64,000 nucleotides of DNA from assembly GCA_019090455.1 (NCBI GenBank), contig JAHRWA010000063.1, forward strand, positions 1-64,000, in the 5' to 3' direction. Made by a program: the position numbers and the translations under genes. A model generated the notes under the pieces. It ran no database searches and was not told the origin of the DNA. It saw nothing but the letters and a program-made list of their open reading frames with translations. Position 1 is the first letter of the stretch. Every line of letters begins with the position of its first letter. Positions 1-64,000 of the stretch are shown here, one piece after another. The DNA is from Pseudomonadales bacterium. GTDB lineage: Bacteria; Pseudomonadota; Gammaproteobacteria; Pseudomonadales; DC-out160.

Positions 1-42
1 CTAATTTTGAGAATGTACGCGTTGATAGAGGTAGTAGATCGA

Positions 43-765
43 ATGGTTCGAAAGCGTCACGTCAATGCCACTACGACTGAGCAAATGCGAGCTTTTATTC
101 AAGAAAGCCAGATGTCCGTTGCACAATTATCGAAAGTGCTGAATGTGAGTGAAACCACGGTTCGTAAGTGGAAACAACGGAAATCAGTGGAAGATATTTC
201 TTCCAAAGCCCTACATCTACAAACCACCATGACGCCCATACAAGAATGGGTGGTGGTGCAGCTGCGCGTACAACTTCAATTATCCTTAGACCCTCTACTC
301 GAAACAGTAAAACAACATATCAATACCAATGTGTCTCGATCTGCGTTAGACCGCTGTTTACGTCGGCATGGGGTTTCTCGTTTGTCTGATGTGAAAGCAA
401 GATATTCCAATGACCTCAGTACCAATAAGATAAGTAAGAGTACGCAGGTCCCCTCACCGTTAGATGAAATGGGGGACCGGTTTGTGAGTGTCACGGTCAA
501 TCGCGTTCCTGATTTTGAAACTAATGATTCTGATGCGGTGAAAGAGAAGTATTTACTCGTGGCGACGGAAAAGAGTGGTCAGTGGGTTTATATCGATATT
601 TTTGAAGACGATATTGTTGAGGCGGCGGGCCGGTATATGCTGAATGCATTAGAAACGGCACCCTTTAAATTACGCAAAACACTGGTAAAAAACTATCGAG
701 AATTTTTAGCTAAATATAATTGCATTACCGAACATGTTAATAACCAACAAAAGTTGGCTAGATAA
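43..765 (+). CDS. PfaR-like transcriptional regulator of the PUFA synthase cluster
   Basis: Predicted DNA-binding protein of about 240 residues directly upstream of pfaA on the same strand, 82 nt away. The N-terminal part has a clear helix-turn-helix (AQLSKVLNVSETTVRKWKQR). A second helical module (LRVQLQLSLDPLL ... LDRCLRRHGVSRL) resembles the N-terminal domain of IS481-type transposases. The catalytic part of a transposase is absent, so this looks like a transposase fold reused as a regulator. Regulators of this kind sit upstream of pfaA in Shewanella-type clusters (PfaR), and position plus sequence pattern fit that family. I chose the ATG at 43, preceded by GAGG at 28-31, because family members begin shortly before the helix-turn-helix. 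In-frame starts at 7 and 13 are also possible, and the true 5' end could lie outside the window. A role as activator of pfaA is inferred from family and position. Confidence 0.75.
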   Translation: MVRKRHVNATTTEQMRAFIQESQMSVAQLSKVLNVSETTVRKWKQRKSVEDISSKALHLQTTMTPIQEWVVVQLRVQLQLSLDPLLETVKQHINTNVSRSALDRCLRRHGVSRLSDVKARYSNDLSTNKISKSTQVPSPLDEMGDRFVSVTVNRVPDFETNDSDAVKEKYLLVATEKSGQWVYIDIFEDDIVEAAGRYMLNALETAPFKLRKTLVKNYREFLAKYNCITEHVNNQQKLAR

Positions 766-847
766 TCGAATTCAACTTGATTTCACAACGATTTAAAAAA
801 CGATTTACAAACTAAGTTCACATCAGTAAAGACATCGGGGAAGTTTA
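766..847 (+). promoter_or_regulatory. pfaR-pfaA intergenic leader with a spaced direct repeat
   Basis: This 82-nt gap contains the 8-bp direct repeat ACGATTTA at 788-795 and 800-807, about one helical turn apart. A good Shine-Dalgarno sequence (GGGGAAG) lies just before the pfaA ATG. The repeat could be a binding site for the upstream regulator. That is inference, and I see no convincing -35/-10 pair. Confidence 0.3.
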
Positions 848-3800
848 ATGTCACAAAACAAAAGCAAGGGCAGTTCAGCAAATTCGCGCAGTGAAGCTGA
901 AGAAAGAAAGCTTGATCGACGAATTCAGTCCAGAATCCAAAATACGCCAATCGCTGTGGTAGGGATGGCAAGTTTATTTCCTGATGCAAAAAATACCAAT
1001 GGATTCTGGGATAACATTCAGTCGAAAGTCGATAGCATTATTGATGTGCCGCCATCACGTTGGAATATCGATGATTACTATGATCCTGACCCTACTGTTC
1101 CAGATAAAACCTATTGTAAGCGTGGTGGCTTTATTCCTGATATCGGATTTAACCCGATGGAGTTTGGTCTTCCGCCGAATATCTTGGAAATAACCGACTC
1201 TTCTCAGTTGTTGTCCTTGGTTGTCGCTAAAGATGTATTGGAAGATGCGGGTATAGATGAAAGCTCGACTTATGACAGAGATCGTATTGGTATTACGCTA
1301 GGAATAGGCGGAGGACAAAAACTCAGTACTGGGTTGGGTACGCGTCTGCAATATCCTGTGTTAGAGAAAGTACTGCTTAAGAGTGGTATGTCTAAAGGGG
1401 ATGCAAACCAGGTAATTGATAAATATAAAAAGGCGTTTGCGACTTGGGAGGAAAACTCTTTTCCTGGGTTATTAGGTAATGTCATTGCCGGCCGTATAGC
1501 GAATCGATTTGATTTAGGTGGGGTCAATACGGTATTGGATGCAGCATGTGCTAGCTCATTGAGTGCAGCAAAAATGGCGGTATCGGAATTGTTAGACGGC
1601 CATAGTGACATGATGATCACTGGTGGTGCTTGTACCGATAACTCCATTTTTATGTATATGAGTTTTAGTAAAACACCGGCATTTTCTTCAAATGGTGAAA
1701 TTAGACCTTTTGATATAGATTCAAAAGGGATGATGGTTGGCGAAGGCATAGGCATGATCGTGCTTAAGCGTTTGGCTGACGCTGAGCGGGATGGTGATCG
1801 TATCTACTCCGTTATTCGTGGAATAGGCTCTTCTAGTGACGGCAAATTTAAAAGTATTTATGCGCCTCGCCCAGCAGGCCAAGTCAAAGCATTAACCCGA
1901 GCTTATGAAGCCGCTGGTTTTAAACCAGAAACTATCGGTTTACTTGAGGCTCATGGTACAGGAACTGCTGCCGGCGATGTTGCGGAATTCACCGCCTTAG
2001 ATGAAGTCTTCACCGACCAGGAAAACCCTAAACAGCATATCGCGCTAGGCAGTGTGAAATCTCAAATTGGACACTTGAAAGCGGGTGCGGGTATTGCAGG
2101 GTTTATTAAAGTTTCGCTAGCCCTGCATCATAAAGTGTTACCGCCTACTATCAATATCACGAAACCGAATCCTAAATTGAAAATTGAAGACACCGCTTTC
2201 TACCTGAACACAGAATCTCGCCCGTGGGTGCCGGCTGAAGATGGTAGTCCGCGCCGCGCTGGTGTTAGTGCGTTTGGATTTGGAGGGACCAACTTCCATT
2301 TTGCAGTAGAAGAATATAAACCTGGCTTGTTACCGAAGAGCCGACTTAATACTGTTGCCCAATCAAGCTTAATACATGCAGAGAATGCGACGAAGCTGGG
2401 TGAACTTTGTAAGCAACATTTGGCGCAGTTAAAAGATGAGAAAAATATCACTCGTTATCAAGAGTTTCTCACCGCCACAAAAATAAATGGTTGTCCTGAC
2501 AATCATGCAAGAATTGGTTTTGTTTCGGATAGTATTGAGGAGGCCACTAAGCTAATCGAAATGGCAGCTAAAACAGTCTCAGCAAAGCCAGATGCAGCGC
2601 ATTGGGAAATGCCTCAAGGAATCTATTTTAGAAATGCGTCTTTGGAAATAAAAGGCAAAGTGGTTGCATTATTTTCTGGGCAAGGTTCTCAATATCCAGG
2701 TATGGGAGGGGACTTAACTTCGAACTTTACTGAATATATGAATGCCGCAGGTAAGATGGACGGATTATTTTCTAAAGCAGGAAAAGGGCGTTTGTCGGAT
2801 AGAGTGCACCCGATTCCTGTATTTGAAGCGGTAGATCGTTCACTACAAGAGCGTGAGTTACAACAAACACAATATGCTCAACCTTCTATCGGTGTTTTCA
2901 GTGTCGGCAGTTATAAAATATTTGAAAAGGCCGGCTTTAAACCTGACTTCGTCGCAGGCCACAGCTTTGGCGAACTGACAGCATTATGGGCTGCGGGTGT
3001 TATCGGTGAAAATGATTACTTTAAATTAGCGTTTGCCCGAGGCCAAGCAATGGCTGCGCCTGACGAAGAAGGTTTTGACGCCGGAAGTATGCTGGCTGTC
3101 GTGGGAGATATTTCAAGCTTAGACCAAATGTTGGCGCAATATCCCAACGTGGTTAAGGCGAATAATAACTCTAAGACTCAAGTAGTTCTCGCCGGCCCTG
3201 GCAACGATATCCTTAAAATACAGGAAACATTACAGAATAAGGATGCGATACAAGGTAAAGAGTATAAAGCCATTCCGCTGCCTGTTTCCGCAGCTTTCCA
3301 TACGCCTTTAGTCGGGCATGCACAGAAGCCTTTCGCCGATGTGGTTCAGAAAGTTAATTTTAAATCGCCGTCCATTCCCGTGTATTCCAACACTAGTGGC
3401 GATGTGCATCCTAATAGCGGCAAGGCGATTAAGAAGACCTTAAAAGATCACATTTTAAAGCCCGTTAATTTCAAAGATGAAGTTGAAAAGATTTACAGTG
3501 ATGGTGGTTCAGTATTTATCGAGTTTGGGCCTAAGAATGTATTAACCAAATTGGTTGACAATATATTGGATGACAAACCTCATCTAGCCATTGCGGTGAA
3601 CGCGAGCAACAAGAAAAGCGCCGATAGACAATTGCGACAAGCCGTTCTGCAGCTTGCGGTAGCCGGCTTATCGCTAGCAGATATTGATCCCTATATGTCT
3701 GACCTGCGCATCACCAATACCGAAAAGCCTAGCCCAATGAAAATTGAGCTCGGTGCACCCAACTATGTCAGTGATAAAACAGCGAAAGCGTTTGACGACG

Positions 3801-6307
3801 CTTTAAATGACGGTTTTCAAATTGCGCAAGCAAAAGCGATAGCGGCTCCTGTTGCTAATGCAGTGGCTGCGGCCAAGCCAGTCACTACACCTGTTGTGCA
3901 AGCTAAAGTGGTGACAAGCGCTGTAACCAAAGCAGCAGCCAAACCCGTTTCTGTCAGTACCCAAGTGACCAACCCAGTAGTTACTCCAGCTGTAGCAGGT
4001 AATGCTTCAACGGGAGCCCCTAAGGCGAAACCCATAATGACGAATGAAGTAAATGATCAAACTGTTTCTGCGAATAGTATTAGTGGTAATAGGGTTGCGG
4101 AGAGTATTGAGAACAGCTTGTCTCAATTCTACCAACACCAAAATGAAACCTTAAAGGTGCATGAGCAGTACTTGGAAACGCCAAAGGAATATTCCCAGAC
4201 ATTTTCCACATTGATGCAACAGCAAATGGGAATGTTAGCCGATAATCCTGGTATGGAAATGCCTCAAAGTATTGAGCGCAGCATGATGATGTTCCATCAG
4301 CATCAGTCCGATACTTTACGTGTACATGAACGTTATCTAGATAATCAAGCCGATAGTACAAGCAAGACGCTTGAAGTGATGAAGGAGCAGTATTCTGTAC
4401 TGACTGGACTTTCTACGGGTTCAGCTGGTGCGTTAGGGACGGGTAATTTAGCGGGTGTAAATTCCGTGACTATTAGCCCCTCACCAGTGAAAGCGCTGCC
4501 AGCTTCTACGGTATCGACTCCAGCTAAAGTCGCTCAACCTGTTGCTCCGGCACCAGTTATAGCTACACCGGTTTCAACTACACCGGTTTCAACTACACCA
4601 GTTTCAACTGCAACTCCTGCTCCAGTACAGCCAGTGCCAGTCGTTCAGCAAGCGGCTCAGCCGTCTGCTGCTTCAGCAAGCAATTCTAATTTTGCTGCTG
4701 AAATAAAAGCAAGCATGTTGGCAGTGGTAGCAGAGAAGACGGGTTACCCTGTTGAGATGCTAGAGTTTGATATGGATATGGAAGCGGATTTGGGAATTGA
4801 CTCCATTAAACGTGTTGAAATTCTCGGTACTGTCCAAGAAGAATTTCCACAACTACCTGAGATGAATCCAGACGAATTGGCCGAGATGAGAACCTTAGGC
4901 CAAATCGTAGATTATATGGAAGCCCAAGTTGGCGATGTTCAGCCAGCAGCGGCCCCCTCTGCCACAGCTTCAGCTGCTCCCGTTCTTGCATCAACTGCAG
5001 TGATGACTCAATTAACCGATGTGATGTTATCCGTAGTAGCAGATAAAACGGGTTATCCCACTGAGATGTTAGATCTTGAAATGGATATGGAAGCGGATTT
5101 GGGAATCGATTCCATTAAACGGGTTGAGATTCTAGGCACCGTACAAGAAGAGTTTGCCGACTTACCCGAAATGAACCCGGATGAGTTATCTGAGCTACGG
5201 ACACTCGGACAGATTATTGATTATATGAAGTCTCATCTTGAAGCTAGCGCTCCTGCAGCGGTTGCGGCTCCTGCTCCCGCGCAAGTGAGTCAAGCGGCTT
5301 CAACAGAAGCATCCACTACATCGGGTGTTGATCTGGCGACATTGACTGAGACTATGTTGTCTGTCGTCGCTGAGAAAACCGGTTATCCCGTAGAGATGCT
5401 GGATCTTGGTATGGATATGGAAGCGGATCTCGGTATTGATTCCATTAAGCGTGTTGAAATTTTAGGAACAGTGACAGAAGCTTTCCCTGACCTGCCTGAG
5501 TTAAATCCTGAGGAAATGTCAGAGTTAAGAACGTTGGGTGAAATCGTAGAGAACATGAATTCCCAGCTTTTATCGTCTACTCCACAAGCATCTGCTCCTC
5601 AACCTGCTGCTCCCGTAGCACCTGCTCCCGCAGTTGCAGCCGCGTCCTCATCGGCGCCCAGTATCGATGTATCCAGATTAACTGACGTCATGTTAGCGGT
5701 TGTCGCAGAGAAGACAGGTTATCCCACAGAAATGCTGGAACTTGGCATGGACATGGAAGCGGACCTAGGTATTGACTCTATTAAGCGTGTTGAAATTTTA
5801 GGTACGGTACAGGAAGAATTTCCAGGCTTACCTGAAATGGACCCTGAAGCCATGTCTGACATGCGGACTTTGGGACAAATTGTTGATTACATGAAATCAA
5901 CAGTGGACTCCAGTGGCTCTAAAAGTACTGCTCCGGCTGAAGCCGCAGTCGCAGAAACGGCTACCGGCGTTAGCGTTAATTTGCAAAATCTGAAAGACAC
6001 GATGATGAGTGTTGTCGCTGAAAAGACCGGTTATCCCGTAGAAATGTTAGAGCTGGATATGGACATGGAAGCGGATCTTGGGATTGATTCAATTAAGCGT
6101 GTTGAGATCTTGGGTACGGTCCAAGAATCATTTCCTGAGTTACCTGAAATGAATCCCGACATCCTTGCGGAGCTTCGAACCTTAGGGGAAATCGTAGATT
6201 CGATGGAGCACCAACTCAATGGCGGTGGCGCATCGCGTGCGAGCACTCAAACGGGTGCAAGTGATCAGGAGATTCCTGCTGGAAAAAAGCCCTTAGCCCT
6301 GGAGTGA
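848..6307 (+). CDS. pfaA: PUFA synthase subunit PfaA, zero-frame product (KS-MAT-5xACP)
   Basis: N-terminal two thirds of PfaA, the iterative synthase that builds omega-3 PUFA from malonyl units. The ketosynthase occupies about residues 33-490, with active-site Cys234 in DAACASS and His motifs EAHGTGT and GSVKSQIGHLKAGAG. The malonyl/acyltransferase spans about 606-910, with nucleophile Ser706 in GHSFGE. An Ala/Pro/Thr-rich linker contains two copies of a helical segment (YQHQNETLKVHEQYL and FHQHQSDTLRVHERYL). Five acyl carrier domains follow, each with DLGIDSIKR; the phosphopantetheine serines are 1319, 1422, 1532, 1644 and 1748. The start ATG has GGGGAAG 4 nt upstream. Usual PfaA proteins continue into KR and DH domains; here the 0 frame stops at 6305-6307 and those domains follow in the -1 frame. 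See the frameshift signal at 6267-6329. Confidence 0.95.
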   Translation: MSQNKSKGSSANSRSEAEERKLDRRIQSRIQNTPIAVVGMASLFPDAKNTNGFWDNIQSKVDSIIDVPPSRWNIDDYYDPDPTVPDKTYCKRGGFIPDIGFNPMEFGLPPNILEITDSSQLLSLVVAKDVLEDAGIDESSTYDRDRIGITLGIGGGQKLSTGLGTRLQYPVLEKVLLKSGMSKGDANQVIDKYKKAFATWEENSFPGLLGNVIAGRIANRFDLGGVNTVLDAACASSLSAAKMAVSELLDGHSDMMITGGACTDNSIFMYMSFSKTPAFSSNGEIRPFDIDSKGMMVGEGIGMIVLKRLADAERDGDRIYSVIRGIGSSSDGKFKSIYAPRPAGQVKALTRAYEAAGFKPETIGLLEAHGTGTAAGDVAEFTALDEVFTDQENPKQHIALGSVKSQIGHLKAGAGIAGFIKVSLALHHKVLPPTINITKPNPKLKIEDTAFYLNTESRPWVPAEDGSPRRAGVSAFGFGGTNFHFAVEEYKPGLLPKSRLNTVAQSSLIHAENATKLGELCKQHLAQLKDEKNITRYQEFLTATKINGCPDNHARIGFVSDSIEEATKLIEMAAKTVSAKPDAAHWEMPQGIYFRNASLEIKGKVVALFSGQGSQYPGMGGDLTSNFTEYMNAAGKMDGLFSKAGKGRLSDRVHPIPVFEAVDRSLQERELQQTQYAQPSIGVFSVGSYKIFEKAGFKPDFVAGHSFGELTALWAAGVIGENDYFKLAFARGQAMAAPDEEGFDAGSMLAVVGDISSLDQMLAQYPNVVKANNNSKTQVVLAGPGNDILKIQETLQNKDAIQGKEYKAIPLPVSAAFHTPLVGHAQKPFADVVQKVNFKSPSIPVYSNTSGDVHPNSGKAIKKTLKDHILKPVNFKDEVEKIYSDGGSVFIEFGPKNVLTKLVDNILDDKPHLAIAVNASNKKSADRQLRQAVLQLAVAGLSLADIDPYMSDLRITNTEKPSPMKIELGAPNYVSDKTAKAFDDALNDGFQIAQAKAIAAPVANAVAAAKPVTTPVVQAKVVTSAVTKAAAKPVSVSTQVTNPVVTPAVAGNASTGAPKAKPIMTNEVNDQTVSANSISGNRVAESIENSLSQFYQHQNETLKVHEQYLETPKEYSQTFSTLMQQQMGMLADNPGMEMPQSIERSMMMFHQHQSDTLRVHERYLDNQADSTSKTLEVMKEQYSVLTGLSTGSAGALGTGNLAGVNSVTISPSPVKALPASTVSTPAKVAQPVAPAPVIATPVSTTPVSTTPVSTATPAPVQPVPVVQQAAQPSAASASNSNFAAEIKASMLAVVAEKTGYPVEMLEFDMDMEADLGIDSIKRVEILGTVQEEFPQLPEMNPDELAEMRTLGQIVDYMEAQVGDVQPAAAPSATASAAPVLASTAVMTQLTDVMLSVVADKTGYPTEMLDLEMDMEADLGIDSIKRVEILGTVQEEFADLPEMNPDELSELRTLGQIIDYMKSHLEASAPAAVAAPAPAQVSQAASTEASTTSGVDLATLTETMLSVVAEKTGYPVEMLDLGMDMEADLGIDSIKRVEILGTVTEAFPDLPELNPEEMSELRTLGEIVENMNSQLLSSTPQASAPQPAAPVAPAPAVAAASSSAPSIDVSRLTDVMLAVVAEKTGYPTEMLELGMDMEADLGIDSIKRVEILGTVQEEFPGLPEMDPEAMSDMRTLGQIVDYMKSTVDSSGSKSTAPAEAAVAETATGVSVNLQNLKDTMMSVVAEKTGYPVEMLELDMDMEADLGIDSIKRVEILGTVQESFPELPEMNPDILAELRTLGEIVDSMEHQLNGGGASRASTQTGASDQEIPAGKKPLALE
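4563..4607 (+). repeat. 15-bp tandem repeat in the pfaA linker
   Basis: Three direct copies of CTACACCGGTTTCAA, the last with one substitution, encode a TTPVS repeat in the Pro/Thr-rich linker before the ACP array. A flexible, slippage-prone spacer between catalytic domains and carrier domains is the likely meaning. Confidence 0.75.
4690..6230 (+). repeat. Five tandem acyl carrier protein domains of PfaA
   Basis: Five homologous units of 103-112 codons each encode an ACP with the core DMEADLGIDSIKRVEILGTV, separated by Ala/Pro/Ser linkers. The number of ACPs in PfaA varies between organisms (about four to nine) and mainly affects PUFA yield. DNA identity between the units is high around the core motif, so recombination or assembly collapse could alter the count. 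Confidence 0.95.
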
Positions 6308-6329
6308 GTAGTGGCATTCCCAGGGTTAA
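6267..6329 (+). promoter_or_regulatory. Candidate programmed -1 ribosomal frameshift signal in pfaA
   Basis: Three elements are arranged as in the E. coli dnaX cassette. An internal Shine-Dalgarno sequence AGGAG is at 6267-6271. The slippery heptamer A AAA AAG at 6283-6289 is in the required reading phase (GGA AAA AAG). A hairpin follows, with core arms CCCTGG (6297-6302) and CCAGGG (6320-6325), extendable to 10 bp with one G-U pair as TTAGCCCTGG/CCAGGGTTAA. The heptamer-to-core-stem spacer is 7 nt. Slipping back by one at the heptamer enters the open frame of the KR-DH part without meeting a stop and would give one protein of about 2,640 residues, a normal PfaA length. The alternative is a lost A in a 7-A run, by mutation or sequencing error. 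Confidence 0.65.
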
Positions 6330-8760
6330 ATTAATTTCCAATCCAGATCAGCTTTTATTACCTATTGCGGACAATAGAAGTTGCATTATTACTGATGACG
6401 GCAGTGTGTTAACCGCTGAGTTAGCGGATGCATTGTCTCGTATTGGGCATGGAGTGGTTGTGTTGCGTTTTCCTCTAGACGTCGTTGCAGAACGAAGCCA
6501 GTTAGGAGAAGGCATTGCACAAGTCGAATTGCAAAACATGGAAGAAGACCACCTGACTGAAGTGCTCAATGCGATACATCAAGAGTTGGGGCAAGTGTCT
6601 AACTTTGTTCATCTTGATTCGGATTATCAAATTGGCGATTTGGACGGTTTAGATTTTTCTGAGCGTAAAAAATTAGTGCTACGGCATGTCTTTTTAATGG
6701 CTAAGCATTTGAAAGTGTCACTGAATGAGCTGTCGGAAGTTAATGGTACTGCTGCTCGCAATTCATTTATTACGGTGGCTCACCTAGATGGACGTTTAGG
6801 TTACGGTGATGGCAAATTCTCTGCTGTAGGCGGAGGGTATTTTGGCCTCACTAAGACCATGAATTTGGAATGGCCGAGTGTTTATTGTCGAGCCATCGAT
6901 ATTCATCGCGATATTGAGGGAGCCAATGCAGCGGCTATCGTCTTGGCCGAAATGTTAGCGGCTGATACTACTCATGTTGAGGTAGGGTATACCAAAGAAG
7001 GGCGTGCGACTTTAGAGGCAAACCCCGTCACTACCATTGACGCTGCAGGAAATCATATTGATAAAAACTCAGTATTTTTGGTAAGCGGTGGTGCGAAAGG
7101 CGTGACCTCTCAGTGTGCGATCAAACTCGCGCAAGCCCATCAGTGTCAGTTTATCTTGCTCGGACGTTCAGAGTTTACCGGTGAAGATCCGGCTTGGGCT
7201 GCGGGTTGTGACGATGAGACGGAATTGAAAAAACGAGCGATGACAGTGCTGAAGGAGGCGGGCGAAAAACCCACGCCTGTTAAAGTACAAGGGATTTTAC
7301 GTCCTGTTTTCTCTCAGCGTGAAATATCCGCCGTCTTAAATGATATCAGGCTAGCAGGCGGAACAGCCGTGTATCTAAGCTGTGATGTCACCAATGCGGA
7401 ATCAGTACGACAACAGCTTGCCAGTGCGACACAGCAGGTTGGGGCCATAACCGGAATCATTCATGGAGCCGGTGTATTAGCAGATAAGCTGATTGAAAAG
7501 AAAACCATTGCTGATTTTGAAGCGGTCTATTCCACTAAGGTCAACGGTCTTGGCGCCATATTGGATTGCGTGGCAGTGGATCAACTGAAACATTTGGTTT
7601 TATTCTCTTCAGCGGCGGGTTACTTCGGTAACGCAGCGCAATCGGATTACTCCATTGCCAATGAAATATTGAATAAGACGGCTATGAGCTTTAAAGCAAG
7701 TCATCCCAATTGCCACGTTATTTCTTTTGACTGGGGCCCCTGGGATGGTGGCATGGTCACGGCACAATTGAAGAAGCTATTTGAAGAGCGGAATATCGAG
7801 GTAATCCCGATCGATGGTGGAACGCAATTGTTTGTGGATAACTTGGCTTCGGCTTCGAATGATGCATGTCAGATTCTAGTGGGAAGTACGATGGAGTTTG
7901 ATGCAGCAGAATCCGATCCCGCATTTAAAAGCTATCGAATTGCACGAACGATTTCCATCGACGATAACCCGTTTCTCTTAGACCATACTTTGGGCGAAAA
8001 TCCCGTATTGCCCATGGTCTTTGCTGCTTCCTGGATCGTTGAGGCCGCGGAAGGTTTATACGCGGGTTACACTCTAAGTGCCATAGAAGACTTCCGTCTG
8101 TTTAAAGGGATAGTGTTGGATAGTTCAGCCTCAACCAATTATTTCCTGGATATTGAAGAAATAGAAAAGGGGGACTCCATTCGACTCAAAGCTTCTATTT
8201 GGAGCGAAGGAGACAAGCGTAATAATCATTACGCCTCTGAGGTATTGTTGTCCCGTCAGAAAGTTCCCGCTCCTATCACATCCTCTATGAACTTAGGTGA
8301 AGGGGGTAGCGTAGATGGCTCTATTCTTTATTGTGACGGCACTTTATTTCACGGCCCTAAGTTTCAGCTAATCAAGAGCCTTGTGAATTACACCAACAAA
8401 CGATTGACCTTGCTCTGTAAAGCACCGAGCAATACGGGTGTGACATTGGGGCAATTTACCTCCCATGCAACAGACCCACTGATAGCGGATCTTAATTTTC
8501 AAGCCATGCTAATTTGGGTTCGCAAAGACAGTGATTGCGGGAGTTTACCTTCCAGTGTTGATAAAATTGAGCACTTTGAAGCAATACCTGAAGGGCAGGA
8601 GTTTTATTTGACGCTAGATGTGAAAGAAAATACGTTGCGAAAAATGGTAGCGAATATTCTATTGCACGATGCTAACGGTAAGGTCTATAGCCAATATACT
8701 GGCGCCAAGGTGACTGTGAGCAAAGAGTTAAATCATTTGTTCCAATCTACTGCATCATAA
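6304..8760 (+). CDS. pfaA: PfaA C-terminal part (KR and PKS-type DH), in the -1 frame
   Basis: Encodes the domains missing from the zero-frame PfaA product. The beta-ketoacyl reductase has the Rossmann motif SGGAKGVTS from about residue 260 and catalytic SSAAGYFGNAAQSDYSIANE with Tyr449. A C-terminal hot-dog dehydratase-like domain of PKS type follows, with the candidate catalytic His561 in LLDHTLGENPVLPM. The only nearby start is GTG 6304, overlapping the pfaA stop as GTGA; no Shine-Dalgarno sequence lies at the correct distance (AGGAG ends 32 nt upstream). That favours entry by frameshifting at 6283-6289 over independent initiation, though coupled termination-reinitiation is possible. The preceding -1 frame is open back to the slippery site. 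Related PfaA proteins are normally one chain ending in these domains. Confidence 0.9.
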   Translation: MSSGIPRVKLISNPDQLLLPIADNRSCIITDDGSVLTAELADALSRIGHGVVVLRFPLDVVAERSQLGEGIAQVELQNMEEDHLTEVLNAIHQELGQVSNFVHLDSDYQIGDLDGLDFSERKKLVLRHVFLMAKHLKVSLNELSEVNGTAARNSFITVAHLDGRLGYGDGKFSAVGGGYFGLTKTMNLEWPSVYCRAIDIHRDIEGANAAAIVLAEMLAADTTHVEVGYTKEGRATLEANPVTTIDAAGNHIDKNSVFLVSGGAKGVTSQCAIKLAQAHQCQFILLGRSEFTGEDPAWAAGCDDETELKKRAMTVLKEAGEKPTPVKVQGILRPVFSQREISAVLNDIRLAGGTAVYLSCDVTNAESVRQQLASATQQVGAITGIIHGAGVLADKLIEKKTIADFEAVYSTKVNGLGAILDCVAVDQLKHLVLFSSAAGYFGNAAQSDYSIANEILNKTAMSFKASHPNCHVISFDWGPWDGGMVTAQLKKLFEERNIEVIPIDGGTQLFVDNLASASNDACQILVGSTMEFDAAESDPAFKSYRIARTISIDDNPFLLDHTLGENPVLPMVFAASWIVEAAEGLYAGYTLSAIEDFRLFKGIVLDSSASTNYFLDIEEIEKGDSIRLKASIWSEGDKRNNHYASEVLLSRQKVPAPITSSMNLGEGGSVDGSILYCDGTLFHGPKFQLIKSLVNYTNKRLTLLCKAPSNTGVTLGQFTSHATDPLIADLNFQAMLIWVRKDSDCGSLPSSVDKIEHFEAIPEGQEFYLTLDVKENTLRKMVANILLHDANGKVYSQYTGAKVTVSKELNHLFQSTAS

Positions 8761-8779
8761 AGGCTACATCCTAAAGGCA

Positions 8780-8824
8780 ATCACATAACGAGATGTCGTC
8801 AAAACTAATATCTCGTTATGTGAT
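8780..8824 (+). repeat. Perfect 15-bp inverted repeat between pfaA and pfaB
   Basis: Arms ATCACATAACGAGAT (8780-8794) and ATCTCGTTATGTGAT (8810-8824) flank a 15-nt loop. No run of T follows, so it does not look like an ordinary intrinsic terminator. It lies 47 nt before the pfaB start and could be an mRNA processing or stability element, a partial attenuator or an operator. Confidence 0.85.
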
Positions 8825-8871
8825 GTGTAAAACAATAAAAACAGTTGTGGAAAGAGACCAATAAGGCAGTG

Positions 8872-11523
8872 ATGAATTCTCCTAAATATTCCATCGTCGG
8901 GATGGGCGCTTGTGCCGGAGCAGCGGAAGGCTTGGATAGATTAGATCAACTGATCTTTGACAGCTCCCAGGCTTTTTCTTGTCGTACAGTGAACGGCGTT
9001 GATTTGTTTGGTGGGTTTTTAGCTGCTGATTCAGCGAAAGATAAATCGGGCTTAACGCTGTTGGAGAGAGTTGTTAAAGAGGCTGTTGATGACGCGAATA
9101 TGGGCACTATTACGGGTGAAATCTCGGGGGCCAGTATGGATTCAGTCGCGAGTTTGTCACTGAATGATTGCGGCTTGATTCTCGTGTCCGATGATGTCCG
9201 TCTACATGACAGTTCTTTTTTATCAGACAGCACTGTTTTGAAAGAGTGTAAGTCTATTCTTCAGGTTTCTAGTTTCGCGGAGGCGCTGCGTACAACAGAA
9301 AAATTCCAAGATCAGTGCAATGGGTGCGCTGTTATCGTAGCTGCTGTGCATCTGATGGATGAGAAGTTATTGTCGTCGCATAATGTCCTTCAACAGGAGC
9401 CTCGATTGGTAGAACAAGAAACACCTTCGTTAGTTTTTGATGCTTCTGACCCTATCGGTGTCTTGGGCGAAGGTGCTGCGGCCATGGTTTTAGTTAGGCA
9501 TTCCAGTACCCTTGAGATTAACAGTACCCATGAGATTAACAGTAACGATGAGGATTCCAATAGCGAGGAGTCGGTTCAATTTAGAGCGCCACGCCATTAC
9601 TCGACGATAGAGGCGTTTGCTGATGTGCAGAATTCAAATATCGATCAGTCTCAAATTAACAACACCCTCCAACAAGCTCTATCTCTGACGGGTATAGCAG
9701 CTGCTGATGTTTCTTATCTAGAGGTGACCGCGGCGGGTGATACGACTGTAGATGATGCAGAATTACAGGCAATCTTGTCTATTTACGGTGAAGCCCAAAC
9801 TGAGAACAACGTTGGAAAAAGAGAGCTGAAGAGTGTGATGGGTAGTGCCACCACGACTTTTGGTTATGCTAATTGTGTATCGAGTTTGTTGTCCGTCATA
9901 AAAACTAGCCTCTGTTTGTACCATCGATATCTGCCGGGTACACCGGGATGGACCGGCCCAAAAGATACGGACAGCTGGAGTGAAAGCAGTGTCTATGTTC
10001 CCAATGACTCACGGAGTTGGTTTGTGGAACATGAGGCTCCCCAGCGAAATGCCGCAGTCAGTTTAGTTGAAGGAGATCGATATTCTCATATTATTCTTTC
10101 CGATCAATCGGCTCCGATACAACGACCTAATCAATACCTAGCAGAGGTGTGTTGTTACGTATTTCCGATTGCGGGAGATACGGAATCTGAATTGGCGGAT
10201 AAGCTAGGTCGGTTGTTGGCTGATCTGGTGAGTCCTAATTTAAAAACCACGGCGCTACAATATTATCGTAATGCGGAACTGGAGGTAGAGAAAAGATATG
10301 CCGCTATTATTCTGGGTGATACGAGAGAGTCTTTAGAGAAAGAAGTCGCATCTATACAAAATGGACTTAGCAAAGCCTTTACTGAATTAGGAGAGATAAA
10401 AACACCCAAGGGAAGTTACTTCACTGCGAGTCCGTTGGGGCGAGACGGCGATGTTGCGTTTATGTACCCTGGAGTTGGTAGCTCCTATGTAGGGCTAGGG
10501 CAAAAGATATTTCACTTGTTTCCGTCGGTGTACGAAACGGCGGTGACCATGACATCTAGCTTGGGTCGAGTACTCAAAGAAGACCGTCTCTATCCCCGAA
10601 GTCAACATCAATTAAGTTTTAAAGAAAAACGACAAATAGATGTGGATCTTCACAGCGACTTAGATTCCATTGGCGAAACCGATACCGCTTTCTCAGTGGT
10701 TTGCACAAAAGTGATGATGAATGTATTTGGCGTGACCCCCACTGCTGCCTTTGGATACAGTATGGGAGAAGCGAGTATGATGAGTGCATTGAGTATTTGG
10801 ACTAACCCTGCGGAAGTCGGGGACCGAATTACACACTCACCGATTTTTAAGAACAAGTTATACGGTGAATTAAGCTCGTTAAAGGAATTCTGGGGACTAC
10901 CTCAAAGTACCGATAGCACCACTTTGTGGAATACCCTCACGATGAAAGCCTCAGCGGAAGACGCATTAAAGGCCATAGGCGATGAGAAACAGGTTTATCT
11001 CGCGCTGATCAATACGCCTGAAAATGTAGTGATTACTGGTGAAAGAAAAGCCTGTGAACGGGTAGTGGAAAGGCTTGGATGCAGAGCTATTTCTATGGGT
11101 TTTGTCCCCGCGATTCACAGTCCGCCGACTCGCACTGAATATGAGGGAATAGTGAATCTCTATACTCAGCCTTTGGTTGAGAATCAGTTGGACGTTAAAT
11201 TATATTCCACTTCTTGTTATCTTCCTGTTCCCCATCGTAGCAATGCCATAGCACATGCCATAGCCAAGTGTTTTTGCGATCCTGTTGATTTCCCTCGTAT
11301 CGTTAATAAGGCTTACGATGAAGGTGCGAGAATATTTGTCGAAGCCGGTGCAGGACGATCTTGTTGTACTTGGATAGATAAAATATTAAAGAATAAAGAA
11401 CATGTGGTCGTGCCGCTGAATGCCAAAGGGACTGATGATCATTTAACATTTACTCGAGCTATTGCCAAACTCTATTGTCATCGCGTCGAAGTTGATTTGG
11501 CTCCTTTTTATAATGTTCACTAG
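8872..11523 (+). CDS. pfaB: PUFA synthase subunit PfaB (inactive KS/CLF-like region plus acyltransferase)
   Basis: PfaB of about 883 residues. The N-terminal half is a degenerate ketosynthase-like region with no DAACASS cysteine motif. It keeps KS-fold signatures such as VLGEGAAAMVLV and the SVMGSATTTFGYANCVSSLL stretch that replaces GSVKxxxGH. It carries a low-complexity insert rich in Asn, Ser and Glu (about residues 222-240). The C-terminal half is an acyltransferase with nucleophile Ser630 in GYSMGE. PfaB's acyltransferase is thought to influence the PUFA product profile (EPA or DHA). The whole protein parallels the CLF-AT part of PfaC in this window, down to WTGPKD versus WSGPKD and YFTASPLG versus YFTAKPLG. 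I chose ATG 8872 with TAAGG 5 nt upstream; TTG 8845 would add nine residues. Confidence 0.9.
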   Translation: MNSPKYSIVGMGACAGAAEGLDRLDQLIFDSSQAFSCRTVNGVDLFGGFLAADSAKDKSGLTLLERVVKEAVDDANMGTITGEISGASMDSVASLSLNDCGLILVSDDVRLHDSSFLSDSTVLKECKSILQVSSFAEALRTTEKFQDQCNGCAVIVAAVHLMDEKLLSSHNVLQQEPRLVEQETPSLVFDASDPIGVLGEGAAAMVLVRHSSTLEINSTHEINSNDEDSNSEESVQFRAPRHYSTIEAFADVQNSNIDQSQINNTLQQALSLTGIAAADVSYLEVTAAGDTTVDDAELQAILSIYGEAQTENNVGKRELKSVMGSATTTFGYANCVSSLLSVIKTSLCLYHRYLPGTPGWTGPKDTDSWSESSVYVPNDSRSWFVEHEAPQRNAAVSLVEGDRYSHIILSDQSAPIQRPNQYLAEVCCYVFPIAGDTESELADKLGRLLADLVSPNLKTTALQYYRNAELEVEKRYAAIILGDTRESLEKEVASIQNGLSKAFTELGEIKTPKGSYFTASPLGRDGDVAFMYPGVGSSYVGLGQKIFHLFPSVYETAVTMTSSLGRVLKEDRLYPRSQHQLSFKEKRQIDVDLHSDLDSIGETDTAFSVVCTKVMMNVFGVTPTAAFGYSMGEASMMSALSIWTNPAEVGDRITHSPIFKNKLYGELSSLKEFWGLPQSTDSTTLWNTLTMKASAEDALKAIGDEKQVYLALINTPENVVITGERKACERVVERLGCRAISMGFVPAIHSPPTRTEYEGIVNLYTQPLVENQLDVKLYSTSCYLPVPHRSNAIAHAIAKCFCDPVDFPRIVNKAYDEGARIFVEAGAGRSCCTWIDKILKNKEHVVVPLNAKGTDDHLTFTRAIAKLYCHRVEVDLAPFYNVH

Positions 11524-11591
11524 AAAATGTTCATTAGAATATTTTCACTAGCAGATGTTCAATAAAGCTTGTTCAACAAATTAAGAATTCA

Positions 11592-11619
11592 ATTCTCAAT
11601 AGTTTCAATAGTTGAGAAT
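11592..11619 (+). repeat. 8-bp inverted repeat in the pfaB-pfaC gap
   Basis: ATTCTCAA and TTGAGAAT flank a 12-nt loop in the 157-nt intergenic region. The same gap has imperfect repeats of TTCACTAG/TTCATTAG (11513-11555). No T tract follows. It may affect expression between pfaB and pfaC, with no direct support beyond the symmetry. Confidence 0.4.
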
Positions 11620-11680
11620 GAGCAGTACAAAACACAAATCTGAATAACACTGACTAAATATTTTTAAGGTATCAAAGAGA

Positions 11681-14600
11681 ATGAGTAAAATTGCCGTCAT
11701 AGGGATGTCCAGTTTATTTCCGGGTTCAAGTACGAATGAAGTATTTTGGCAGAACCTGATAGATAAGAAGGATTGTCGATCAGAAGCCACCGAGAAAGAA
11801 ATGAGTGGTGATCCCAATGCATTTTACGCTAGCGCTAAAGGTGTTGATGACCGCTATTACTGTATGAACGGCGGCTACGTTCATGAATTCGAGATGGATG
11901 GGGAGGGGATTAATCTGCCAGCGGAACAGCTTGATGCGCTGGATGATATGTTTAAGTGGTCTCTGTATGCGGCACGAGAGGCGTTGAAAGATAGCGGCTA
12001 CATTAATAATGATGCAGTGTTAGAACGCTGTGGTGTGATTTTGGGTAACTTGTCTTTTCCAACGAAATCATCGAATCAGATATTTTTACCTATTTATCAT
12101 CGCGCTTTAAATGACGCAGTTGCTAAATTATTAGATGACGATCAATTCGTTTTACCGCGATATGCTGAAAGCCAAGCCGTATTGCCTCACAACGGATTAA
12201 TTTCTGGCTACCCTGCTGCCTTAATAGCGCAAGCGCTCAATTTGAAAGGCTCCAACTTTGCTTTGGATGCCGCTTGTGCCTCTTCACTTTATTCCACCAA
12301 GTTGGCCTGTGACTACCTCACTTCTGGACGCGCCGATATCATGTTGGCAGGAGCGATCAGTGGTGCAGATCCCTTGTTTGTCAATATGGGCTTTTCAATA
12401 TTTCAAGCGTATCCGGAAAACGGAATTAGTGCGCCACTAGATACTCGCTCTGAAGGGCTCTTTGCCGGAGAAGGGGGCGGAATGTTGGTGTTGAAACGTT
12501 ATGACGATGCGGTAAGAGATGGCGATAATATTTATGCAAAAATTGAGGGTGGCGGATTATCAAATGATGGAAAAGGGCAATTCGTTTTAAGTCCGAATAC
12601 AAAAGGTCAAGTGTTGGCGTACGAGCGCGCGTATAATGAAGCCAATTTGTCTCCCAGTGATGTAGATTATATTGAGTGCCACGCAACGGGAACACCCTTA
12701 GGCGATAAAGTAGAACTCACATCAATGGAGACCTTTTTTGGAAAAGGCGATCGTGTTCCTTATATCGGTTCGGTTAAGTCTAACTTAGGCCACCTATTAA
12801 CAGCGGCTGGTATGCCAGGAATGATCAAAGTCATACTGGGTATGCAAAAAGGCGTCATTCCAGCAACCATCAACATAGAGCAAGCTCAGCAATCTCCTAA
12901 TCAATTATTCGACGCAGATAAAATTGTTTCCGATGCAATGGAGTGGCCTAGCAATCGTGGTGATGAGCCGAAGCGTGCGGGAGTTAGTGTTTTCGGTTTC
13001 GGTGGTGCGAATGCACATTTGATTTTTGAGGAGCAGAAAGAAGGGACTGCGCAAACAGAAAGTGCTACCCCCTCAAAAACATCCGTTGCACCTGAAGCGA
13101 TCTCCATTGTGGGTATGGACGCTTATTTTGGTGGCTGCGATAGCTTAGAAGCTTTTGACGAGACCCTATATCAAGGGCGGCAACACTTTAGACCATTACC
13201 AACCGATAGGTGGAAGGGATTAGATCAAGATCCAGCGGTATTAGATTCGTTAAAGTCTATTCCTGAGGGTGCCTATATCGATCAGTTTGATTTAGATTTT
13301 CTTCGCTTCAAAATCCCCCCAAATGAAGATGACCGACTTATTCCACAGCAGTTGTTACTTTTAAAAGTCGCAGATCGAGCGCTACAAGATGCGAAGATCG
13401 AGCCTGGTTCGAATGTGGCGGTACTGGTGGCCATGGGGACAGAGCTAGAGCTTCATCAATTTCGAGGCCGAGTAAATTTACAGGCGCAATTTCCAGAAGC
13501 TTGGGATAACGCAACATCCACTTTGAGTGAAGAAAATAAAAAGGCCGTAGAAGATATCACTAAGGGTAGCTTGCACGGATTGGCCAAGTTAAACCAATAT
13601 ACCAGCTCTATTGGTAATATCATGGCCTCTCGAGTGTCATCACTTTGGGATTTTTCAGGTCCGGCATTTACGGTGTCAGCGGAAGAGAATTCAGTCTTTC
13701 GAGCGATTGAGATTGCGCAATTATTATTTGAAACTTCGGACGTCGAGGCCGTGGTGGTGGGTGCTATCGATTTGGCGGGCAGTATCGAAAACGTCTTATT
13801 ACGTAATTCGTTTGGTCCTGTTGGGAATGGTAAAGTCTCCCTAAGTCTTGAAAAAGACGTTAATGGCTGGGTGGTGGGAGAAGGCGCTGGCGCTATAGTC
13901 TTACGTCGAAGTGCTGATGCGAAAGCGGATGAAAGTCCGATTTACGCCAATATCGACGCGATCGGATTCGAAATGGGCAGCGATGCCAATAGTTTGTCTA
14001 GCGCGGCTCAAAAGACCTTGGCTCAAGCGCAGGTGGATGCCAAACAGGTTGAGTATATTGAATTACACGGTTCTGGTTTTGCCGATCAAGACGCGGCTGA
14101 GCTAGGCGCAATGTTAAACGTTTATCGGGGGGAAGAGGGCGCAGAACCCCATTACGCACTCGGTAGTGTTAAAGCCACCGTAGGCCACACATTCAATGCA
14201 TCGGGTATGGCCAGTATTATTAAAACGGCGTTGTGTTTAAACAATCGTTATATACCCGCGACGCCACAGTGGAGTGGACCTAAAGATATCGGGATTGATT
14301 GGCAGAGCACAGGATTCTATGTACCGACGGAATCTAAAACCTGGTTGAAAAATAGTGAAGAAGGTGTACGAAGAGCGGCGATTAATGGTTTAGGGATGGA
14401 CGGAGCCAGTTGTCATCTGGTGTTGTCAGAATCGGAAATACATTCTCACCCAACTAATACCGCGTTATACAATCAATCACAAAAGCTGTTCCTCTTTAAT
14501 GGCAATAGTGGCGATGAGTTTAGAGTCCAACTATCAGAGCTGGAAAATCAACTTAATGAAGGATCTAGCTTAGAAAGTTTAGCAACAAGTCGTTTTCAAA

Positions 14601-17600
14601 AGGCCAGCGAAAATTCAACTATTAATTATGCTGTGGCATTGATAGCCTCTAGCCCTGATGAATTAAGAAATGAAATGTCATTGTTACTCACCAGTATCGA
14701 TAGCACCATTGCTAAAGGTTCCGAGTGGGCTTCACCGAATGGGAGTTATTTTACCGCTAAGCCTTTAGGTCCTACGGGGAAAGTGTCTTACGTTTATCCT
14801 GGTGCCTTTAACTCTTATTCCGGGTTGGGTAAAGATCTTTACTACTTGCTGCCTGAGCTACACCCCTATGCGGATCAACAATCAACACGTTTGGCCACTT
14901 TGATTGGGGATAAGATATTTTACCCTCGTAGTATGAATGCCATTGATAAAGATACTCGTCGTCGACATGATCGCTCATTGACGGACTACCCCATTAATAT
15001 GTTTGAAAATGGAATATCCCATGCCGTGACTTACACGGATATTATGCGGGATATATTCAAGGTCAATGCAGGAACGGCTTTTGGATATAGCATGGGAGAG
15101 GTTTCCATGATGTATGCCTTGGGTGTTTGGGGCAAGACCGATGGCATGAGTACTATCTTACGTACGACTCCGGTTTTCCAAACGCGATTGGCCGGACCCA
15201 TGGAGACGTTACGGGATGCTTGGAACTTACCGAAAGAGACTGTTGCCGATAATACATTTTGGTCTGGATTCACTGTGCAAACTTCAGCTGATGCAATGGG
15301 CGATGCACTGAAGGGTGAAGAGTTCGTAAAACTCATTTTAATCAACTCACCCAATGAAGTGGTCATTGCAGGAAAGCCGGAAGATTGCCAACGCGTATTG
15401 GATGCACTGGGTGTGAGTTATGTAGCGGCTGCACTGGGCGATGTGATTCATTGCGACTTAGTGCGAGCGGATTACGATGCTTTAGCGACGTTACACACTA
15501 TGCCTGTGTCTCAGCCGGAGAATATGAATTTCTTCACTGCGGTAGGGTACAAACCTTTGGCTATCAATAGTGATGGAATCGCGAATAACATTGCCGAGAT
15601 GTACTGCAATCATGTGGATTTCCCTAAGCTTGTTAATACGGTTTATGAATCAGGGAGTCGAATATTTTTGGAGTTAGGACCGAGAGATGCCTGCACTCGA
15701 AATATCGATAGCATCTTGGCCGATAAGGAGCATGTTTCTATTGCTGTTAATCGTAAGGGGTCGAGTGACTATAACTCTCTGGTACGAGCTTTAGCGAAGT
15801 TGGCAAGCCATCAAGTGGATATGGACCTTTCTCGTTTGTTCCGCCAGCCCGAAGAAGACAATAAGCCCAAACGAAAACTCATTAAAGAAGTGAAAATGGG
15901 TAGTGAACCATTACAACAAATAATTTTGACCGAAGAGAACATCAATCAGTTTAGATCTTCTCCGATGGCTGCATCGCCGGCTATGGTAGTTAAGCCGGTT
16001 ACTAAACCGACTGTTACTAAACCGATTGTTGATAAACCTACAGTTACTAAGCCTAACCTAACCAAAACTAAAAATACGCCAGCTAGTCCTGTCACCCAAT
16101 TGAGTCAACGAGTAGAAGAGATTAAACCCATGCCTACGTCTATCAAGAAAACAAGCAATACCAATGGGGATATTGCTAAACCAGCAGTTGCCAATACCGA
16201 AATGATTTCCGGGGAGATAGATTCAACGCAAATGGATTTATACCGACATAATATGTCGGGTATCAGCAGTGCCCATTCTTCATTTTTAGAATCACGAAGA
16301 AAGTCTATGGAATCCGTTGCAGAGTTAATTGCGTTACAAACTAGCGCCGCAGCAAAGGGATTGCTGACTTCAGATTCTGTTTCAGAAGTTGCCACTGCCC
16401 AGACTACGGCGTCGATTGCTGAGCCTGTTGTACCGAAGTCGATCGTTTCGAAACCAATTGTATCGAAACCAGTCATAACGCCTGTAATATCAAAACCCGC
16501 TGCGATTAAACCTGTTATTACTAAACCTGTTGTTGCCGCTCCCATAAAAACGGAACCGAAAGGAACCCTGGTAAGAGAAAAAGCGGAAGGTGTTATCTGG
16601 GATGAAGCTGACCTAGTGGAATTTGCTGAGGGTAAGATCGCTAATGTTTTCGGTGAAGACTTCGCGATTATCGATACCTATCCGCGCCGAGTTCGCTTGC
16701 CTACCACCGAGTATCTATTGGTGTCGCGCGTGACTAAACTGGATGCAACTCCTGGCAAGTATGAGCCCTGCTCACTGACCACAGAATATGATATTCCCTA
16801 TGATGCCTGGTATGCCGTTGATGGACAGATTCCGTGGGCGATTTCGGTTGAATCTGGGCAGTGCGATTTATTACTGATTAGTTATTTAGGTATCGATTTT
16901 GATAACAAGGGCGAGTACATGTATCGCCTCTTGGATTGCACGTTGACCTTTATGGATGATATCCCCGTAGAAGGCGAGACCCTGCGATATGACATTAAAA
17001 TAAACAATTACGCTAAAAACGGTAATAACCTTTTGTTCTTCTTTAGCTACGAATGCTTTGTTGGAGACAAAATGGTATTGAAGATGGACGGAGGAGCCGC
17101 TGGATTCTTCAATGATAAAGAACTAGAAGATGGTAAAGGCGTCATCGAGACGCTAGCTGAGAAAAAAATTAGAGAAGCGATACCGAAACAATCTTTCCAA
17201 CCGTTACTGACTTGTGAGAAAAACCAATACGATTACGACGATATGCTTGCATTGTGCCGCGGGGATCTTACCGCTTGCTTTGGCAACGACTATGATCAAG
17301 GCGGCTTGAACAGCGGCTTAGTTTATTCCGCGCCGAAGATGCTTATGATCGAGCGCATAACCAAAGTCGACCGCAAAGGGGGTAGCTGGGGTCTGGGTTT
17401 GATTGAAGGGGAGAAGACGTTGCATCCTGATCATTGGTATTTCCCATGCCATTTTAAAGACGACCAAGTGATGGCCGGCTCGTTGATGTCAGACGGCTGT
17501 GGCCAATTGTTGCGGTTTTTCTCTTTCTACTTAGGATTACAGACTAAGACTAACAATGCCCGTTTTCAGCCGATCCCTAATTTGCCGCAGCAAGTTCGCT

Positions 17601-19054
17601 GTCGTGGCCAAGTGAGACCGCAGCACGGCACTTTGATTTATCGTATGGAAGTGACTGAAATTGGATTGGACCCCACGCCTTTTGCGAAAGCGAATGTGGA
17701 TATTCTTCTCAACGGTAAAATTGTGGTTGATTTTAAAAACCTAGGTCTCTACCTCAAAGAAGGGGAAGTGGTGGGGCTTGATCTAGATTCAGCTGTGTCT
17801 ACTTCACGACCTGAGAATGTGAAGATACCGGGGTTATACGACATGCGACCAGCACCGTTTAAGCCTTTCCCTGGCAATTCACTAGATAGTAATTTTATAC
17901 CCGATACAGTCCCTTACACGGATTATCATTTTACTGAATTTGCCACCGGTAGAATCGCCAACTGTTTTGGTGAAGAATTCGCTTGTTACGATGGCCGTAC
18001 ACCACCGCGTACACCGAATGCAGATTTGCAGTTAACCACGCGAGTCATAGAAGTCATCGGTACTCGACATGACTTAAAAACGAAGGCCACTGTTGTCGCT
18101 GAATTTGATGTGCCAGGGGATGCCTGGTTTTACAAAGGTAATAGCATTGACTCCTTAATGCCTTATTCTATTTTGATGGAAATCGCATTACAGCCTTGCG
18201 GGTTTATTTCAGCCTGGGTGGGTACAACTTTGCAGTCTCCTGAAACAGATCTTTATTTCCGAAACTTGGATGGCTCAGGGGATTTACTGCGAGAGGTTGA
18301 TTTGCGCGGTAAGACCATCACTAATCGTTCCAGCGTGCTTTCCACTGTTTCTGCTGGTAATACGATTATTCAAAGTTTTGAATTTGATTTGAGTGTGGAT
18401 GGCGAAGATTTTTATAAGGGTACTGCTGTATTTGGATACTTTCTTGCCGACGCGTTAAAGCATCAATTAGGAATGGATAAAGGAGAGCTTAAAGGACCTT
18501 GGCATCAGGAGCAGGGTGTTGATTCCGCGCAGGTGATTTCTTTAGACATGAAAGCGCAGGATACACAGGAAAAACTGTATCAAGCGAAACTGGAAAAGCC
18601 CTACTATCACTTGGCCGGTCCCCAACTTGATTTTGTCGATACGATCGACATTGTGGAGAATCATGGCACTGGCGGTAAAGGCTTTGTTTACGCGGAAAAA
18701 ACCATAGTGAAAGATGACTGGTTTTTTCCTTGTCACTTTCATCAAGATCCTGTTATGCCCGGATCTTTGGGTGTGGAGGCAATGATGCAATGTTTGCAGG
18801 TGTTCACCTTGCAGCAAGATTTAGGGAGCCACTTGAAGAACCCCAGATTCGATCAAGTCGTGGATAAGATCAGTTGGAAGTATCGTGGGCAGATTATTCC
18901 AGCTAACAAAATGATGACTTTGGATTTACACATTACCGACGTAATCAAAACTGAAGATAGCGTACAGGTGGTTGCCACTGGGAATCTGTATAAAGATGGG
19001 TTGCGAATATATGAAGTAGCGGATTTGACCTTGCGTCTAGTGGAAGCAGAATAA
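11681..19054 (+). CDS. pfaC: PUFA synthase subunit PfaC (KS-CLF-AT-DH-DH)
   Basis: Giant subunit of 2,457 residues. Order: active ketosynthase (about 1-465; Cys199 in DAACASS; ECHATGT; GSVKSNLGH); chain-length-factor-like KS (about 475-925) in which the Cys position is Glu669 in SAEENS; acyltransferase (about 1020-1400; Ser1137 in GYSMGE); a long Lys/Pro/Thr/Val-rich linker (about 1425-1625); and four hot-dog repeats forming two FabA-like dehydratase units, with His1924 in CHFKDDQVMAGS and His2352 in CHFHQDPVMPGS. These dehydratase/isomerase domains create the cis double bonds. Gammaproteobacterial PfaC proteins known to me are about 2,000 residues (KS-CLF-DH-DH) without an internal AT. The roughly 450 extra residues match that domain, an arrangement more like the KS-CLF-AT order of thraustochytrid synthases. 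Start ATG is preceded by AAGAGA. Confidence 0.93.
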   Translation: MSKIAVIGMSSLFPGSSTNEVFWQNLIDKKDCRSEATEKEMSGDPNAFYASAKGVDDRYYCMNGGYVHEFEMDGEGINLPAEQLDALDDMFKWSLYAAREALKDSGYINNDAVLERCGVILGNLSFPTKSSNQIFLPIYHRALNDAVAKLLDDDQFVLPRYAESQAVLPHNGLISGYPAALIAQALNLKGSNFALDAACASSLYSTKLACDYLTSGRADIMLAGAISGADPLFVNMGFSIFQAYPENGISAPLDTRSEGLFAGEGGGMLVLKRYDDAVRDGDNIYAKIEGGGLSNDGKGQFVLSPNTKGQVLAYERAYNEANLSPSDVDYIECHATGTPLGDKVELTSMETFFGKGDRVPYIGSVKSNLGHLLTAAGMPGMIKVILGMQKGVIPATINIEQAQQSPNQLFDADKIVSDAMEWPSNRGDEPKRAGVSVFGFGGANAHLIFEEQKEGTAQTESATPSKTSVAPEAISIVGMDAYFGGCDSLEAFDETLYQGRQHFRPLPTDRWKGLDQDPAVLDSLKSIPEGAYIDQFDLDFLRFKIPPNEDDRLIPQQLLLLKVADRALQDAKIEPGSNVAVLVAMGTELELHQFRGRVNLQAQFPEAWDNATSTLSEENKKAVEDITKGSLHGLAKLNQYTSSIGNIMASRVSSLWDFSGPAFTVSAEENSVFRAIEIAQLLFETSDVEAVVVGAIDLAGSIENVLLRNSFGPVGNGKVSLSLEKDVNGWVVGEGAGAIVLRRSADAKADESPIYANIDAIGFEMGSDANSLSSAAQKTLAQAQVDAKQVEYIELHGSGFADQDAAELGAMLNVYRGEEGAEPHYALGSVKATVGHTFNASGMASIIKTALCLNNRYIPATPQWSGPKDIGIDWQSTGFYVPTESKTWLKNSEEGVRRAAINGLGMDGASCHLVLSESEIHSHPTNTALYNQSQKLFLFNGNSGDEFRVQLSELENQLNEGSSLESLATSRFQKASENSTINYAVALIASSPDELRNEMSLLLTSIDSTIAKGSEWASPNGSYFTAKPLGPTGKVSYVYPGAFNSYSGLGKDLYYLLPELHPYADQQSTRLATLIGDKIFYPRSMNAIDKDTRRRHDRSLTDYPINMFENGISHAVTYTDIMRDIFKVNAGTAFGYSMGEVSMMYALGVWGKTDGMSTILRTTPVFQTRLAGPMETLRDAWNLPKETVADNTFWSGFTVQTSADAMGDALKGEEFVKLILINSPNEVVIAGKPEDCQRVLDALGVSYVAAALGDVIHCDLVRADYDALATLHTMPVSQPENMNFFTAVGYKPLAINSDGIANNIAEMYCNHVDFPKLVNTVYESGSRIFLELGPRDACTRNIDSILADKEHVSIAVNRKGSSDYNSLVRALAKLASHQVDMDLSRLFRQPEEDNKPKRKLIKEVKMGSEPLQQIILTEENINQFRSSPMAASPAMVVKPVTKPTVTKPIVDKPTVTKPNLTKTKNTPASPVTQLSQRVEEIKPMPTSIKKTSNTNGDIAKPAVANTEMISGEIDSTQMDLYRHNMSGISSAHSSFLESRRKSMESVAELIALQTSAAAKGLLTSDSVSEVATAQTTASIAEPVVPKSIVSKPIVSKPVITPVISKPAAIKPVITKPVVAAPIKTEPKGTLVREKAEGVIWDEADLVEFAEGKIANVFGEDFAIIDTYPRRVRLPTTEYLLVSRVTKLDATPGKYEPCSLTTEYDIPYDAWYAVDGQIPWAISVESGQCDLLLISYLGIDFDNKGEYMYRLLDCTLTFMDDIPVEGETLRYDIKINNYAKNGNNLLFFFSYECFVGDKMVLKMDGGAAGFFNDKELEDGKGVIETLAEKKIREAIPKQSFQPLLTCEKNQYDYDDMLALCRGDLTACFGNDYDQGGLNSGLVYSAPKMLMIERITKVDRKGGSWGLGLIEGEKTLHPDHWYFPCHFKDDQVMAGSLMSDGCGQLLRFFSFYLGLQTKTNNARFQPIPNLPQQVRCRGQVRPQHGTLIYRMEVTEIGLDPTPFAKANVDILLNGKIVVDFKNLGLYLKEGEVVGLDLDSAVSTSRPENVKIPGLYDMRPAPFKPFPGNSLDSNFIPDTVPYTDYHFTEFATGRIANCFGEEFACYDGRTPPRTPNADLQLTTRVIEVIGTRHDLKTKATVVAEFDVPGDAWFYKGNSIDSLMPYSILMEIALQPCGFISAWVGTTLQSPETDLYFRNLDGSGDLLREVDLRGKTITNRSSVLSTVSAGNTIIQSFEFDLSVDGEDFYKGTAVFGYFLADALKHQLGMDKGELKGPWHQEQGVDSAQVISLDMKAQDTQEKLYQAKLEKPYYHLAGPQLDFVDTIDIVENHGTGGKGFVYAEKTIVKDDWFFPCHFHQDPVMPGSLGVEAMMQCLQVFTLQQDLGSHLKNPRFDQVVDKISWKYRGQIIPANKMMTLDLHITDVIKTEDSVQVVATGNLYKDGLRIYEVADLTLRLVEAE

Positions 19055-19091
19055 TAAACAGATTAGTCCAACCATTTAATATGAACTCTTT

Positions 19092-19119
19092 ATTTAGAAC
19101 CCTTTATTTAGAACAATAG
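19092..19119 (+). repeat. Short tandem repeat before pfaD
   Basis: The unit CTTTATTTAGAAC occurs twice in tandem, one base apart, in the 78-nt pfaC-pfaD gap. It is probably a slippage product with no assigned role. Confidence 0.5.
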
Positions 19120-19132
19120 GAACTCAAAAACA

Positions 19133-20755
19133 ATGACAAATTGTATTAATCAAACGGGTGTTAACGCGACTCAATGGGGTTGGAAAGTTGATCCCAGTAC
19201 CGTGAATTACGATGAAGCGGCAATTAAAAACGCGCTTCTACAGCTCGATACCTCTTGTTACTTGGTGAGCAATAACGGACAAGTGGGCCTGAGCCAGCAA
19301 GCGGTAGCTTCAGAGCAAGGCGGAGAAGGGTTCTTAGATGTCATTGCTTACACGGCTCCCTTTACCAGTGACAATTTTGGTGATCGCCGGTTTAGTGAAG
19401 CTCATGGAGCCAAGCACGCTTATCACGGCGGTGCTATGGCCAATGGCATCGCATCAGTAGAGTTAGTGATTGCCTTAGGGAAGGCGGGTTATCTTTGTTC
19501 ATTCGGTGCCGCCGGTTTGGTCAAATCCAGAGTAGAGCAATCGATACAGCAAATTCAAGCAGCATTACCCAATGGGCCTTATGCGGTCAATTTGATACAT
19601 AGCCCCAGCGAGCCTGCATTAGAACAATCGAATGTAGATTTGTTCTTGCAATATAAGGTCAGGACAGTAGAAGCATCCGCGTTCTTAAAGCTAACACCGC
19701 AAATTGTGCAATATCGAGTAGCCGGTTTAAGTAAAAATGCTGACGGTAGTATTAATATTGCCAATCGCGTCATCGCAAAAATTTCGCGTACCGAGGTGGC
19801 AACGAAGTTCATGGAGCCTGCCCCTCAAAAGATGTTAGATGCACTGGTGGAGAAGGGACTCATTACCGCTGAACAAGCACAGCTAGCGACTCAAGTCCCA
19901 ATGGCCGATGATATCACCGCTGAAGCCGATTCAGGTGGTCATACAGACAATCGACCTTTCATCACTTTATTACCCTCCATCTTAACGCTACGTGAAGAGA
20001 TTCAAGATAAATATAATTACGATCCACCTTTAAGAGTCGGTGTGGGTGGTGGTCTAGGAACTCCAACTGCGGTACTAGCAGCCTTCGTAATGGGCGCGGC
20101 TTATATCGTCACCGGTTCGGTGAATCAAGCTTGTTTTCAAGCCGGCGCATCGGAGCATACTCGCCAGCTATTAGCACAGACACAAACCACTGATGTCATT
20201 ATGGCCCCTGCTGCGGATATGTTTGAAATGGGGGTCAAATTACAGGTGATCAAGCGTGGCACTTTATTTGCGATGAGAGCACAGAAGCTTTACGAACTGT
20301 ACTCCAATTATGATTCCATCGAAGCGATTCCCGCCGAAGATCGAGAGAAAATCGAAAAGCAAATATTCCGCCGTAATCTAGACGATGTTTGGGCCGAGAC
20401 AGAGTCATTCTTTAACGAGAGAGATCCTGCACAGATTGAGCGTGCCAATGGAAATCCCAAACGCAAAATGGCATTAATTTTCCGATGGTATTTGGGACTA
20501 TCCTCTCGTTGGTCTAATGTCGGTGAAGAAGGTCGTGAGATGGATTACCAAATTTGGGCCGGTCCTTCACTGGGCGCATTCAACGCTTGGGTTAAGGGAA
20601 CTGCGCTAGAAGATTACACCAAACGTGATGCTGTGGAAGTAGCGGAACATATGTTGTCGGGTGCGGCTTTTCTTTATCGCGTACAAAACTTGAAAGGACA
20701 AGGTTTTGAGTTTTCTTCTGCGTTATCGCATTATGTGCCGGGTAAGTTGGTGTAG
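19133..20755 (+). CDS. pfaD: PUFA synthase subunit PfaD (FMN-dependent enoyl reductase)
   Basis: Trans-acting enoyl reductase of 540 residues that reduces selected double bonds during PUFA assembly. It belongs to the nitronate monooxygenase/2-nitropropane dioxygenase-like TIM-barrel family. Visible signatures include HGGAMANGIASVELVIALGK near the N terminus, the PfaD stretch EADSGGHTDNRPFITLLPSI, the glycine-rich VGVGGGLGTPTAVLAAFVMG and AAYIVTGSVNQACFQAG, which fit FMN phosphate binding. Length matches other PfaD proteins. It is the last gene of the cluster, 78 nt after pfaC; AGGA lies 11 nt before the ATG. The matching phosphopantetheinyl transferase (pfaE) is not downstream and must be elsewhere in the genome. 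Confidence 0.95.
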   Translation: MTNCINQTGVNATQWGWKVDPSTVNYDEAAIKNALLQLDTSCYLVSNNGQVGLSQQAVASEQGGEGFLDVIAYTAPFTSDNFGDRRFSEAHGAKHAYHGGAMANGIASVELVIALGKAGYLCSFGAAGLVKSRVEQSIQQIQAALPNGPYAVNLIHSPSEPALEQSNVDLFLQYKVRTVEASAFLKLTPQIVQYRVAGLSKNADGSINIANRVIAKISRTEVATKFMEPAPQKMLDALVEKGLITAEQAQLATQVPMADDITAEADSGGHTDNRPFITLLPSILTLREEIQDKYNYDPPLRVGVGGGLGTPTAVLAAFVMGAAYIVTGSVNQACFQAGASEHTRQLLAQTQTTDVIMAPAADMFEMGVKLQVIKRGTLFAMRAQKLYELYSNYDSIEAIPAEDREKIEKQIFRRNLDDVWAETESFFNERDPAQIERANGNPKRKMALIFRWYLGLSSRWSNVGEEGREMDYQIWAGPSLGAFNAWVKGTALEDYTKRDAVEVAEHMLSGAAFLYRVQNLKGQGFEFSSALSHYVPGKLV

Positions 20756-21189
20756 CTGATATACCTACTGGCTCTTCGTTGATGTTGAGTATGGCTCGTG
20801 AGTAGTCATAGCTAACGGAGTCGGAGAGCCAATCATCATGATTGATAGTAAAATCATTTCTCGAATACTTCAGATATTCCTGCGGAGTTTGTCAGTCTAA
20901 TTTACGTGGCTCCTTGCTCGTTTCATCGTCAAATTCAACGCTCCTGATCAAAGTCTTGCTCCATTTAATCTAGTGTCTAGCGATTGCCGGGGCTCATTGC
21001 GATCATGGGCAACGCTCTATGCCATAGGTGTATAGCTTTAATCGAATACTCATTGTAAAGTCATGCTATCTAAAATAGTCAATATGTTGACTGTGATTTG
21101 ATTAAATGTGCAATCAATGTTGGCCGGTTTGCATAGCTAGCAATGCAAACCGGCAATAAAAACGAGCAGGTGCGAGGTTTTAGATTCTC
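20756..21189. other. Intergenic region after the PUFA cluster
   Basis: 434 nt without a supportable gene on either strand. The only clear structure is the hairpin at 21123-21154. No pfaE homologue or fragment is visible. Confidence 0.6.
21123..21154 (+). terminator. Perfect 12-bp hairpin, possible end of the pfa transcript
   Basis: Arms GCCGGTTTGCAT and ATGCAAACCGGC flank an 8-nt loop. The stem is GC-rich and strong, but it is followed by AATAAAAAC and not a T run. It may mark the 3' end of the pfa mRNA as a stabilising hairpin, or act as a weak or Rho-assisted terminator. It also lies 35 nt before the next gene, so control of that gene is possible. Confidence 0.5.
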
Positions 21190-21972
21190 TTGAAATTAAT
21201 ATACGAAGCACTAAATACCGTCGAAGCTCATATGATTCTACATTTGTTGGAGCAGGCTGGACTGTCCGCAAGAATCGACGGCGAGTATTTACAGGGTGGC
21301 GTTGGTGAGATTCAAGCCGCCGGTGTTGTAAGAGTGATGGTCGAAGAAAATGACTATGCTGATGCCAGGGAAATCATTAATGAATGGGATAAAAAACAAC
21401 CTGACCAAGAAGTTCAAAGGGAGGTCGTAAAAAAGAACAATAGTTTTAGCGCTAGTATTGTTGGGTTTCTATGTGGCGTTGCCTCAATGGCAGTTTATTA
21501 CAATACGCCCGTTACGCTGGACGGAGTTGATTATAACGGTGACGGAAATCTTGATGAAAAATGGACGTATGTAAACGGTCTCCCTTCAAAACTTGAGTTT
21601 GATCGTAATTTGGATGGTAAGACAGATTTTATATACATATATGACAGGAAGGGTCTTCTTGAGTCCTCATCGTCTGATGACGATTTTAACGGATTATTTG
21701 AAACAAATAGTGCCTACCATTTTGGTAACGCAGTATGGCTGAAGTCGGATACAACGGGTGATGGCTTTAAGGATTACAAAATAGACTTTGAGTATGGTGT
21801 TGTAAATACTATTACCTTTCTTAACTCTGTTACCAAAAAACGAAGTAAGATTCAGCGTTATGACTCAAACAAGCTAAAAAGCGGTGAACTTGATACCAAT
21901 GGCGATGGCGTTTTGGATACACTCCTTGAATATGATTCTATCGAAGAAATTGCCAATAAATTTAAAAAATAA
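21190..21972 (+). CDS. DUF2007-type membrane protein with EF-hand-like calcium repeats
   Basis: 260 residues. The N terminus (about 1-75) matches the small DUF2007 'putative signal transducing' domain (LIYEALNTVEAHMILHLLEQ ... VRVMVEENDYADAREII). One hydrophobic segment follows at about 88-105 (ASIVGFLCGVASMAVYY). The C-terminal 150 residues carry five acidic loops of DxNxDGxxD type, such as DYNGDGNLDE, DRNLDGKTD, DTTGDGFKD and DTNGDGVLD, typical of extracytoplasmic Ca2+-binding repeats. The topology would put the DUF2007 domain in the cytoplasm and the Ca2+ loops outside. Start is TTG 21190 with GAGG 12 nt upstream, and MKLIYEA fits the family N terminus. Function unknown. Confidence 0.75.
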   Translation: MKLIYEALNTVEAHMILHLLEQAGLSARIDGEYLQGGVGEIQAAGVVRVMVEENDYADAREIINEWDKKQPDQEVQREVVKKNNSFSASIVGFLCGVASMAVYYNTPVTLDGVDYNGDGNLDEKWTYVNGLPSKLEFDRNLDGKTDFIYIYDRKGLLESSSSDDDFNGLFETNSAYHFGNAVWLKSDTTGDGFKDYKIDFEYGVVNTITFLNSVTKKRSKIQRYDSNKLKSGELDTNGDGVLDTLLEYDSIEEIANKFKK

Positions 21973-22052
21973 TACCCACAGTCAGTTTTATATTCGAGGC
22001 ACTTCGAATTTGCCCTGTATAAAACGGCTGAAATCAAAGAGGGAACAAAATT

Positions 22053-22763
22053 ATGATTGAATCTGGTGGAAAAAACTTGTGGTTTGTCCGGTCGCCCTTG
22101 AGTATCGCTGGAATCCACATCACTTCAATAATGACCATAGTGAAGACGACTCATGACCAATTGATTCTCATCTCCCCGGTTGAAATTAATGCTTCTCTTA
22201 AGTCTGCAATAGAAGAGTTAGGTACGGTTGCATGGATTGTTGCTCCCAATGAGTTCCATCATTTGTTTATTACTAGCGCGAAAGCCGCTTTTCCAGAAGC
22301 AAAAATTAGATGTACTTCCGGTTTGCCGAAAAAGATTAAAAGTCTACCGGAGCATTCCATTCTTAATGTCAACGAAACGCAGGTTTGGGGGGACGATTTA
22401 GAGGTGCTGCAATTCTATCCGGGTAGCCTAGGTGATGAATACATCTTCTATCATTCGTCGAGCCAAACGTTAATACTCACGGACCTGTTTATGTGGTTTG
22501 AGGGGGAGCAAAACTTGGCGACAAAACTCTTTTCTCGCCTGATGAGCGCGAACGGTGACTCGCCAAAAATGTCTCTAATGATGAAGTTGATTTATCGCGA
22601 TAAGACAAAGCTGCGGAATTCATTTGCTAAAATGTTGGAATGGGACTTTAAAAGAGTGCACCTTGCTCATAATAGAAATATTGAAACTGATGCTAAGCGG
22701 CACATTATCAATGCGACCCGTTTCGCCGAACACAGCGGAGCGAAGTCTACAGTAGAGTCTTAG
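22053..22763 (+). CDS. DUF4336 domain protein
   Basis: 236 residues resembling DUF4336 proteins, which are distant metallo-beta-lactamase-fold relatives lacking the full metal site. Visible family features are the conserved start (NLWFVRSPLSIAGIHITSIM), WIVAPNEFHHLFI, LQFYPGSLGDEYIFYH and LILTDLFMW, and a C-terminal HLAHNRNIE segment. No signal peptide or membrane span. It stands alone, downstream of the Ca2+-repeat gene and upstream of ubiE. Enzymatic role unknown. Confidence 0.75.
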   Translation: MIESGGKNLWFVRSPLSIAGIHITSIMTIVKTTHDQLILISPVEINASLKSAIEELGTVAWIVAPNEFHHLFITSAKAAFPEAKIRCTSGLPKKIKSLPEHSILNVNETQVWGDDLEVLQFYPGSLGDEYIFYHSSSQTLILTDLFMWFEGEQNLATKLFSRLMSANGDSPKMSLMMKLIYRDKTKLRNSFAKMLEWDFKRVHLAHNRNIETDAKRHIINATRFAEHSGAKSTVES

Positions 22764-22879
22764 TCAGGTGAGATTGTCAGGGTATGGTTCATCGCAGTTA
22801 GCCGATTTATGACCTTGAGTATGTTATAGTCTGCTTTTTTGTTTTATTTATGAATTGTTCCTCAAGGTAAGCTATTTCT

Positions 22880-23725
22880 ATGCCAAATCAAGACCCCAAG
22901 CAAGGCTCTAATCAAAACTCTAATGAAGAGAATGGCAAGCAACAGTCCAGGCAGCAATTTTCTAGCGCTGGTGCTCATGGGCAGGGGAGAGAAACAACTC
23001 ACTTTGGTTTTGAACAAGTGCCGGTGGATCAAAAAGAGAAACGGGTAGCGGGTGTCTTTAGCTCTGTCGCAAGTAAATATGACATTATGAATGATGTTAT
23101 GTCCATGGGCTCCCATCGGCTATTTAAGCGCTTTACCGTGGAATTGAGTGGCGTTAGAAAAGGTCACCGGGTGTTGGATTTGGCGGGTGGTACCGGCGAT
23201 CTGACTAAATTGTTTAGCAAAATAGTGGCTGATACGGGTACGGTTTTTCTCACTGATATAAATGATGCGATGCTTAGGGTAGGGCGTGATCGGCTTATTG
23301 ACGAGGGTATTGTTGGAAACGTAGAGTATATTCAGGCGAATGGGGAGCAATTGCCATTTCCCGATAATTTTTTCAACTGTATTACCATAGGTTATGGTAT
23401 TCGTAATTTCACCAATAAAGATAAAGCGTTAGTGGAGCTTTATCGAGTATTAAAGCCCGGTGGACGATTGTTGATTTTAGAATTCTCTACCGCTCAAAAC
23501 CCCATTCTAAAAAAGGCCTATGATATCTATTCTAGTTTTTGGCCTAAAATTGGCGATGCGCTGGTAGGGGATTCCGACTCTTATCAATACCTGGTTGAGT
23601 CTATTCGGGTTCACCCTGATCAAGATACGTTGAAGGATATGATGACCCAGGCGGGTTTTGATAAAGTCGAATACCATAACCTGCTCAGTGGAATATCTGC
23701 CATACATCGAGGGATAAAGTTCTAG
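22880..23725 (+). CDS. ubiE: Ubiquinone/menaquinone C-methyltransferase UbiE
   Basis: SAM-dependent methyltransferase of 281 residues acting on 2-polyprenyl-6-methoxy-1,4-benzoquinol (ubiquinone) and/or demethylmenaquinol. Class I motifs are clear: [15 protein letters not shown] (motif I), [34 protein letters not shown] and the family signature [15 protein letters not shown]. The first 35 residues are a Gln/Asn/Ser-rich tail not usual in UbiE (about 250 residues). The conserved part begins at THFGFEQVP, so translation might start further in. ubiJ and ubiB, which commonly follow ubiE in proteobacteria, are absent here; a UbiB-like kinase lies 25 kb away. Confidence 0.93.
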
Positions 23726-23747
23726 ATGTCGAGAATAGGCGTCGAAC

Positions 23748-24329
23748 TTAATTTGATTTCTTTAGATAAGCGCTGACCAATACAATTTTAACGCCATTGA
23801 CCCGGCCTTCCACCTGTTTTTCGTTTGATGTTAAACTGATGTTTTTGACGGTAGTACCTCTTTTCGCCGTGAAGTTAGCGCCCTTAACATCAAGGTCTTT
23901 TATCAGCGTGACGGTATCGCCGGCTAGTAATGTGGTTCCATTGCTATCAAGGCAGGGGCTATCGGCTTCGTCGCTGCTGTCGGAATCCATAGATTTTGCC
24001 CACTCAAGAATTTCGCCTTCTAAATAAAGCATGTCGAGTAGATCTTGAGCCCAGCTTTCTGTCTTAGACAGCCTTGTAAGCATTCGCCATGCCATCACTT
24101 GTACAGGGGGCTCTTGGCTCCACATGCTGTCATTCAAGCAGCGCCAGTGATTCATATCTAACGTAGTTGATTTGTCTATCTGAGTTCGACATTTCTCACA
24201 GAGTAGTACCGCTTTGTCTGTACTTGAATCGCCCGTTGGCGGTACTTCAAAGACGGCTAAATCAACCTTAGTGGTACAAAGCTCGCAACTGGAAGTACTA
24301 CGTTCGTGTAACGCTTTCTCGATACTCAT
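23748..24329 (-). CDS. PhnA-family zinc-ribbon protein
   Basis: 193 residues, minus strand, convergent with ubiE. The N-terminal region has two Cys pairs, CELC and CEKC, consistent with a zinc ribbon. The C-terminal half carries the PhnA domain: DSNGTTLLAGDTVTLIKDLD, VKGANFTAKRGTTVKNISL and VNGVKIVLVSAYLKK, the SH3-like barrel of the family. Despite the old name, PhnA proteins are not shown to be phosphonoacetate hydrolases; the biochemical role is uncertain. Length fits the long form of the family. Confidence 0.85.
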   Translation of the reverse strand: MSIEKALHERSTSSCELCTTKVDLAVFEVPPTGDSSTDKAVLLCEKCRTQIDKSTTLDMNHWRCLNDSMWSQEPPVQVMAWRMLTRLSKTESWAQDLLDMLYLEGEILEWAKSMDSDSSDEADSPCLDSNGTTLLAGDTVTLIKDLDVKGANFTAKRGTTVKNISLTSNEKQVEGRVNGVKIVLVSAYLKKSN

Positions 24330-24653
24330 ATTTTATCATTACTCAAGTGTTATCAATGCTCATGAAGAGGGGAGGAGGCGTGGCATTATGCCAAATATGA
24401 GTCTGAAAGCGAACGGCTTTTATTCTTCAGGCAGGGGCAATTGCATTTTTAAATGAGCGCTTTGCTATTGCGCGGATTCAACTCTTAATTAGCTATTTTA
24501 TTGATACGTGGGTTCAGCTTTAAACGGCGATGCACTTCAAAGTTGAACCCACGATATAAATGTGGCTCTTGTTGTCTCTGTGTTAATGCAGGGTAGTTAA
24601 ATTAAAGCGATGTAACAAAATGAGATGGAAAGTGATAGCGGCAAGTTTGTGGC
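24330..24653. other. Intergenic region with a large hairpin
   Basis: 324 nt with no supportable gene. It contains the 15-bp inverted repeat at 24507-24553. Confidence 0.5.
24507..24553 (-). repeat. 15-bp inverted repeat downstream of the small membrane protein gene
   Basis: Arms CGTGGGTTCAGCTTT (24507-24521) and AAAGTTGAACCCACG (24539-24553) pair over 15 positions with one G-U, around a 17-nt loop. No T tract flanks either side. It may be the 3' hairpin of the minus-strand transcript ending here, or part of a small RNA. Confidence 0.6.
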
Positions 24654-24893
24654 TTACGCGCGAAAGTTTTCAGTTTGTCTATGAGCGAAGAAGTTCATTA
24701 AAGAGCTGAATATCGAGGGAGCCATTAGAGCAGAGAAAAGTGTCGGAACCACTAAAGTCGTGGTGAAATAAAGGCATAAGGCTTCTCCGCCAAGATAGCC
24801 TCCTACAGTCAAAGCTAATACTGCTTTGGGCGACGAAATGAGGTTAGAGGCTTCTTGTTTGATGATGTGTATTAACGACTGCGCTGATATCAT
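24654..24893 (-). CDS. Small predicted membrane protein
   Basis: 79 residues, not recognised. It begins with an amphipathic helix (AQSLIHIIKQEASNLI) followed by two hydrophobic stretches (AVLALTVGGYLGGEALCLYF and VVPTLFSALMAPSIFSSLM), so it could span the membrane once or twice. A convincing Shine-Dalgarno sequence (AGGA) lies 11 nt before the ATG on the minus strand, and no longer gene competes here. Probably real; function unknown. Confidence 0.55.
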   Translation of the reverse strand: MISAQSLIHIIKQEASNLISSPKAVLALTVGGYLGGEALCLYFTTTLVVPTLFSALMAPSIFSSLMNFFAHRQTENFRA

Positions 24894-25312
24894 GGTGCTG
24901 CTTTTCCTGGGTCTATATTGCTAGTGGTTGTCGTGATTCAGAGGGTGAATTACTTTGTGTCTTTCCAGACTAGCAGAACTTTTTTACTCCGCGATTAAAT
25001 TTATAAAAAAGTGGACATTATATTTAGAGCATCCAGTTTTTACGTAAATGGTCCTTTTACAGAGTGCAGTAAGTGCTTGAATTATGAAGATTAAAATATG
25101 GATTAGGCTGTACTAATTGATGTGGAGTGGCAACTTGCCGGGCTTTAGCGGAAGTGTCCAATGTAACAAATGTAGGTGAAAACTCTAAAAAGTATTTATT
25201 ACTTTTCCAGTTTGCTATGACGGGGGATTTGAAGTTGTCGTCGATGGTAAGCTTTTATGTGCTCACCATCGAGCGAAGGAATTATGAGTGGGTTTAACCT
25301 TAATTTTTACTA
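24894..25312. other. Intergenic region
   Basis: 419 nt without a supportable gene. A hairpin near 25234-25265 (TCGATGGT and ACCATCGA with an inner AGC/GCT pairing) lies shortly after the stop of the minus-strand SDR gene. It may help end that transcript, though no T run follows it. Confidence 0.4.
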
Positions 25313-26074
25313 TTATCGAAGACCACCATCAGTTTCAATACAGCGACCCGTAAAATAATCATTTTCAAATATAAAGACAGCGGTTTGTGCAATGTTGTCA
25401 GGCTCACCAAGACGTTTTAAAGGAACGCCCTCGACCAATCTTTCACGTGCTTCTGGTTTCATTGCCGCAAGCATATCAGTATTGATCGTGCCTGGTGCGA
25501 TTGAGCCTGTGCGTATATTGTAACGCGCTAACTCCTTCGCCCATGTTTCCGCCATTGCTGCCACACCAGATTTAGCAGCTGAGTAATTAGTCTGACCAAA
25601 ATTACCTTGTCGTGCGATGGAAGATATATTGACGATCACGCCTTCATCTACATTTAGCTCAATCATTTTTACTGCAGCTTCACGACCACAGAGAAAAACA
25701 CCAGTTAGGTTAACGTCGATAACGGCTTGCCACTGCTGCAAGGTCATCTTCTTTTCAACCTTGCCATTCTTTGCTTTTACCAGTAATCCATCACGGGTAA
25801 TGCCGGCATTGTTGACTAAGCCATTCAATGTTCCAAAATCGGAAACGATAGAATCGAAGAGTTTTTCCACTTCTTCTTCATTAGCGACATTGCAACAATA
25901 AGCTATAGCTGATGAGCCAGCTTGTTCGCATTGTTTAACTGTCTCAGCAAGATCATCTTCATTCAGATCGATCACCGCTATTTTGGCTCCTTTTCTAGCG
26001 AAGTGTAGGGCCATTTGTCGCCCCAATCCTCTACCTGACCCGGTTACTGCCACTACTTTATCTTGTAAGTCCAC
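25313..26074 (-). CDS. Short-chain dehydrogenase/reductase, FabG-like
   Basis: 253-residue classical SDR, NAD(P)-dependent. The cofactor motif TGSGRGLGRQMA is at about residues 10-21, NNAG near 90 and the catalytic set Ser (ISSIAR), Tyr and Lys (YSAAKSG) near 150-170. The C-terminal TGRCIETDGGLR fits FabG-type 3-oxoacyl reductases. An acidic residue (VIDLN) ends strand 2, which favours NAD(H). It is the last of three consecutive minus-strand genes, after the racemase-like and nitronate-monooxygenase-like genes, so a role in CoA-thioester catabolism is more likely than in primary fatty acid synthesis (inference). Confidence 0.88.
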   Translation of the reverse strand: MDLQDKVVAVTGSGRGLGRQMALHFARKGAKIAVIDLNEDDLAETVKQCEQAGSSAIAYCCNVANEEEVEKLFDSIVSDFGTLNGLVNNAGITRDGLLVKAKNGKVEKKMTLQQWQAVIDVNLTGVFLCGREAAVKMIELNVDEGVIVNISSIARQGNFGQTNYSAAKSGVAAMAETWAKELARYNIRTGSIAPGTINTDMLAAMKPEARERLVEGVPLKRLGEPDNIAQTAVFIFENDYFTGRCIETDGGLR

Positions 26075-26102
26075 GATATTACCTCAGGTTGTTCAGCTTT
26101 CA

Positions 26103-26143
26103 ATGTATAAGCCAGCTTGTATGAACGTGCATGTATAAGCCAG
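26103..26143. repeat. 13-bp direct repeat between SDR and racemase genes
   Basis: ATGTATAAGCCAG occurs at 26103-26115 and again at 26131-26143, 28 bp apart. It could be a regulator half-site pair or a duplication remnant. Confidence 0.45.
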
Positions 26144-26158
26144 GATGTCTTACGTTTG

Positions 26159-27292
26159 TTAAGCGACGGCTCCATTAGACTTGAGCGCTGCAATATCATC
26201 TGCGGACAGTCCACAATCTGCGAGGATAGCGTCCGTATCTTCTCCTACCTTACCCATAGACTTGGGCGTGTCGGATGGTGTGCGGCTAAAGCGAGGAGTA
26301 GGAGCAGGCTGTTGAATGCCATCGACTTCGACGAATGAGTTACGTGCTTTATTGTGAGGGTGATCGGGAGCTTCGGCTAAGTTCATGACAGGAGCGAAGC
26401 AAACATCGGTGGCTTCCATGATGTCGCACCATTCATCGCGAGTTTTCTGCAAGAAAGCTTCGGTGAGTGAGGCTTTAAATTCAGGCCATTTGGGTTGATT
26501 AAACTGGTTGGCAAATTCCTTTTTATCGACCCCTGTTTTTTCGATTAGCAGTGCATAAAATTGAGGTTCAATGGAGCCGATGGAGACGTACTTTCCATCT
26601 TTGGTTTCGTAGGTGTCATAGAAGTGGGAGCTTCCGTCGAGTAGGTTCGCACCGCGTTCATCAACCCACATTTTGTTGCCGATCATTGAGTAGAACATTG
26701 CCATTAGTGCGGCAGATCCTTCGTGCATAGAGCAATCTATCTCTTGGCCCTTACCCGATTTTTGAGCTTCTAATAATGCGCATACGATTCCGTAAGCCAT
26801 CATCATTCCACCGCCGCCAAAATCACCGACTAAATTTAGGGGAGGGACGGGGCGTTCATTTGCGCGACCTATGCCGTGCAGTGCACCCGATATGGAAATG
26901 TAATTAATGTCATGGCCTGCGGCTTGGGACAAAGGACCGGTTTGCCCCCAGCCCGTCATGCGTCCGTAAACTAACTTAGGGTTGCGTGCCATACATTGTT
27001 CTGGACCCACACCTAAGCGATCCGTAACGCCTGGCCGATAGCCTTCGAAGATTGCGTCAGCGCCTTCACAGAGTTTTAAAATAGTTTCAATGCCTTCAGG
27101 GCTCTTAAGATTGACAGCTATATTGCGTCGGTTACGAAAAAGAATGTTATGTCCTCCGACAGTAGCGGGGCTGCCACCGACACGGTCAACGCGAATCACT
27201 TCTGCGCCCATGTCTGCTAGCATCATGCCGCAGAAAGGCCCTGGTCCAATGCCCGCTAACTCAATGACTTTGTATCCTGATAATGGTCCCAT
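26159..27292 (-). CDS. CaiB/BaiF family protein, alpha-methylacyl-CoA racemase-like
   Basis: 377 residues of the CaiB/BaiF CoA-transferase superfamily. The N terminus (YKVIELAGIGPGPFCGMMLA, DMGAEVIRVDR) and the block with GHDINYI, NLVGDFGGGGM and GQEIDCSMHEG match alpha-methylacyl-CoA racemases, where the His of GHD and the Asp of GDFGGG are the proton-transfer pair. The expected reaction is epimerisation of (2R)- to (2S)-2-methylacyl-CoA, needed before beta-oxidation of branched-chain or sterol side chains. AGAGGA precedes the ATG at good spacing. The same-strand neighbours and the acyl-CoA dehydrogenase pair at 39.4-41.9 kb support a degradative role. Confidence 0.88.
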   Translation of the reverse strand: MGPLSGYKVIELAGIGPGPFCGMMLADMGAEVIRVDRVGGSPATVGGHNILFRNRRNIAVNLKSPEGIETILKLCEGADAIFEGYRPGVTDRLGVGPEQCMARNPKLVYGRMTGWGQTGPLSQAAGHDINYISISGALHGIGRANERPVPPLNLVGDFGGGGMMMAYGIVCALLEAQKSGKGQEIDCSMHEGSAALMAMFYSMIGNKMWVDERGANLLDGSSHFYDTYETKDGKYVSIGSIEPQFYALLIEKTGVDKKEFANQFNQPKWPEFKASLTEAFLQKTRDEWCDIMEATDVCFAPVMNLAEAPDHPHNKARNSFVEVDGIQQPAPTPRFSRTPSDTPKSMGKVGEDTDAILADCGLSADDIAALKSNGAVA

Positions 27293-27445
27293 AATATCCT
27301 CTGAATTTGTTTGGTTTATGATTTTTTAGGTTTTAGGTTTTTGGTTTGTAGTTGTAAGTTGTACGCTGTAGATTTCTTGTTGTGGTTTAAAATTAATTCG
27401 TGTTTTTAAATGATTTTCCATGTTGTTAAATTGAAGCCCTAATTT

Positions 27446-28471
27446 TTAAGAGAAGGCCGCTTTGGCATCGTTGGCTTCTTTGATTATGCGCGCCATCACT
27501 TCCGCCACAGTAGGAATATCTTTAATTCGCCCCTGAACCTGACCTACAAGATGAACCCCTTTTTCGCAGTCACCCTCATTGATGGCCAAATCGATGGATT
27601 CCGATGCATTGGCGGCTTGAGATAATTGCAGCATCATTTTCGGTCCTTTGATCAGAGTACCCATAAGGAGCTTTATCCAAGGGATTCCTAATTGCTCTGC
27701 TAGCTGAAAAGAATTTTTCAAAGCGTTAAACAGATTGGGTGGGCTTTTGATGAGTTTCTCTGCCCTTGGGGTTTTCATTATTCGGCAATCCATGCCGTCA
27801 AATTTGGCTGTATAAAGCGTGTCTTCGATTCCCCTTTGTATTACGGCTTGTTTTGTTTTGTCGTGAACGGGGCTTTCTTGTGTGATAGAAAATCGACTGC
27901 CCATTGCAACACCCTGCGCGCCCAATGCCATTGCCGCGATTAAACCTCGGCCGTCAGCAAAGCCACCGGTTCCGATGACAGGGATATCGACTATGTCTGC
28001 TATGGCAGGCGTTAATACTAAAGAAGTGACAGGGCCGCCGTGTGCCGCTGCTTCATACCCTGTGGCCATTAGGGCGTCGACGCCATATCGTTGAGCAGCA
28101 AGCGCATGTCGTTCATTGACAACAGTGGCGATGACCTTGCCACCGTAGGCATGGGCTCGCTCTACTATCCAATCACCTTTACCTAACGAGAAATTGATGA
28201 CCGGGACTTTCTCCGCTAGCGCAATTTCTGCGTTTTCCTTAGATCCTGGCATCATTAGGGTGACGCCGATACCGAAGGGCTTATCGGTTAATGAACGGAT
28301 TTCACGAATACCTGAAAGGGTTTGATCAGCACTTAATGGACCTGTAGCCAGTATTCCCAAACCACCCGCTTCGGAAACGGCAGCAACAAGTTTGGGCACG
28401 GCGACCATGCTCATTCCAGGTAGAACGATAGGGTGTTCAATATTGAAAACGGTAGTGATGTCTTGTTTCAT
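27446..28471 (-). CDS. Nitronate monooxygenase / FMN enoyl-reductase-like protein
   Basis: 341-residue FMN-dependent TIM-barrel protein of the 2-nitropropane dioxygenase family. Visible motifs: HPIVLPGMSMVAVPKLVAAV at the N terminus, GGLGILATG, TGYEAAAHGGPVTSLVL with the conserved His near the flavin, VIGTGGFADGRGLIAAMALG and AQGVAMGSRF for phosphate binding. Substrate cannot be told from sequence: nitronates, or an enoyl-CoA given its position before the racemase and SDR genes on the same strand. It is only a distant relative of PfaD in the same window. Confidence 0.85.
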   Translation of the reverse strand: MKQDITTVFNIEHPIVLPGMSMVAVPKLVAAVSEAGGLGILATGPLSADQTLSGIREIRSLTDKPFGIGVTLMMPGSKENAEIALAEKVPVINFSLGKGDWIVERAHAYGGKVIATVVNERHALAAQRYGVDALMATGYEAAAHGGPVTSLVLTPAIADIVDIPVIGTGGFADGRGLIAAMALGAQGVAMGSRFSITQESPVHDKTKQAVIQRGIEDTLYTAKFDGMDCRIMKTPRAEKLIKSPPNLFNALKNSFQLAEQLGIPWIKLLMGTLIKGPKMMLQLSQAANASESIDLAINEGDCEKGVHLVGQVQGRIKDIPTVAEVMARIIKEANDAKAAFS

Positions 28472-28642
28472 TTTGAAGGTCTACTTAGCAGATGGCCTAC
28501 GCAAGGAGGTCTTTGTTGGGTGTGTAAAAAGAAAGAGTGATTGTATCGACAATGGCGTTTTCTATACAAGATGTATTTTTAAGGTCCTGTGAAGCCAGAT
28601 TGTTTTATGAACGTTAAAAAGACGTTTTGATGGGTGATGATT

Positions 28643-29215
28643 TTACCGTGAATGCTGATCTCTATTCCGCTGTTTCGCGCGTTCACTTTTGCGAAGTAAA
28701 ATATAGACCGCTCCTGTACCGCCGTGATGCTGCTGAGCACTATGGAATGCGAGGACGTCATCCAATTCGACGAGCCACTTATTGACGTAACTTTTGAGGA
28801 GAGCGGGCGGATTACTTCTGGCCCCCTTACCATGGAGTATCATCACTGTGCGCAACTCCATCGAACGAGAGTCGCGAATAAATTCAAAGGTGTCATGTCG
28901 AGCTTGTTCTAGCTTTCTTCTGTGTAAGTCGAGAACGGCTTCAGTGGGGTATTTACCGAGGCGTAGTTTGCGATAAACACCTTCTTGTACACCCTCTTTT
29001 TTGAAATGAATGATGTCGTGTGGATCGATCATGTCGACATAGTCAGAGCTGAGTGTGTTGTTATCTATTTTTGGGTCGGTAGAAGCAGATAGTTGCCGGG
29101 CAATTTGTGCGTCCGTGGGTTTTTTTGACGTCACTATCCGCTGCACGTGCGTCTGCTTGATTGGAACGATGTCGGATGTTTCTTTTTTGAATTGTTCAAA
29201 CTCATCGTCAGTCAT
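28643..29215 (-). CDS. Smr-domain protein (SmrB/YfcN-like)
   Basis: About 190 residues with a C-terminal Smr (MutS2-related) nuclease-type domain: LDLHRRKLEQARHDTFEFI (the conserved LDLHG-like start), RTVMILHGKG (the HGKG motif) and a C-terminal HHGGTGAVYILLR. SmrB proteins of this type cleave mRNA at collided ribosomes in E. coli. I start it at the ATG at 29215 (MTDDEFEQF), which fits the family N terminus; the frame is open upstream for about 46 more codons with no better Shine-Dalgarno sequence. Confidence 0.85.
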   Translation of the reverse strand: MTDDEFEQFKKETSDIVPIKQTHVQRIVTSKKPTDAQIARQLSASTDPKIDNNTLSSDYVDMIDPHDIIHFKKEGVQEGVYRKLRLGKYPTEAVLDLHRRKLEQARHDTFEFIRDSRSMELRTVMILHGKGARSNPPALLKSYVNKWLVELDDVLAFHSAQQHHGGTGAVYILLRKSERAKQRNRDQHSR

Positions 29216-29607
29216 TTGTATTGAATCCAGATTGTTAATTCTTAATGAGGAGAATTTTACTTGGAATGAGTTAACTAGGCTATGACCATGAATTCTAAAT
29301 CGAAACAATATGTTGTCTCTAAACACCCATCCAGGCGTTTTAACTGAAGGCATCGATATTGTCTCGTTTCATTCGGTTCAGTGGTCAGTCCATAGTTAGC
29401 GTCATTTAAGGATAGAATAGAGTTAAAGGAGATCGTTTTATGATCAGAAATCAAATCATTAAAGACTTTGGGTTCGAGTAAATGCTCAATATTAGGGCGG
29501 AATGACTGTAAAAATAGGTCTATTTCCTTTACTGTACGCCACCGGCAGAGAAGCTCAGCGTTTGATGGTCTGCCAATGCCATTTTGTTTTGTTAAGGAGT
29601 TTTATCC
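29216..29607. other. Intergenic region between Smr and DRE-TIM genes
   Basis: About 390 nt between divergent genes. The only coding signal is the very short frame at 29440-29481, which has a strong Shine-Dalgarno sequence. No clear promoter pair was identified. Confidence 0.4.
29440..29481 (+). CDS. Possible 13-residue leader peptide or microprotein
   Basis: ATG-to-TAA frame encoding MIRNQIIKDFGFE. It is preceded by AAAGGAG (29425-29431) at an ideal 8-nt spacing, a better site than most genes here have. It lies 126 nt upstream of the DRE-TIM gene on the same strand. It could be a translated leader or chance; no codon pattern suggests attenuation. Confidence 0.3.
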   Translation: MIRNQIIKDFGFE

Positions 29608-30567
29608 ATGTTCCGTGAAAAATTGAAAGTGCTAGATTGCACCATCCGTGATGGCGGTTTAATTAATAACTACCACTTTAGTGATGATTTCGTTAAAGCT
29701 GTCTATCAGGGCGTGTGTAAATCGGGCGTTGATTACATGGAAATTGGTAAGAAACTCTGCGAGAGCGATGTCTATACACGAGAAGCTTACGGCAAGTGGA
29801 ACTTCTGTGATGAGGACGACTTAAAGCGAATCGTGGATTCCTACGAAGGGGAAACGCGATCTGTCTTAGCTGTCATGTATGACGTGGGTCGGGTCGATAC
29901 GCACAGTCTATTACCTGCCGAGCAAAGCGTAGTAGGGATGATTCGCACAGCCTGTTATGTGGCTGATATCGATAAAGGCTTAGACCTGGTTAAAGCCTGT
30001 AAGGATCAAGGTTACGAAACTACCATTAATATCATGGCTCCCTCGGCTGCGATCGAAACGGATCTAATCGAAGCATTACAACAAGTCGAAGAAACGCCAG
30101 AAGTGGATTACCTTTATTTTGTCGATAGTTTTGGCGCGTTTTACTCCGAACAAATAACCGCTTTCCTAAAACTCTTTAAGACCTATGCGCCGAGCAAAGA
30201 GCTTGGGTTTCATGGACACAATAACCAGCAGCTCGCATTTTCCAATACTCAGCAGTGTATTATTGAAGGGGTTAATTTATTAGATGCCACTGTAAATGGT
30301 ATTGGCCGTGGTGCTGGAAATTGCAATCTAGAGTTGTTACTCAACTTTTTGAAAAATCCCAAATTTGATGTCCGCCCTGTCTACAAAGTCATTCAGGATT
30401 ATATGATTGATTTGCGCAAAGAGATCGAGTGGGGATTCAATGATATTTATGGTGTTAGTGGGTATCTTAATCAACATCCGCGCGCAGCGATGAAGCAGCG
30501 CTCTGATCAAGAGAATAAAGATAACTGTTATGATTTCTTGCTGGAAAGCCTTGGCGATCTTGAGTGA
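29608..30567 (+). CDS. DRE-TIM metallolyase family aldolase-like protein
   Basis: 319 residues with the HMGL-like/DRE-TIM metallolyase signature: LDCTIRDGG at residues 9-17 (the DRDGG-like strand 1), GFHGHNNQQLA near 200 (metal-binding HxHN) and NGIGRGAGN (glycine-rich loop). This superfamily includes 4-hydroxy-2-oxovalerate aldolase, HMG-CoA lyase and isopropylmalate synthase; this subgroup (CTIRDGG, about 320 residues) is usually annotated only as an aldolase-like protein, and its substrate is unknown. AAGGAG precedes the ATG. It stands alone and ends just before a strong bidirectional terminator. Confidence 0.8.
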   Translation: MFREKLKVLDCTIRDGGLINNYHFSDDFVKAVYQGVCKSGVDYMEIGKKLCESDVYTREAYGKWNFCDEDDLKRIVDSYEGETRSVLAVMYDVGRVDTHSLLPAEQSVVGMIRTACYVADIDKGLDLVKACKDQGYETTINIMAPSAAIETDLIEALQQVEETPEVDYLYFVDSFGAFYSEQITAFLKLFKTYAPSKELGFHGHNNQQLAFSNTQQCIIEGVNLLDATVNGIGRGAGNCNLELLLNFLKNPKFDVRPVYKVIQDYMIDLRKEIEWGFNDIYGVSGYLNQHPRAAMKQRSDQENKDNCYDFLLESLGDLE

Positions 30568-30582
30568 AATGATTTTCGGTAT

Positions 30583-30634
30583 TGGGTTGAAATAAAAAAG
30601 CGCTGCTTAGTCAGCGCTTTTTTATTTCAACCCA
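30583..30634 (+). terminator. Bidirectional intrinsic terminator with a 23-bp perfect stem
   Basis: A 23-bp perfect inverted repeat (30583-30605 and 30612-30634) has a 6-nt loop CTTAGT. The core AAAAAAGCGCTG/CAGCGCTTTTTT gives a GC stem followed by T6 on each strand. It can end the DRE-TIM transcript on the + strand and the zinc-ribbon/LysR transcript on the minus strand. The stop codon of the minus-strand zinc-ribbon frame lies inside the stem. Confidence 0.93.
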
Positions 30635-30795
30635 GAGAACAAGCAGGTCAAGGCGATAAACAATAGACTAAAAACTATTAACCCCTTTAATACACGTTCT
30701 TTTCTTTTTCTGCGCCAAGAAATCTGTTACGTTGTTTTTTGCTGGCTCGTCAACTCAATTCCACAGTGTGGGCATTCACAATCGTCTAGATACAT
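30622..30795 (-). pseudogene. Small zinc-ribbon membrane protein gene interrupted by one in-frame TAA
   Basis: A 58-codon minus-strand frame from ATG 30795 to TAA 30622, with one internal TAA at 30727-30729. Before the stop: MYLDDCECPHCGIEL, a zinc-ribbon half with CxCxxC. After it, still in frame: a basic segment (RRKRKER) and a hydrophobic span (GLIVFSLLFIALTCLFSG), then a normal stop. The two parts make a coherent small protein of zinc-ribbon, basic stretch, single TM type. The lesion is a single codon (for example CAA to TAA). It lies 51 nt downstream of the LysR gene on the same strand. It may be a fresh pseudogene, a sequence error or readthrough. Confidence 0.55.
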
Positions 30796-30846
30796 TATTA
30801 ATGCACATTGTTTGTTTATTTCCTTTATTCTGATGTTATTTCACGG

Positions 30847-31710
30847 TTACCACTCTTTCGAAAAAGCCTTTGCTAAATGTTGCATGACTAATTTTATTCT
30901 TTCTACATTGCGTAAGTCGGGGTGCGTTAATAGCCACAAGTGACTGGCTTGACTCTCCTTAAAGCCAAACAGCCTTTTCAACCCAGGTCGACATTGGTCG
31001 TCGGGTAAAATTGCCAAACCCTGGCCTGATTCAACAAAGTAAGACATGGCGGTTAAGTCATCGCAGCGCGTTATTATTTGAATCGATAAATGCTTGTCTA
31101 ACCAGATGAATGCAGGCAGACGATTCATCGTACCTGTAGCACCGATTAAAGAGTGTTTTTTTAATTGATCTATTCTGGTAGGCAAACCGAATCTCTTTTC
31201 ATATTTTTTACTCCCAAAAACACTCCAATTGAGAGTGCTTACTTGTCTTCCTATTAGATGTTCTGGTGGTGCAGATGTGGCTCGCACGGCAATGTCAGCT
31301 TGGCGATTAGACATATTAAATTCTAGGTTGCTAACTAATAACTCAATCTGAATTTCAGGATATTCGATGTTAAAGTCAGTTATATAGCGAGGTAAAAATC
31401 GATAAGCGATATTGTTGGGAGCCGTGATTTTAACAACACCTTTGGGTTCAAAATCTTTGCCAACAATGTGGCGCTCTATACCATCAAATGAATTCTCGAT
31501 ATTTTGTGCAAGATCAAGCAGCTCATGTCCTAGCGCTGTTAACTCATAGCGATTATTGATACGTTCAAACAAATTGCCACCTATATTTTTCTCAAAGGTG
31601 TTCAAACGCCGGAAGATGGTTGAGTGATTTACCACAAGATCGTTGGCTGCCCCAGATAGTGACCCGCGGCGAGCAATTGCAAGAAATACTTTTAATGAAT
31701 TCCAATCCAT
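30847..31710 (-). CDS. LysR-family transcriptional regulator
   Basis: 287 residues. The N-terminal winged helix-turn-helix (MDWNSLKVFLAIARRGSLSG ... VVNHSTIFRRLNTFEKNIG) is followed by a LysR substrate-binding domain (KGVVKITAPNNIAYRFLPRY and onward). It is divergent from the DoxX-GST pair and probably controls it, a common arrangement. I start at ATG 31710, preceded by AGAAG; a TTG at 31740 would add ten residues and overlap the operator-like repeat. Two 14-bp palindromic repeats in the divergent region fit LysR T-N11-A boxes. Confidence 0.9.
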   Translation of the reverse strand: MDWNSLKVFLAIARRGSLSGAANDLVVNHSTIFRRLNTFEKNIGGNLFERINNRYELTALGHELLDLAQNIENSFDGIERHIVGKDFEPKGVVKITAPNNIAYRFLPRYITDFNIEYPEIQIELLVSNLEFNMSNRQADIAVRATSAPPEHLIGRQVSTLNWSVFGSKKYEKRFGLPTRIDQLKKHSLIGATGTMNRLPAFIWLDKHLSIQIITRCDDLTAMSYFVESGQGLAILPDDQCRPGLKRLFGFKESQASHLWLLTHPDLRNVERIKLVMQHLAKAFSKEW

Positions 31711-31734
31711 ACATTTCTTCTTGTTATTTACTTT

Positions 31735-31790
31735 TTGCAAAAATGCAATTTCGATTTGCTAATTTTGGCAATATATTTGCAAAAACGCAA
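31735..31790. promoter_or_regulatory. Pair of LysR-type operator boxes in the LysR/DoxX divergent region
   Basis: TTGCAAAAATGCAA at 31735-31748 and TTGCAAAAACGCAA at 31777-31790 differ at one base. Their starts are 42 bp apart, four helical turns, so they face the same side of the helix. The first is a perfect TTGCA/TGCAA dyad that fits the LysR T-N11-A rule. A plausible promoter toward DoxX is TTCGAT (31750-31755) with TATATT (31772-31777), spacing 16, the second box beginning at the end of its -10. Confidence 0.6.
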
Positions 31791-31835
31791 CATGCATAAT
31801 GTAGAGGCATTCAATTAAATAGGAGATCATTCAAA

Positions 31836-32261
31836 ATGAACAATTTAGTAAATTCTCACACTAGTGCACTAATCTTACGAGTTTCACTCGCGGTGGTACT
31901 GCTGGCACACAGCCTCTACCTTAAGTTGGTGGTCTTTACCTTGGCTGGTACTGCACAGTATTTTGGTTCAATTGGATTGCCGGATACACTGGCCTATATT
32001 GTATTTTTCATAGAGGCTGTCGCCGGTGTGGCGTTGATATTGGGTTTTAAAACTCGTTTTTTCGCAGCACTGGTTATACCTATCCTATTGGGCGCAACAT
32101 GGGCGCATTCTAGTAATGGTTGGTTATTTACTAACGCGGGAGGTGGCTGGGAATATCCGTTATTGCTTTCGATTATGGCGTTGGTACAGATCGGACTGGG
32201 AGATGGTAAATATGCTATCAGTCATTTCCTCTCGTCAAGACGACAGATTGCAAAATCGTAG
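31836..32261 (+). CDS. DoxX-family membrane protein
   Basis: 141 residues with four hydrophobic segments and DoxX features: ALILRVSLAVVLLAHSLYLK, FGSIGLPDTLAYIVFFIEAV, GVALILGFKTRFFAALVIPI and WAHSSNGWLFTNAGGGWEYP. DoxX proteins are small inner-membrane proteins often linked to redox or thiol stress. Shine-Dalgarno AGGAG precedes the ATG. The GST gene follows after 12 nt, so the two are likely one operon under the divergent LysR regulator. Confidence 0.88.
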   Translation: MNNLVNSHTSALILRVSLAVVLLAHSLYLKLVVFTLAGTAQYFGSIGLPDTLAYIVFFIEAVAGVALILGFKTRFFAALVIPILLGATWAHSSNGWLFTNAGGGWEYPLLLSIMALVQIGLGDGKYAISHFLSSRRQIAKS

Positions 32262-32273
32262 GAGCGTTACCCC

Positions 32274-32957
32274 ATGAAGCAACAAAACTATCACCTTGTA
32301 TCTCATGCGCTTTGCCCCTATGTGCAGCGTTCGATCATTACCTTGGAAGAGAAAAATATAGCCTACATCAGAACTGATATTGATCTAGCCAATAAACCGG
32401 CATGGTTTGTCCCAATATCCCCGATGGGGAAAGTGCCAATCTTATTGGTTGATGAAACACACACTTTGTTTGAGTCCACTATCATTTGCGAGTATCTGGA
32501 TGAAGTGACGCCTGGCTCCTTGCATCCAGTTGATAGTCTTGAGAAAGCACATCATCGTGCTTGGATTGAGTTTGGTTCTAGCATATTGAGTGAAATCGCT
32601 CGATTGTATAATGCAAAGACGGAATTAGATTTTAAAGATTTACAGGCCGCTATACGAAATTGTTTTAGACAAATAGAGAGAGAAATGAGTGGTGGTGCGT
32701 TTTTCTCTGGGGAAAAGTTTCACTTAATTGATGCGGTGTATGGACCCATCTTTCGATATTTTGAAGTGTTCGATACTTTTACTCAATGGGATACGTTTGT
32801 TGATTTACCCAAGTGTATATTGTGGCGTAATGCTTTAAAACAACGACCATCCGTTGTAACGGCAGTGACACAAGATTATGGAAAGCTATTGACCGGTTTT
32901 TTACTAGAACGTGAAAGTTATATATCACAGCTTATCAATAAACAAGGAAGGTACTAA
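32274..32957 (+). CDS. Glutathione S-transferase family protein
   Basis: 227 residues. The N-terminal thioredoxin-like domain has LVSHALCPYVQRSIITLEEK, with the catalytic Cys in the omega/SspA-like CPY motif, then PISPMGKVPILLVDE with the cis-Pro and LFESTIICEYLDE with the Glu-Ser glutathione contact. The C-terminal part is the all-helical GST domain. It is more like omega/zeta-type thiol transferases than classical conjugating GSTs. It lies 12 nt after the DoxX gene. Confidence 0.88.
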   Translation: MKQQNYHLVSHALCPYVQRSIITLEEKNIAYIRTDIDLANKPAWFVPISPMGKVPILLVDETHTLFESTIICEYLDEVTPGSLHPVDSLEKAHHRAWIEFGSSILSEIARLYNAKTELDFKDLQAAIRNCFRQIEREMSGGAFFSGEKFHLIDAVYGPIFRYFEVFDTFTQWDTFVDLPKCILWRNALKQRPSVVTAVTQDYGKLLTGFLLERESYISQLINKQGRY

Positions 32958-33156
32958 CAAGGAGGGTAAGCGGTCAACTACAGGGTGTATGCTTGAGCGC
33001 TTACAAATATTGTAGAATAATTATTGAATGTTTAAATAGTTTGTTAGTGGGGAATGAAGAGTGTCAGTCAATTAACTCTGTATTTGAATGAAATGACTAG
33101 TATTCATGTCCAGTACCATAAAACCAAAATTGATGAAATGAAACTAGGGTGATTTG

Positions 33157-34215
33157 ATGATACAAAGTATAGGGAAAGTATTTCTGATCGTTGTAATATT
33201 TGCCTCTACGGGGTGCTGGCGTGACGGGGCACTTATTGTTAACGAGCCTATTGGCGTAGTAGAAAAATCGCTAAACAATATTCCTGTGCTAATGCATGAA
33301 AACGATGTTGTGGGTTTATCCGTTATCGTTATTCGGGACAACAAAGTCAGAATTTCAAAATTTTTTGGATATGCTGATTTAGGCTTAGCGAGAAAAATAA
33401 ACGAGCATACTGTCTACAAGGCAGCCTCCCTTGGGAAGCCAATATTTGCTTATATAGTCGTTTCCTTGGCGCAACAGAAAAAAATAGATCTGGATAAACC
33501 GCTATATTTGTATAGGGGTGGAGACGTCGTAGATAATGACCCTTTTTCTAAAGAAATAACGGCAAGAATGGTGCTATCACATACAACTGGATTGCCAAAT
33601 TTAGGCAAGCAGGTGACCCCCAAATTTAGCTTTAAACCTGGTAGCGATTTTCAATATTCCGGTTATGGGTATCAGTACTTGCAGGGTGTTATTGAAACGA
33701 TTACGCAAAAAAGCTTGAACGCATTAGCGATTGAAATAGTTTTTACTCCATTATCTATGATTGCAAGCAGCTATCAATGGCGCAAGGACTATGAAGATGT
33801 CATATCAAATAGCTATGGTGATAGCGCAGACAAATACGAAGTAAATCAAGAAGCTCAAACAGGTTATGCTGCTTGGAGTCTGTATACAACTCCAGAAGAC
33901 TACTCAAAGTTTGTTACCCATATTATGAGCTCTTCAAAAGAGATAGGTAGTATTGCATCTCAATTGCTCACACCAACAGTGAATGTGGCCAAAGGTGTAA
34001 AGTGGGGGGTGGGATGGGGCATACAAGATACCACACCGAATGAGTCGTTCTGGCATTGGGGCAGTAAGGCTGGGTTTAAACATTTCGTTGTAGCGTATCC
34101 AGTAGAGAAGGTGGCCGTAATTGTTATGACAAATAGTAGAAAGTCATTCCAAATCGTTGATGATATTATGGCGATATCTATTGGGGGCAGTTATCCATCT
34201 TACGATTGGTTCTGA
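33157..34215 (+). CDS. Serine hydrolase, class C beta-lactamase-like lipoprotein
   Basis: 352 residues. The N terminus is a lipoprotein signal (IGKVFLIVVIFASTGC, lipobox STGC), so the product is lipid-anchored in the envelope. The serine beta-lactamase/DD-peptidase fold is shown by SLGK (SxxK nucleophile, in KAASLGKPIF), YSGYGYQYL (Y-x-N-like motif, with Gly replacing Asn) and HWGSKAGFKHF (the KTG-equivalent). Family members are peptidases or esterases and only sometimes beta-lactamases, so resistance cannot be inferred. ATG 33157 has AGGGTG upstream. Confidence 0.85.
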   Translation: MIQSIGKVFLIVVIFASTGCWRDGALIVNEPIGVVEKSLNNIPVLMHENDVVGLSVIVIRDNKVRISKFFGYADLGLARKINEHTVYKAASLGKPIFAYIVVSLAQQKKIDLDKPLYLYRGGDVVDNDPFSKEITARMVLSHTTGLPNLGKQVTPKFSFKPGSDFQYSGYGYQYLQGVIETITQKSLNALAIEIVFTPLSMIASSYQWRKDYEDVISNSYGDSADKYEVNQEAQTGYAAWSLYTTPEDYSKFVTHIMSSSKEIGSIASQLLTPTVNVAKGVKWGVGWGIQDTTPNESFWHWGSKAGFKHFVVAYPVEKVAVIVMTNSRKSFQIVDDIMAISIGGSYPSYDWF

Positions 34216-34360
34216 GAATAAATCTTACGTCATGCGCTGCGTAAATTTACTCAATTTTAAGGCGCAGTTCAGATGCAGATGTGATTGGTGTAAATAATTA
34301 GTCGGCTATCAAATTTCGGTAGAATTAACGTCGAAAATTAGACGTTGTAATGTGCGTAAG

Positions 34361-34381
34361 GTGTTAGGTGTTAGGTGTTAG
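34361..34381 (+). repeat. 7-bp tandem repeat ending at a Shine-Dalgarno sequence
   Basis: Three copies of GTGTTAG run directly into AGGAGG before the ATG at 34390. Copy-number change would alter the leader but not the reading frame. Confidence 0.6.
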
Positions 34382-34389
34382 GAGGTCGA

Positions 34390-34881
34390 ATGATTCGAGA
34401 AGCTACGGAAAAAGATGCAGAAGCGATAGCTGAAATTTATAACTATTACATACAGAAGACGGTTGTTACGTTTGAAGAAGAGGATCTTGATGAATATGCT
34501 TTGAGTGAACGAATGCATAAAGTTCAAATGTCAGGTTTCTCTTGGCTTGTTGCTGTTGAAAATGAAAAAATAATTGGTTACTCATATTCGTCTGAATGGA
34601 ATGGACGTGGAGCTTATAAAAGTACAGCAGAAGTTTCCGTATATCTATCGCCTAGTCTCAAGGCTAAAGGGTGGGGAACAAAACTATACCAGGCGTTATT
34701 TTCTCGCCTGCGAGATAAGTCTATACATGTCGTTATTGGCGGTATTACATTACCGAATCCTGCTAGCATTGCCATACATGAAAAATTTGGTATGGAAAAA
34801 GTAGCCCATTTCAAAGAGATTGGGTATAAGTTTGGTCAGTGGCTAGATGTGGGTTATTGGCAGGTGAAGCTAAATGTGTAA
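34390..34881 (+). CDS. GNAT N-acetyltransferase, phosphinothricin acetyltransferase-like
   Basis: 163 residues from ATG 34390, preceded by a near-perfect AGGAGG. It matches the PAT/Bar-like GNAT subgroup: IREATEKDAEAIAEIYNYYI, TVVTFEEEDLDEYALSERM, FSWLVAVENEKIIGYSYSSE, TAEVSVYLSPSLKAKGWGTK (acetyl-CoA pyrophosphate loop KAKGWGT) and NPASIAIHEKFGMEKVAHFK. It would acetylate an amine, possibly a toxic amino acid analogue such as methionine sulfoximine. It stands alone. Confidence 0.88.
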   Translation: MIREATEKDAEAIAEIYNYYIQKTVVTFEEEDLDEYALSERMHKVQMSGFSWLVAVENEKIIGYSYSSEWNGRGAYKSTAEVSVYLSPSLKAKGWGTKLYQALFSRLRDKSIHVVIGGITLPNPASIAIHEKFGMEKVAHFKEIGYKFGQWLDVGYWQVKLNV

Positions 34882-35290
34882 CCAAGCCATTAAGTTCGCT
34901 CTCTGCGAGGGGGCGCAGCATTTCAAGGAAAATATATAATAAAGTGAAAAGCTGGCATTTATAAGTGTGTTGAGATGATTGATGTTCTCTCTTGCAAAGA
35001 ATGATCCTCTGGATTTCAATAAGGTCTTCATCTAGCCTTACGGGCGGAAAGGTGAAGGAGAACTTACAAAGTAATGGGGTCTGAATATACTGCGTTTAAG
35101 GTGGTCATGGGGCTAGGTTGGGATATCGATGAAACTCAATTTTATCAATGATACCCTAACACTGAAAATGTTGATGGTTTTTCTCCTGTAATATTTAAAA
35201 TATTCAGTTCGTTCGATATCGCTCACTGGTACGGGCAAGAAACCGCGCGACCCTAACCGCGCGACCCTAATGTAAACGTTAGATAAAATA
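34882..35290. other. Intergenic region with a GC-rich tandem duplication
   Basis: 409 nt without a supportable gene. A 14-bp unit CCGCGCGACCCTAA is tandemly duplicated at 35243-35270 just before the Crp-like gene. A 25-codon frame near 35073 has no good ribosome binding site and was not called. Confidence 0.45.
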
Positions 35291-35896
35291 GTGGAATTTA
35301 TGACATTAGCTGATGATGAGAATGCCTTCTTTGCATTAAAAAAAACGCTAGAGTCCTATTCACCCATTAGTGAAGAAACTTGGCGGGCATTTAGGGGCAT
35401 ATCTAAATTTCGAACACTAACAAAACACTCGATTCTCTATCGTGCAGGGGAAGTCCCCGATTCTTATGCCTTCGTTTATCAGGGACTGATTCGATGTTTT
35501 GTCTGTGATGCAAAAGGCAGTGAGTATAATAAGAACTTTTTTGATGAAGGGATGTTCCCGGGGTCAATGACGGCATTATTAACCTCTACTCCGTCTGTTC
35601 TCGTTTTTGAGGCAGTAGAAGATGTACTCATTATTGAGATAAATTTTGTAGCCTACAGAAAGTTGATGATCGAAAAGGACGATTTGAAGTTGTTTCAAAT
35701 CTATTATCTAGAAAAAAATTGGTTGTTAGCGAAGGACGCTCGAGAAATCGAAATTGTGCAGGATGATGCAACTGCACGGTATTTACGTTTTATTGAACAG
35801 TATCCAAGCCTTGTCGGTCGCTTGCCTCAGTATCATATCGCTTCTCATCTTGGTATTACTCCTACGCAATTAAGCCGTATTCGAAAAAACTTGTAG
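35291..35896 (+). CDS. Crp/Fnr-type cyclic-nucleotide-binding-domain regulator
   Basis: 201 residues with a cNMP-binding beta-barrel (SILYRAGEVPDSYAFVYQGL, FFDEGMFPGSMTALL, AVEDVLIIEINF) and a short C-terminal helix-turn-helix (YHIASHLGITPTQLSRIRK). This matches the subgroup of small Crp-like regulators with degenerate ligand sites that rarely bind cAMP. GTG 35291 or ATG 35300 could be the start; neither has a strong Shine-Dalgarno sequence. It may act on the following nitroreductase gene (inference). Confidence 0.82.
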   Translation: MEFMTLADDENAFFALKKTLESYSPISEETWRAFRGISKFRTLTKHSILYRAGEVPDSYAFVYQGLIRCFVCDAKGSEYNKNFFDEGMFPGSMTALLTSTPSVLVFEAVEDVLIIEINFVAYRKLMIEKDDLKLFQIYYLEKNWLLAKDAREIEIVQDDATARYLRFIEQYPSLVGRLPQYHIASHLGITPTQLSRIRKNL

Positions 35897-36006
35897 CTTA
35901 TCAACCTATGTAAATGTCATCCAAGGTTTATCCCCGTATTCTGTCCTTTATCAGCTGGCCCAGTAATTTTCCTGGCCAACCATTCATAACACTTGGATCG
36001 ATTAAG

Positions 36007-36633
36007 ATGACACTATTAGATGCATTAGGTTGGCGTTATGCGGTGAAACAGTTCTCGGATGAGAAAATTATCGAAGAGGAATTGAAGGACCTACTCGATG
36101 CGGTTCGCTTGAGCGCTTCGTCCTATGGATTGCAGCCCTATCGGATTGTTGTTGTTGAATCGAAAGTCGTTCGTGAACGTCTGCTGCCGTTTTCTTACGG
36201 ACAAGATAAAATCGCCCAAAGTTCACATTTGATAGTGTTTGCTGCTCAGACGGAACTAGGTGATGGAACCGTGGATCACTATATTGATAAATGCGCTGAA
36301 ATCTCAAATAAGCATCACCGAGAACTAGTTCATTTCTCAGACCAGATGAAATCGGCATTGGCAGCCAAAACACCAGAACAGCGGCAGCAGTGGGCGCATC
36401 AACAGGCCTATATAGCGCTGGGAAATCTCTTAACCTGCGCCGCGGTGATGAAAATAGATAGCTGCCCTATGACGGGTTTTGATAGTGTTGGCTACGATGA
36501 CGTATTAGGGTTGGCAAAAAAAGGGCTGACAACCTCGGTTATATGCCCCATCGGTCGTCGTCACCTCGATGATGTGCAAGTACACAGGCCTAAAGTTCGA
36601 TTTGATTATGATGAACTTGTAATGGAGATTTGA
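36007..36633 (+). CDS. NAD(P)H-dependent nitroreductase-family oxidoreductase
   Basis: 208 residues of the NfsB/FMN nitroreductase family: WRYAVKQFSDEKI (FMN phosphate contacts), LSASSYGLQPYRIVVV, QQAYIALGNLLTCAAVMKID and SCPMTGFDS. Start ATG 36007 has GGA 9 nt upstream and gives the usual family length; an in-frame ATG at 35914 would add an unrelated 31-residue tail. It acts on quinones or nitro compounds. The Crp-like gene lies 110 nt upstream and the YdcZ-type transporter begins 2 nt after its stop. Confidence 0.88.
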   Translation: MTLLDALGWRYAVKQFSDEKIIEEELKDLLDAVRLSASSYGLQPYRIVVVESKVVRERLLPFSYGQDKIAQSSHLIVFAAQTELGDGTVDHYIDKCAEISNKHHRELVHFSDQMKSALAAKTPEQRQQWAHQQAYIALGNLLTCAAVMKIDSCPMTGFDSVGYDDVLGLAKKGLTTSVICPIGRRHLDDVQVHRPKVRFDYDELVMEI

Positions 36634-36634
36634 G

Positions 36635-37093
36635 GTGAGCTATTTATCCATGCTTGCGTTGGTGGCCGGTGCCGCCATCGCGACTCAAGCGACTATGAAT
36701 GCACAGCTGGGAGTATTGCTGAAAAGCTCCATGCTGGGTACTAGTATCGCCTTTCTATTCAGTTTTGTATTTTCTGTATCTGCGATGTTGCTATCGACAA
36801 AGCAGTACCCACAAATGGGCGATGTTAGATCCGTGCCCCTCTATCTGTGGTTTTCTGGTGGGGCTTTAAGCGCCTTTGGAGTCGGCATGTTTTATTATCT
36901 GATTCCGAAGATGGGTGTAGGTTCGATGATGTCTTATGCTCTTTCGGGACAAATGTTGGTTGCCGTGATCGCGAGTCATTTTGGATGGTTTAGCCTGCCG
37001 ATAAAACCGATTGATATGATCAAGGTGTTTGGCTCTGCTTCACTCATAGTTGGCGTATTATTACTTAACTGGGAATCTGGCAATGCACATTGA
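36635..37093 (+). CDS. YdcZ-type DMT-family membrane protein (DUF606)
   Basis: 152 residues with five hydrophobic segments: LSMLALVAGAAIATQATMNA, SIAFLFSFVFSVSAMLL, LWFSGGALSAFGVGMFYYLI, MSYALSGQMLVAVIASHFGW and VFGSASLIVGVLLLNW. The N-terminal GAAIATQATMNAQLG pattern is typical of the YdcZ/DUF606 group of drug/metabolite transporters. Start GTG 36635 lies immediately after the nitroreductase stop, and its 3' end overlaps the next gene by 11 nt, so the three genes are probably cotranscribed. Confidence 0.85.
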   Translation: MSYLSMLALVAGAAIATQATMNAQLGVLLKSSMLGTSIAFLFSFVFSVSAMLLSTKQYPQMGDVRSVPLYLWFSGGALSAFGVGMFYYLIPKMGVGSMMSYALSGQMLVAVIASHFGWFSLPIKPIDMIKVFGSASLIVGVLLLNWESGNAH

Positions 37094-37868
37094 TGAAGCT
37101 AATCTCGTTAATCTAACAGGGCTATGGATCAAGTACGGCTCAAGGCCTATCAATGGAGGGGCGCAGGCAACTCTGCATGTCAACACACACTGGCCTCATC
37201 GCTGTTGGTTCGATATGAATGCGAACAATTTGAGTTATACGATGCTAGGTCATTCCAACGATAGCACGTGGCTGGAAGATATTCCTGAATCGGCAGTTCT
37301 GCCTCTATGGCCTATGATCAGAGCGAAGGGTAGTAGTGGTGCTGCTGAGACAGTTGAACTACAGCGTATTGAGCAACAGCTGTTAGATAAAAAATGGCGT
37401 TGTACCTTTGAGCAAACGGCCATGTACTTGGCGCTGCAAGACGCCGCTGTACACTCGTCTCTTAGATGCCCCGGATTTCAGGTGAATCCAGTGCGTACGT
37501 CTGAAGATATTCATAAGTGGGTAGACATTGGCAGTGAAGCTTTTGCTTACACCATCGATAGGGTTGTTATTGAAAACCTAGTCAATGACAACGACATACA
37601 GATGCAATTAGGCTGGCAAGATGGACAGGCTGTCGCTGCTGCACTGCTTTATAAAACTGGCAATATTGTCGGTATACATCAAGTCGGCGTTAAGCAAGCT
37701 TTTCAAGGCCAAGGGTTTGCCAGATGCTTCATGCAATATATTATTTCAACTTGTGCACTGTGGCAGACAAAATATCTTGTTTTACAGGCATCTCAGTTAG
37801 GACAACCATTGTATGAAAGCTTAGGGTTTACAGAACAATTTACTATCAAAAATTACGAGAGGGTGTAA
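37083..37868 (+). CDS. GNAT acetyltransferase with N-terminal extension
   Basis: 261 residues. The C-terminal GNAT domain shows VGIHQVGVKQAFQGQGFARC (beta4 and the Q/RxxGxG/A acetyl-CoA loop as FQGQGFA) and LVLQASQLGQPLYESLGFTE. The N-terminal 140 residues resemble an additional, divergent GNAT-like half (PHRCWFDMNANNLSYTM, LEDIPESAVLPLWP). I chose ATG 37083, overlapping the preceding gene and suggesting coupling; ATG 37050 is possible. Substrate unknown. Confidence 0.82.
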   Translation: MHIDEANLVNLTGLWIKYGSRPINGGAQATLHVNTHWPHRCWFDMNANNLSYTMLGHSNDSTWLEDIPESAVLPLWPMIRAKGSSGAAETVELQRIEQQLLDKKWRCTFEQTAMYLALQDAAVHSSLRCPGFQVNPVRTSEDIHKWVDIGSEAFAYTIDRVVIENLVNDNDIQMQLGWQDGQAVAAALLYKTGNIVGIHQVGVKQAFQGQGFARCFMQYIISTCALWQTKYLVLQASQLGQPLYESLGFTEQFTIKNYERV

Positions 37869-38071
37869 CAGAATATATTGAATAACGGCTGTATTGAGTT
37901 TAGCGATGGGGCTGAATTTCCTGATTTAACGGGGGAACTTGAAGGGAAGGGAAAGAAGGCATATAAAAAGATCTCAAAAAGACGACATTGCTACAAAGAA
38001 AGTTAAATTATTCGTTGTAGTCCACTATACAGGGGGAGTTTATTGTTCGGTGGATAGGATTTTTGAGTACA

Positions 38072-39136
38072 CTATCTCCGTTTGTTTTTCATTGTCGATT
38101 TAATGAGCTTACCAAATTTCTTATCCTTTTTTCTTTTTTCTAAATAAGACATTTGATTAAAGTCAGATTCCTTCTTCATTTTCTGGTAGTTTTGATAGCG
38201 TTGTTCTGATAGATCACCTGTCTTTATAGCGGCAGATATCGCGCAGCCTTTTTCACTACCATGGGAACAGTTAGCGAATTTGCAATGTTGAAACAATTCT
38301 AATATTTCTGAAAATGTTTCATCCATTCCATCATCTACAGACAGGCTACCGATCTCTCTCATGCCCGGCGTATCTATAATCATTGCGCCATTATCTAAAC
38401 GAACCAATTGACGGCTTGTTGTGGTATGTCGGCCCTTGCTTTGTCTTTTGCTAACGGACTTAGTTTCAAATGTATCCTCTCCTACTATGCTGTTGAGTAA
38501 GGTGGTTTTACCGACTCCGGAAGAACCCAGCAGGCAGTAGGAGGTCTCGCTTTTTAATAAGCTAATTATTGAATCAATGTTATCTCGGTTTAAATTGCTA
38601 AATTCCATCACGGGAACGTCAGGAGCGATATCAAAAACCTTTTTCTTGATTTCGCTTAGTTCTTCATGGGAGATTAAATCGCTCTTACTCAGTAAAATAA
38701 TAGGGTCAATTTCACTTTCATTGACCATAACCAAATATCTCTCTAACCTTCGTAAATTGAAATTATCATTTAAAGATTGAATGATAAAGGCGACGTCAAT
38801 ATTGGCGGCTATCAATTGATAATCAACTCGTTTCCCGGCGGCTTTTCTTTTCAAAAGTGTTTTTCTTGGAAAGACGCCGTAGAGGGTGGCATGGGTATCA
38901 TCATCATAAAAATCGGCATAAACCCAGTCTCCTGTAGTCGGGAGGTGGCTGGCAGATTCGATACTGTAGAGGAGGTTGCCTGATAGTTCCGCAAATATTT
39001 CCTTTCCCCCTTTTGTAACGATGTAGCTATCTTTATGTACGGAAACTACTCGAGCGATATCATGAGCGGTAAGTTTGTCTTCATCCGCTCGGCTCTTAAA
39101 CCAGTCGCTATAGCCTAACTCTTTTAAATTTCTCAT
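38072..39136 (-). CDS. rsgA: Ribosome small-subunit-dependent GTPase A
   Basis: 354 residues. OB-fold N-terminal domain, then a circularly permuted GTPase: LLSKSDLI (G4-like) precedes GSSGVGKTTLLNSI (G1/P-loop), the RHTTTSRQLV switch I and IDTPGMREIG (G3). A C-terminal zinc knuckle follows (CKFANCSHGSEKGCAI). RsgA checks and matures the 30S subunit near the decoding centre. The basic tail (KKDKKFGKLIKSTMKNKRR) is typical. It is close to the long-form RsgA found as a second copy in some gammaproteobacteria. Confidence 0.92.
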   Translation of the reverse strand: MRNLKELGYSDWFKSRADEDKLTAHDIARVVSVHKDSYIVTKGGKEIFAELSGNLLYSIESASHLPTTGDWVYADFYDDDTHATLYGVFPRKTLLKRKAAGKRVDYQLIAANIDVAFIIQSLNDNFNLRRLERYLVMVNESEIDPIILLSKSDLISHEELSEIKKKVFDIAPDVPVMEFSNLNRDNIDSIISLLKSETSYCLLGSSGVGKTTLLNSIVGEDTFETKSVSKRQSKGRHTTTSRQLVRLDNGAMIIDTPGMREIGSLSVDDGMDETFSEILELFQHCKFANCSHGSEKGCAISAAIKTGDLSEQRYQNYQKMKKESDFNQMSYLEKRKKDKKFGKLIKSTMKNKRR

Positions 39137-39421
39137 ATTTTAATTGTACTCTCATAATCAACTTTAAAATAACGTGATTTGAAGCGTTTTCCTTTTACTC
39201 TGAAACGCGGTTGTCGCGCGGGCTTTCGTCCTTACATAGGCAGGACTTGCTTTGTTGTACAGCCTTAAAGTAGAGTCGATGATCCAGGGCGATTTAAAAC
39301 GACCTTGGTAGCTTTTTAGTTCACCTTTTCAATAATAAAAAATTTATTTAAATGGATCAATTGGCTATCTCTGCTCTCAAAATGAGATGGCTAATTGAAA
39401 TCTCACGGAGGGTACAAAACA

Positions 39422-40534
39422 ATGAATTTCCTGTTTGATGATGACCAGAATATGTTGCGTGATGCGGCCAAAAAATTGTTGCGAGATAAAGCCACATTTG
39501 AATCTGCGCACCAGCATATGGATAGAGAATCCGATTACGACAAAGACTTATGGAAGTTGATGATAGACAATGGTTGGTTAGGTATCGCAGTGCCAGAAGA
39601 ATACGGTGGCAGTGGCATGACTTACCTGGATCTTGCTGTCGTCGCTGAAGAGTTAGGTTATTACTATGCGCACACACCGTTCTCAGCTTCGATTTTTGGC
39701 GCAGTAGAAGCGATTATGACAGCAGGTACTGAAAAACAAAAACACGAGTATTTGCCAAAGCTCGTGAATGGGGACCTTATTGGGACACTGGCTCTTTATG
39801 AAAAGGCCGGGCGCTATGATGTGGCGGGTATCTCTGCTGAAGTTAAAAACGGCAAGCTCAACGGTACTAAGTTGCCCGTTAGTGATGGCCTTTGTGCGGA
39901 TGTGGCGGTGGTTGCTGCGAAGGGCACGAAAGGTTTGTCATTATATTTGGTCGATTTAAAACAGTCAGGTGTTAGTCGTTCGCTATTAAAGACCATGGAG
40001 GTAACACGTAAACAAGCCACCATTAATTTTGAAAATGTCGATGCAATATTGTTGGGTGCTGAGGGGGAAGGGGAGTCGTTATTAGAGGCTTCTATTAATC
40101 GCACTGCGATATTAGTGGCATTTGAGCAATTAGGTGGCGCGCAGCGTTCACTTGATATGGCCCGAGATTACGCGATAGAGCGGTATGCATTCGGTCGCCA
40201 AATTGGATCGTATCAAGCAATCAAACACCGTTTAGCAGATATGTATGTGAAAGTGGAGATGGCGCGTTCTAATTGTTTCTTTGGCGCTTGGGCTCTCACC
40301 AGCAGTGCTGATGATATTGCAGAAGCCGCTGCGGTCTCTCGTATCGGCGCTGTGGATGCCTTTGCTTACGCCGCACAAGAAAATGTGCAAATACACGGTG
40401 GTATTGGTTTTACCTGGGAAGCAGATCCACATTTGTTACTTAAACGGATGAAATTACAAGAGGCTCTTTTGGGGGGTGGCGGTGTGTGGAAAGAGAAGCT
40501 GTATAAAGTTTTGTCGTCTAAACAGGCCGCATGA
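39422..40534 (+). CDS. Acyl-CoA dehydrogenase (subunit 1 of a likely pair)
   Basis: 370 residues, three-domain acyl-CoA dehydrogenase fold: N-terminal helices (GWLGIAVPEEYGGSGMTYLD), a shortened middle domain, and a C-terminal helical domain (YAFGRQIGSYQAIKHRLADM; VQIHGGIGFTWEADPHLLLK). ATG 39422 has GGAGGG 9 nt upstream. A second, different acyl-CoA dehydrogenase follows after about 80 nt. Adjacent pairs of this kind often form alpha2beta2 enzymes acting on steroid or polycyclic CoA esters in actinobacteria and some proteobacteria; whether this pair does so is inference. Confidence 0.9.
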   Translation: MNFLFDDDQNMLRDAAKKLLRDKATFESAHQHMDRESDYDKDLWKLMIDNGWLGIAVPEEYGGSGMTYLDLAVVAEELGYYYAHTPFSASIFGAVEAIMTAGTEKQKHEYLPKLVNGDLIGTLALYEKAGRYDVAGISAEVKNGKLNGTKLPVSDGLCADVAVVAAKGTKGLSLYLVDLKQSGVSRSLLKTMEVTRKQATINFENVDAILLGAEGEGESLLEASINRTAILVAFEQLGGAQRSLDMARDYAIERYAFGRQIGSYQAIKHRLADMYVKVEMARSNCFFGAWALTSSADDIAEAAAVSRIGAVDAFAYAAQENVQIHGGIGFTWEADPHLLLKRMKLQEALLGGGGVWKEKLYKVLSSKQAA

Positions 40535-40615
40535 AGTTTCTTAAGAGTTTCCAATTCGAACCGATCGTCGTATCGATACGAGTAATAACAAATAAAAAAT
40601 GAGGGATGAAATACA

Positions 40616-41863
40616 ATGGATTTCAATGATTCTCCAAAAGAAGCTGCATTTCGAAAAGAAGTGCAAGAGTGGCTAGACGCGAATGCTGAGAAGCGCGGGC
40701 CAGATGACAGCTCGGCGTTAAGTATGTTTTCCGAGCGTGAAAACCCAGAAATGATAGCAGAATGTAAAGCATGGCAACGTAAAAAAGCGGATGCCGGTTG
40801 GGCCTGTATTACTTGGCCAAAAGATGTAGGTGGTCGCGGTGGTTCTCTCATGGAAAACATTATATTTGGTCAAGAAGAAGCTAAATATATCACGCCAGCG
40901 AATATATTCATGATTGGATTGGGCATGGCTGGTCCTACAATACAAGTACATGGAACACCTGAACAAAAGAAAAAGTGGCTACCCTCGATGTTGCGCGGTG
41001 ATGTGGTTTGGTGTCAGTTATTTAGTGAACCCGCTGCCGGTTCTGACTTGGCTGGTTTGCGTACACGCGCAGTGAAAGACGGTGATGACTGGATTGTGAA
41101 TGGTCAAAAGGTCTGGACGTCAGGAGCACATTATTGTCGTTGGGGAATTCTCGTTACCCGTAGTGATTTTGATTTACCGAAGCACAAGGGGTTGACCTAC
41201 TTTGTTGTAGATATGGAATCACCCGGTATTGAAGTGCGCCCAATCAAACAAATTACCGGTGGTTCGAATTTTAATGAAGTCTTTTTTACCGATGTTCGAA
41301 TTCCTGATGAAAACCGATTGGATCGCGTTGGTAACGGATGGTCTGTTTCTCTGACCACCTTAATGAATGAGCGTATGTCTATCGGCGGTGGTATGGGTAT
41401 CGGGTCTGAGATGATTCTCGCGGAGCTACAACGAGTTGCAGAAGACGCCTACGTGGACGGTGTACCTGCCAAGGAGAATCCAGTTGTGCGGCAAAAAATT
41501 GCGGAATTTTACAGCCGAATGAAAGCGATGGAATTAACCGTGAATCGGACTTTGTCGGCTTTATCTAAAGGAGGCATGCCGGGGTCAGAAAGTTCCATTA
41601 TCAAAGTGACTATGGGTATTTTGTTGCAAGAGATTGCCGCGTTTGCAATGGAAATGCAGGGAGGTCTAGGTGCTGAGTTTGGAGAGGATGCCAGTTTTAG
41701 TCATGGTATGTGGCAGGAGCTTTATCTTGGGATACCAGCGATTCGGATAGCAGGAGGGACCGATGAGGTTCAGCGTAATATTATCGGTGAGCGAGTATTA
41801 GGCTTGCCTGCTGAACAACGCATTGATAAGGCAGTGCCCTTTAACGAAATCCCCACGGGATAA
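40616..41863 (+). CDS. Acyl-CoA dehydrogenase (subunit 2 of a likely pair)
   Basis: 415 residues. Conserved FAD/substrate motifs: CQLFSEPAAGSDLAGLRTRA (middle domain), VNGQKVWTSGAHYCRWGILV, FNEVFFTDVRIPDENR and the C-terminal IRIAGGTDEVQRNIIGERVL. The N-terminal EVQEWLDANAEKRG and GWACITWPKDVGGRGGSLME fit the FadE-like subgroup. It retains the usual FAD signature near the C terminus, whereas the upstream partner has diverged there, which supports a hetero-oligomer. Shine-Dalgarno GAGGGA precedes the ATG. Confidence 0.92.
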   Translation: MDFNDSPKEAAFRKEVQEWLDANAEKRGPDDSSALSMFSERENPEMIAECKAWQRKKADAGWACITWPKDVGGRGGSLMENIIFGQEEAKYITPANIFMIGLGMAGPTIQVHGTPEQKKKWLPSMLRGDVVWCQLFSEPAAGSDLAGLRTRAVKDGDDWIVNGQKVWTSGAHYCRWGILVTRSDFDLPKHKGLTYFVVDMESPGIEVRPIKQITGGSNFNEVFFTDVRIPDENRLDRVGNGWSVSLTTLMNERMSIGGGMGIGSEMILAELQRVAEDAYVDGVPAKENPVVRQKIAEFYSRMKAMELTVNRTLSALSKGGMPGSESSIIKVTMGILLQEIAAFAMEMQGGLGAEFGEDASFSHGMWQELYLGIPAIRIAGGTDEVQRNIIGERVLGLPAEQRIDKAVPFNEIPTG

Positions 41864-41924
41864 TCAGTCCTATATCTATCAGTCTTATAATATTAGCCCT
41901 ATAAAGCGGTGATGGTTGTTAGAA

Positions 41925-42704
41925 TTACCCCGTCACTGCTTTATATAAATTATGGTAGAGCCTGTTGCCGAGTATTTTCTTGATTAGCTGTTTCAATTTG
42001 TATTTAAACGTTTCCTTCCTAATATAGTGACTATTGGCGCTGGCCATTTTAAGAAACTCGGGTTCGCTAGTGCTCTGACGAATAGCTAAGCGAGGTAATG
42101 GTTCGTTTTGTTTGGCTTTATCTAGATTGAGCGTGCCAATGTCTGAGGTATAAAATGTGGTATAACCAAGAGATTTACCAATCCTGATATCTCTCTTGGT
42201 GTAGCGGCCTCCAGGAAATGAGATCGCATACACGGGTTGCCCAGTCTGCTCTTGTAGTCTCTTTTGCGCTGTACTGAATTCAAGACTGGATTCTTGTTCT
42301 GTCAAATCATCAAAAAAACGGTGTGTCTGACCGTGACACTGAATATGCATGCCAGCCTCTGCCATTTCTTTTAATTCACCCCAGGTACAGAAGTCATCGC
42401 GTTGATCTATGAGGTCGGTGCTAATAAAAAATAACCCTTTGTGCCCCAGTTTCTGAAGAATACGATAGGCGTGCCTATGGAAACTTTTGTCGCCGTCATC
42501 GAAAGTCAGAATTACGCCATGTGATGGGGTCTCGGTGATGGCATCTGGTAGGAGTATAGGGATTTTATTAAGTCGCAATATTTCCAGATGCCGCTCAAAT
42601 TGCTCCGTCGAAATAGCATAGGGCTTATCTTCTTCCGGTATGGCTTTGAGTTCGGTCTCATCGGCATAGATCGCGTGGTACATTAAGGCGACTAAATGAC
42701 TCAC
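41925..42704 (-). CDS. Polysaccharide deacetylase family protein
   Basis: 259 residues with a NodB homology domain: LMYHAI at the start, GVILTFDDGDKS (metal-binding TFDDG), IQCHGQTHRFF (the H-x3-H metal pair) and YAISFPGGRYTKRD. It would remove N- or O-acetyl groups from a cell-surface polysaccharide. Its start overlaps the stop of the upstream glycosyltransferase by 4 nt, so the two are translationally coupled and probably act on one glycan. Confidence 0.9.
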   Translation of the reverse strand: MSHLVALMYHAIYADETELKAIPEEDKPYAISTEQFERHLEILRLNKIPILLPDAITETPSHGVILTFDDGDKSFHRHAYRILQKLGHKGLFFISTDLIDQRDDFCTWGELKEMAEAGMHIQCHGQTHRFFDDLTEQESSLEFSTAQKRLQEQTGQPVYAISFPGGRYTKRDIRIGKSLGYTTFYTSDIGTLNLDKAKQNEPLPRLAIRQSTSEPEFLKMASANSHYIRKETFKYKLKQLIKKILGNRLYHNLYKAVTG

Positions 42705-43840
42705 GATGTTTTATCCCATTTCACGTTAACTTCTTCACTGAGATAGTTCTTTAATGCTAAGACCGCGGCCCAGTTCAATTCGGTAAAAACATTGGCTAGG
42801 CTGATGATGCGATTTTGTTTCAATGCAGGAATAAAATTGGCCACGATGGCGAGAGTATAAAACACTATCTGCCCCCAAAATGCGAAACGATAAAAAGGGT
42901 CGCTTAGAAATAGGGAGCTAAGGAAAGTTAGCAACAAAAAATAAGGCACCACTAAACGTAGGAATTTGTGGGAAATAAATTGAAACCAGATGGGGTTTTC
43001 AATCGGGGAAAAGACCCAGGGATGACGAAAAAAAGACTGAAAATTACCGGTAAGAGTTCGAATTTTTCGCACTTTCTCGCTGGCAGTATCTTCCTGAGGG
43101 TAGTCATAGATGATGGCGCCAGCCTCCATAATACACCGTGCTCCTTTTCTAATGATTTCCAAGGGTACTTCAAAGTCGTCTAACAATGTGTCGGGCTCAA
43201 GAGGTGTATAATCTTCAGTGCGTATTGCATAGAGTGCGCCTGTGACACCCGCAACAGATGCAACTTGACTTTCGGCGATGCGAATAAACTTTTCATACTG
43301 CCAATAAAGGCTTACGTGGGCTCCGGTATTGGTTTCAGGGTCAAGTAATACTAACTCTCCACTCACTGCACCGATGCCGGGTTCTAGTAATCGCGATACT
43401 AAGCGTTTTGCTGCATCGGATTTCACTTGCTGACGTACATCGGTGAAAATGATAATTTCCGATTCAGCGTCTTTCACGCCGGTATTTAATGCAGTGGGTT
43501 TACCTTGTCTCTGGGAATAACCGATAAACTGGATACGGTGATCGTTACGTAGGTGCTCATCACTGCCGTCTGTGGAGCCATCTGAGATCATCATGATAGT
43601 GATTTTGTCTTTTGGATAATCTAAGGCGACAAGATTATCAATTTTCTTTCGTGCTTTTTCTAGATCGTTGTGAACGGGTGTGATTAGTGTGACGCTGGGC
43701 CAGTCTATTTCGGTTGATAAATCCAATTCGGTAGGATCGAGGGAGATGGCCATTCTTTTGGCCAACAGCCAAATTATTAATGGATATCCAAAGTACGTGT
43801 ATACGATGACTAAAGCTGAGAACCAAAAAATAAAAGCCAT
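42701..43840 (-). CDS. Membrane-bound family 2 glycosyltransferase
   Basis: 379 residues. An N-terminal membrane segment (FIFWFSALVIVYTYFGYPLI) is followed by a GT-A domain: VTLITPVHNDLEKARKKIDN, MMISDGSTDGSDEHL, IIFTDVRQQVKSDAA and a later ASVAGVTGALYAIR/LLDDFEVPLEII block. C-terminal hydrophobic segments (VVPYFLLLTFLSSLFLSDPF, IVFYTLAIVANFIPAL) complete a processive synthase-like layout. Together with the overlapping deacetylase gene it suggests synthesis and deacetylation of an exported beta-linked amino sugar polymer (inference). Confidence 0.9.
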   Translation of the reverse strand: MAFIFWFSALVIVYTYFGYPLIIWLLAKRMAISLDPTELDLSTEIDWPSVTLITPVHNDLEKARKKIDNLVALDYPKDKITIMMISDGSTDGSDEHLRNDHRIQFIGYSQRQGKPTALNTGVKDAESEIIIFTDVRQQVKSDAAKRLVSRLLEPGIGAVSGELVLLDPETNTGAHVSLYWQYEKFIRIAESQVASVAGVTGALYAIRTEDYTPLEPDTLLDDFEVPLEIIRKGARCIMEAGAIIYDYPQEDTASEKVRKIRTLTGNFQSFFRHPWVFSPIENPIWFQFISHKFLRLVVPYFLLLTFLSSLFLSDPFYRFAFWGQIVFYTLAIVANFIPALKQNRIISLANVFTELNWAAVLALKNYLSEEVNVKWDKTS

Positions 43841-44039
43841 TTAACAATTTCGTCTTAGGTAGTGAGAATTAAAGAGTGCTGTAGTGTTAGAACGACATCG
43901 GCACGATTTGTATCTATCACGGTAGTTGTCAATTTACCTGGATTTCTACCGAATATTCAAATTAACCGTCGTTAAGTATTGTTGCTAGACCACTTGCTTT
44001 TGTCCAGGTGTTATTGGAATCGTTATTGGGATTGCGAAT

Positions 44040-44984
44040 TTATCGGCGTGATTTTTTCTTTTTGCGTGCGGCTTTTTTGGCTTCTCTTTCTGCCGTTACC
44101 TTGGCGATGAGAATGGCAACTTCCTTTTCCTCTTTGACCATCATGTCGGGTGATTCAAGGCTAATTCTACCCAATGTTCCAGCACGAAATTCATTTAAAA
44201 ATAGCGCTGAAATTCTATCCAAGTCTACGGACCCTCTAGATCTTAGACACCCCCTTTTGACCCCTGCGGCTTCTAAAAACTCGATTTCTGTTTTGGGTGA
44301 AATTTCGAGTTGGTAGCGTTCTTTTAACCGGCTAGGGTAAGCGCCGATTAGATAGTCAGCGGCATAAAATGCGACGTCGTCATAGCTCATCGCGGTGTCT
44401 TTGATAGCACCGGTTGTGGCTAACCGATATCCGCTAAGTTGGTTGTCTACTTTTGGCCAGAGAATCCCGGGGGTATCTAATAAACAGATACCATTGCCGA
44501 GATTGATGCGTTGTTGCCCTTTCGTGATAGCTGGCTCATTGCCTGTTTTGGCGATGGCCCTGCCAGTTAAAGTATTGATAAGCGTCGATTTGCCTACATT
44601 GGGGATTCCCATAATCATGGTGTTGATGTTCTGTCCACCCTTTTCAGAGGATAGATTTCCTTTATGGGGTACCAATTTTTTTATGAGTTTGTATAGCTGT
44701 TTTATTTTTTCAGGTTGTCCTGGTTCCAACGTTATCGATCTAATATCAAGCTCTTTCTCCCAATAATCCTGCCAAAGTTGTGTGATCTTGGGGTCGGCTA
44801 AATCATTTTTATTGAGGATTTTAATACGAGGTTTGTTATGGCTTAGCTGTGCAATAACGGGGTTTTCGCTACTGTAAGGAATGCGTGCATCCAATACCTC
44901 AATAATTAAATCGATTTTGGGGAGGACTTCTTTGATTTCCTTGATGGCCTTGTGCATATGGCCGGGGTACCACTGGATACTCAT
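44040..44984 (-). CDS. ylqF: Ribosome biogenesis GTPase YlqF/RbgA
   Basis: 314 residues. Circularly permuted GTPase with the family start IQWYPGHMHKAIKEI, then IEVLDARIPYSS, ILNKNDLAD (G4), MGIPNVGKSTLINTLTG (G1) and LLDTPGILWP (G3). RbgA helps late assembly of the 50S subunit. The C-terminal RNA-binding ANTAR-like part is present and ends in a Lys/Arg-rich tail. It is a single gene, about 160 nt from the divergent small membrane protein. Confidence 0.92.
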   Translation of the reverse strand: MSIQWYPGHMHKAIKEIKEVLPKIDLIIEVLDARIPYSSENPVIAQLSHNKPRIKILNKNDLADPKITQLWQDYWEKELDIRSITLEPGQPEKIKQLYKLIKKLVPHKGNLSSEKGGQNINTMIMGIPNVGKSTLINTLTGRAIAKTGNEPAITKGQQRINLGNGICLLDTPGILWPKVDNQLSGYRLATTGAIKDTAMSYDDVAFYAADYLIGAYPSRLKERYQLEISPKTEIEFLEAAGVKRGCLRSRGSVDLDRISALFLNEFRAGTLGRISLESPDMMVKEEKEVAILIAKVTAEREAKKAARKKKKSRR

Positions 44985-45171
44985 AAGGCGGGGGTCACTC
45001 TAACGTGAGGCGATAGTGTTGTGTATCGCTCGATCTCCGCATTATGTCATAAATCATTAGGTGGTAGCGGTTAAGTTATGGAAGTTGAAATAAGAAAGTC
45101 AAAATACGCAAGCCGTTGATAAAGGCAAGCTACACTCATGATAAATGATGCAGATTATGAGGGAGAACGGG

Positions 45172-45564
45172 ATGAGTTGGATTTTGTTGCTGGTACTTAT
45201 CGCTATTGTCGGGTTCGGTTATTACGGCTCTCGTCAAAGGAAGTTTGTGCGAAAGCCAAAATTGGTGGTTGATGACCATGTTACTTTTCCTATTGCGAGT
45301 TTTCGTGGCCGTTCCATTCAATTTACTGAGAATGCCTGTTCAGCGGTAAAAGATCTGAAGGATAAACGTTTCTTATTCTCTGAAGCGCCAGAGTTGCCCG
45401 TGAAAAATTGCAATATTGGGAGCTGTGAATGTACTTATATTGAATATGAAGATCGACGATCAGGAGAAAACAACAGACGAAAGATTCTCAGAGTAGCAAC
45501 GAATGAGCCAGCTATGGATAATAGGAGTGGCCAACCTGACCGCAGAAACAAAGGCAGGCTATAA
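45172..45564 (+). CDS. Conserved small membrane-anchored protein
   Basis: 130 residues, function unknown. It starts with one hydrophobic span (SWILLLVLIAIVGFGYYG), then a basic stretch (RQRKFVRKPK). The remainder is a cytoplasmic or periplasmic tail with a Cys motif (NCNIGSCECTYIEYEDRRSG) and RR-rich C terminus. Related short proteins with the CxCxYxEHEDRR pattern occur in marine gammaproteobacteria, to my recollection, without assigned role. ATG 45172 has AGGGAG 6 nt upstream; an earlier in-frame ATG at 45145 lacks one. Confidence 0.75.
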   Translation: MSWILLLVLIAIVGFGYYGSRQRKFVRKPKLVVDDHVTFPIASFRGRSIQFTENACSAVKDLKDKRFLFSEAPELPVKNCNIGSCECTYIEYEDRRSGENNRRKILRVATNEPAMDNRSGQPDRRNKGRL

Positions 45565-45736
45565 AGTGACCTGATTTTGGCTGTTAAGTTTATAAAGTTA
45601 GGCTTAATTCAATTCACAGGAGCTTGCGGGCTACATTTTGGACAGTTTCATGGTAAGTTTGCGACCTGGTTCACGTACTCAGGGATATTTGCCTGTTGAC
45701 TTCTGATTGTTCAGAATTTAATCAGGTTTCGCGCGC

Positions 45737-46849
45737 ATGTTTAAACTTCAAATTAAAGATACTCCACAAAAATCAATCTGGTTAGTCGGGCCATACGTTA
45801 CTGTAGGCAGAGCAAAGTCTAATAACTTGGTTGTTGATGTGCCGGGCGTGGAAAATCTGCATGTTGAGCTAGACGTTAGTGGTGATACCATTTATATAAC
45901 GGATAAGAGTGGCGATCAATCAGTTGTTGTTAATGGAGAGCAGTTGCAGAGAAAACGTTTAATCAAGCATGGCGACGTTATCATGCTTAACACCGTTGAG
46001 CTGGAGCTAGTTGATCCCAAGCTTCATAGGAAGCCATTTACATCAACGAAATCAACAGTGAAGCAAGCCCCTCGAATCGCGAAGAAGCCATCATCAGCTT
46101 GGACAATTCAAACTGACGGGGGATCCCCCGTGCAAAACTTCGTAGTAAAAAAAATGGCTGTACTGGGACGCGGAAAAGACTGTGATATATCCATCCCGGG
46201 GAATTATCTATCTCGTCGTCACGTAGAGTTTAACGTGGAGAATGGTCTGCTGCATGTCAGAGACTTGGATTCTTCGAATGGCACTTTTGTTAATGATAAA
46301 AGAGTTAGCGTGTCGCGGTTGAAAGATGGTGATCGCTTAACCTTGGATCAACAGTCTTTTGTCGTTGTAGGCCCGGCTGAACTCGAGGATCGAACGCAAT
46401 TACGGGATGGAAAACGGGGAGGCCCGGTTGTTTTGCCCGCCGAAACCGCTAACGATATTGAAATAGCTCCTGACATAGGTACGATGGTCCTCACGGATAC
46501 ATCGCAGATACGAACGACACAGGTTCCGATCCCGTGTGATATATCTATTCAGGACTCAAGTTCTACCCCATTTCAAATTACCCAACCTTCAGGGCATTCT
46601 CAGGTCGACACGGTAAACTCAGTCGATGAGCCTAGCTTTCGCTCTGAAACCTCACCTATTTGCGGTACCCATATTGTTGCTTTGGATGGCGCTACGCCTA
46701 CTGTCGCCACTAATAGTGTTGAGAATAGAAAAGATGAACCTCGTTTTTTTTCAAAACTAGATCTTTCCAGAAAACACGCTATTTACGCATTCGCATTTTC
46801 CATTCTCGTATCAGGCTCGGCAGTTCTCTATTTGTTCTATTCAAAATAA
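45737..46849 (+). CDS. Tandem FHA-domain membrane protein
   Basis: 370 residues with two forkhead-associated domains. The first (about 1-95) has VTVGRAKSNNLVVD and VENLHVELDV. The second (about 130-215) has the canonical LGRGKDCDISIPGNYLSRRH and DLDSSNGTFVNDKRV with the phosphothreonine-binding Arg, Ser, His and Asn. A low-complexity region follows and a C-terminal hydrophobic span (IYAFAFSILVSGSAVLYLFY) anchors it as a tail-anchored protein. FHA domains recruit phosphothreonine proteins, often in Ser/Thr kinase or secretion systems; no such kinase lies in the window. The first domain is degenerate. Confidence 0.88.
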   Translation: MFKLQIKDTPQKSIWLVGPYVTVGRAKSNNLVVDVPGVENLHVELDVSGDTIYITDKSGDQSVVVNGEQLQRKRLIKHGDVIMLNTVELELVDPKLHRKPFTSTKSTVKQAPRIAKKPSSAWTIQTDGGSPVQNFVVKKMAVLGRGKDCDISIPGNYLSRRHVEFNVENGLLHVRDLDSSNGTFVNDKRVSVSRLKDGDRLTLDQQSFVVVGPAELEDRTQLRDGKRGGPVVLPAETANDIEIAPDIGTMVLTDTSQIRTTQVPIPCDISIQDSSSTPFQITQPSGHSQVDTVNSVDEPSFRSETSPICGTHIVALDGATPTVATNSVENRKDEPRFFSKLDLSRKHAIYAFAFSILVSGSAVLYLFYSK

Positions 46850-47010
46850 CGTACCTATTTTTTAAGATAATCATCCTGTAATTGTCAAATTAATCGAACT
46901 CAATTTAATTAATATATTCCTTGCTGACGGACTCAAGGCAGTCAAGAATGCGAGGCTTAATTTGAATTTTAGTTTTCGTGAGTAGACCTGATTTGGGATG
47001 TGATTATTTA

Positions 47011-48033
47011 ATGAGTATAAAAAATAGCATTGTTCACTATGTAGATAAGAATTTAGTAACTGAAGAGGTCAGCGTTAACTGTAGAGAGAGCGTATTACCC
47101 GGTTCTCCGGAATTAGAGCACCTATCTGGTCAAATCAAAAAGAATCATAGAACAAAAGCTGAAAAATATTACGGTTTTTTTGCGTCAGATTCGGATTCAA
47201 CTGATCCCCAATCGACTTTAAGTCTAAGCTTGGATGACTATCTGAACGAGAAATTAAACTGGATCGCGTTTTCAAAGGGGCTTGCTGAGGCTTACGGTTC
47301 GGCAATTACTGCTAGCATGCTGGCTACTGGCGGTTATCTCTATCTTGAGCACTATACTGAATCAGCAAAAGATTACTTGTTAGTCGCGATATTAAGCCAA
47401 GTTAAAGGGGTTACCGTTACCGATGAGTTGTCCTTGGAGTCCTGCCAGTATTTAGATGTTGCGAATGTTCAATCAGTCGCTCTCATCAATATCTATGATT
47501 GGCGTGAGTCCGCAGAGACGCAGAGTAATAAGCAATACATCACGGCTGCACGGGGAAAGGGAAACGGTAAAGTCGTTGAGTACTTTAAAAAAATGGTGGG
47601 GTTTGAGGAGAGTTTCAATACCACCGATGAAACCAGCACACTGGTAGAAGCCGTAGATCATTTCTGTGAAGATCAATCTCTCGATGCAACCCAAATTAAA
47701 GAGTATAAAAAGAAAGCCTTTTCCTATTGTGATGACAAAGCGAAAAGTGGTGAGCCGGTCATTTTAAAAGAACTCTCTTATTCACTGGATGCTGAAGACC
47801 CGGATAGTTTTTTGCAGTTTGCAATGGATCAAAAGTTTGGACTCGGCGAGGAAATTCCGACCGATAGACGGGAATTAAAAAAGTTTGTTCGTTATTCAGG
47901 TCAAGGGGGAGGGATGAGCATCGCATTTTCATCCGACCTATTAGGTACCGATGTCGTTTATGACAAGGGTAGTGATAAATTAATAATCTCTAAAATTCCT
48001 GATAATTTAAAAGAGCAGCTTCTGGTGAGTTAA
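47011..48033 (+). CDS. Nucleoid-associated protein, YejK (NdpA) family
   Basis: 340 residues. Features of the 37-kDa nucleoid-associated protein family: IKNSIVHYVDKN near the start, LAEAYGSAITASMLATGGYL and YLLVAILSQVKGVTVTDELS in the core, and VVEYFKKMVGFEESFNTTDE with the later FVRYSGQGGGMSIAFSSDLL block. YejK associates with the nucleoid in E. coli; biochemical role unclear. ATG 47011 is chosen to match the family N terminus; GTG 46978 would add 11 residues. Confidence 0.85.
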   Translation: MSIKNSIVHYVDKNLVTEEVSVNCRESVLPGSPELEHLSGQIKKNHRTKAEKYYGFFASDSDSTDPQSTLSLSLDDYLNEKLNWIAFSKGLAEAYGSAITASMLATGGYLYLEHYTESAKDYLLVAILSQVKGVTVTDELSLESCQYLDVANVQSVALINIYDWRESAETQSNKQYITAARGKGNGKVVEYFKKMVGFEESFNTTDETSTLVEAVDHFCEDQSLDATQIKEYKKKAFSYCDDKAKSGEPVILKELSYSLDAEDPDSFLQFAMDQKFGLGEEIPTDRRELKKFVRYSGQGGGMSIAFSSDLLGTDVVYDKGSDKLIISKIPDNLKEQLLVS

Positions 48034-48049
48034 ATGTTCTTTTGTTGAA

Positions 48050-48058
48050 GGGGGGGGG
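48050..48058 (+). repeat. G9 homopolymer at the ribosome binding site of the UbiB-like gene
   Basis: Nine consecutive G residues lie 5-14 nt before the chosen ATG at 48064 and serve as, or abut, the Shine-Dalgarno sequence. Length change by slippage would alter Shine-Dalgarno spacing, as in phase-variable genes, without changing the coding frame. Confidence 0.6.
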
Positions 48059-48063
48059 TGGTG

Positions 48064-49422
48064 ATGTCGGAGGAAGAGAAAAAGAAATTAAAGAAATTCA
48101 GTGCAACGACTCCGCGAAAACGATTTTTTAAGTTGGCAGGAATGTCAGCAAAAATTGCAGGGAAGGTGACTTCCTCCGCCGTTAAAGGTGTGTTTCGATC
48201 TGCTGAATCTAAAGATGAAGAAAAAGAGAAGTTACTCTTAGATGTTGGGCTGCAGATAGCGGAAACTCTCGGTGAAATGAAGGGGGCCGTAATGAAGGTG
48301 GGGCAAATCGCTTCACAGATTCAAGACCTGTTGCCCGAGGAGATAGCCAGCTCTTTGCAGACCCTTCAAAAAAACTCTCCTCCCATGCCATTTGAAGTGA
48401 TACAAAGCCAGATTACTTCGGAACTGGGTTCGGGTCCGTTTGCGTTGTTTGAAACATTTGATCCAGAACCTTTCGCGGCAGCGACGATAGGTCAAGTGCA
48501 TCGTGCAATGACCTTTGATGGCAAGGATGTTGTCGTTAAAATTCAATATCCCGGCGTGCATGAATCCTGTGATTCGGATTTAAAACACTTGCGCGTGTTA
48601 TTGAAGTTGGGTGGTTTAGTGAAAGTTGAAAAGGAGATTCTGGATAATGTTTTCGATGAGATTCGCCAAATATTATATGAAGAGCTTGACTACGAACACG
48701 AAGCTGAAAATATACGGCTCATGCGCGAATTTCATATGCACGATGACAAGATTGTCATTCCCGACATAGTCGAAGAGTTTACTAGTAAAAGAGTGATTAC
48801 CTTGATTTACGAAGGGGGGGATAATCTAGAGGAGGTTTCGGCGGCCAACTCTCGCTACTCCCAGGAGACGATTAACGGGATTGGCGATCGCTTGTTTCAC
48901 ATGGTAGCGAGTCAGATTTATAAGTTGAACGCAGTGCATTGTGATCCCCATCCTGGTAATTTTGCTTTCAGGCCAGATGGGACGATTGTCGTTTACGACT
49001 TCGGCGCGGTTAAGCATTTAGATCCAAAAATGATTACTGAATTTCAGCAGATTATCCGGTCTGCCATGGAAAGAGATTACGTAGGTATAGAAGAGGGTCT
49101 ACGTATAAGAGGCATTCGTAAAACGGACAATATTGAGCTGGGGGAGGAGTTTTATAAGCCTTGGTTAGATATTTTGTTGAAACCCTTTTCTGATCACGAC
49201 ACTGATTTTGATTTTGGGGAATCAAAGTTACATGAAGAACTGGTGCGTAATGCACAGAAAAATATGCTAAAAAATATTGGTATGTTCCAACCCTCGCCTG
49301 AGACTATGCAGGTAGACCGCGTTGTTAGCGGTCATTATTGGAACCTGATGAATCTAGGTGTTAAGGCAGCGTTCAGGAAAAACGTCGATTATTACATGTC
49401 ACTCGAGCAGAAAATTGAATAG
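48064..49422 (+). CDS. UbiB/ABC1-family (AarF, ADCK-like) atypical kinase
   Basis: 452 residues. ABC1 family marks: GAVMKVGQIASQIQDLLPEE (KxGQ motif), PFAAATIGQVHRAMTFDGKD (Ala-rich loop in place of the P-loop), VVVKIQYPGVHESCDSDLKH, a catalytic VHCDPHPGNFAFR and DFGAVKHLDP. These atypical kinases/ATPases support ubiquinone synthesis and lipid metabolism. This one is the cytoplasmic-type (no C-terminal TM pair visible), so it may be a paralogue rather than UbiB itself. It converges on asnS with only 6 nt between stop codons. Confidence 0.88.
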   Translation: MSEEEKKKLKKFSATTPRKRFFKLAGMSAKIAGKVTSSAVKGVFRSAESKDEEKEKLLLDVGLQIAETLGEMKGAVMKVGQIASQIQDLLPEEIASSLQTLQKNSPPMPFEVIQSQITSELGSGPFALFETFDPEPFAAATIGQVHRAMTFDGKDVVVKIQYPGVHESCDSDLKHLRVLLKLGGLVKVEKEILDNVFDEIRQILYEELDYEHEAENIRLMREFHMHDDKIVIPDIVEEFTSKRVITLIYEGGDNLEEVSAANSRYSQETINGIGDRLFHMVASQIYKLNAVHCDPHPGNFAFRPDGTIVVYDFGAVKHLDPKMITEFQQIIRSAMERDYVGIEEGLRIRGIRKTDNIELGEEFYKPWLDILLKPFSDHDTDFDFGESKLHEELVRNAQKNMLKNIGMFQPSPETMQVDRVVSGHYWNLMNLGVKAAFRKNVDYYMSLEQKIE

Positions 49423-49428
49423 AACCGA

Positions 49429-50847
49429 TTAAAAATCAGCGTGGTTGGGTACCCTTGGGAACGGAATGACATCTCGAATATTCTCCATGCCGGTGATGTA
49501 ATTGATCAACCTCTCGAAGCCCAGTCCAAACCCTGCATGAGGAACCGTTCCATATTTTCTCAAATCTCGATACCACCAAAGGTCTTCGGTTAACCCTTGG
49601 GCTTGTAGTTTAACGTCGAGGACATCTAATCTTTCTTCTCGCTGGCTACCGCCAATGATTTCCCCGATGCCGGGTGCGAGTATATCCATGGCTGCACAGG
49701 TTTTTCCGTCTTCGTTTTCCCGCATATAAAATGCTTTAATTTCCTTGGGGTAGTTCATGAGTACTACGGGTTTTCCTACGTGTTTTTCCGCTAAATAGCG
49801 TTCATGCTCTGATTGTAGGTCTACGCCCCACTTGACGGGGTATTCAAATTTCTTTTTGGTATTTTGGAGGATGGTAATCGCGTCGGTATAATCCATTCTT
49901 TCAAAATCAGATTCAATAACGTGTTCCAAGCGAGTGATGGCTTCCTTGTCTATTCTTTTGGCGAAAAACTCCATGTCATCCGGATGTTCTTCTAGGACGG
50001 CTTTGAAGACATATTTCAAAAAATCCTCCGCCAGATCAGCAACATCCGTGAGAGTGGCGAAGGCTAATTCTGGTTCTATCATCCAAAACTCGGCTAGGTG
50101 GCGAGAGGTATTCGAATTTTCTGCTCGGAATGTCGGGCCGAAGGTATAGACTTTAGAAAGCGCCATACAATAAGTTTCGACTTCAAGTTGACCGGAGACA
50201 GTGAGGTAGGTGGGCGCACCAAAAAAGTCTTGGGAAAAGTCCACAGCTCCCTTGTCATCTCTTGGGATGTTCAATAAATCGAGTGTACTCACCTGAAAAA
50301 GCTCACCTGCACCTTCGCAATCACTAGAGGTGATGATAGGAGTGTTGATCCAGAAATAACCCTGCTGATGAAAATAACGATGGATGGCTTGAGCGGCAGC
50401 ATTTCGTACACGGGCAATTGCGCCAAAACTATTGGTACGTGGGCGCAAGTGAGCCATTGTACGTAGGTATTCAAAGCTGTGTTTCTTTTTCGCGATGGGA
50501 TAAGTTTCCGGATCTTCAACTAAACCTACGGTTTGAACTGCCGTAGCTTGTATCTCGAATTGCTGACCTTTCCCGGATGATGCTATTAATTTACCTTGGA
50601 TGATGACCGAGCATCCGGCAGTGATTTGTAATATTTCGGAGGTGTAATTCTCTAGGGTGTTATCCGCAACGATTTGAAGGTCGCCAAAACAGGAGCCATC
50701 GTTCACCGAGATAAAAGAGAAGCCGCCTTTAGAATCCCTTCTCGATCTCACCCAACCTTTAACAGTGACATCCGACCCACCATTCAATTGGCCTGCAAGC
50801 GCCTGTTTTACTGAAATGTGAGGTGCTAGGTTGGACTCAGAGGACAT
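49429..50847 (-). CDS. asnS: Asparaginyl-tRNA synthetase
   Basis: 472 residues, class IIb aminoacyl-tRNA synthetase. N-terminal OB fold binds the anticodon ([20 protein letters not shown]). The catalytic core has motif 2 ([20 protein letters not shown]) and motif 3 ([15 protein letters not shown]), and the AsnRS-type signature [20 protein letters not shown]. Length is the normal one. It charges tRNA-Asn in the cytoplasm. Confidence 0.97.
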
Positions 50848-51005
50848 CGCGTCGTTCTCCCGTTAGAGCGTAAAGTTAAAGCATATCAGTTGCTTAAGTT
50901 AGCTTAGCATGAGCGGTGCTTGAGCGGGTAAAATTATTTGTCATGTTTTTGGCAAGGGGATTTGGATTCAGAAATACAGATGTAGATTAGGTTAGCGCGG
51001 AGTTC

Positions 51006-51446
51006 TTAGGTGTTGGCAACATCAGGATTTGGAAATTCATTCCCATGCTTATTTATCCACTCCTTCGCGGCTTTGTCGCCACTAATTCGCCTACCTTCTT
51101 TCGCCTTAATTTGGCGTCGATATTGGTCTATATAACAAACTTGCTCAACCATTCTGACTTTAAAAGCGTCCTCATAATCAATAAACCGAACACCGACCTC
51201 GAAATGATCCTCAATCGGGGTACTCCACTGCACGATACCACTGACTTTAAAAACGGGTTTAACGCGATTGATTTTAATGTTCACCACCGATCCAACCACC
51301 AAGTCTTTTGCAGAATCAAAACAGAGTCCTCCCATGCTGACATTATTTAGTTGAAGACTCAGTTGTTCACCGTGCCCTTGTGGTGAAATACAGATAGGGA
51401 CGTCTGATGGATGTCGTATATATTCGCGGCTTTGTTTTTTGTCCAT
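51006..51446 (-). CDS. PilZ-domain protein
   Basis: 146 residues. The c-di-GMP-binding signature is visible: RxxxR as REYIRHPSD near residue 8 and NVSMGGLCF (the NxSxxG motif) near 35. The C-terminal tail (KEGRRISGDKAAKEWINKHG) is a common feature of gammaproteobacterial one-domain PilZ proteins. It probably acts as a c-di-GMP effector on motility or envelope functions. It is single and divergent from the giant coiled-coil gene. Confidence 0.9.
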   Translation of the reverse strand: MDKKQSREYIRHPSDVPICISPQGHGEQLSLQLNNVSMGGLCFDSAKDLVVGSVVNIKINRVKPVFKVSGIVQWSTPIEDHFEVGVRFIDYEDAFKVRMVEQVCYIDQYRRQIKAKEGRRISGDKAAKEWINKHGNEFPNPDVANT

Positions 51447-51878
51447 GAACAGTGTTTCTTGAGTGTGATTAATAAGTGATATTAAAAATCTAAAAACAGG
51501 TTTTTTTCATGAAGTTTTATTTAGCTATATATTGGTGATAGCTAAGAATTAAACCTGCGGCAAGAAAAACCTCCAATTTTATGCGTTTGCCCTATCAAGT
51601 TTTTGAGAAATTGACGGGGTGTGTGAATTTTGAACATGAAGAGACAAAAGATTGACTGTACTGTCAGAGAATCTTTTGTTAACTCGTTTCACCGGTCATT
51701 GTATAGCCGAGTGCGGTGTAAATTATGCGAGCCAGATCACCTCGCTTAATGTCAGAGCTTAAAATTCGTTTAAGTACCCGAATATCAAATAAACCAATAG
51801 TCGGTACATCCTTTGCTACTCTTTTATTAATCACGGAAGAAAACCTGCTTAAACCTACTGTTCAAAGGTTGAAACGAT
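51447..51878. other. Intergenic region upstream of the coiled-coil gene
   Basis: 432 nt. It contains a 10-bp inverted repeat, ACAAAAGATT (51644-51653) and AATCTTTTGT (51670-51679), with a 16-nt loop. An open frame of 67 codons (51725-51928) runs into the next gene but has no convincing Shine-Dalgarno sequence and was not called. Confidence 0.45.
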
Positions 51879-54800
51879 ATGGCTATTCTCAAGCCCACAA
51901 GAGAATCATTACTCAAATTCCGCAATAAAAAAGAAGAACAGAATGCCAGTGTGCTTGATTTAAAGCTTGCTCGTTCAAATGCTCTTTTTTACCGGGCGGG
52001 AAAAGAAAAAGAGAATGCCAAGGATAAAACCTCGAATGCTTATCGCATAGGCTGGCTCGAAGGCAAGCTTCAATATCAGAAGAAGCATAAAGCGGTACTC
52101 GATAAATCCAGTAAAGAGGCAGCGGAAGCGCGTTTGATGATCAGCCGGCTCCATTCCGCACAAAAAGATTTTAGAGCCCTGAAGGAAAGCCAACTGAAGT
52201 TGAATAGATCAACTCAGACACTCAGTGATCAGTTGCAAGATGGGGTAAAGAGGGTTGATCAGTGGGAGAAATCCAGTGATCAGAGTCAGGAAAGACTAGA
52301 TCAAATACTCTCAGAAGCCGAGCAGGCTCAAAAGAAAACGGATGATATCGTAGTCTCTGTTGATCAGGTGTCGGATGGACTTGAAGAACAATGCCAGCAG
52401 ATGGACGCGCTCAGACAACACAATCAAGAATTGTTGGCTCGCTCGGAAACAACCCATACTCTGGCGGAATCGGTACTGTCCTCGGCAGAAAGTCAGCGGT
52501 ATGAGATGATAAAAGATCACGTTGAACAAAAGCAATCCTACGAAAACCTTGAACAAAGAGTGGAAAAAACCGCAGATTCAGTACAACAAAGTTTTCTCTT
52601 AGTGGACGAGAGCCTTCAGCGGATTGAAGAGAGTCATCAGCGCGTCGAAGAGAGCCAGCAGAGGGTGGACGAGAGCCATCAGCGGGTAGACGAGAGCCAC
52701 CAGCGAGTCGGAGAGAGTTATGAAAAGGTGGAGGGTAGTCATCAGCAAGTAAAGAAAAGCCAAGAACATGTGGAAATAAGCCGACAGAAGGTGGAAGAAA
52801 GCCACCGACTTGTGGAGGACAGCTATCAGCGGGTAGAAGAGAGTCTTCATCAGGTTGACGAGAGCCTTGAGCAGATAGATGAGAGTCTTTTTCAGGTGGA
52901 TGAGAATCGTCAGCAAGTGGATAAGAACCGGCAGGTAGTGGAGGAGAGCCGTCAGCAGGTGGATAAGAGCCGTCAGCAGGTGGATGATTGCCTTCGGCAG
53001 GTGAACAAAAACCATCAGCAAGTAGAAGAGAGTCATTCACAGGTGCAGCTTAGTCACGATAAAGTGATGGCGTTGGCCAATGCTACGCAGGAGATATTTT
53101 CCGAGACCTTAAGAGAAAAGCGCGAAGTTGTGGATTTCACCCTGGAGGCAGAACGTTACTTAGAGTCTATCAAAGGTGTTTCTGAAAATGCGGGTAAGCA
53201 GTTGGCTCAACAGTCGATTCATAATCAGGGTTTACTAGAGAGAACAGAATCGGTGTTACAGGACGTTGTTGATGAGAGGACTCAAGTGGCATCGTTACGC
53301 GAGTCGGCCGAGTCGGTAATTGACCGCGGGGAAAAGCTGCAAGATACTCTCGAATTACAGAGCGAAGAGCAAAAATTACAGTTTTTAGAGTCTACAAAAA
53401 TGCGTGAGGTGGTGGGTATCCTCGAAGCGAAAACCCAAAATCAATTAGAAACAACGGACTCAATATTACAACAAGCTGAAGAGGATCTAAGAAAAAATAG
53501 GGAAGCCAGGGAGTCCATCGAACAGTTTTTTTTCCAAGCACAAGAACTTGAAGAGAAACTGAAATTTCAACTTAACGAAATGGATGCTAGTCACAATACA
53601 AGATGGCAACAACGTTATGATCAAGTTGAATTGCAGGTAACTGAACAGTTACAAAGCCAATTTAAAATTCAATTAACGGAACAACTCAGTCGTGAGGAAT
53701 TACGTCAGAAAGAACTGAATCAACAGAAAGAAGAGTATACAAAGCAGATCAAACTCTATCAGCGAGAGCTAGATAATACATTAGGTTATTTCGTAACAGA
53801 GAAGTCGAAGATCGAAGCATTAGCGAATAGCACTCACCAAAATATTGAGATGACCCGTAATCAACAAAATCGTCTGGATACGCATTTGGAAGATGCAGAA
53901 TGGCAAAAGGTACAGGCCTCTGGGACGCGAGATGAAATTGAAAGAATCAAATTATCAGTGGATGAGCAAATTGTTGCAAGTAATGCCATTTTGACCAAGG
54001 TGGAGTCTGGGCTCGAAAAGGGTAGCGCTAATCACGAAATAATATCAGAGCTTATTGAACAGCTTGAAAATGAAGATGAAAAGGTAAGGACTGAAATATC
54101 GGGTTATGTTAAGCAATGGCAAGAGCAAAGCAACTTAACCACTGCAAGACAAAAACAACAATATCAGGTGCAAATTGATGAATTGGAATCACTGAAATCA
54201 AATTTAGATAAAGGCTTCACTGCCCGTGTGAATGATGCGTTAATTGAAGTTCAACAAGAATTGAAAGAGATGCGCAGTAATCTTGATGATGAATCCTCTG
54301 TTCGCGATATTGCACAACAGCGCCTGGATGCGATCGAAGGCTGCGCTGACAATATGGCGGCGGAAAGTGATCGTAATAAACAGTATGTAGTAGCGACCTT
54401 AAAGCAAGCGCGTCTCACGGCGAAAAAATGTAATCGTATCAATGAGCAGTGCTTAAAGCTTCTCGATCATGTAAATGAGACGGAATCGAACAATAACGCT
54501 GTACAGGAGGCGATGAAGCAAGATATATCGACTCTGTTAAATAAAACGGAAGTCATTCAGTCTGAGGGTGATGAGACTAAGTCTCAAGTCTCTGAAATAC
54601 TAAATAGAATGAATGGTCAGGATCTAGATATTCTTTCGCTCCAGGAATCGCTAAACAAGCAGGAATTACGAGCGGATTCTGAAGCTGAAAAAATTAATAA
54701 AAATAAGAATTTGATTGACGTAAAGTTATTAAACTTGGATGCGGTGGTGCGTTTAAACACACAAGTTTGTGAGGAGTCCAAAGACAAAGTTGACTCTTAT

Positions 54801-55121
54801 TGCGATGGGATAGAAAAAGCAACCAGTTCATTTGATGAAGCCAGAACGGTAACATTGGCGAGTTTGGATAAGACGAAGTCTTTACACATAGAGTGTGAAA
54901 ATCTGAATGCGGGTGTTCAAGAGTTAACTAATGAAGTCGATCAAAAGAAAAATGAAATTGAACAGATCAAACTGAATGCTCAAGAATTTTTGCAATCCGC
55001 ACGCGATCTGAATGACGTAACTCAGTCGCAACAGGTGGAATATGGCCGACTAATAACAGACGTACGTGGTGTGAGAGAAGAGGCATTTCGGCTCAGTGGA
55101 CTTAATCAAAAAGTGGTGTAA
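51879..55121 (+). CDS. Giant coiled-coil protein, N-terminal part (up to an in-frame TAA)
   Basis: 1,080 residues, almost entirely alpha-helical coiled coil rich in Gln, Glu, Ser and Lys, with no signal peptide. From residue 241 it carries 22 consecutive exact heptads (RVEESHQ/QVDESLE-like, bases 52599-53060), then irregular coiled coil. It stops at TAA 55119-55121, but the same frame stays open after this stop through 55197-57242 and keeps the coiled-coil character, so the true gene is probably one frame of 5,364 nt. Shine-Dalgarno AAAGG lies 10 nt before ATG 51879. SMC/filament-like scaffolds have this look; no ATPase domain is visible. See the C-terminal part. Confidence 0.85.
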   Translation: MAILKPTRESLLKFRNKKEEQNASVLDLKLARSNALFYRAGKEKENAKDKTSNAYRIGWLEGKLQYQKKHKAVLDKSSKEAAEARLMISRLHSAQKDFRALKESQLKLNRSTQTLSDQLQDGVKRVDQWEKSSDQSQERLDQILSEAEQAQKKTDDIVVSVDQVSDGLEEQCQQMDALRQHNQELLARSETTHTLAESVLSSAESQRYEMIKDHVEQKQSYENLEQRVEKTADSVQQSFLLVDESLQRIEESHQRVEESQQRVDESHQRVDESHQRVGESYEKVEGSHQQVKKSQEHVEISRQKVEESHRLVEDSYQRVEESLHQVDESLEQIDESLFQVDENRQQVDKNRQVVEESRQQVDKSRQQVDDCLRQVNKNHQQVEESHSQVQLSHDKVMALANATQEIFSETLREKREVVDFTLEAERYLESIKGVSENAGKQLAQQSIHNQGLLERTESVLQDVVDERTQVASLRESAESVIDRGEKLQDTLELQSEEQKLQFLESTKMREVVGILEAKTQNQLETTDSILQQAEEDLRKNREARESIEQFFFQAQELEEKLKFQLNEMDASHNTRWQQRYDQVELQVTEQLQSQFKIQLTEQLSREELRQKELNQQKEEYTKQIKLYQRELDNTLGYFVTEKSKIEALANSTHQNIEMTRNQQNRLDTHLEDAEWQKVQASGTRDEIERIKLSVDEQIVASNAILTKVESGLEKGSANHEIISELIEQLENEDEKVRTEISGYVKQWQEQSNLTTARQKQQYQVQIDELESLKSNLDKGFTARVNDALIEVQQELKEMRSNLDDESSVRDIAQQRLDAIEGCADNMAAESDRNKQYVVATLKQARLTAKKCNRINEQCLKLLDHVNETESNNNAVQEAMKQDISTLLNKTEVIQSEGDETKSQVSEILNRMNGQDLDILSLQESLNKQELRADSEAEKINKNKNLIDVKLLNLDAVVRLNTQVCEESKDKVDSYCDGIEKATSSFDEARTVTLASLDKTKSLHIECENLNAGVQELTNEVDQKKNEIEQIKLNAQEFLQSARDLNDVTQSQQVEYGRLITDVRGVREEAFRLSGLNQKVV
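52599..53060 (+). repeat. 22 tandem 21-bp repeats encoding consecutive heptads
   Basis: 462 bp of degenerate 21-nt tandem repeats encode 22 uninterrupted heptads such as RVDESHQ, QVDESLE and QVDKSRQ. Val or Ile is nearly always at position 2, acidic or polar residues at 3 and 4, and Ser most often at 5. Only one hydrophobic position per heptad is strongly kept. Codon-level divergence shows an old expansion. Confidence 0.92.
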
Positions 55122-57242
55122 GATGCTAATGGAATTAATGACAGTAGCCGCCAAGCTTTAAGTCAAGTAAAAGAGGTTGAAAAACATATTGGTGAAGTGA
55201 AAAATAATGTGACCGAAGTATTAGGGCAAGTTGAACAGGTCTTTCGAGAAACCCAGCTCGGACAAGTCGCGATTGAAACGCTATCAGAAAACGTAAGTCA
55301 GTCATTTAACAATTTGAACGATCTTGAGAAAAGTGTTGCGGCTCAAAAAGACTATCACCAAAAAATGGTAGAAAATAGCGTTGTCAAACTCAGAGAATGT
55401 GAAAAGCAAACCGCCATTGCTAAGGCGTACGCGGATAGATCTAACGATGCCGTTGAATCCAGTGAGGCTTTGGTTAAACAAAATGTCGAGTTACAAACTG
55501 AAATTCGTCAAATTAATCTCAGCACCCATCAGAAAACGCAAGAGATCGATGCGCAATACCAAAATGTACAACGATTAATGGAAGGGAATGAATCTCTTAC
55601 TGATTCCTTGTCTCGAACTATTGAGACTCAAAAGCAAGCCATGCAAAGTCAAACCGTTGAACACCACAGGATTGTCTGCGAGGCTGAGCGAAAGCTAGAG
55701 TCTTCCGAGTCGACGAATCAAAACCTAGAATATAATTTGGTGCAAGCACAGGAATTAAATCAGTCCCACTTAATGTTGAAGGAACAGTTTGACGAGCAAC
55801 TTATTGAAGCAAAAGCACAGCAAACCCATTCTCAGTTGCTATTAGACCAAAGTCTACGGAAGCAGGAGGGGTATCAGCAAGAATTAGCAGACGCGCAGAA
55901 GGCGAATAGTCGGCTGATGGATAAGGTAGCTGAATATGAAGGGAGGCTGCGCCAAGCGGAATTGTCAATTGAACGAAGTAATAAAGCGAATCAGGTTGTT
56001 ACGGAAAAGATGGTTGAAACGGGTAGGGTTAATGTATCGGTATTAGATCAATTGCAACAATTCAAACACCAGAATGATGAATTCCGTCAACAACTAGAGG
56101 AAGCGCAAGATCGCAATAAAGAAACGGAATTAGTCAATAAGGAATCCCGGTTAAATAATAAAGAGACTCGTCTCACTTTGAGAGAGTTACGTAGCGATGT
56201 CAATGATATAAGACAGCGAACACAAAAAGCGGTATTACCTCCTCATTCAGATAAAATCGCATCACAGGATATCCCTGTTTTACTCACTTCCGATGTCGTT
56301 CCCGATGCACAGACTCAAGCAAATCAGGCACATCAACGTATTCTTGCGTTGGAGAAAGAACTCAGAGTGCTTAGACTTTCGAAAGTATCGACTGACGATG
56401 GAACTTCCAAATTAGAGGGTAGCTCAAAGTTAGACGGCGTCCCTTTCGCCGATAGATCAGAGAGTGGGATCGCTGTGGATACGGAAGAAGTACAAGATAG
56501 AGATGCCATTCTCAATCAGTTGGAGGGACTGGCTGATGTGGAGGTGAGAAAGGTTGGTATTGAATCGCAAGGGAATATTTCAGGTGTTGTAGGTGGTAAT
56601 GGAGAGAAAACCGCGGGAGTGCGAAATTTTATTTTGTCGACGTTTATCACCGTTATGATAGCTGGGGCAGCGGGGGGGCTGGCTTATGATAGTAGTGAGT
56701 CTTTGGCAACAGGTATTGGAAATTTAACGATAATATCTGATGATGCTGATATGAGGCAGTTAGATATTTTGTTGCAACGGGCAACGACCCAGAGAGCTGA
56801 AATCGAAAAGCGCGAGCAAGGTAATTTTGATTTGGCCCTACACGAGAAGGATTCAGATACGTTAGATTCCTATATCTGGCCTCTGAAATCGAGTGCTACT
56901 GAATTAGATATTCGTCATCAAAAATCGAGAAATGGACTTTTAATTGTTGCTGAGCAAGGAACACCGGTATTGGCTATTAATAAAGGTCGAGTGGTTTATA
57001 GCGGTGCAGGCATTAGAGGGTTTGGAAACCTAATCATCGTTGAGCATGAGGGGGAGCTATTGTCGGTTTACGGTAACAATGACAATAACGGCGTAGCGGA
57101 AGGTGATTTGGTCAGAAAAGGGCAACCGATTGCAACTGTTGGTGATACTGGGCAAGAAGGAGCAGGGTTGTATTTTGAAATTAGATTTCAAGGGGAGGTG
57201 GAAGACCCCTATTTGTATTTTGCGGATAATAGCGCGGTTTAG
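55122..57242 (+). CDS. Giant coiled-coil protein, C-terminal part with TM span and degenerate LytM (M23) domain
   Basis: Continues the preceding frame directly after TAA 55119-55121; if translated alone it would need to start at an internal codon such as GTG 55197 (681 residues). About 475 residues of coiled coil precede a membrane span (FILSTFITVMIAGAAGGLAY), with Lys/Arg before and acidic residues after, so the C terminus is periplasmic. The last 120 residues are a LytM/M23 fold (GTPVLAINKGRVVYSGAG, GFGNLIIVEHEGELLSVYGN, GQPIATVGDTGQEGAGLYFE). All metal ligands are missing: LYFE replaces HLHFE and YGNN replaces YAHL. This resembles NlpD and EnvC, which activate amidases and do not cut peptidoglycan themselves. 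Confidence 0.8.
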   Translation, partial: DANGINDSSRQALSQVKEVEKHIGEVKNNVTEVLGQVEQVFRETQLGQVAIETLSENVSQSFNNLNDLEKSVAAQKDYHQKMVENSVVKLRECEKQTAIAKAYADRSNDAVESSEALVKQNVELQTEIRQINLSTHQKTQEIDAQYQNVQRLMEGNESLTDSLSRTIETQKQAMQSQTVEHHRIVCEAERKLESSESTNQNLEYNLVQAQELNQSHLMLKEQFDEQLIEAKAQQTHSQLLLDQSLRKQEGYQQELADAQKANSRLMDKVAEYEGRLRQAELSIERSNKANQVVTEKMVETGRVNVSVLDQLQQFKHQNDEFRQQLEEAQDRNKETELVNKESRLNNKETRLTLRELRSDVNDIRQRTQKAVLPPHSDKIASQDIPVLLTSDVVPDAQTQANQAHQRILALEKELRVLRLSKVSTDDGTSKLEGSSKLDGVPFADRSESGIAVDTEEVQDRDAILNQLEGLADVEVRKVGIESQGNISGVVGGNGEKTAGVRNFILSTFITVMIAGAAGGLAYDSSESLATGIGNLTIISDDADMRQLDILLQRATTQRAEIEKREQGNFDLALHEKDSDTLDSYIWPLKSSATELDIRHQKSRNGLLIVAEQGTPVLAINKGRVVYSGAGIRGFGNLIIVEHEGELLSVYGNNDNNGVAEGDLVRKGQPIATVGDTGQEGAGLYFEIRFQGEVEDPYLYFADNSAV

Positions 57243-57414
57243 GTTTTAGTGATGAATAGTGAATGTCGCCTTAGAGGCTCAAGGTTGTTGTTTTAAAAAT
57301 TCTATTGGGTAAGTTAATTGCAGATGGTATGTAAGTGGGGTTCTTTTAATCAATACCTGTTATACTCGTCGGCCAATCGAATAGGACCTTTCGGTCCAGG
57401 TAGACAAAGTCATA

Positions 57415-57987
57415 ATGGAAAACGATACCGTTGAGCCGCCAGTGCTCCGATCTTCAACTCGTCAATTGGATGCGTTACCAAATCCAGATGCATCAGAATC
57501 TTCGGTATTAAAAACCAAATTGGAACCTGAATTCCTCGATACAAACCTTGAGGGTGATAACACATTTGGTTTAATCAATTTTGTTCCCCAAGACGAAAAA
57601 CTATCAACTGATTCTAAATGCAGTGGATGTGTGCCGTCGAAATGCTGTACTTACATTACTCATGAAATAGATACTCCTCGAACTATCCGAGAATTTGACG
57701 CGCTGGTTTGGAAGTTAGCTCATGCCAATGTGCAGCTTTTTAAGGAAGAAGGCAGTTGGTATCTGCTGGTTAATACCGTATGTCAGAATCTATTACCCAG
57801 TGGAGGATGTGGAATTTACGATACTAGGCCGATGATATGCAGGGAGCACACTAACGATTTTTGCGAATACGACTCCCCTGCTGAAGAGGGGTTTGATTTG
57901 TTTTTCGATTGTTATGATACATTGGATGCTTATTGCCGAAAGCGTTTCAAGCATTGGGATAAAAGGTTTAATAATCCCAGGTTGTGA
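57415..57987 (+). CDS. YkgJ-family cysteine-cluster protein
   Basis: 190 residues. The first 65 are a low-complexity acidic tail. The YkgJ zinc/iron-chelating domain follows: CSGCVPSKCCTYI, CQNLLPSGGCGIYDTRPMIC (CxIYxxRPxxCR motif) and a later CEYDSP. Function of the family is unknown. It is the next gene after the coiled-coil/LytM gene, 172 nt apart, and converges on the padR-like gene with 5 nt between them. A GGACC-TTTC-GGTCC hairpin (57384-57397) lies in its leader. Confidence 0.85.
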   Translation: MENDTVEPPVLRSSTRQLDALPNPDASESSVLKTKLEPEFLDTNLEGDNTFGLINFVPQDEKLSTDSKCSGCVPSKCCTYITHEIDTPRTIREFDALVWKLAHANVQLFKEEGSWYLLVNTVCQNLLPSGGCGIYDTRPMICREHTNDFCEYDSPAEEGFDLFFDCYDTLDAYCRKRFKHWDKRFNNPRL

Positions 57988-57992
57988 CATAA

Positions 57993-58595
57993 TTACTCGG
58001 ACGATTCTAAAGTAACCGACTCCTCCAGTGTAGTCTGGAGGTTCATTGGCGAGCCATTTTCTGGCGATTCCAATTCCTCTAGCACATCTTGGACTTCGGT
58101 TGCCCATTGTAGCCAGGATTGGTGCAGCGCTATGCCTCTTTTTATTGCTAGGTGAGCTAGCTTATTGTTTACGCTGGTGTCGTTATTATTTTCTTGGGTG
58201 GCTTCGCATAAGGTATCTAGTTTTTCCTGATGAAGCTTTCTATGCTGTTTTATTTGAGATTGTATCACTTCAGGTTTGACTAGATGTCCAACAAACAGTT
58301 TTACCATCAGTTGGTCTTTAATCTTCGGGAGATCCATTGGGTTTTCAATCCACTTTCGTAATTCTTGTAAACCAGAGGAAGTAATTTTATAGATTTTTTT
58401 GTTGGGCTTCCCACTTTGAATGATGGATTGATAATCAACGAGGCCTACTTTCGATAGTTTTGCTAGTTCTTGATAAATCTGTTGGTGGCTAGCATTCCAA
58501 ATAAAACCAAAAGTGCCGTTAAATTTTTTGGCGATACCATACCCGGTAATCTCGCCTGTCTCGAGCATGGCTAAGATAGTGTGCTTTAAAGACAC
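57993..58595 (-). CDS. PadR-family transcriptional regulator
   Basis: 200 residues. The N-terminal winged helix matches PadR: LKHTILAMLETGEITGYGIA, WNASHQQIYQELAKLSKVGL (recognition helix) and NKKIYKITSSGLQELRKWIE. The C-terminal helical dimerisation part (KDQLMVKLFVGHLVKPEVIQ and onward) is of the longer VirR/PadR-s2 type. Its target is not evident; the 706-nt region beyond its start may contain its operator. ACGAG-type Shine-Dalgarno not seen, but AAGGAGCACCAC precedes the ATG on the minus strand. Confidence 0.88.
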   Translation of the reverse strand: MSLKHTILAMLETGEITGYGIAKKFNGTFGFIWNASHQQIYQELAKLSKVGLVDYQSIIQSGKPNKKIYKITSSGLQELRKWIENPMDLPKIKDQLMVKLFVGHLVKPEVIQSQIKQHRKLHQEKLDTLCEATQENNNDTSVNNKLAHLAIKRGIALHQSWLQWATEVQDVLEELESPENGSPMNLQTTLEESVTLESSE

Positions 58596-59301
58596 AGTGG
58601 TGCTCCTTATATTTTTTATTGTTATTCTTTATCGGTGATGCAGCTCAACACTTTTTCTTTTTTTCAAGCTAACGCTAAGCAGACAATCAAGATGACCTAG
58701 CAGTTAGGATGTCTGGAATGGATTTCATCTAAATAGGCTATACATCCGATCTATTCTTGTATTTAGTTGATCATTTATACACTAATTATTAAGCACAGAA
58801 AAGTAACTTAAATGGATAAAGCAGGCATAGAAATCAGTCTGGATATCATAATGATTTTTTTATTGGTACAGCAAGCTTTTGATATTTATTAATAAATAAA
58901 GGTTAAGAGGGCCAAAGCTCTGATATCAGCTAGTACATGCTATGTATTTACGCATTCTGGTTACAAAATTGTTATCCAGCTACCTGTGGCTTCACTTCAA
59001 TACTCGAGTATTTGTGTTTTCCGTCAAGTTTGTGGTGCTTCGTCCATTTACACTACTGACATCCAGTTGTATAGCTAGTCCGACTAACCGCAGATATTAA
59101 ACCATCGATTTCAATGAATTAGGGGATGCTTAGGGGTAAGAGTTACTTTGTATGGTATAAATGTTTAGCGTAAAGCATTGTAAAAAAAGAAATAATTTTA
59201 AATTGGAGTGACTGCTGAGATAGCTTGAAGGCGTAAAAGTTTTGGACAGTCGCCTTATGCAGGTTTAATATGCGTCCTCCGTAGATACGCAAGGAGCGGA
59301 A
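58596..59301. other. Long AT-rich intergenic region
   Basis: 706 nt between the divergent padR-like gene and the unknown gene at 59302. No frame longer than about 30 codons with a start, no RNA gene and no strong hairpin is visible. A TACAT-N3-ATGTA dyad at 58934-58946 is the only symmetric site noted. Confidence 0.5.
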
Positions 59302-59820
59302 ATGCTTAATAAGGTAACGATCATAATCAGAAATAATGGGTTTCAGCTAGAGGGCGTCTTTGATGATGGAGGGCACAATACTCAAATTTGGGAGTTAGCT
59401 GAATCCCCTTATTCCAAGCTCATTGATGGCCATGATTGGCAGCAGCTGGGTATCGACAATGAAACTCAAATTGCATTAGACAAAGTGGTGGTGGCGACGA
59501 CTAAATTCTCTCGTCAGTTTAGCAATAATGCATATGAAGAAGTCGATAACATTACTGTCGACGTAGGGCCCGGTTGGGTTGATTGTCTTGTTGCTGGTAA
59601 CGATGATCCTGGCGTGATTCTTCGATATGAATGGGATAGCAACGGAAAAATGCGTGAAGTCCAGGTTGTCTCAGGTGACCTCAATTTTTTGCCGCAGCAG
59701 TTTTTGACTGATTTTAAGGAAGCGAGTTATGGTCGATATGGCTTGCTGTCTAGGGTAATGTCACGAAAAATAAAATGTGATGAGCCTGCTGAAGAAATGG
59801 GAGCACTGCGCTGGGCCTAG
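59302..59820 (+). CDS. Unknown protein
   Basis: 172 residues, not recognised. It is soluble, acidic and without signal peptide or repeats (start LNKVTIIIRNNGFQLEGVFD). AAGGAG lies 6 nt before the ATG and a strong intrinsic terminator follows at 59891-59931, which support a real single-gene transcript. Confidence 0.7.
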   Translation: MLNKVTIIIRNNGFQLEGVFDDGGHNTQIWELAESPYSKLIDGHDWQQLGIDNETQIALDKVVVATTKFSRQFSNNAYEEVDNITVDVGPGWVDCLVAGNDDPGVILRYEWDSNGKMREVQVVSGDLNFLPQQFLTDFKEASYGRYGLLSRVMSRKIKCDEPAEEMGALRWA

Positions 59821-59890
59821 ATTTATCACATTGATATTGAAAAATCTCGGGAAGCTCTCTTCGATCAACTAATGAAGGTGAAATTCAAGC

Positions 59891-59931
59891 AAAGCAGCGT
59901 TGAGACAATAGTGTTCAGCGCTGCTTTTTTT
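59891..59931 (+). terminator. Intrinsic terminator after the unknown gene
   Basis: AAAGCAGCG (59891-59899) pairs with CGCTGCTTT (59919-59927), with an inner TGA/TCA extension, and is followed by a run of T to 59931. It ends the transcript of the gene at 59302-59820. Confidence 0.88.
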
Positions 59932-59983
59932 ATATGGGTCTAAAGTCGGCCTTTCTTCAAGCAGCTTTAAGTGTGTCAGTGTA

Positions 59984-60997
59984 ATGGATATCAAAGTACA
60001 TCCCAGTAAGTTGCAGGACGAGCGTCAGCTCACAAGCATCATTGTTGATTTTTTTATGATGGGATTGATTATCATAAACTTGGTTTGGATTCTGTTTGAT
60101 AGTCTATTCGCGAGCTCTACTGTTCAGTCTTTTTTGAGTGAGTGGGTTCCCCATTTTTTTGAATTTTACCGCGATACGCTTCATGCGGACTTTATCCTTT
60201 ATGACATGGTATTCGTGTCTATTTTTATTGTTGAGCTGCTAGTTCGCTGGTTTATAGCCGTAATTCATAAGACTTATCACCGTTGGTTCTTCTATCCTTT
60301 TATACATTGGTATGATGTGTTGGGCTGTATTCCGATTGGCTCTTTTCGTTTCTTAAGATTATTGAGATTGGTTTCAATTCTATACCGCTTACAAAAATAC
60401 GGTATCGTCGATTTATCTACATCCTATCCTTTTCGTTTCGCTAAAAAGTATTTCGGAGTTTTAGTCGAAGAGGTCTCTGATCGGGTTGTGGTAAAGGTAT
60501 TGAAAGGCCTTCAATCGGAAGTCGAGTCAGGAACACCTGTCGTTCACCGTATTACTCGTGAAGTTCTTTTGCCTAATAAAACACTGTTCACGGAATGGAT
60601 GGTGAACCATATGTTGGGGTCAGTGGTGACTGATATTGAAGGTCGCGAATTGGAGATTAAAAGCTACTTGAATTCGTTGATAGGTCGAACGCTGAGTCAA
60701 CATAGCAGTTTTTCTAAACTCAGTGCGCTACCTCTCGTTGGGGGAGGACTTTCCAGTTCTGTAGAGCAGGCAGTAGAGGAGGTGTTTTATCATCTTTTGA
60801 AGCAAGTTGTAGAGGATGCGAAAGGAGGTGTAGGGCCTAGGGTTATAGAAGAGCTTATCGATGGTCTTCTTATTTCAATCTCATCACCGGACAGTGGTTT
60901 GAGTGAAGCCGTCAAGAAAAGCCTTTTACAGAGTATGGGTTTAATTATAGAAGAGGTAGAAATCCAAAAGTGGAAACTTGCTGAGTCTATAGGCTAA
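59984..60997 (+). CDS. Voltage-sensor-like membrane protein without a visible pore
   Basis: 337 residues. The N-terminal half resembles an S1-S4 voltage-sensor/ion-transport module: hydrophobic S1 (VDFFMMGLIIINLVWILF), S2 with an acidic residue (DMVFVSIFIVELLVRWFI), a short S3 with WYDVLGCIP, and an S4-like helix with Arg every third position (RFLRLLRLVSILYRL). No S5-P loop-S6 or selectivity filter follows. The C-terminal 170 residues are a soluble helical domain of unknown type. The gene starts 53 nt after a terminator and stands alone. It could be a proton- or voltage-sensing protein; this is inference from fold only. Confidence 0.7.
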   Translation: MDIKVHPSKLQDERQLTSIIVDFFMMGLIIINLVWILFDSLFASSTVQSFLSEWVPHFFEFYRDTLHADFILYDMVFVSIFIVELLVRWFIAVIHKTYHRWFFYPFIHWYDVLGCIPIGSFRFLRLLRLVSILYRLQKYGIVDLSTSYPFRFAKKYFGVLVEEVSDRVVVKVLKGLQSEVESGTPVVHRITREVLLPNKTLFTEWMVNHMLGSVVTDIEGRELEIKSYLNSLIGRTLSQHSSFSKLSALPLVGGGLSSSVEQAVEEVFYHLLKQVVEDAKGGVGPRVIEELIDGLLISISSPDSGLSEAVKKSLLQSMGLIIEEVEIQKWKLAESIG

Positions 60998-61190
60998 TAG
61001 ATTGATTTTTCTATCGTTTAGATTCTTTCAGGGTTTCAATTGAATCATTGTTTGCATAAATGCACTGACGTCGAGCGCTATTATGCAAATATGTTGGTAA
61101 TCCAGCTAAATGCTTTGATCAGGCGACACGGTCATCCTTAAACTGATATTATTCTGCCATATTTGTTCCTGCGGTATATTACGATAACTT

Positions 61191-61646
61191 ATGCAAAGAG
61201 TTATTTGTGTATCAATAATTATGTGTTTGTCCCTACGGATGGGTGACTCACTTAAGAATAATATGGAGATCAAATTGCTGAATAGGAAATTCAATTGGAA
61301 TGCTGCATTCTTCTTGGAGTTGATGCGTAAGATCTTTATTATAGTATTAGGCGGTTTGACCTCAAAATATAAGAGCGAGCCTGAAATTAATCAGAAACAT
61401 CAGTATCTCTATGATCTAGAGCCTAATTCCGTTTCTAATTGTTATAAAATATTGGGGCTTGAGCATGGAAACTCCTGTGGTCTTGATATTAAAGCGGCGT
61501 ATCGTAAATTAATATGGATTTACCACCCTGATAGGGTCGAAACTGTACCGGATAACGTTAAGGAAGATGCGTATATTAAATCTCTAAAAATCAATTCAGC
61601 TTATGAACTGCTGGGACGTAATGGCCTCCTGGAAACAAAAGAATAG
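61191..61646 (+). CDS. J-domain (DnaJ-like) protein
   Basis: 151 residues. The C-terminal 70 residues form a J domain (NCYKILGLEHGNSCGLDIKA, AAYRKLIWIYHPDRV with the HPD motif, INSAYELLG), which would stimulate a DnaK-type ATPase. The N-terminal part has a short hydrophobic stretch (IFIIVLGGL), maybe a membrane anchor. The start is uncertain: ATG 61191, 61263 and 61323 all lack a good Shine-Dalgarno sequence. A terminal J domain, rather than N-terminal, resembles DjlA-like proteins. Confidence 0.75.
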   Translation: MQRVICVSIIMCLSLRMGDSLKNNMEIKLLNRKFNWNAAFFLELMRKIFIIVLGGLTSKYKSEPEINQKHQYLYDLEPNSVSNCYKILGLEHGNSCGLDIKAAYRKLIWIYHPDRVETVPDNVKEDAYIKSLKINSAYELLGRNGLLETKE

Positions 61647-61800
61647 TTGGCTTTTCTATTTCTTTACGTTCTTACAGGGTGACTAATTTATTGGTAGATT
61701 TGGTTGGAAAGTGAAATGTCGGGAAGTGGGTGTCAGGATTTTCTCGGCATGGCATCGTAAGGCTAAAGAAGGTATTTTGAATAATCAAAAGCGTTGAAAG

Positions 61801-61888
61801 TGGCGGAGAGGGAGGGATTCGAACCCTCGATACGTTACCGTATACACACTTTCCAGGCGTGCTCCTTCGGCCGCTCGGACACCTCTCC
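61801..61888 (-). tRNA. tRNA-Ser(GGA)
   Basis: 88 nt on the minus strand with an encoded CCA end. The acceptor stem GGAGAGG pairs with CCTCTCC, the anticodon loop reads CTGGAAA (anticodon GGA), a long type II variable arm is present, and the T loop GGTTCGAATCC is canonical. It decodes UCC/UCU serine codons. Confidence 0.95.
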
Positions 61889-62023
61889 TAATTCTTAAAT
61901 CCTCACAAAACAAATCATTAGTTTCTGGCCTGTCTGCGAGGCGCGTAAGGGTAAACCAATCAGAGTTTAAAGGCAATAGACGTTTGACACTGAGTATTCC
62001 CGTTGACTTATCCATAATGGAGT

Positions 62024-62063
62024 TGAAAAAAAACCTTAAACCCTTGGGGGAGGATTTAAGGTT
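62024..62063 (-). terminator. Intrinsic terminator, minus strand
   Basis: AACCTTAAA and TTTAAGGTT pair across a 14-nt loop and, on the minus strand, are followed by a run of eight T residues. It can end transcripts coming from the NlpC/P60-like gene before the tRNA. Confidence 0.8.
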
Positions 62064-62151
62064 AAGACCAATAGGAGTTAAATATACGGCAAGCTTTTTA
62101 CGACCGCCGAGGCTTCAAAGCCTATCTGATATAAATTCAGCCTAGGGGTAA

Positions 62152-62183
62152 GCTTTACTTACAGCAGATACAGTAAGTAAAGC
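62152..62183. repeat. 11-bp perfect inverted repeat
   Basis: GCTTTACTTAC (62152-62162) and GTAAGTAAAGC (62173-62183) flank a 10-nt loop, between the NlpC/P60-like gene and the terminator at 62024. No T run adjoins it. Possible mRNA-end hairpin or operator. Confidence 0.6.
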
Positions 62184-62303
62184 CCATAAATAGGAAAAAG
62201 CCAGTATAGGCCTGCCTTTTTATTAGAAAATATACGATTAAAAGGATTTTTTTGTTATAAAAACACTGGGTTGAATTTCATTTCGGCGGCGAGGCAAATG
62301 TGA

Positions 62304-63320
62304 TTAGTCTTTAAGATTGTCACCTATATTGCGATTAGCGGATTTAATGCCGGTTATATTTGTGCTTGTATGTACAGGTCTATCTGTCTGGCTAGATTCT
62401 TTATGATCGTCTACCTGAGTTTGAATCCGCTGTTTCAATTGATTCTTTATATCGTTGCTCTGTGAATCATCACCCCGTAAATGACCGCCATGTAGATCAT
62501 TGGCGACATACATTTGCGCTTCGTCACCATCCAAAACACCACTACCTTTCCAGGGCAATAGGCGATAACTAGAATGAACCGTAAAGTCGATAAATGGGTA
62601 TTTTATGATTTCAAAATAGGGGGAATAATCAAAGTCTGAGGGAACACACATTTTAGGGTTCCTTCTAAAGAGTTGAACACCGCTGCCCCCTGTTCTTTTT
62701 ACTAAGGGTAAAATGGGAAATTGAATAAATGCAAAAGCCTCTGCAATCATGGTAGAGCAAACAGTACGAGTTGAGCGTCCCGCATTTCTTTCGAAAAGAG
62801 AGGATCGCCACTTTCGAGGTAGCATGAACCAAGGAAATAAAAAACGCGCCAAATCAAATATCTGTCGAACATCATAATCCGTACCAAGCCGGCTAACTCC
62901 GTACCGAATGACCTCTTGAGCATCTTTATAGGCCAGTCCTTTAGGACGACATATACGTAAATGGTCTCGTTCGTAAAAGGATAATGGGTGTATCACTGTT
63001 CCTTTCCCCAGTAGACTTTCAATCACCACTTGGGTGTCAGGCTCACATGGGTAGTGTTCCGCTACAGTAGCACGCACATTGGGATCTTCGATATCGTGTA
63101 GGCGGCCTAAATAGAGTGCTGTATGTGTCCAGGGGCTGGTGGTAATCATACGGATAACGTTACTCACCCGCGACCGCCCTTCGACTAAAATTACATCGCA
63201 AGGGCGTAATTCGTAGCGGATACGTTCGAAATTACACATGGGATATTCCGGTGGATCGGCCTCCTCATTTAGCCATGCAACCAATGATTGAGATAACCGC
63301 TCAAATGCATCGAAGCTCAT
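62304..63320 (-). CDS. NlpC/P60-like (YiiX/YebB-type) permuted papain-fold hydrolase
   Basis: 338 residues. The core looks like the permuted NlpC/P60 group: ELRPCDVILVEGRSRVSNVI, SPWTHTALYLGRL (His of the catalytic pair in WTHTALY) and, later, RTVCSTMIAEAFAF with the candidate catalytic Cys. Members include lipid- or peptide-amide hydrolases. The C-terminal 80 residues are disordered and Asn/Gln/Ser-rich. No signal peptide. A minus-strand terminator follows at 62024-62063. Confidence 0.75.
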   Translation of the reverse strand: MSFDAFERLSQSLVAWLNEEADPPEYPMCNFERIRYELRPCDVILVEGRSRVSNVIRMITTSPWTHTALYLGRLHDIEDPNVRATVAEHYPCEPDTQVVIESLLGKGTVIHPLSFYERDHLRICRPKGLAYKDAQEVIRYGVSRLGTDYDVRQIFDLARFLFPWFMLPRKWRSSLFERNAGRSTRTVCSTMIAEAFAFIQFPILPLVKRTGGSGVQLFRRNPKMCVPSDFDYSPYFEIIKYPFIDFTVHSSYRLLPWKGSGVLDGDEAQMYVANDLHGGHLRGDDSQSNDIKNQLKQRIQTQVDDHKESSQTDRPVHTSTNITGIKSANRNIGDNLKD

Positions 63321-63495
63321 TGTGTTTTCCCTTTTTTATAAACACTGACTACAACTCAAATATTTTCTCTGTAGATCTAGACTGACCGCAGATCCGAGAT
63401 ATTTATTATAAAAACCTAGTGTCACTCTACTGAGTGTAATATTTCAATTGTTAATATGCGAATAGGATTGAGATCAAGCACGCTTTTTTAAAAAA

Positions 63496-64000
63496 TTAGC
63501 TAGTTACCAGTTCGTGTAGGGTATCCACAGCACTTAATATTTTTTCCTTGGGAGTATAAAAATGAGGAGAGAATCGAATCCCTCCGCCCCTATGAGCACA
63601 GATGACATTATTTTTTTTCAGGCGGTTATACAGAGATAGAGAGTCGCACCCAGGTATAGTCACTGTGACGATACCTGCTCGATAGTCCGTTTGAATAGGC
63701 GACAGGAAATCGAGGTTGTTAATAGTTTTCAATCCATCGATGAGCAGTTGCATATTTTGTCTTAGCTGATTTTCAACGTTCACCATTCCGAACTCCAGCA
63801 GGAGGCTTAGGCTGGCAGACAACGCGTATATACCTAACATATTCGGACTACCGCATTCAAATCGGCGCGATGATTTAGCCACTTCCCATTCCTGTTTGTC
63901 ATAATCGCCCTGATTTTCAATCATATGCCAGCCGTATTGGTTTAGGGTTAGCTGATCTCTTAGCTTCGGAGAGCAATAGAACAAGGCCAATCCTTCAGGC
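63496..64000 (-). CDS. Class V aminotransferase, C-terminal part (cut by the window edge)
   Basis: At least 165 residues, minus strand, 5' end beyond base 64000; the frame is open to the window edge, reading PEGLALFYCSPKL. The C-terminal domain of PLP-dependent class V enzymes (cysteine desulfurase, kynureninase, isopenicillin-N epimerase type) is shown by FECGSPNMLGIYALSASLSL, YRAGIVTVTIPGCDSLSLYN and VICAHRGGGIRFSPHFYTP. The lysine-bearing N-terminal part lies outside, so the substrate cannot be told. The 3' end is separated from the NlpC/P60 gene by 175 nt. Confidence 0.8.
   Translation of the reverse strand, partial: PEGLALFYCSPKLRDQLTLNQYGWHMIENQGDYDKQEWEVAKSSRRFECGSPNMLGIYALSASLSLLLEFGMVNVENQLRQNMQLLIDGLKTINNLDFLSPIQTDYRAGIVTVTIPGCDSLSLYNRLKKNNVICAHRGGGIRFSPHFYTPKEKILSAVDTLHELVTS

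Follow-up and report, generated by a model that had tools for sequence, protein, structure and literature searches.

The pfaA gene in the 64,000-nucleotide stretch of Pseudomonadales DNA analysed here (the window, contig JAHRWA010000063.1), which encodes a megasynthase of the omega-3 fatty acid kind, raises the question of how a complete PfaA could be made when its ketoreductase-dehydratase (KR-DH) domains lie out of frame with the KS, AT and five ACP domains that precede them. The KR-DH reading, which is open over 6265-8760, lies in the -1 frame relative to the 0-frame ORF (848-6307), and the two ORFs together match the PfaA profile TIGR02813 (KS-AT-ACPn-KR-DH; cut-off 1010 bits) nearly end to end (Table 1). 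An initial annotation had noted that the 0 frame ends just after the ACP array and that KR-DH continues in a -1 frame which is open from a slippery heptamer onwards, and our ORF and profile analyses agree on both points. It had read the junction as a dnaX-like cassette that would fuse the two halves of PfaA; the cassette is as it described, but we would expect two products rather than a simple fusion. We propose, with a probability of roughly 0.6, that the ACP/KR border is a -1 recoding site yielding both a KS-AT-ACP5 protein of 1819 aa and a full-length PfaA of 2637 aa (1814 + 823 aa).

Table 1. Features of the pfa operon and of the candidate slip site, with positions in the window.
Feature	Position	Strand	Basis
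pfaA 0-frame ORF, KS + AT + five ACPs, 1819 aa (predicted short product)	848-6307	+	TIGR02813, 2350 bits, profile 2-1706
Overlap in which the 0 and -1 frames are both open	6265-6307	+	ORF reading
Internal Shine-Dalgarno-like AGGAG, 11 nt 5' of the heptamer; motif and gap the same in G001	6267-6271	+	Sequence
Slippery heptamer A_AAA_AAG, in phase with the ACP frame, kept in G001	6283-6289	+	Sequence
KR + DH after slippage, -1 frame, 823 aa (predicted full-length product 2637 aa)	6289-8760	+	TIGR02813, 660 bits, profile 1755-2581
TTA (TTAA in G001), the one-base difference placing KR-DH in the -1 frame	6293-6295	+	Alignment to G001
Hairpin of -18.4 kcal/mol with arms at 6293-6306 and 6315-6329; codons of the arms identical in G001	6293-6329	+	Folding
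GTG overlapping TGA (GTGA), the sole start close by from which KR-DH could be made separately; no Shine-Dalgarno	6304-6306	+	ORF
0-frame stop TGA, five codons past the heptamer	6305-6307	+	ORF
Remainder of the operon, all intact: pfaB 8845-11523, pfaC 11681-19054, pfaD 19133-20755	8845-20755	+	ORFs and domain profiles

The anatomy of this candidate site falls within published ranges for the Shine-Dalgarno (SD) gap, the heptamer and the dinucleotide that follows it. The heptamer, of six A and one G, is read as GGA AAA AAG in phase X_XXY_YYZ, and A_AAA_AAG is the most shift-prone heptamer in E. coli, with the sole tRNA-Lys involved (PMC5009743); a pattern search allowing up to two mismatches, which is not an exhaustive tRNA scan, found one tRNA-Lys(ttt) and no ctt. 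SD-like motifs are effective 9-14 nt upstream, a range that includes the gap seen here, and of the dinucleotides that can follow A_AAA_AAG, CC is the most prone to shifting (PMC5009743), the window having CCC directly 3' of the heptamer. The hairpin (z -2.35, with 5 of 200 shuffles equally stable) has its first pair 3 nt from the heptamer and its G+C-rich core 7 nt from it. All the elements named in the initial annotation lie where it had placed them, and the predicted slip product reads GKKALSPG, which is the fusion peptide it had given; the predicted long-form junction peptide crosses GKKALSPGVSSGIPR and the predicted short form ends in GKKPLALE. The coding sequence of the window (55 kb) contains 14 A_AAA_AAN heptamers in phase, and that at 6283-6289 is the only one to combine an SD-like motif with a hairpin of z below -2; as a cassette it exceeds chance within this coding sequence. 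We note, as a point counting against recoding, that KK codons alone can yield A_AAA_AAG.

The border would work like that of E. coli dnaX, in which case the translating ribosome would pair with AGGAG and then meet the hairpin, and a fraction of ribosomes would move back by one base on A_AAA_AAG. Ribosomes that do so would go on to make KS-AT-ACP5-KR-DH, while the others would stop five codons later and release KS-AT-ACP5. The slipping, its frequency and a use for both products are what we infer from this arrangement, and this one gene probably supplies the cell with both a short and a long enzyme.

Our close comparison was with one other genome of the same family, G001 (MAG NORP220), which belongs to the same genus and shares 81% identity with the window in KR-DH. 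The pfaA of G001 is uninterrupted, with an open frame of 2233 aa that is ended by the contig edge, and the difference that sets the frame is a single base 5 nt past the heptamer, where G001 has TTAAGCCC and the window TTAGCCC (the aligned stretch is TTAAGCCCTGG in G001 and TTAGCCCTGG in the window, with one assembly per side). The comparison that the initial annotation had called for thus has a mixed outcome: the close relative is uninterrupted but keeps the AGGAG, the 11-nt gap, A_AAA_AAG and the hairpin (z -2.2). The 0 frame of G001 encodes the long protein and a -1 slip would lead to a stop after 7 codons, so that in this genome it is the short form that would need a frameshift. Since all three elements occur in G001, where the long form is read in the 0 frame and the short form would come from -1, one base change would have swapped the wiring, and the window wiring, with the long form in -1, depends on that base.

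Identical codons make up 46% of the conserved degenerate codons overall in the comparison of the window with G001, and the stretch from heptamer through hairpin is, for codon conservation, 4th among 1708 windows of 20 codons and 9th among 1718 windows of 10 codons. The hairpin arm codons are all the same in both genomes, with the differing codons in the loop or outside. This suggests an RNA constraint older than the frame change, and the slip site itself was probably there before the frame broke. As the sole close relative lacks this break, the split in the window lineage would be recent, with the ancestral side of the difference judged from fused outgroups. The initial annotation had raised the possibility of seven A residues in the run, and we rejected such a run as the ancestral state because the G001 alignment puts the missing base downstream of the A-run (6293-6295, TTAA to TTA) and a seven-A ancestor needs more changes.

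The same alignment is what would be seen if one A of TTAAGCCC had been lost at 6293-6295 through a sequencing or assembly error and the real gene were uninterrupted as in G001; the dnaX-like site would then remain, but would make the short product. The window species is represented by one assembly and the hairpin sits on the very spot, both of which favour such an error. Against it, the base that is missing belongs to an AA pair outside any long homopolymer, no other broken gene was seen (pfaB, pfaC, pfaD and 20 genes tested between 22.9 and 42.7 kb all have unbroken domain matches), and independently assembled sequences of many relatives show a break of the same kind at this border (see below). 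We consider an error unlikely, while noting that a frame break absent from the sole close relative and based on one assembly counts against recoding.

A fresh loss-of-function mutation on the path to a pseudogene, with the A-run and hairpin incidental, would also explain a break that is absent from G001, and an IS481-type transposase ORF directly upstream of pfaA would be in keeping with this. Yet no further break was seen when we searched the 2.4 kb of KR-DH in the window, pfaB, pfaC and pfaD are intact, and synonymous constraint runs across the site in both genomes. Synonymous sites are saturated between the two species, and we therefore replaced dN/dS with codon identity and a relative-rate count, which gave 21 derived changes in KR-DH on the window branch and 15 on the G001 branch (p 0.41). 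The window-branch KR-DH is not detectably faster evolving than that of G001, and we regard gene decay as very improbable.

Further analysis of PfaA-like relatives gathered from genome contigs, whole genomes and plasmids indicates that the recoding proposed for the window has wider parallels. The set of 102 usable loci was made up of 104 distinct loci with the ACP motif, including the window, minus three and plus the Persicobacter psychrovividus plasmid pPP1; the three left out of the frame count (L174, L175 and L177) were excluded because the match begins deep in KR, where a distinct reading that begins at an ATG of its own is present in L174. Of the 102 loci, 25, the window included, have KR-DH in a different frame from the ACPs, and in all 25 the shift is in the -1 direction and the overlap contains a canonical in-phase slippery heptamer, a result that goes beyond what the initial annotation had claimed. 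These are A_AAA_AAA or A_AAA_AAG, mostly inside runs of A8-A10, apart from G_GGA_AAG in L119 and L192; same-length stretches of the same genes hold such a heptamer in 0.9% of cases on average and 7.7% at worst. The out-of-frame loci form about seven lineages by our own grouping on the tree, and one count per lineage gives p 0.016 for direction alone and p below 1e-7 for the heptamers, values to be read with the lineages being related and the tree a quick one.

Runs of A8 or longer are 30 times denser in the ACP/KR linker than in the rest of the ORFs, and relatives belonging to four or more bacterial phyla show comparable signals at this border. Split copies persist on deep branches (10 of 11 members in one Bacteroidota clade and 6 of 8 in one cyanobacterial clade), and the split state is found in both members of a pair which includes SAR324. 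Sequencing error or gene decay does not produce a family-wide pattern of this kind, in direction, heptamers and deep-branch splits, and the family-level case for recoding at the ACP/KR border is in our assessment strong.

The split copies could also be true pairs of genes, such that in the window KS-AT-ACP5 ends at 6307 and KR-DH is reinitiated at the GTG of GTGA and works in trans. The four-base overlap of stop and start (6304-6307) is like that of coupled genes, and a pfaA in two genes (KS-AT-ACP5 and KR) has been described in Psychroflexus torquis (PMC3098273). The GTG nevertheless lacks an SD, as the initial annotation had observed, the first possible start is more than 40 nt past the stop in 17 of the 25 split loci with an SD-like motif at the first start in three of the 25, and a plain split predicts neither a heptamer in every overlap nor breaks exclusively in the -1 direction. 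We find this explanation quite unlikely.

It should be noted that RNA polymerase, instead of the ribosome, might change the frame by slipping on the A-run. The cyanobacterial and Bacteroidota relatives have runs of A8-A11 without a consistent SD or hairpin, and this is a length linked to transcriptional slippage (PMC3711429). For these A8-A11 members, which lack consistent stimulators, transcriptional slippage is an equally possible mechanism. The window, in contrast, has six A, short of the homopolymer run of more than seven A used as the criterion for such slippage, and has the ribosomal stimulators, while all breaks in the family are in one direction, which is the criterion of Antonov et al. 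for ribosomal shifting (PMC3711429). For the window we give polymerase slippage hardly any credence.

Two hairpins were considered and not carried forward as family features. The downstream hairpin is present in the window genus and in L111, and was dropped as a family-wide feature as it is inconsistent among the A8-A11 members. A hairpin directly 5' of the heptamer in a gammaproteobacterial clade (ACNAC/GTNGT) has one covarying pair (permutation p 0.005), and is not claimed as 9 of 436 column pairs do as well. Some 48 members, about half of the family and including Psychromonas and most Nostocales, do not have a slip site, which counts against recoding and suggests that the site has been gained and lost across the family.

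Like G001, other members retain the slippery site while encoding the long form in the 0 frame. This is clearest in a mostly gammaproteobacterial fused clade with the motif VVKK, where GTA is used in 11 of 13 loci and GTA AAA AAG in 10 of those (the exceptions are L135 with GTA and AAA AAA, L133 with GTC AAA AAG, and L040 with GTG AAG AAA), while the preceding Val codon and the following codons vary. A -1 TGA six codons downstream is kept in 13 of 13 loci. In the alignment of this clade, no column of the 45 for Val other than this one is dominated by GTA, the column with AAG has a single counterpart among the 43 for Lys, and of 32 Pro codons the CCT that creates the -1 TGA alone is invariant. 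Codon usage thus points to synonymous constraint maintaining both A_AAA_AAG and a close-by -1 stop in genes whose 0 frame is open. In the fused cyanobacterial members that carry A9-A11, a -1 stop follows within 0-16 codons, and of two Persicobacter plasmids, both with G_GGA_AAG, one is fused and the other split, paralleling the window and G001.

We hold it likely, on the comparison as a whole, that PfaA/HglEA-type lipid megasynthases of several phyla make KS-AT-ACPn with and without KR-DH through -1 recoding, using an exchangeable slippery element (A_AAA_AAG with SD and hairpin, A8-A11, or G_GGA_AAG). Since both forms would be wanted, single-base changes close to the site would move lineages back and forth between encoding the long form in frame 0 and encoding it in frame -1. 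The simplest guess for a putative role of the short form, by analogy with tau and gamma of DnaX, is that it sets the ratio of subunits with and without KR-DH.

Recoding itself is a known device, and PfaA/HglEA-type synthases are apparently a new setting for it, with the finding extending from one gene to a recurrent feature of these enzymes. The initial annotation knew of no recoding in PUFA synthases, and our search of the open-access literature likewise found no report of frameshifting in PUFA or polyketide synthases or of recoding in PUFA or heterocyst-glycolipid synthases, with an earlier listing in Sharma et al. 2011 or in the supplements of Antonov et al. 2013 possible. A pfaA break at the ACP/KR border is already known from Psychroflexus torquis (PMC3098273), and a slippery site at such a break is, as far as we found, unreported. 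If the proposal is true, the proportion of subunits that carry ketoreductase-dehydratase to those that lack it would be fixed genetically in tandem-ACP megasynthases, and PUFA engineering has so far left this variable out of account; the proposal would also explain the 'split pfaA' clusters, and genes annotated as split, broken or frameshifted would be functional. Two natural pairs, the window with G001 and one Persicobacter plasmid with the other, each carry a shared slip site in opposite wiring, which makes the role of the two products directly testable.

Among known systems, E. coli dnaX shares with the window an SD-like motif, A_AAA_AAG, a hairpin, and a long and a short product from one gene (PMC5009743, PMC3711429). 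The dnaX family also resembles the PfaA family in having either wiring, reversed in some Chlorobi, and either A_AAA_AAG or long A-runs, with slippage on A9 in Thermus (PMC3711429, PMC5009743). It differs in that pfaA is an unrelated gene for a type I lipid megasynthase whose predicted short form is without KR-DH, and the elements are without sequence homology (the Rfam dnaX covariance model has no match at 6150-6450, even at E up to 10, which we count against the proposal). The type D cluster of Shulse and Allen (Psychroflexus torquis) has a PfaA homologue which breaks at the same border (KS-AT-ACP5 / KR), whereas the split-pfaA clusters, type D and type H, are presented as two separate genes, with slippery site and frame relation unmentioned in the accessible descriptions by which we compared them (PMC3098273). 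The csoS2 gene of carboxysomes likewise gives two length forms by -1 frameshifting in part of its family (79 of 162 species), its site being gained and lost as we propose for PfaA, though it encodes a different protein and no SD stimulator is reported there (PMC5009743). Lastly, the magnesium chelatase -1 cluster (Antonov 2013), an unrelated enzyme with A-runs longer than the A6 of the window, is split or fused depending on the genome with an A-run at the break, and in this case shifting has been demonstrated (PMC3711429).

Two Fischerella species represented among the PfaA-like loci gathered from other genomes and plasmids (L115 and L123) are near relatives which differ by one A at the same run at the ACP/KR border, with A9 in the fused locus (KR-DH in frame with the ACPs) versus A8 in the split locus (KR-DH out of frame). 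This means either that the frame relation at the A-run can flip through a change in run length, or that one of the two Fischerella assemblies contains a homopolymer error. Very large plasmids carry a PfaA-like gene in two Persicobacter strains (L191 and L192; 1.6 and 1.1 Mb). Both copies have the slippery sequence G_GGA_AAG; one strain has a fused gene, the other a split one.

Members of the gammaproteobacterial clade possibly have a small hairpin, ACNAC/GTNGT, immediately 5' of A_AAA_AAG, in which one third-position pair covaries in our alignment of this clade (A2); this covariation is not significant once all column pairs are taken into account.

Immediately 5' of pfaA in the window is an IS481-type transposase ORF which is open at the window edge. 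Acyl and CoA metabolism genes are also found close to the pfa operon, and include an SDR reductase, a CoA-transferase III, a nitronate monooxygenase and two acyl-CoA dehydrogenases.

Locations of features in the window and in alignment A2
Feature	Location	Loci
IS481-type transposase ORF	window 1-765	
Acyl and CoA metabolism genes	window 25313-41863	
Two acyl-CoA dehydrogenases, tandem	window 39395-41863	
ACNAC/GTNGT candidate hairpin	A2 columns 4-8 and 19-23	L041, L054, L056 and others

Several cyanobacterial PfaA-like loci have an additional break ~245-320 codons 3' of the A-run (L174, L071, L077, L081, L085, L087, L109, L120, L122 and L171). At this downstream break, L174 shows the start of a KR reading that has an ATG of its own (MIDQTSVFLVSGG); the break there resembles an ordinary gene boundary and in this differs from the ACP/KR border.
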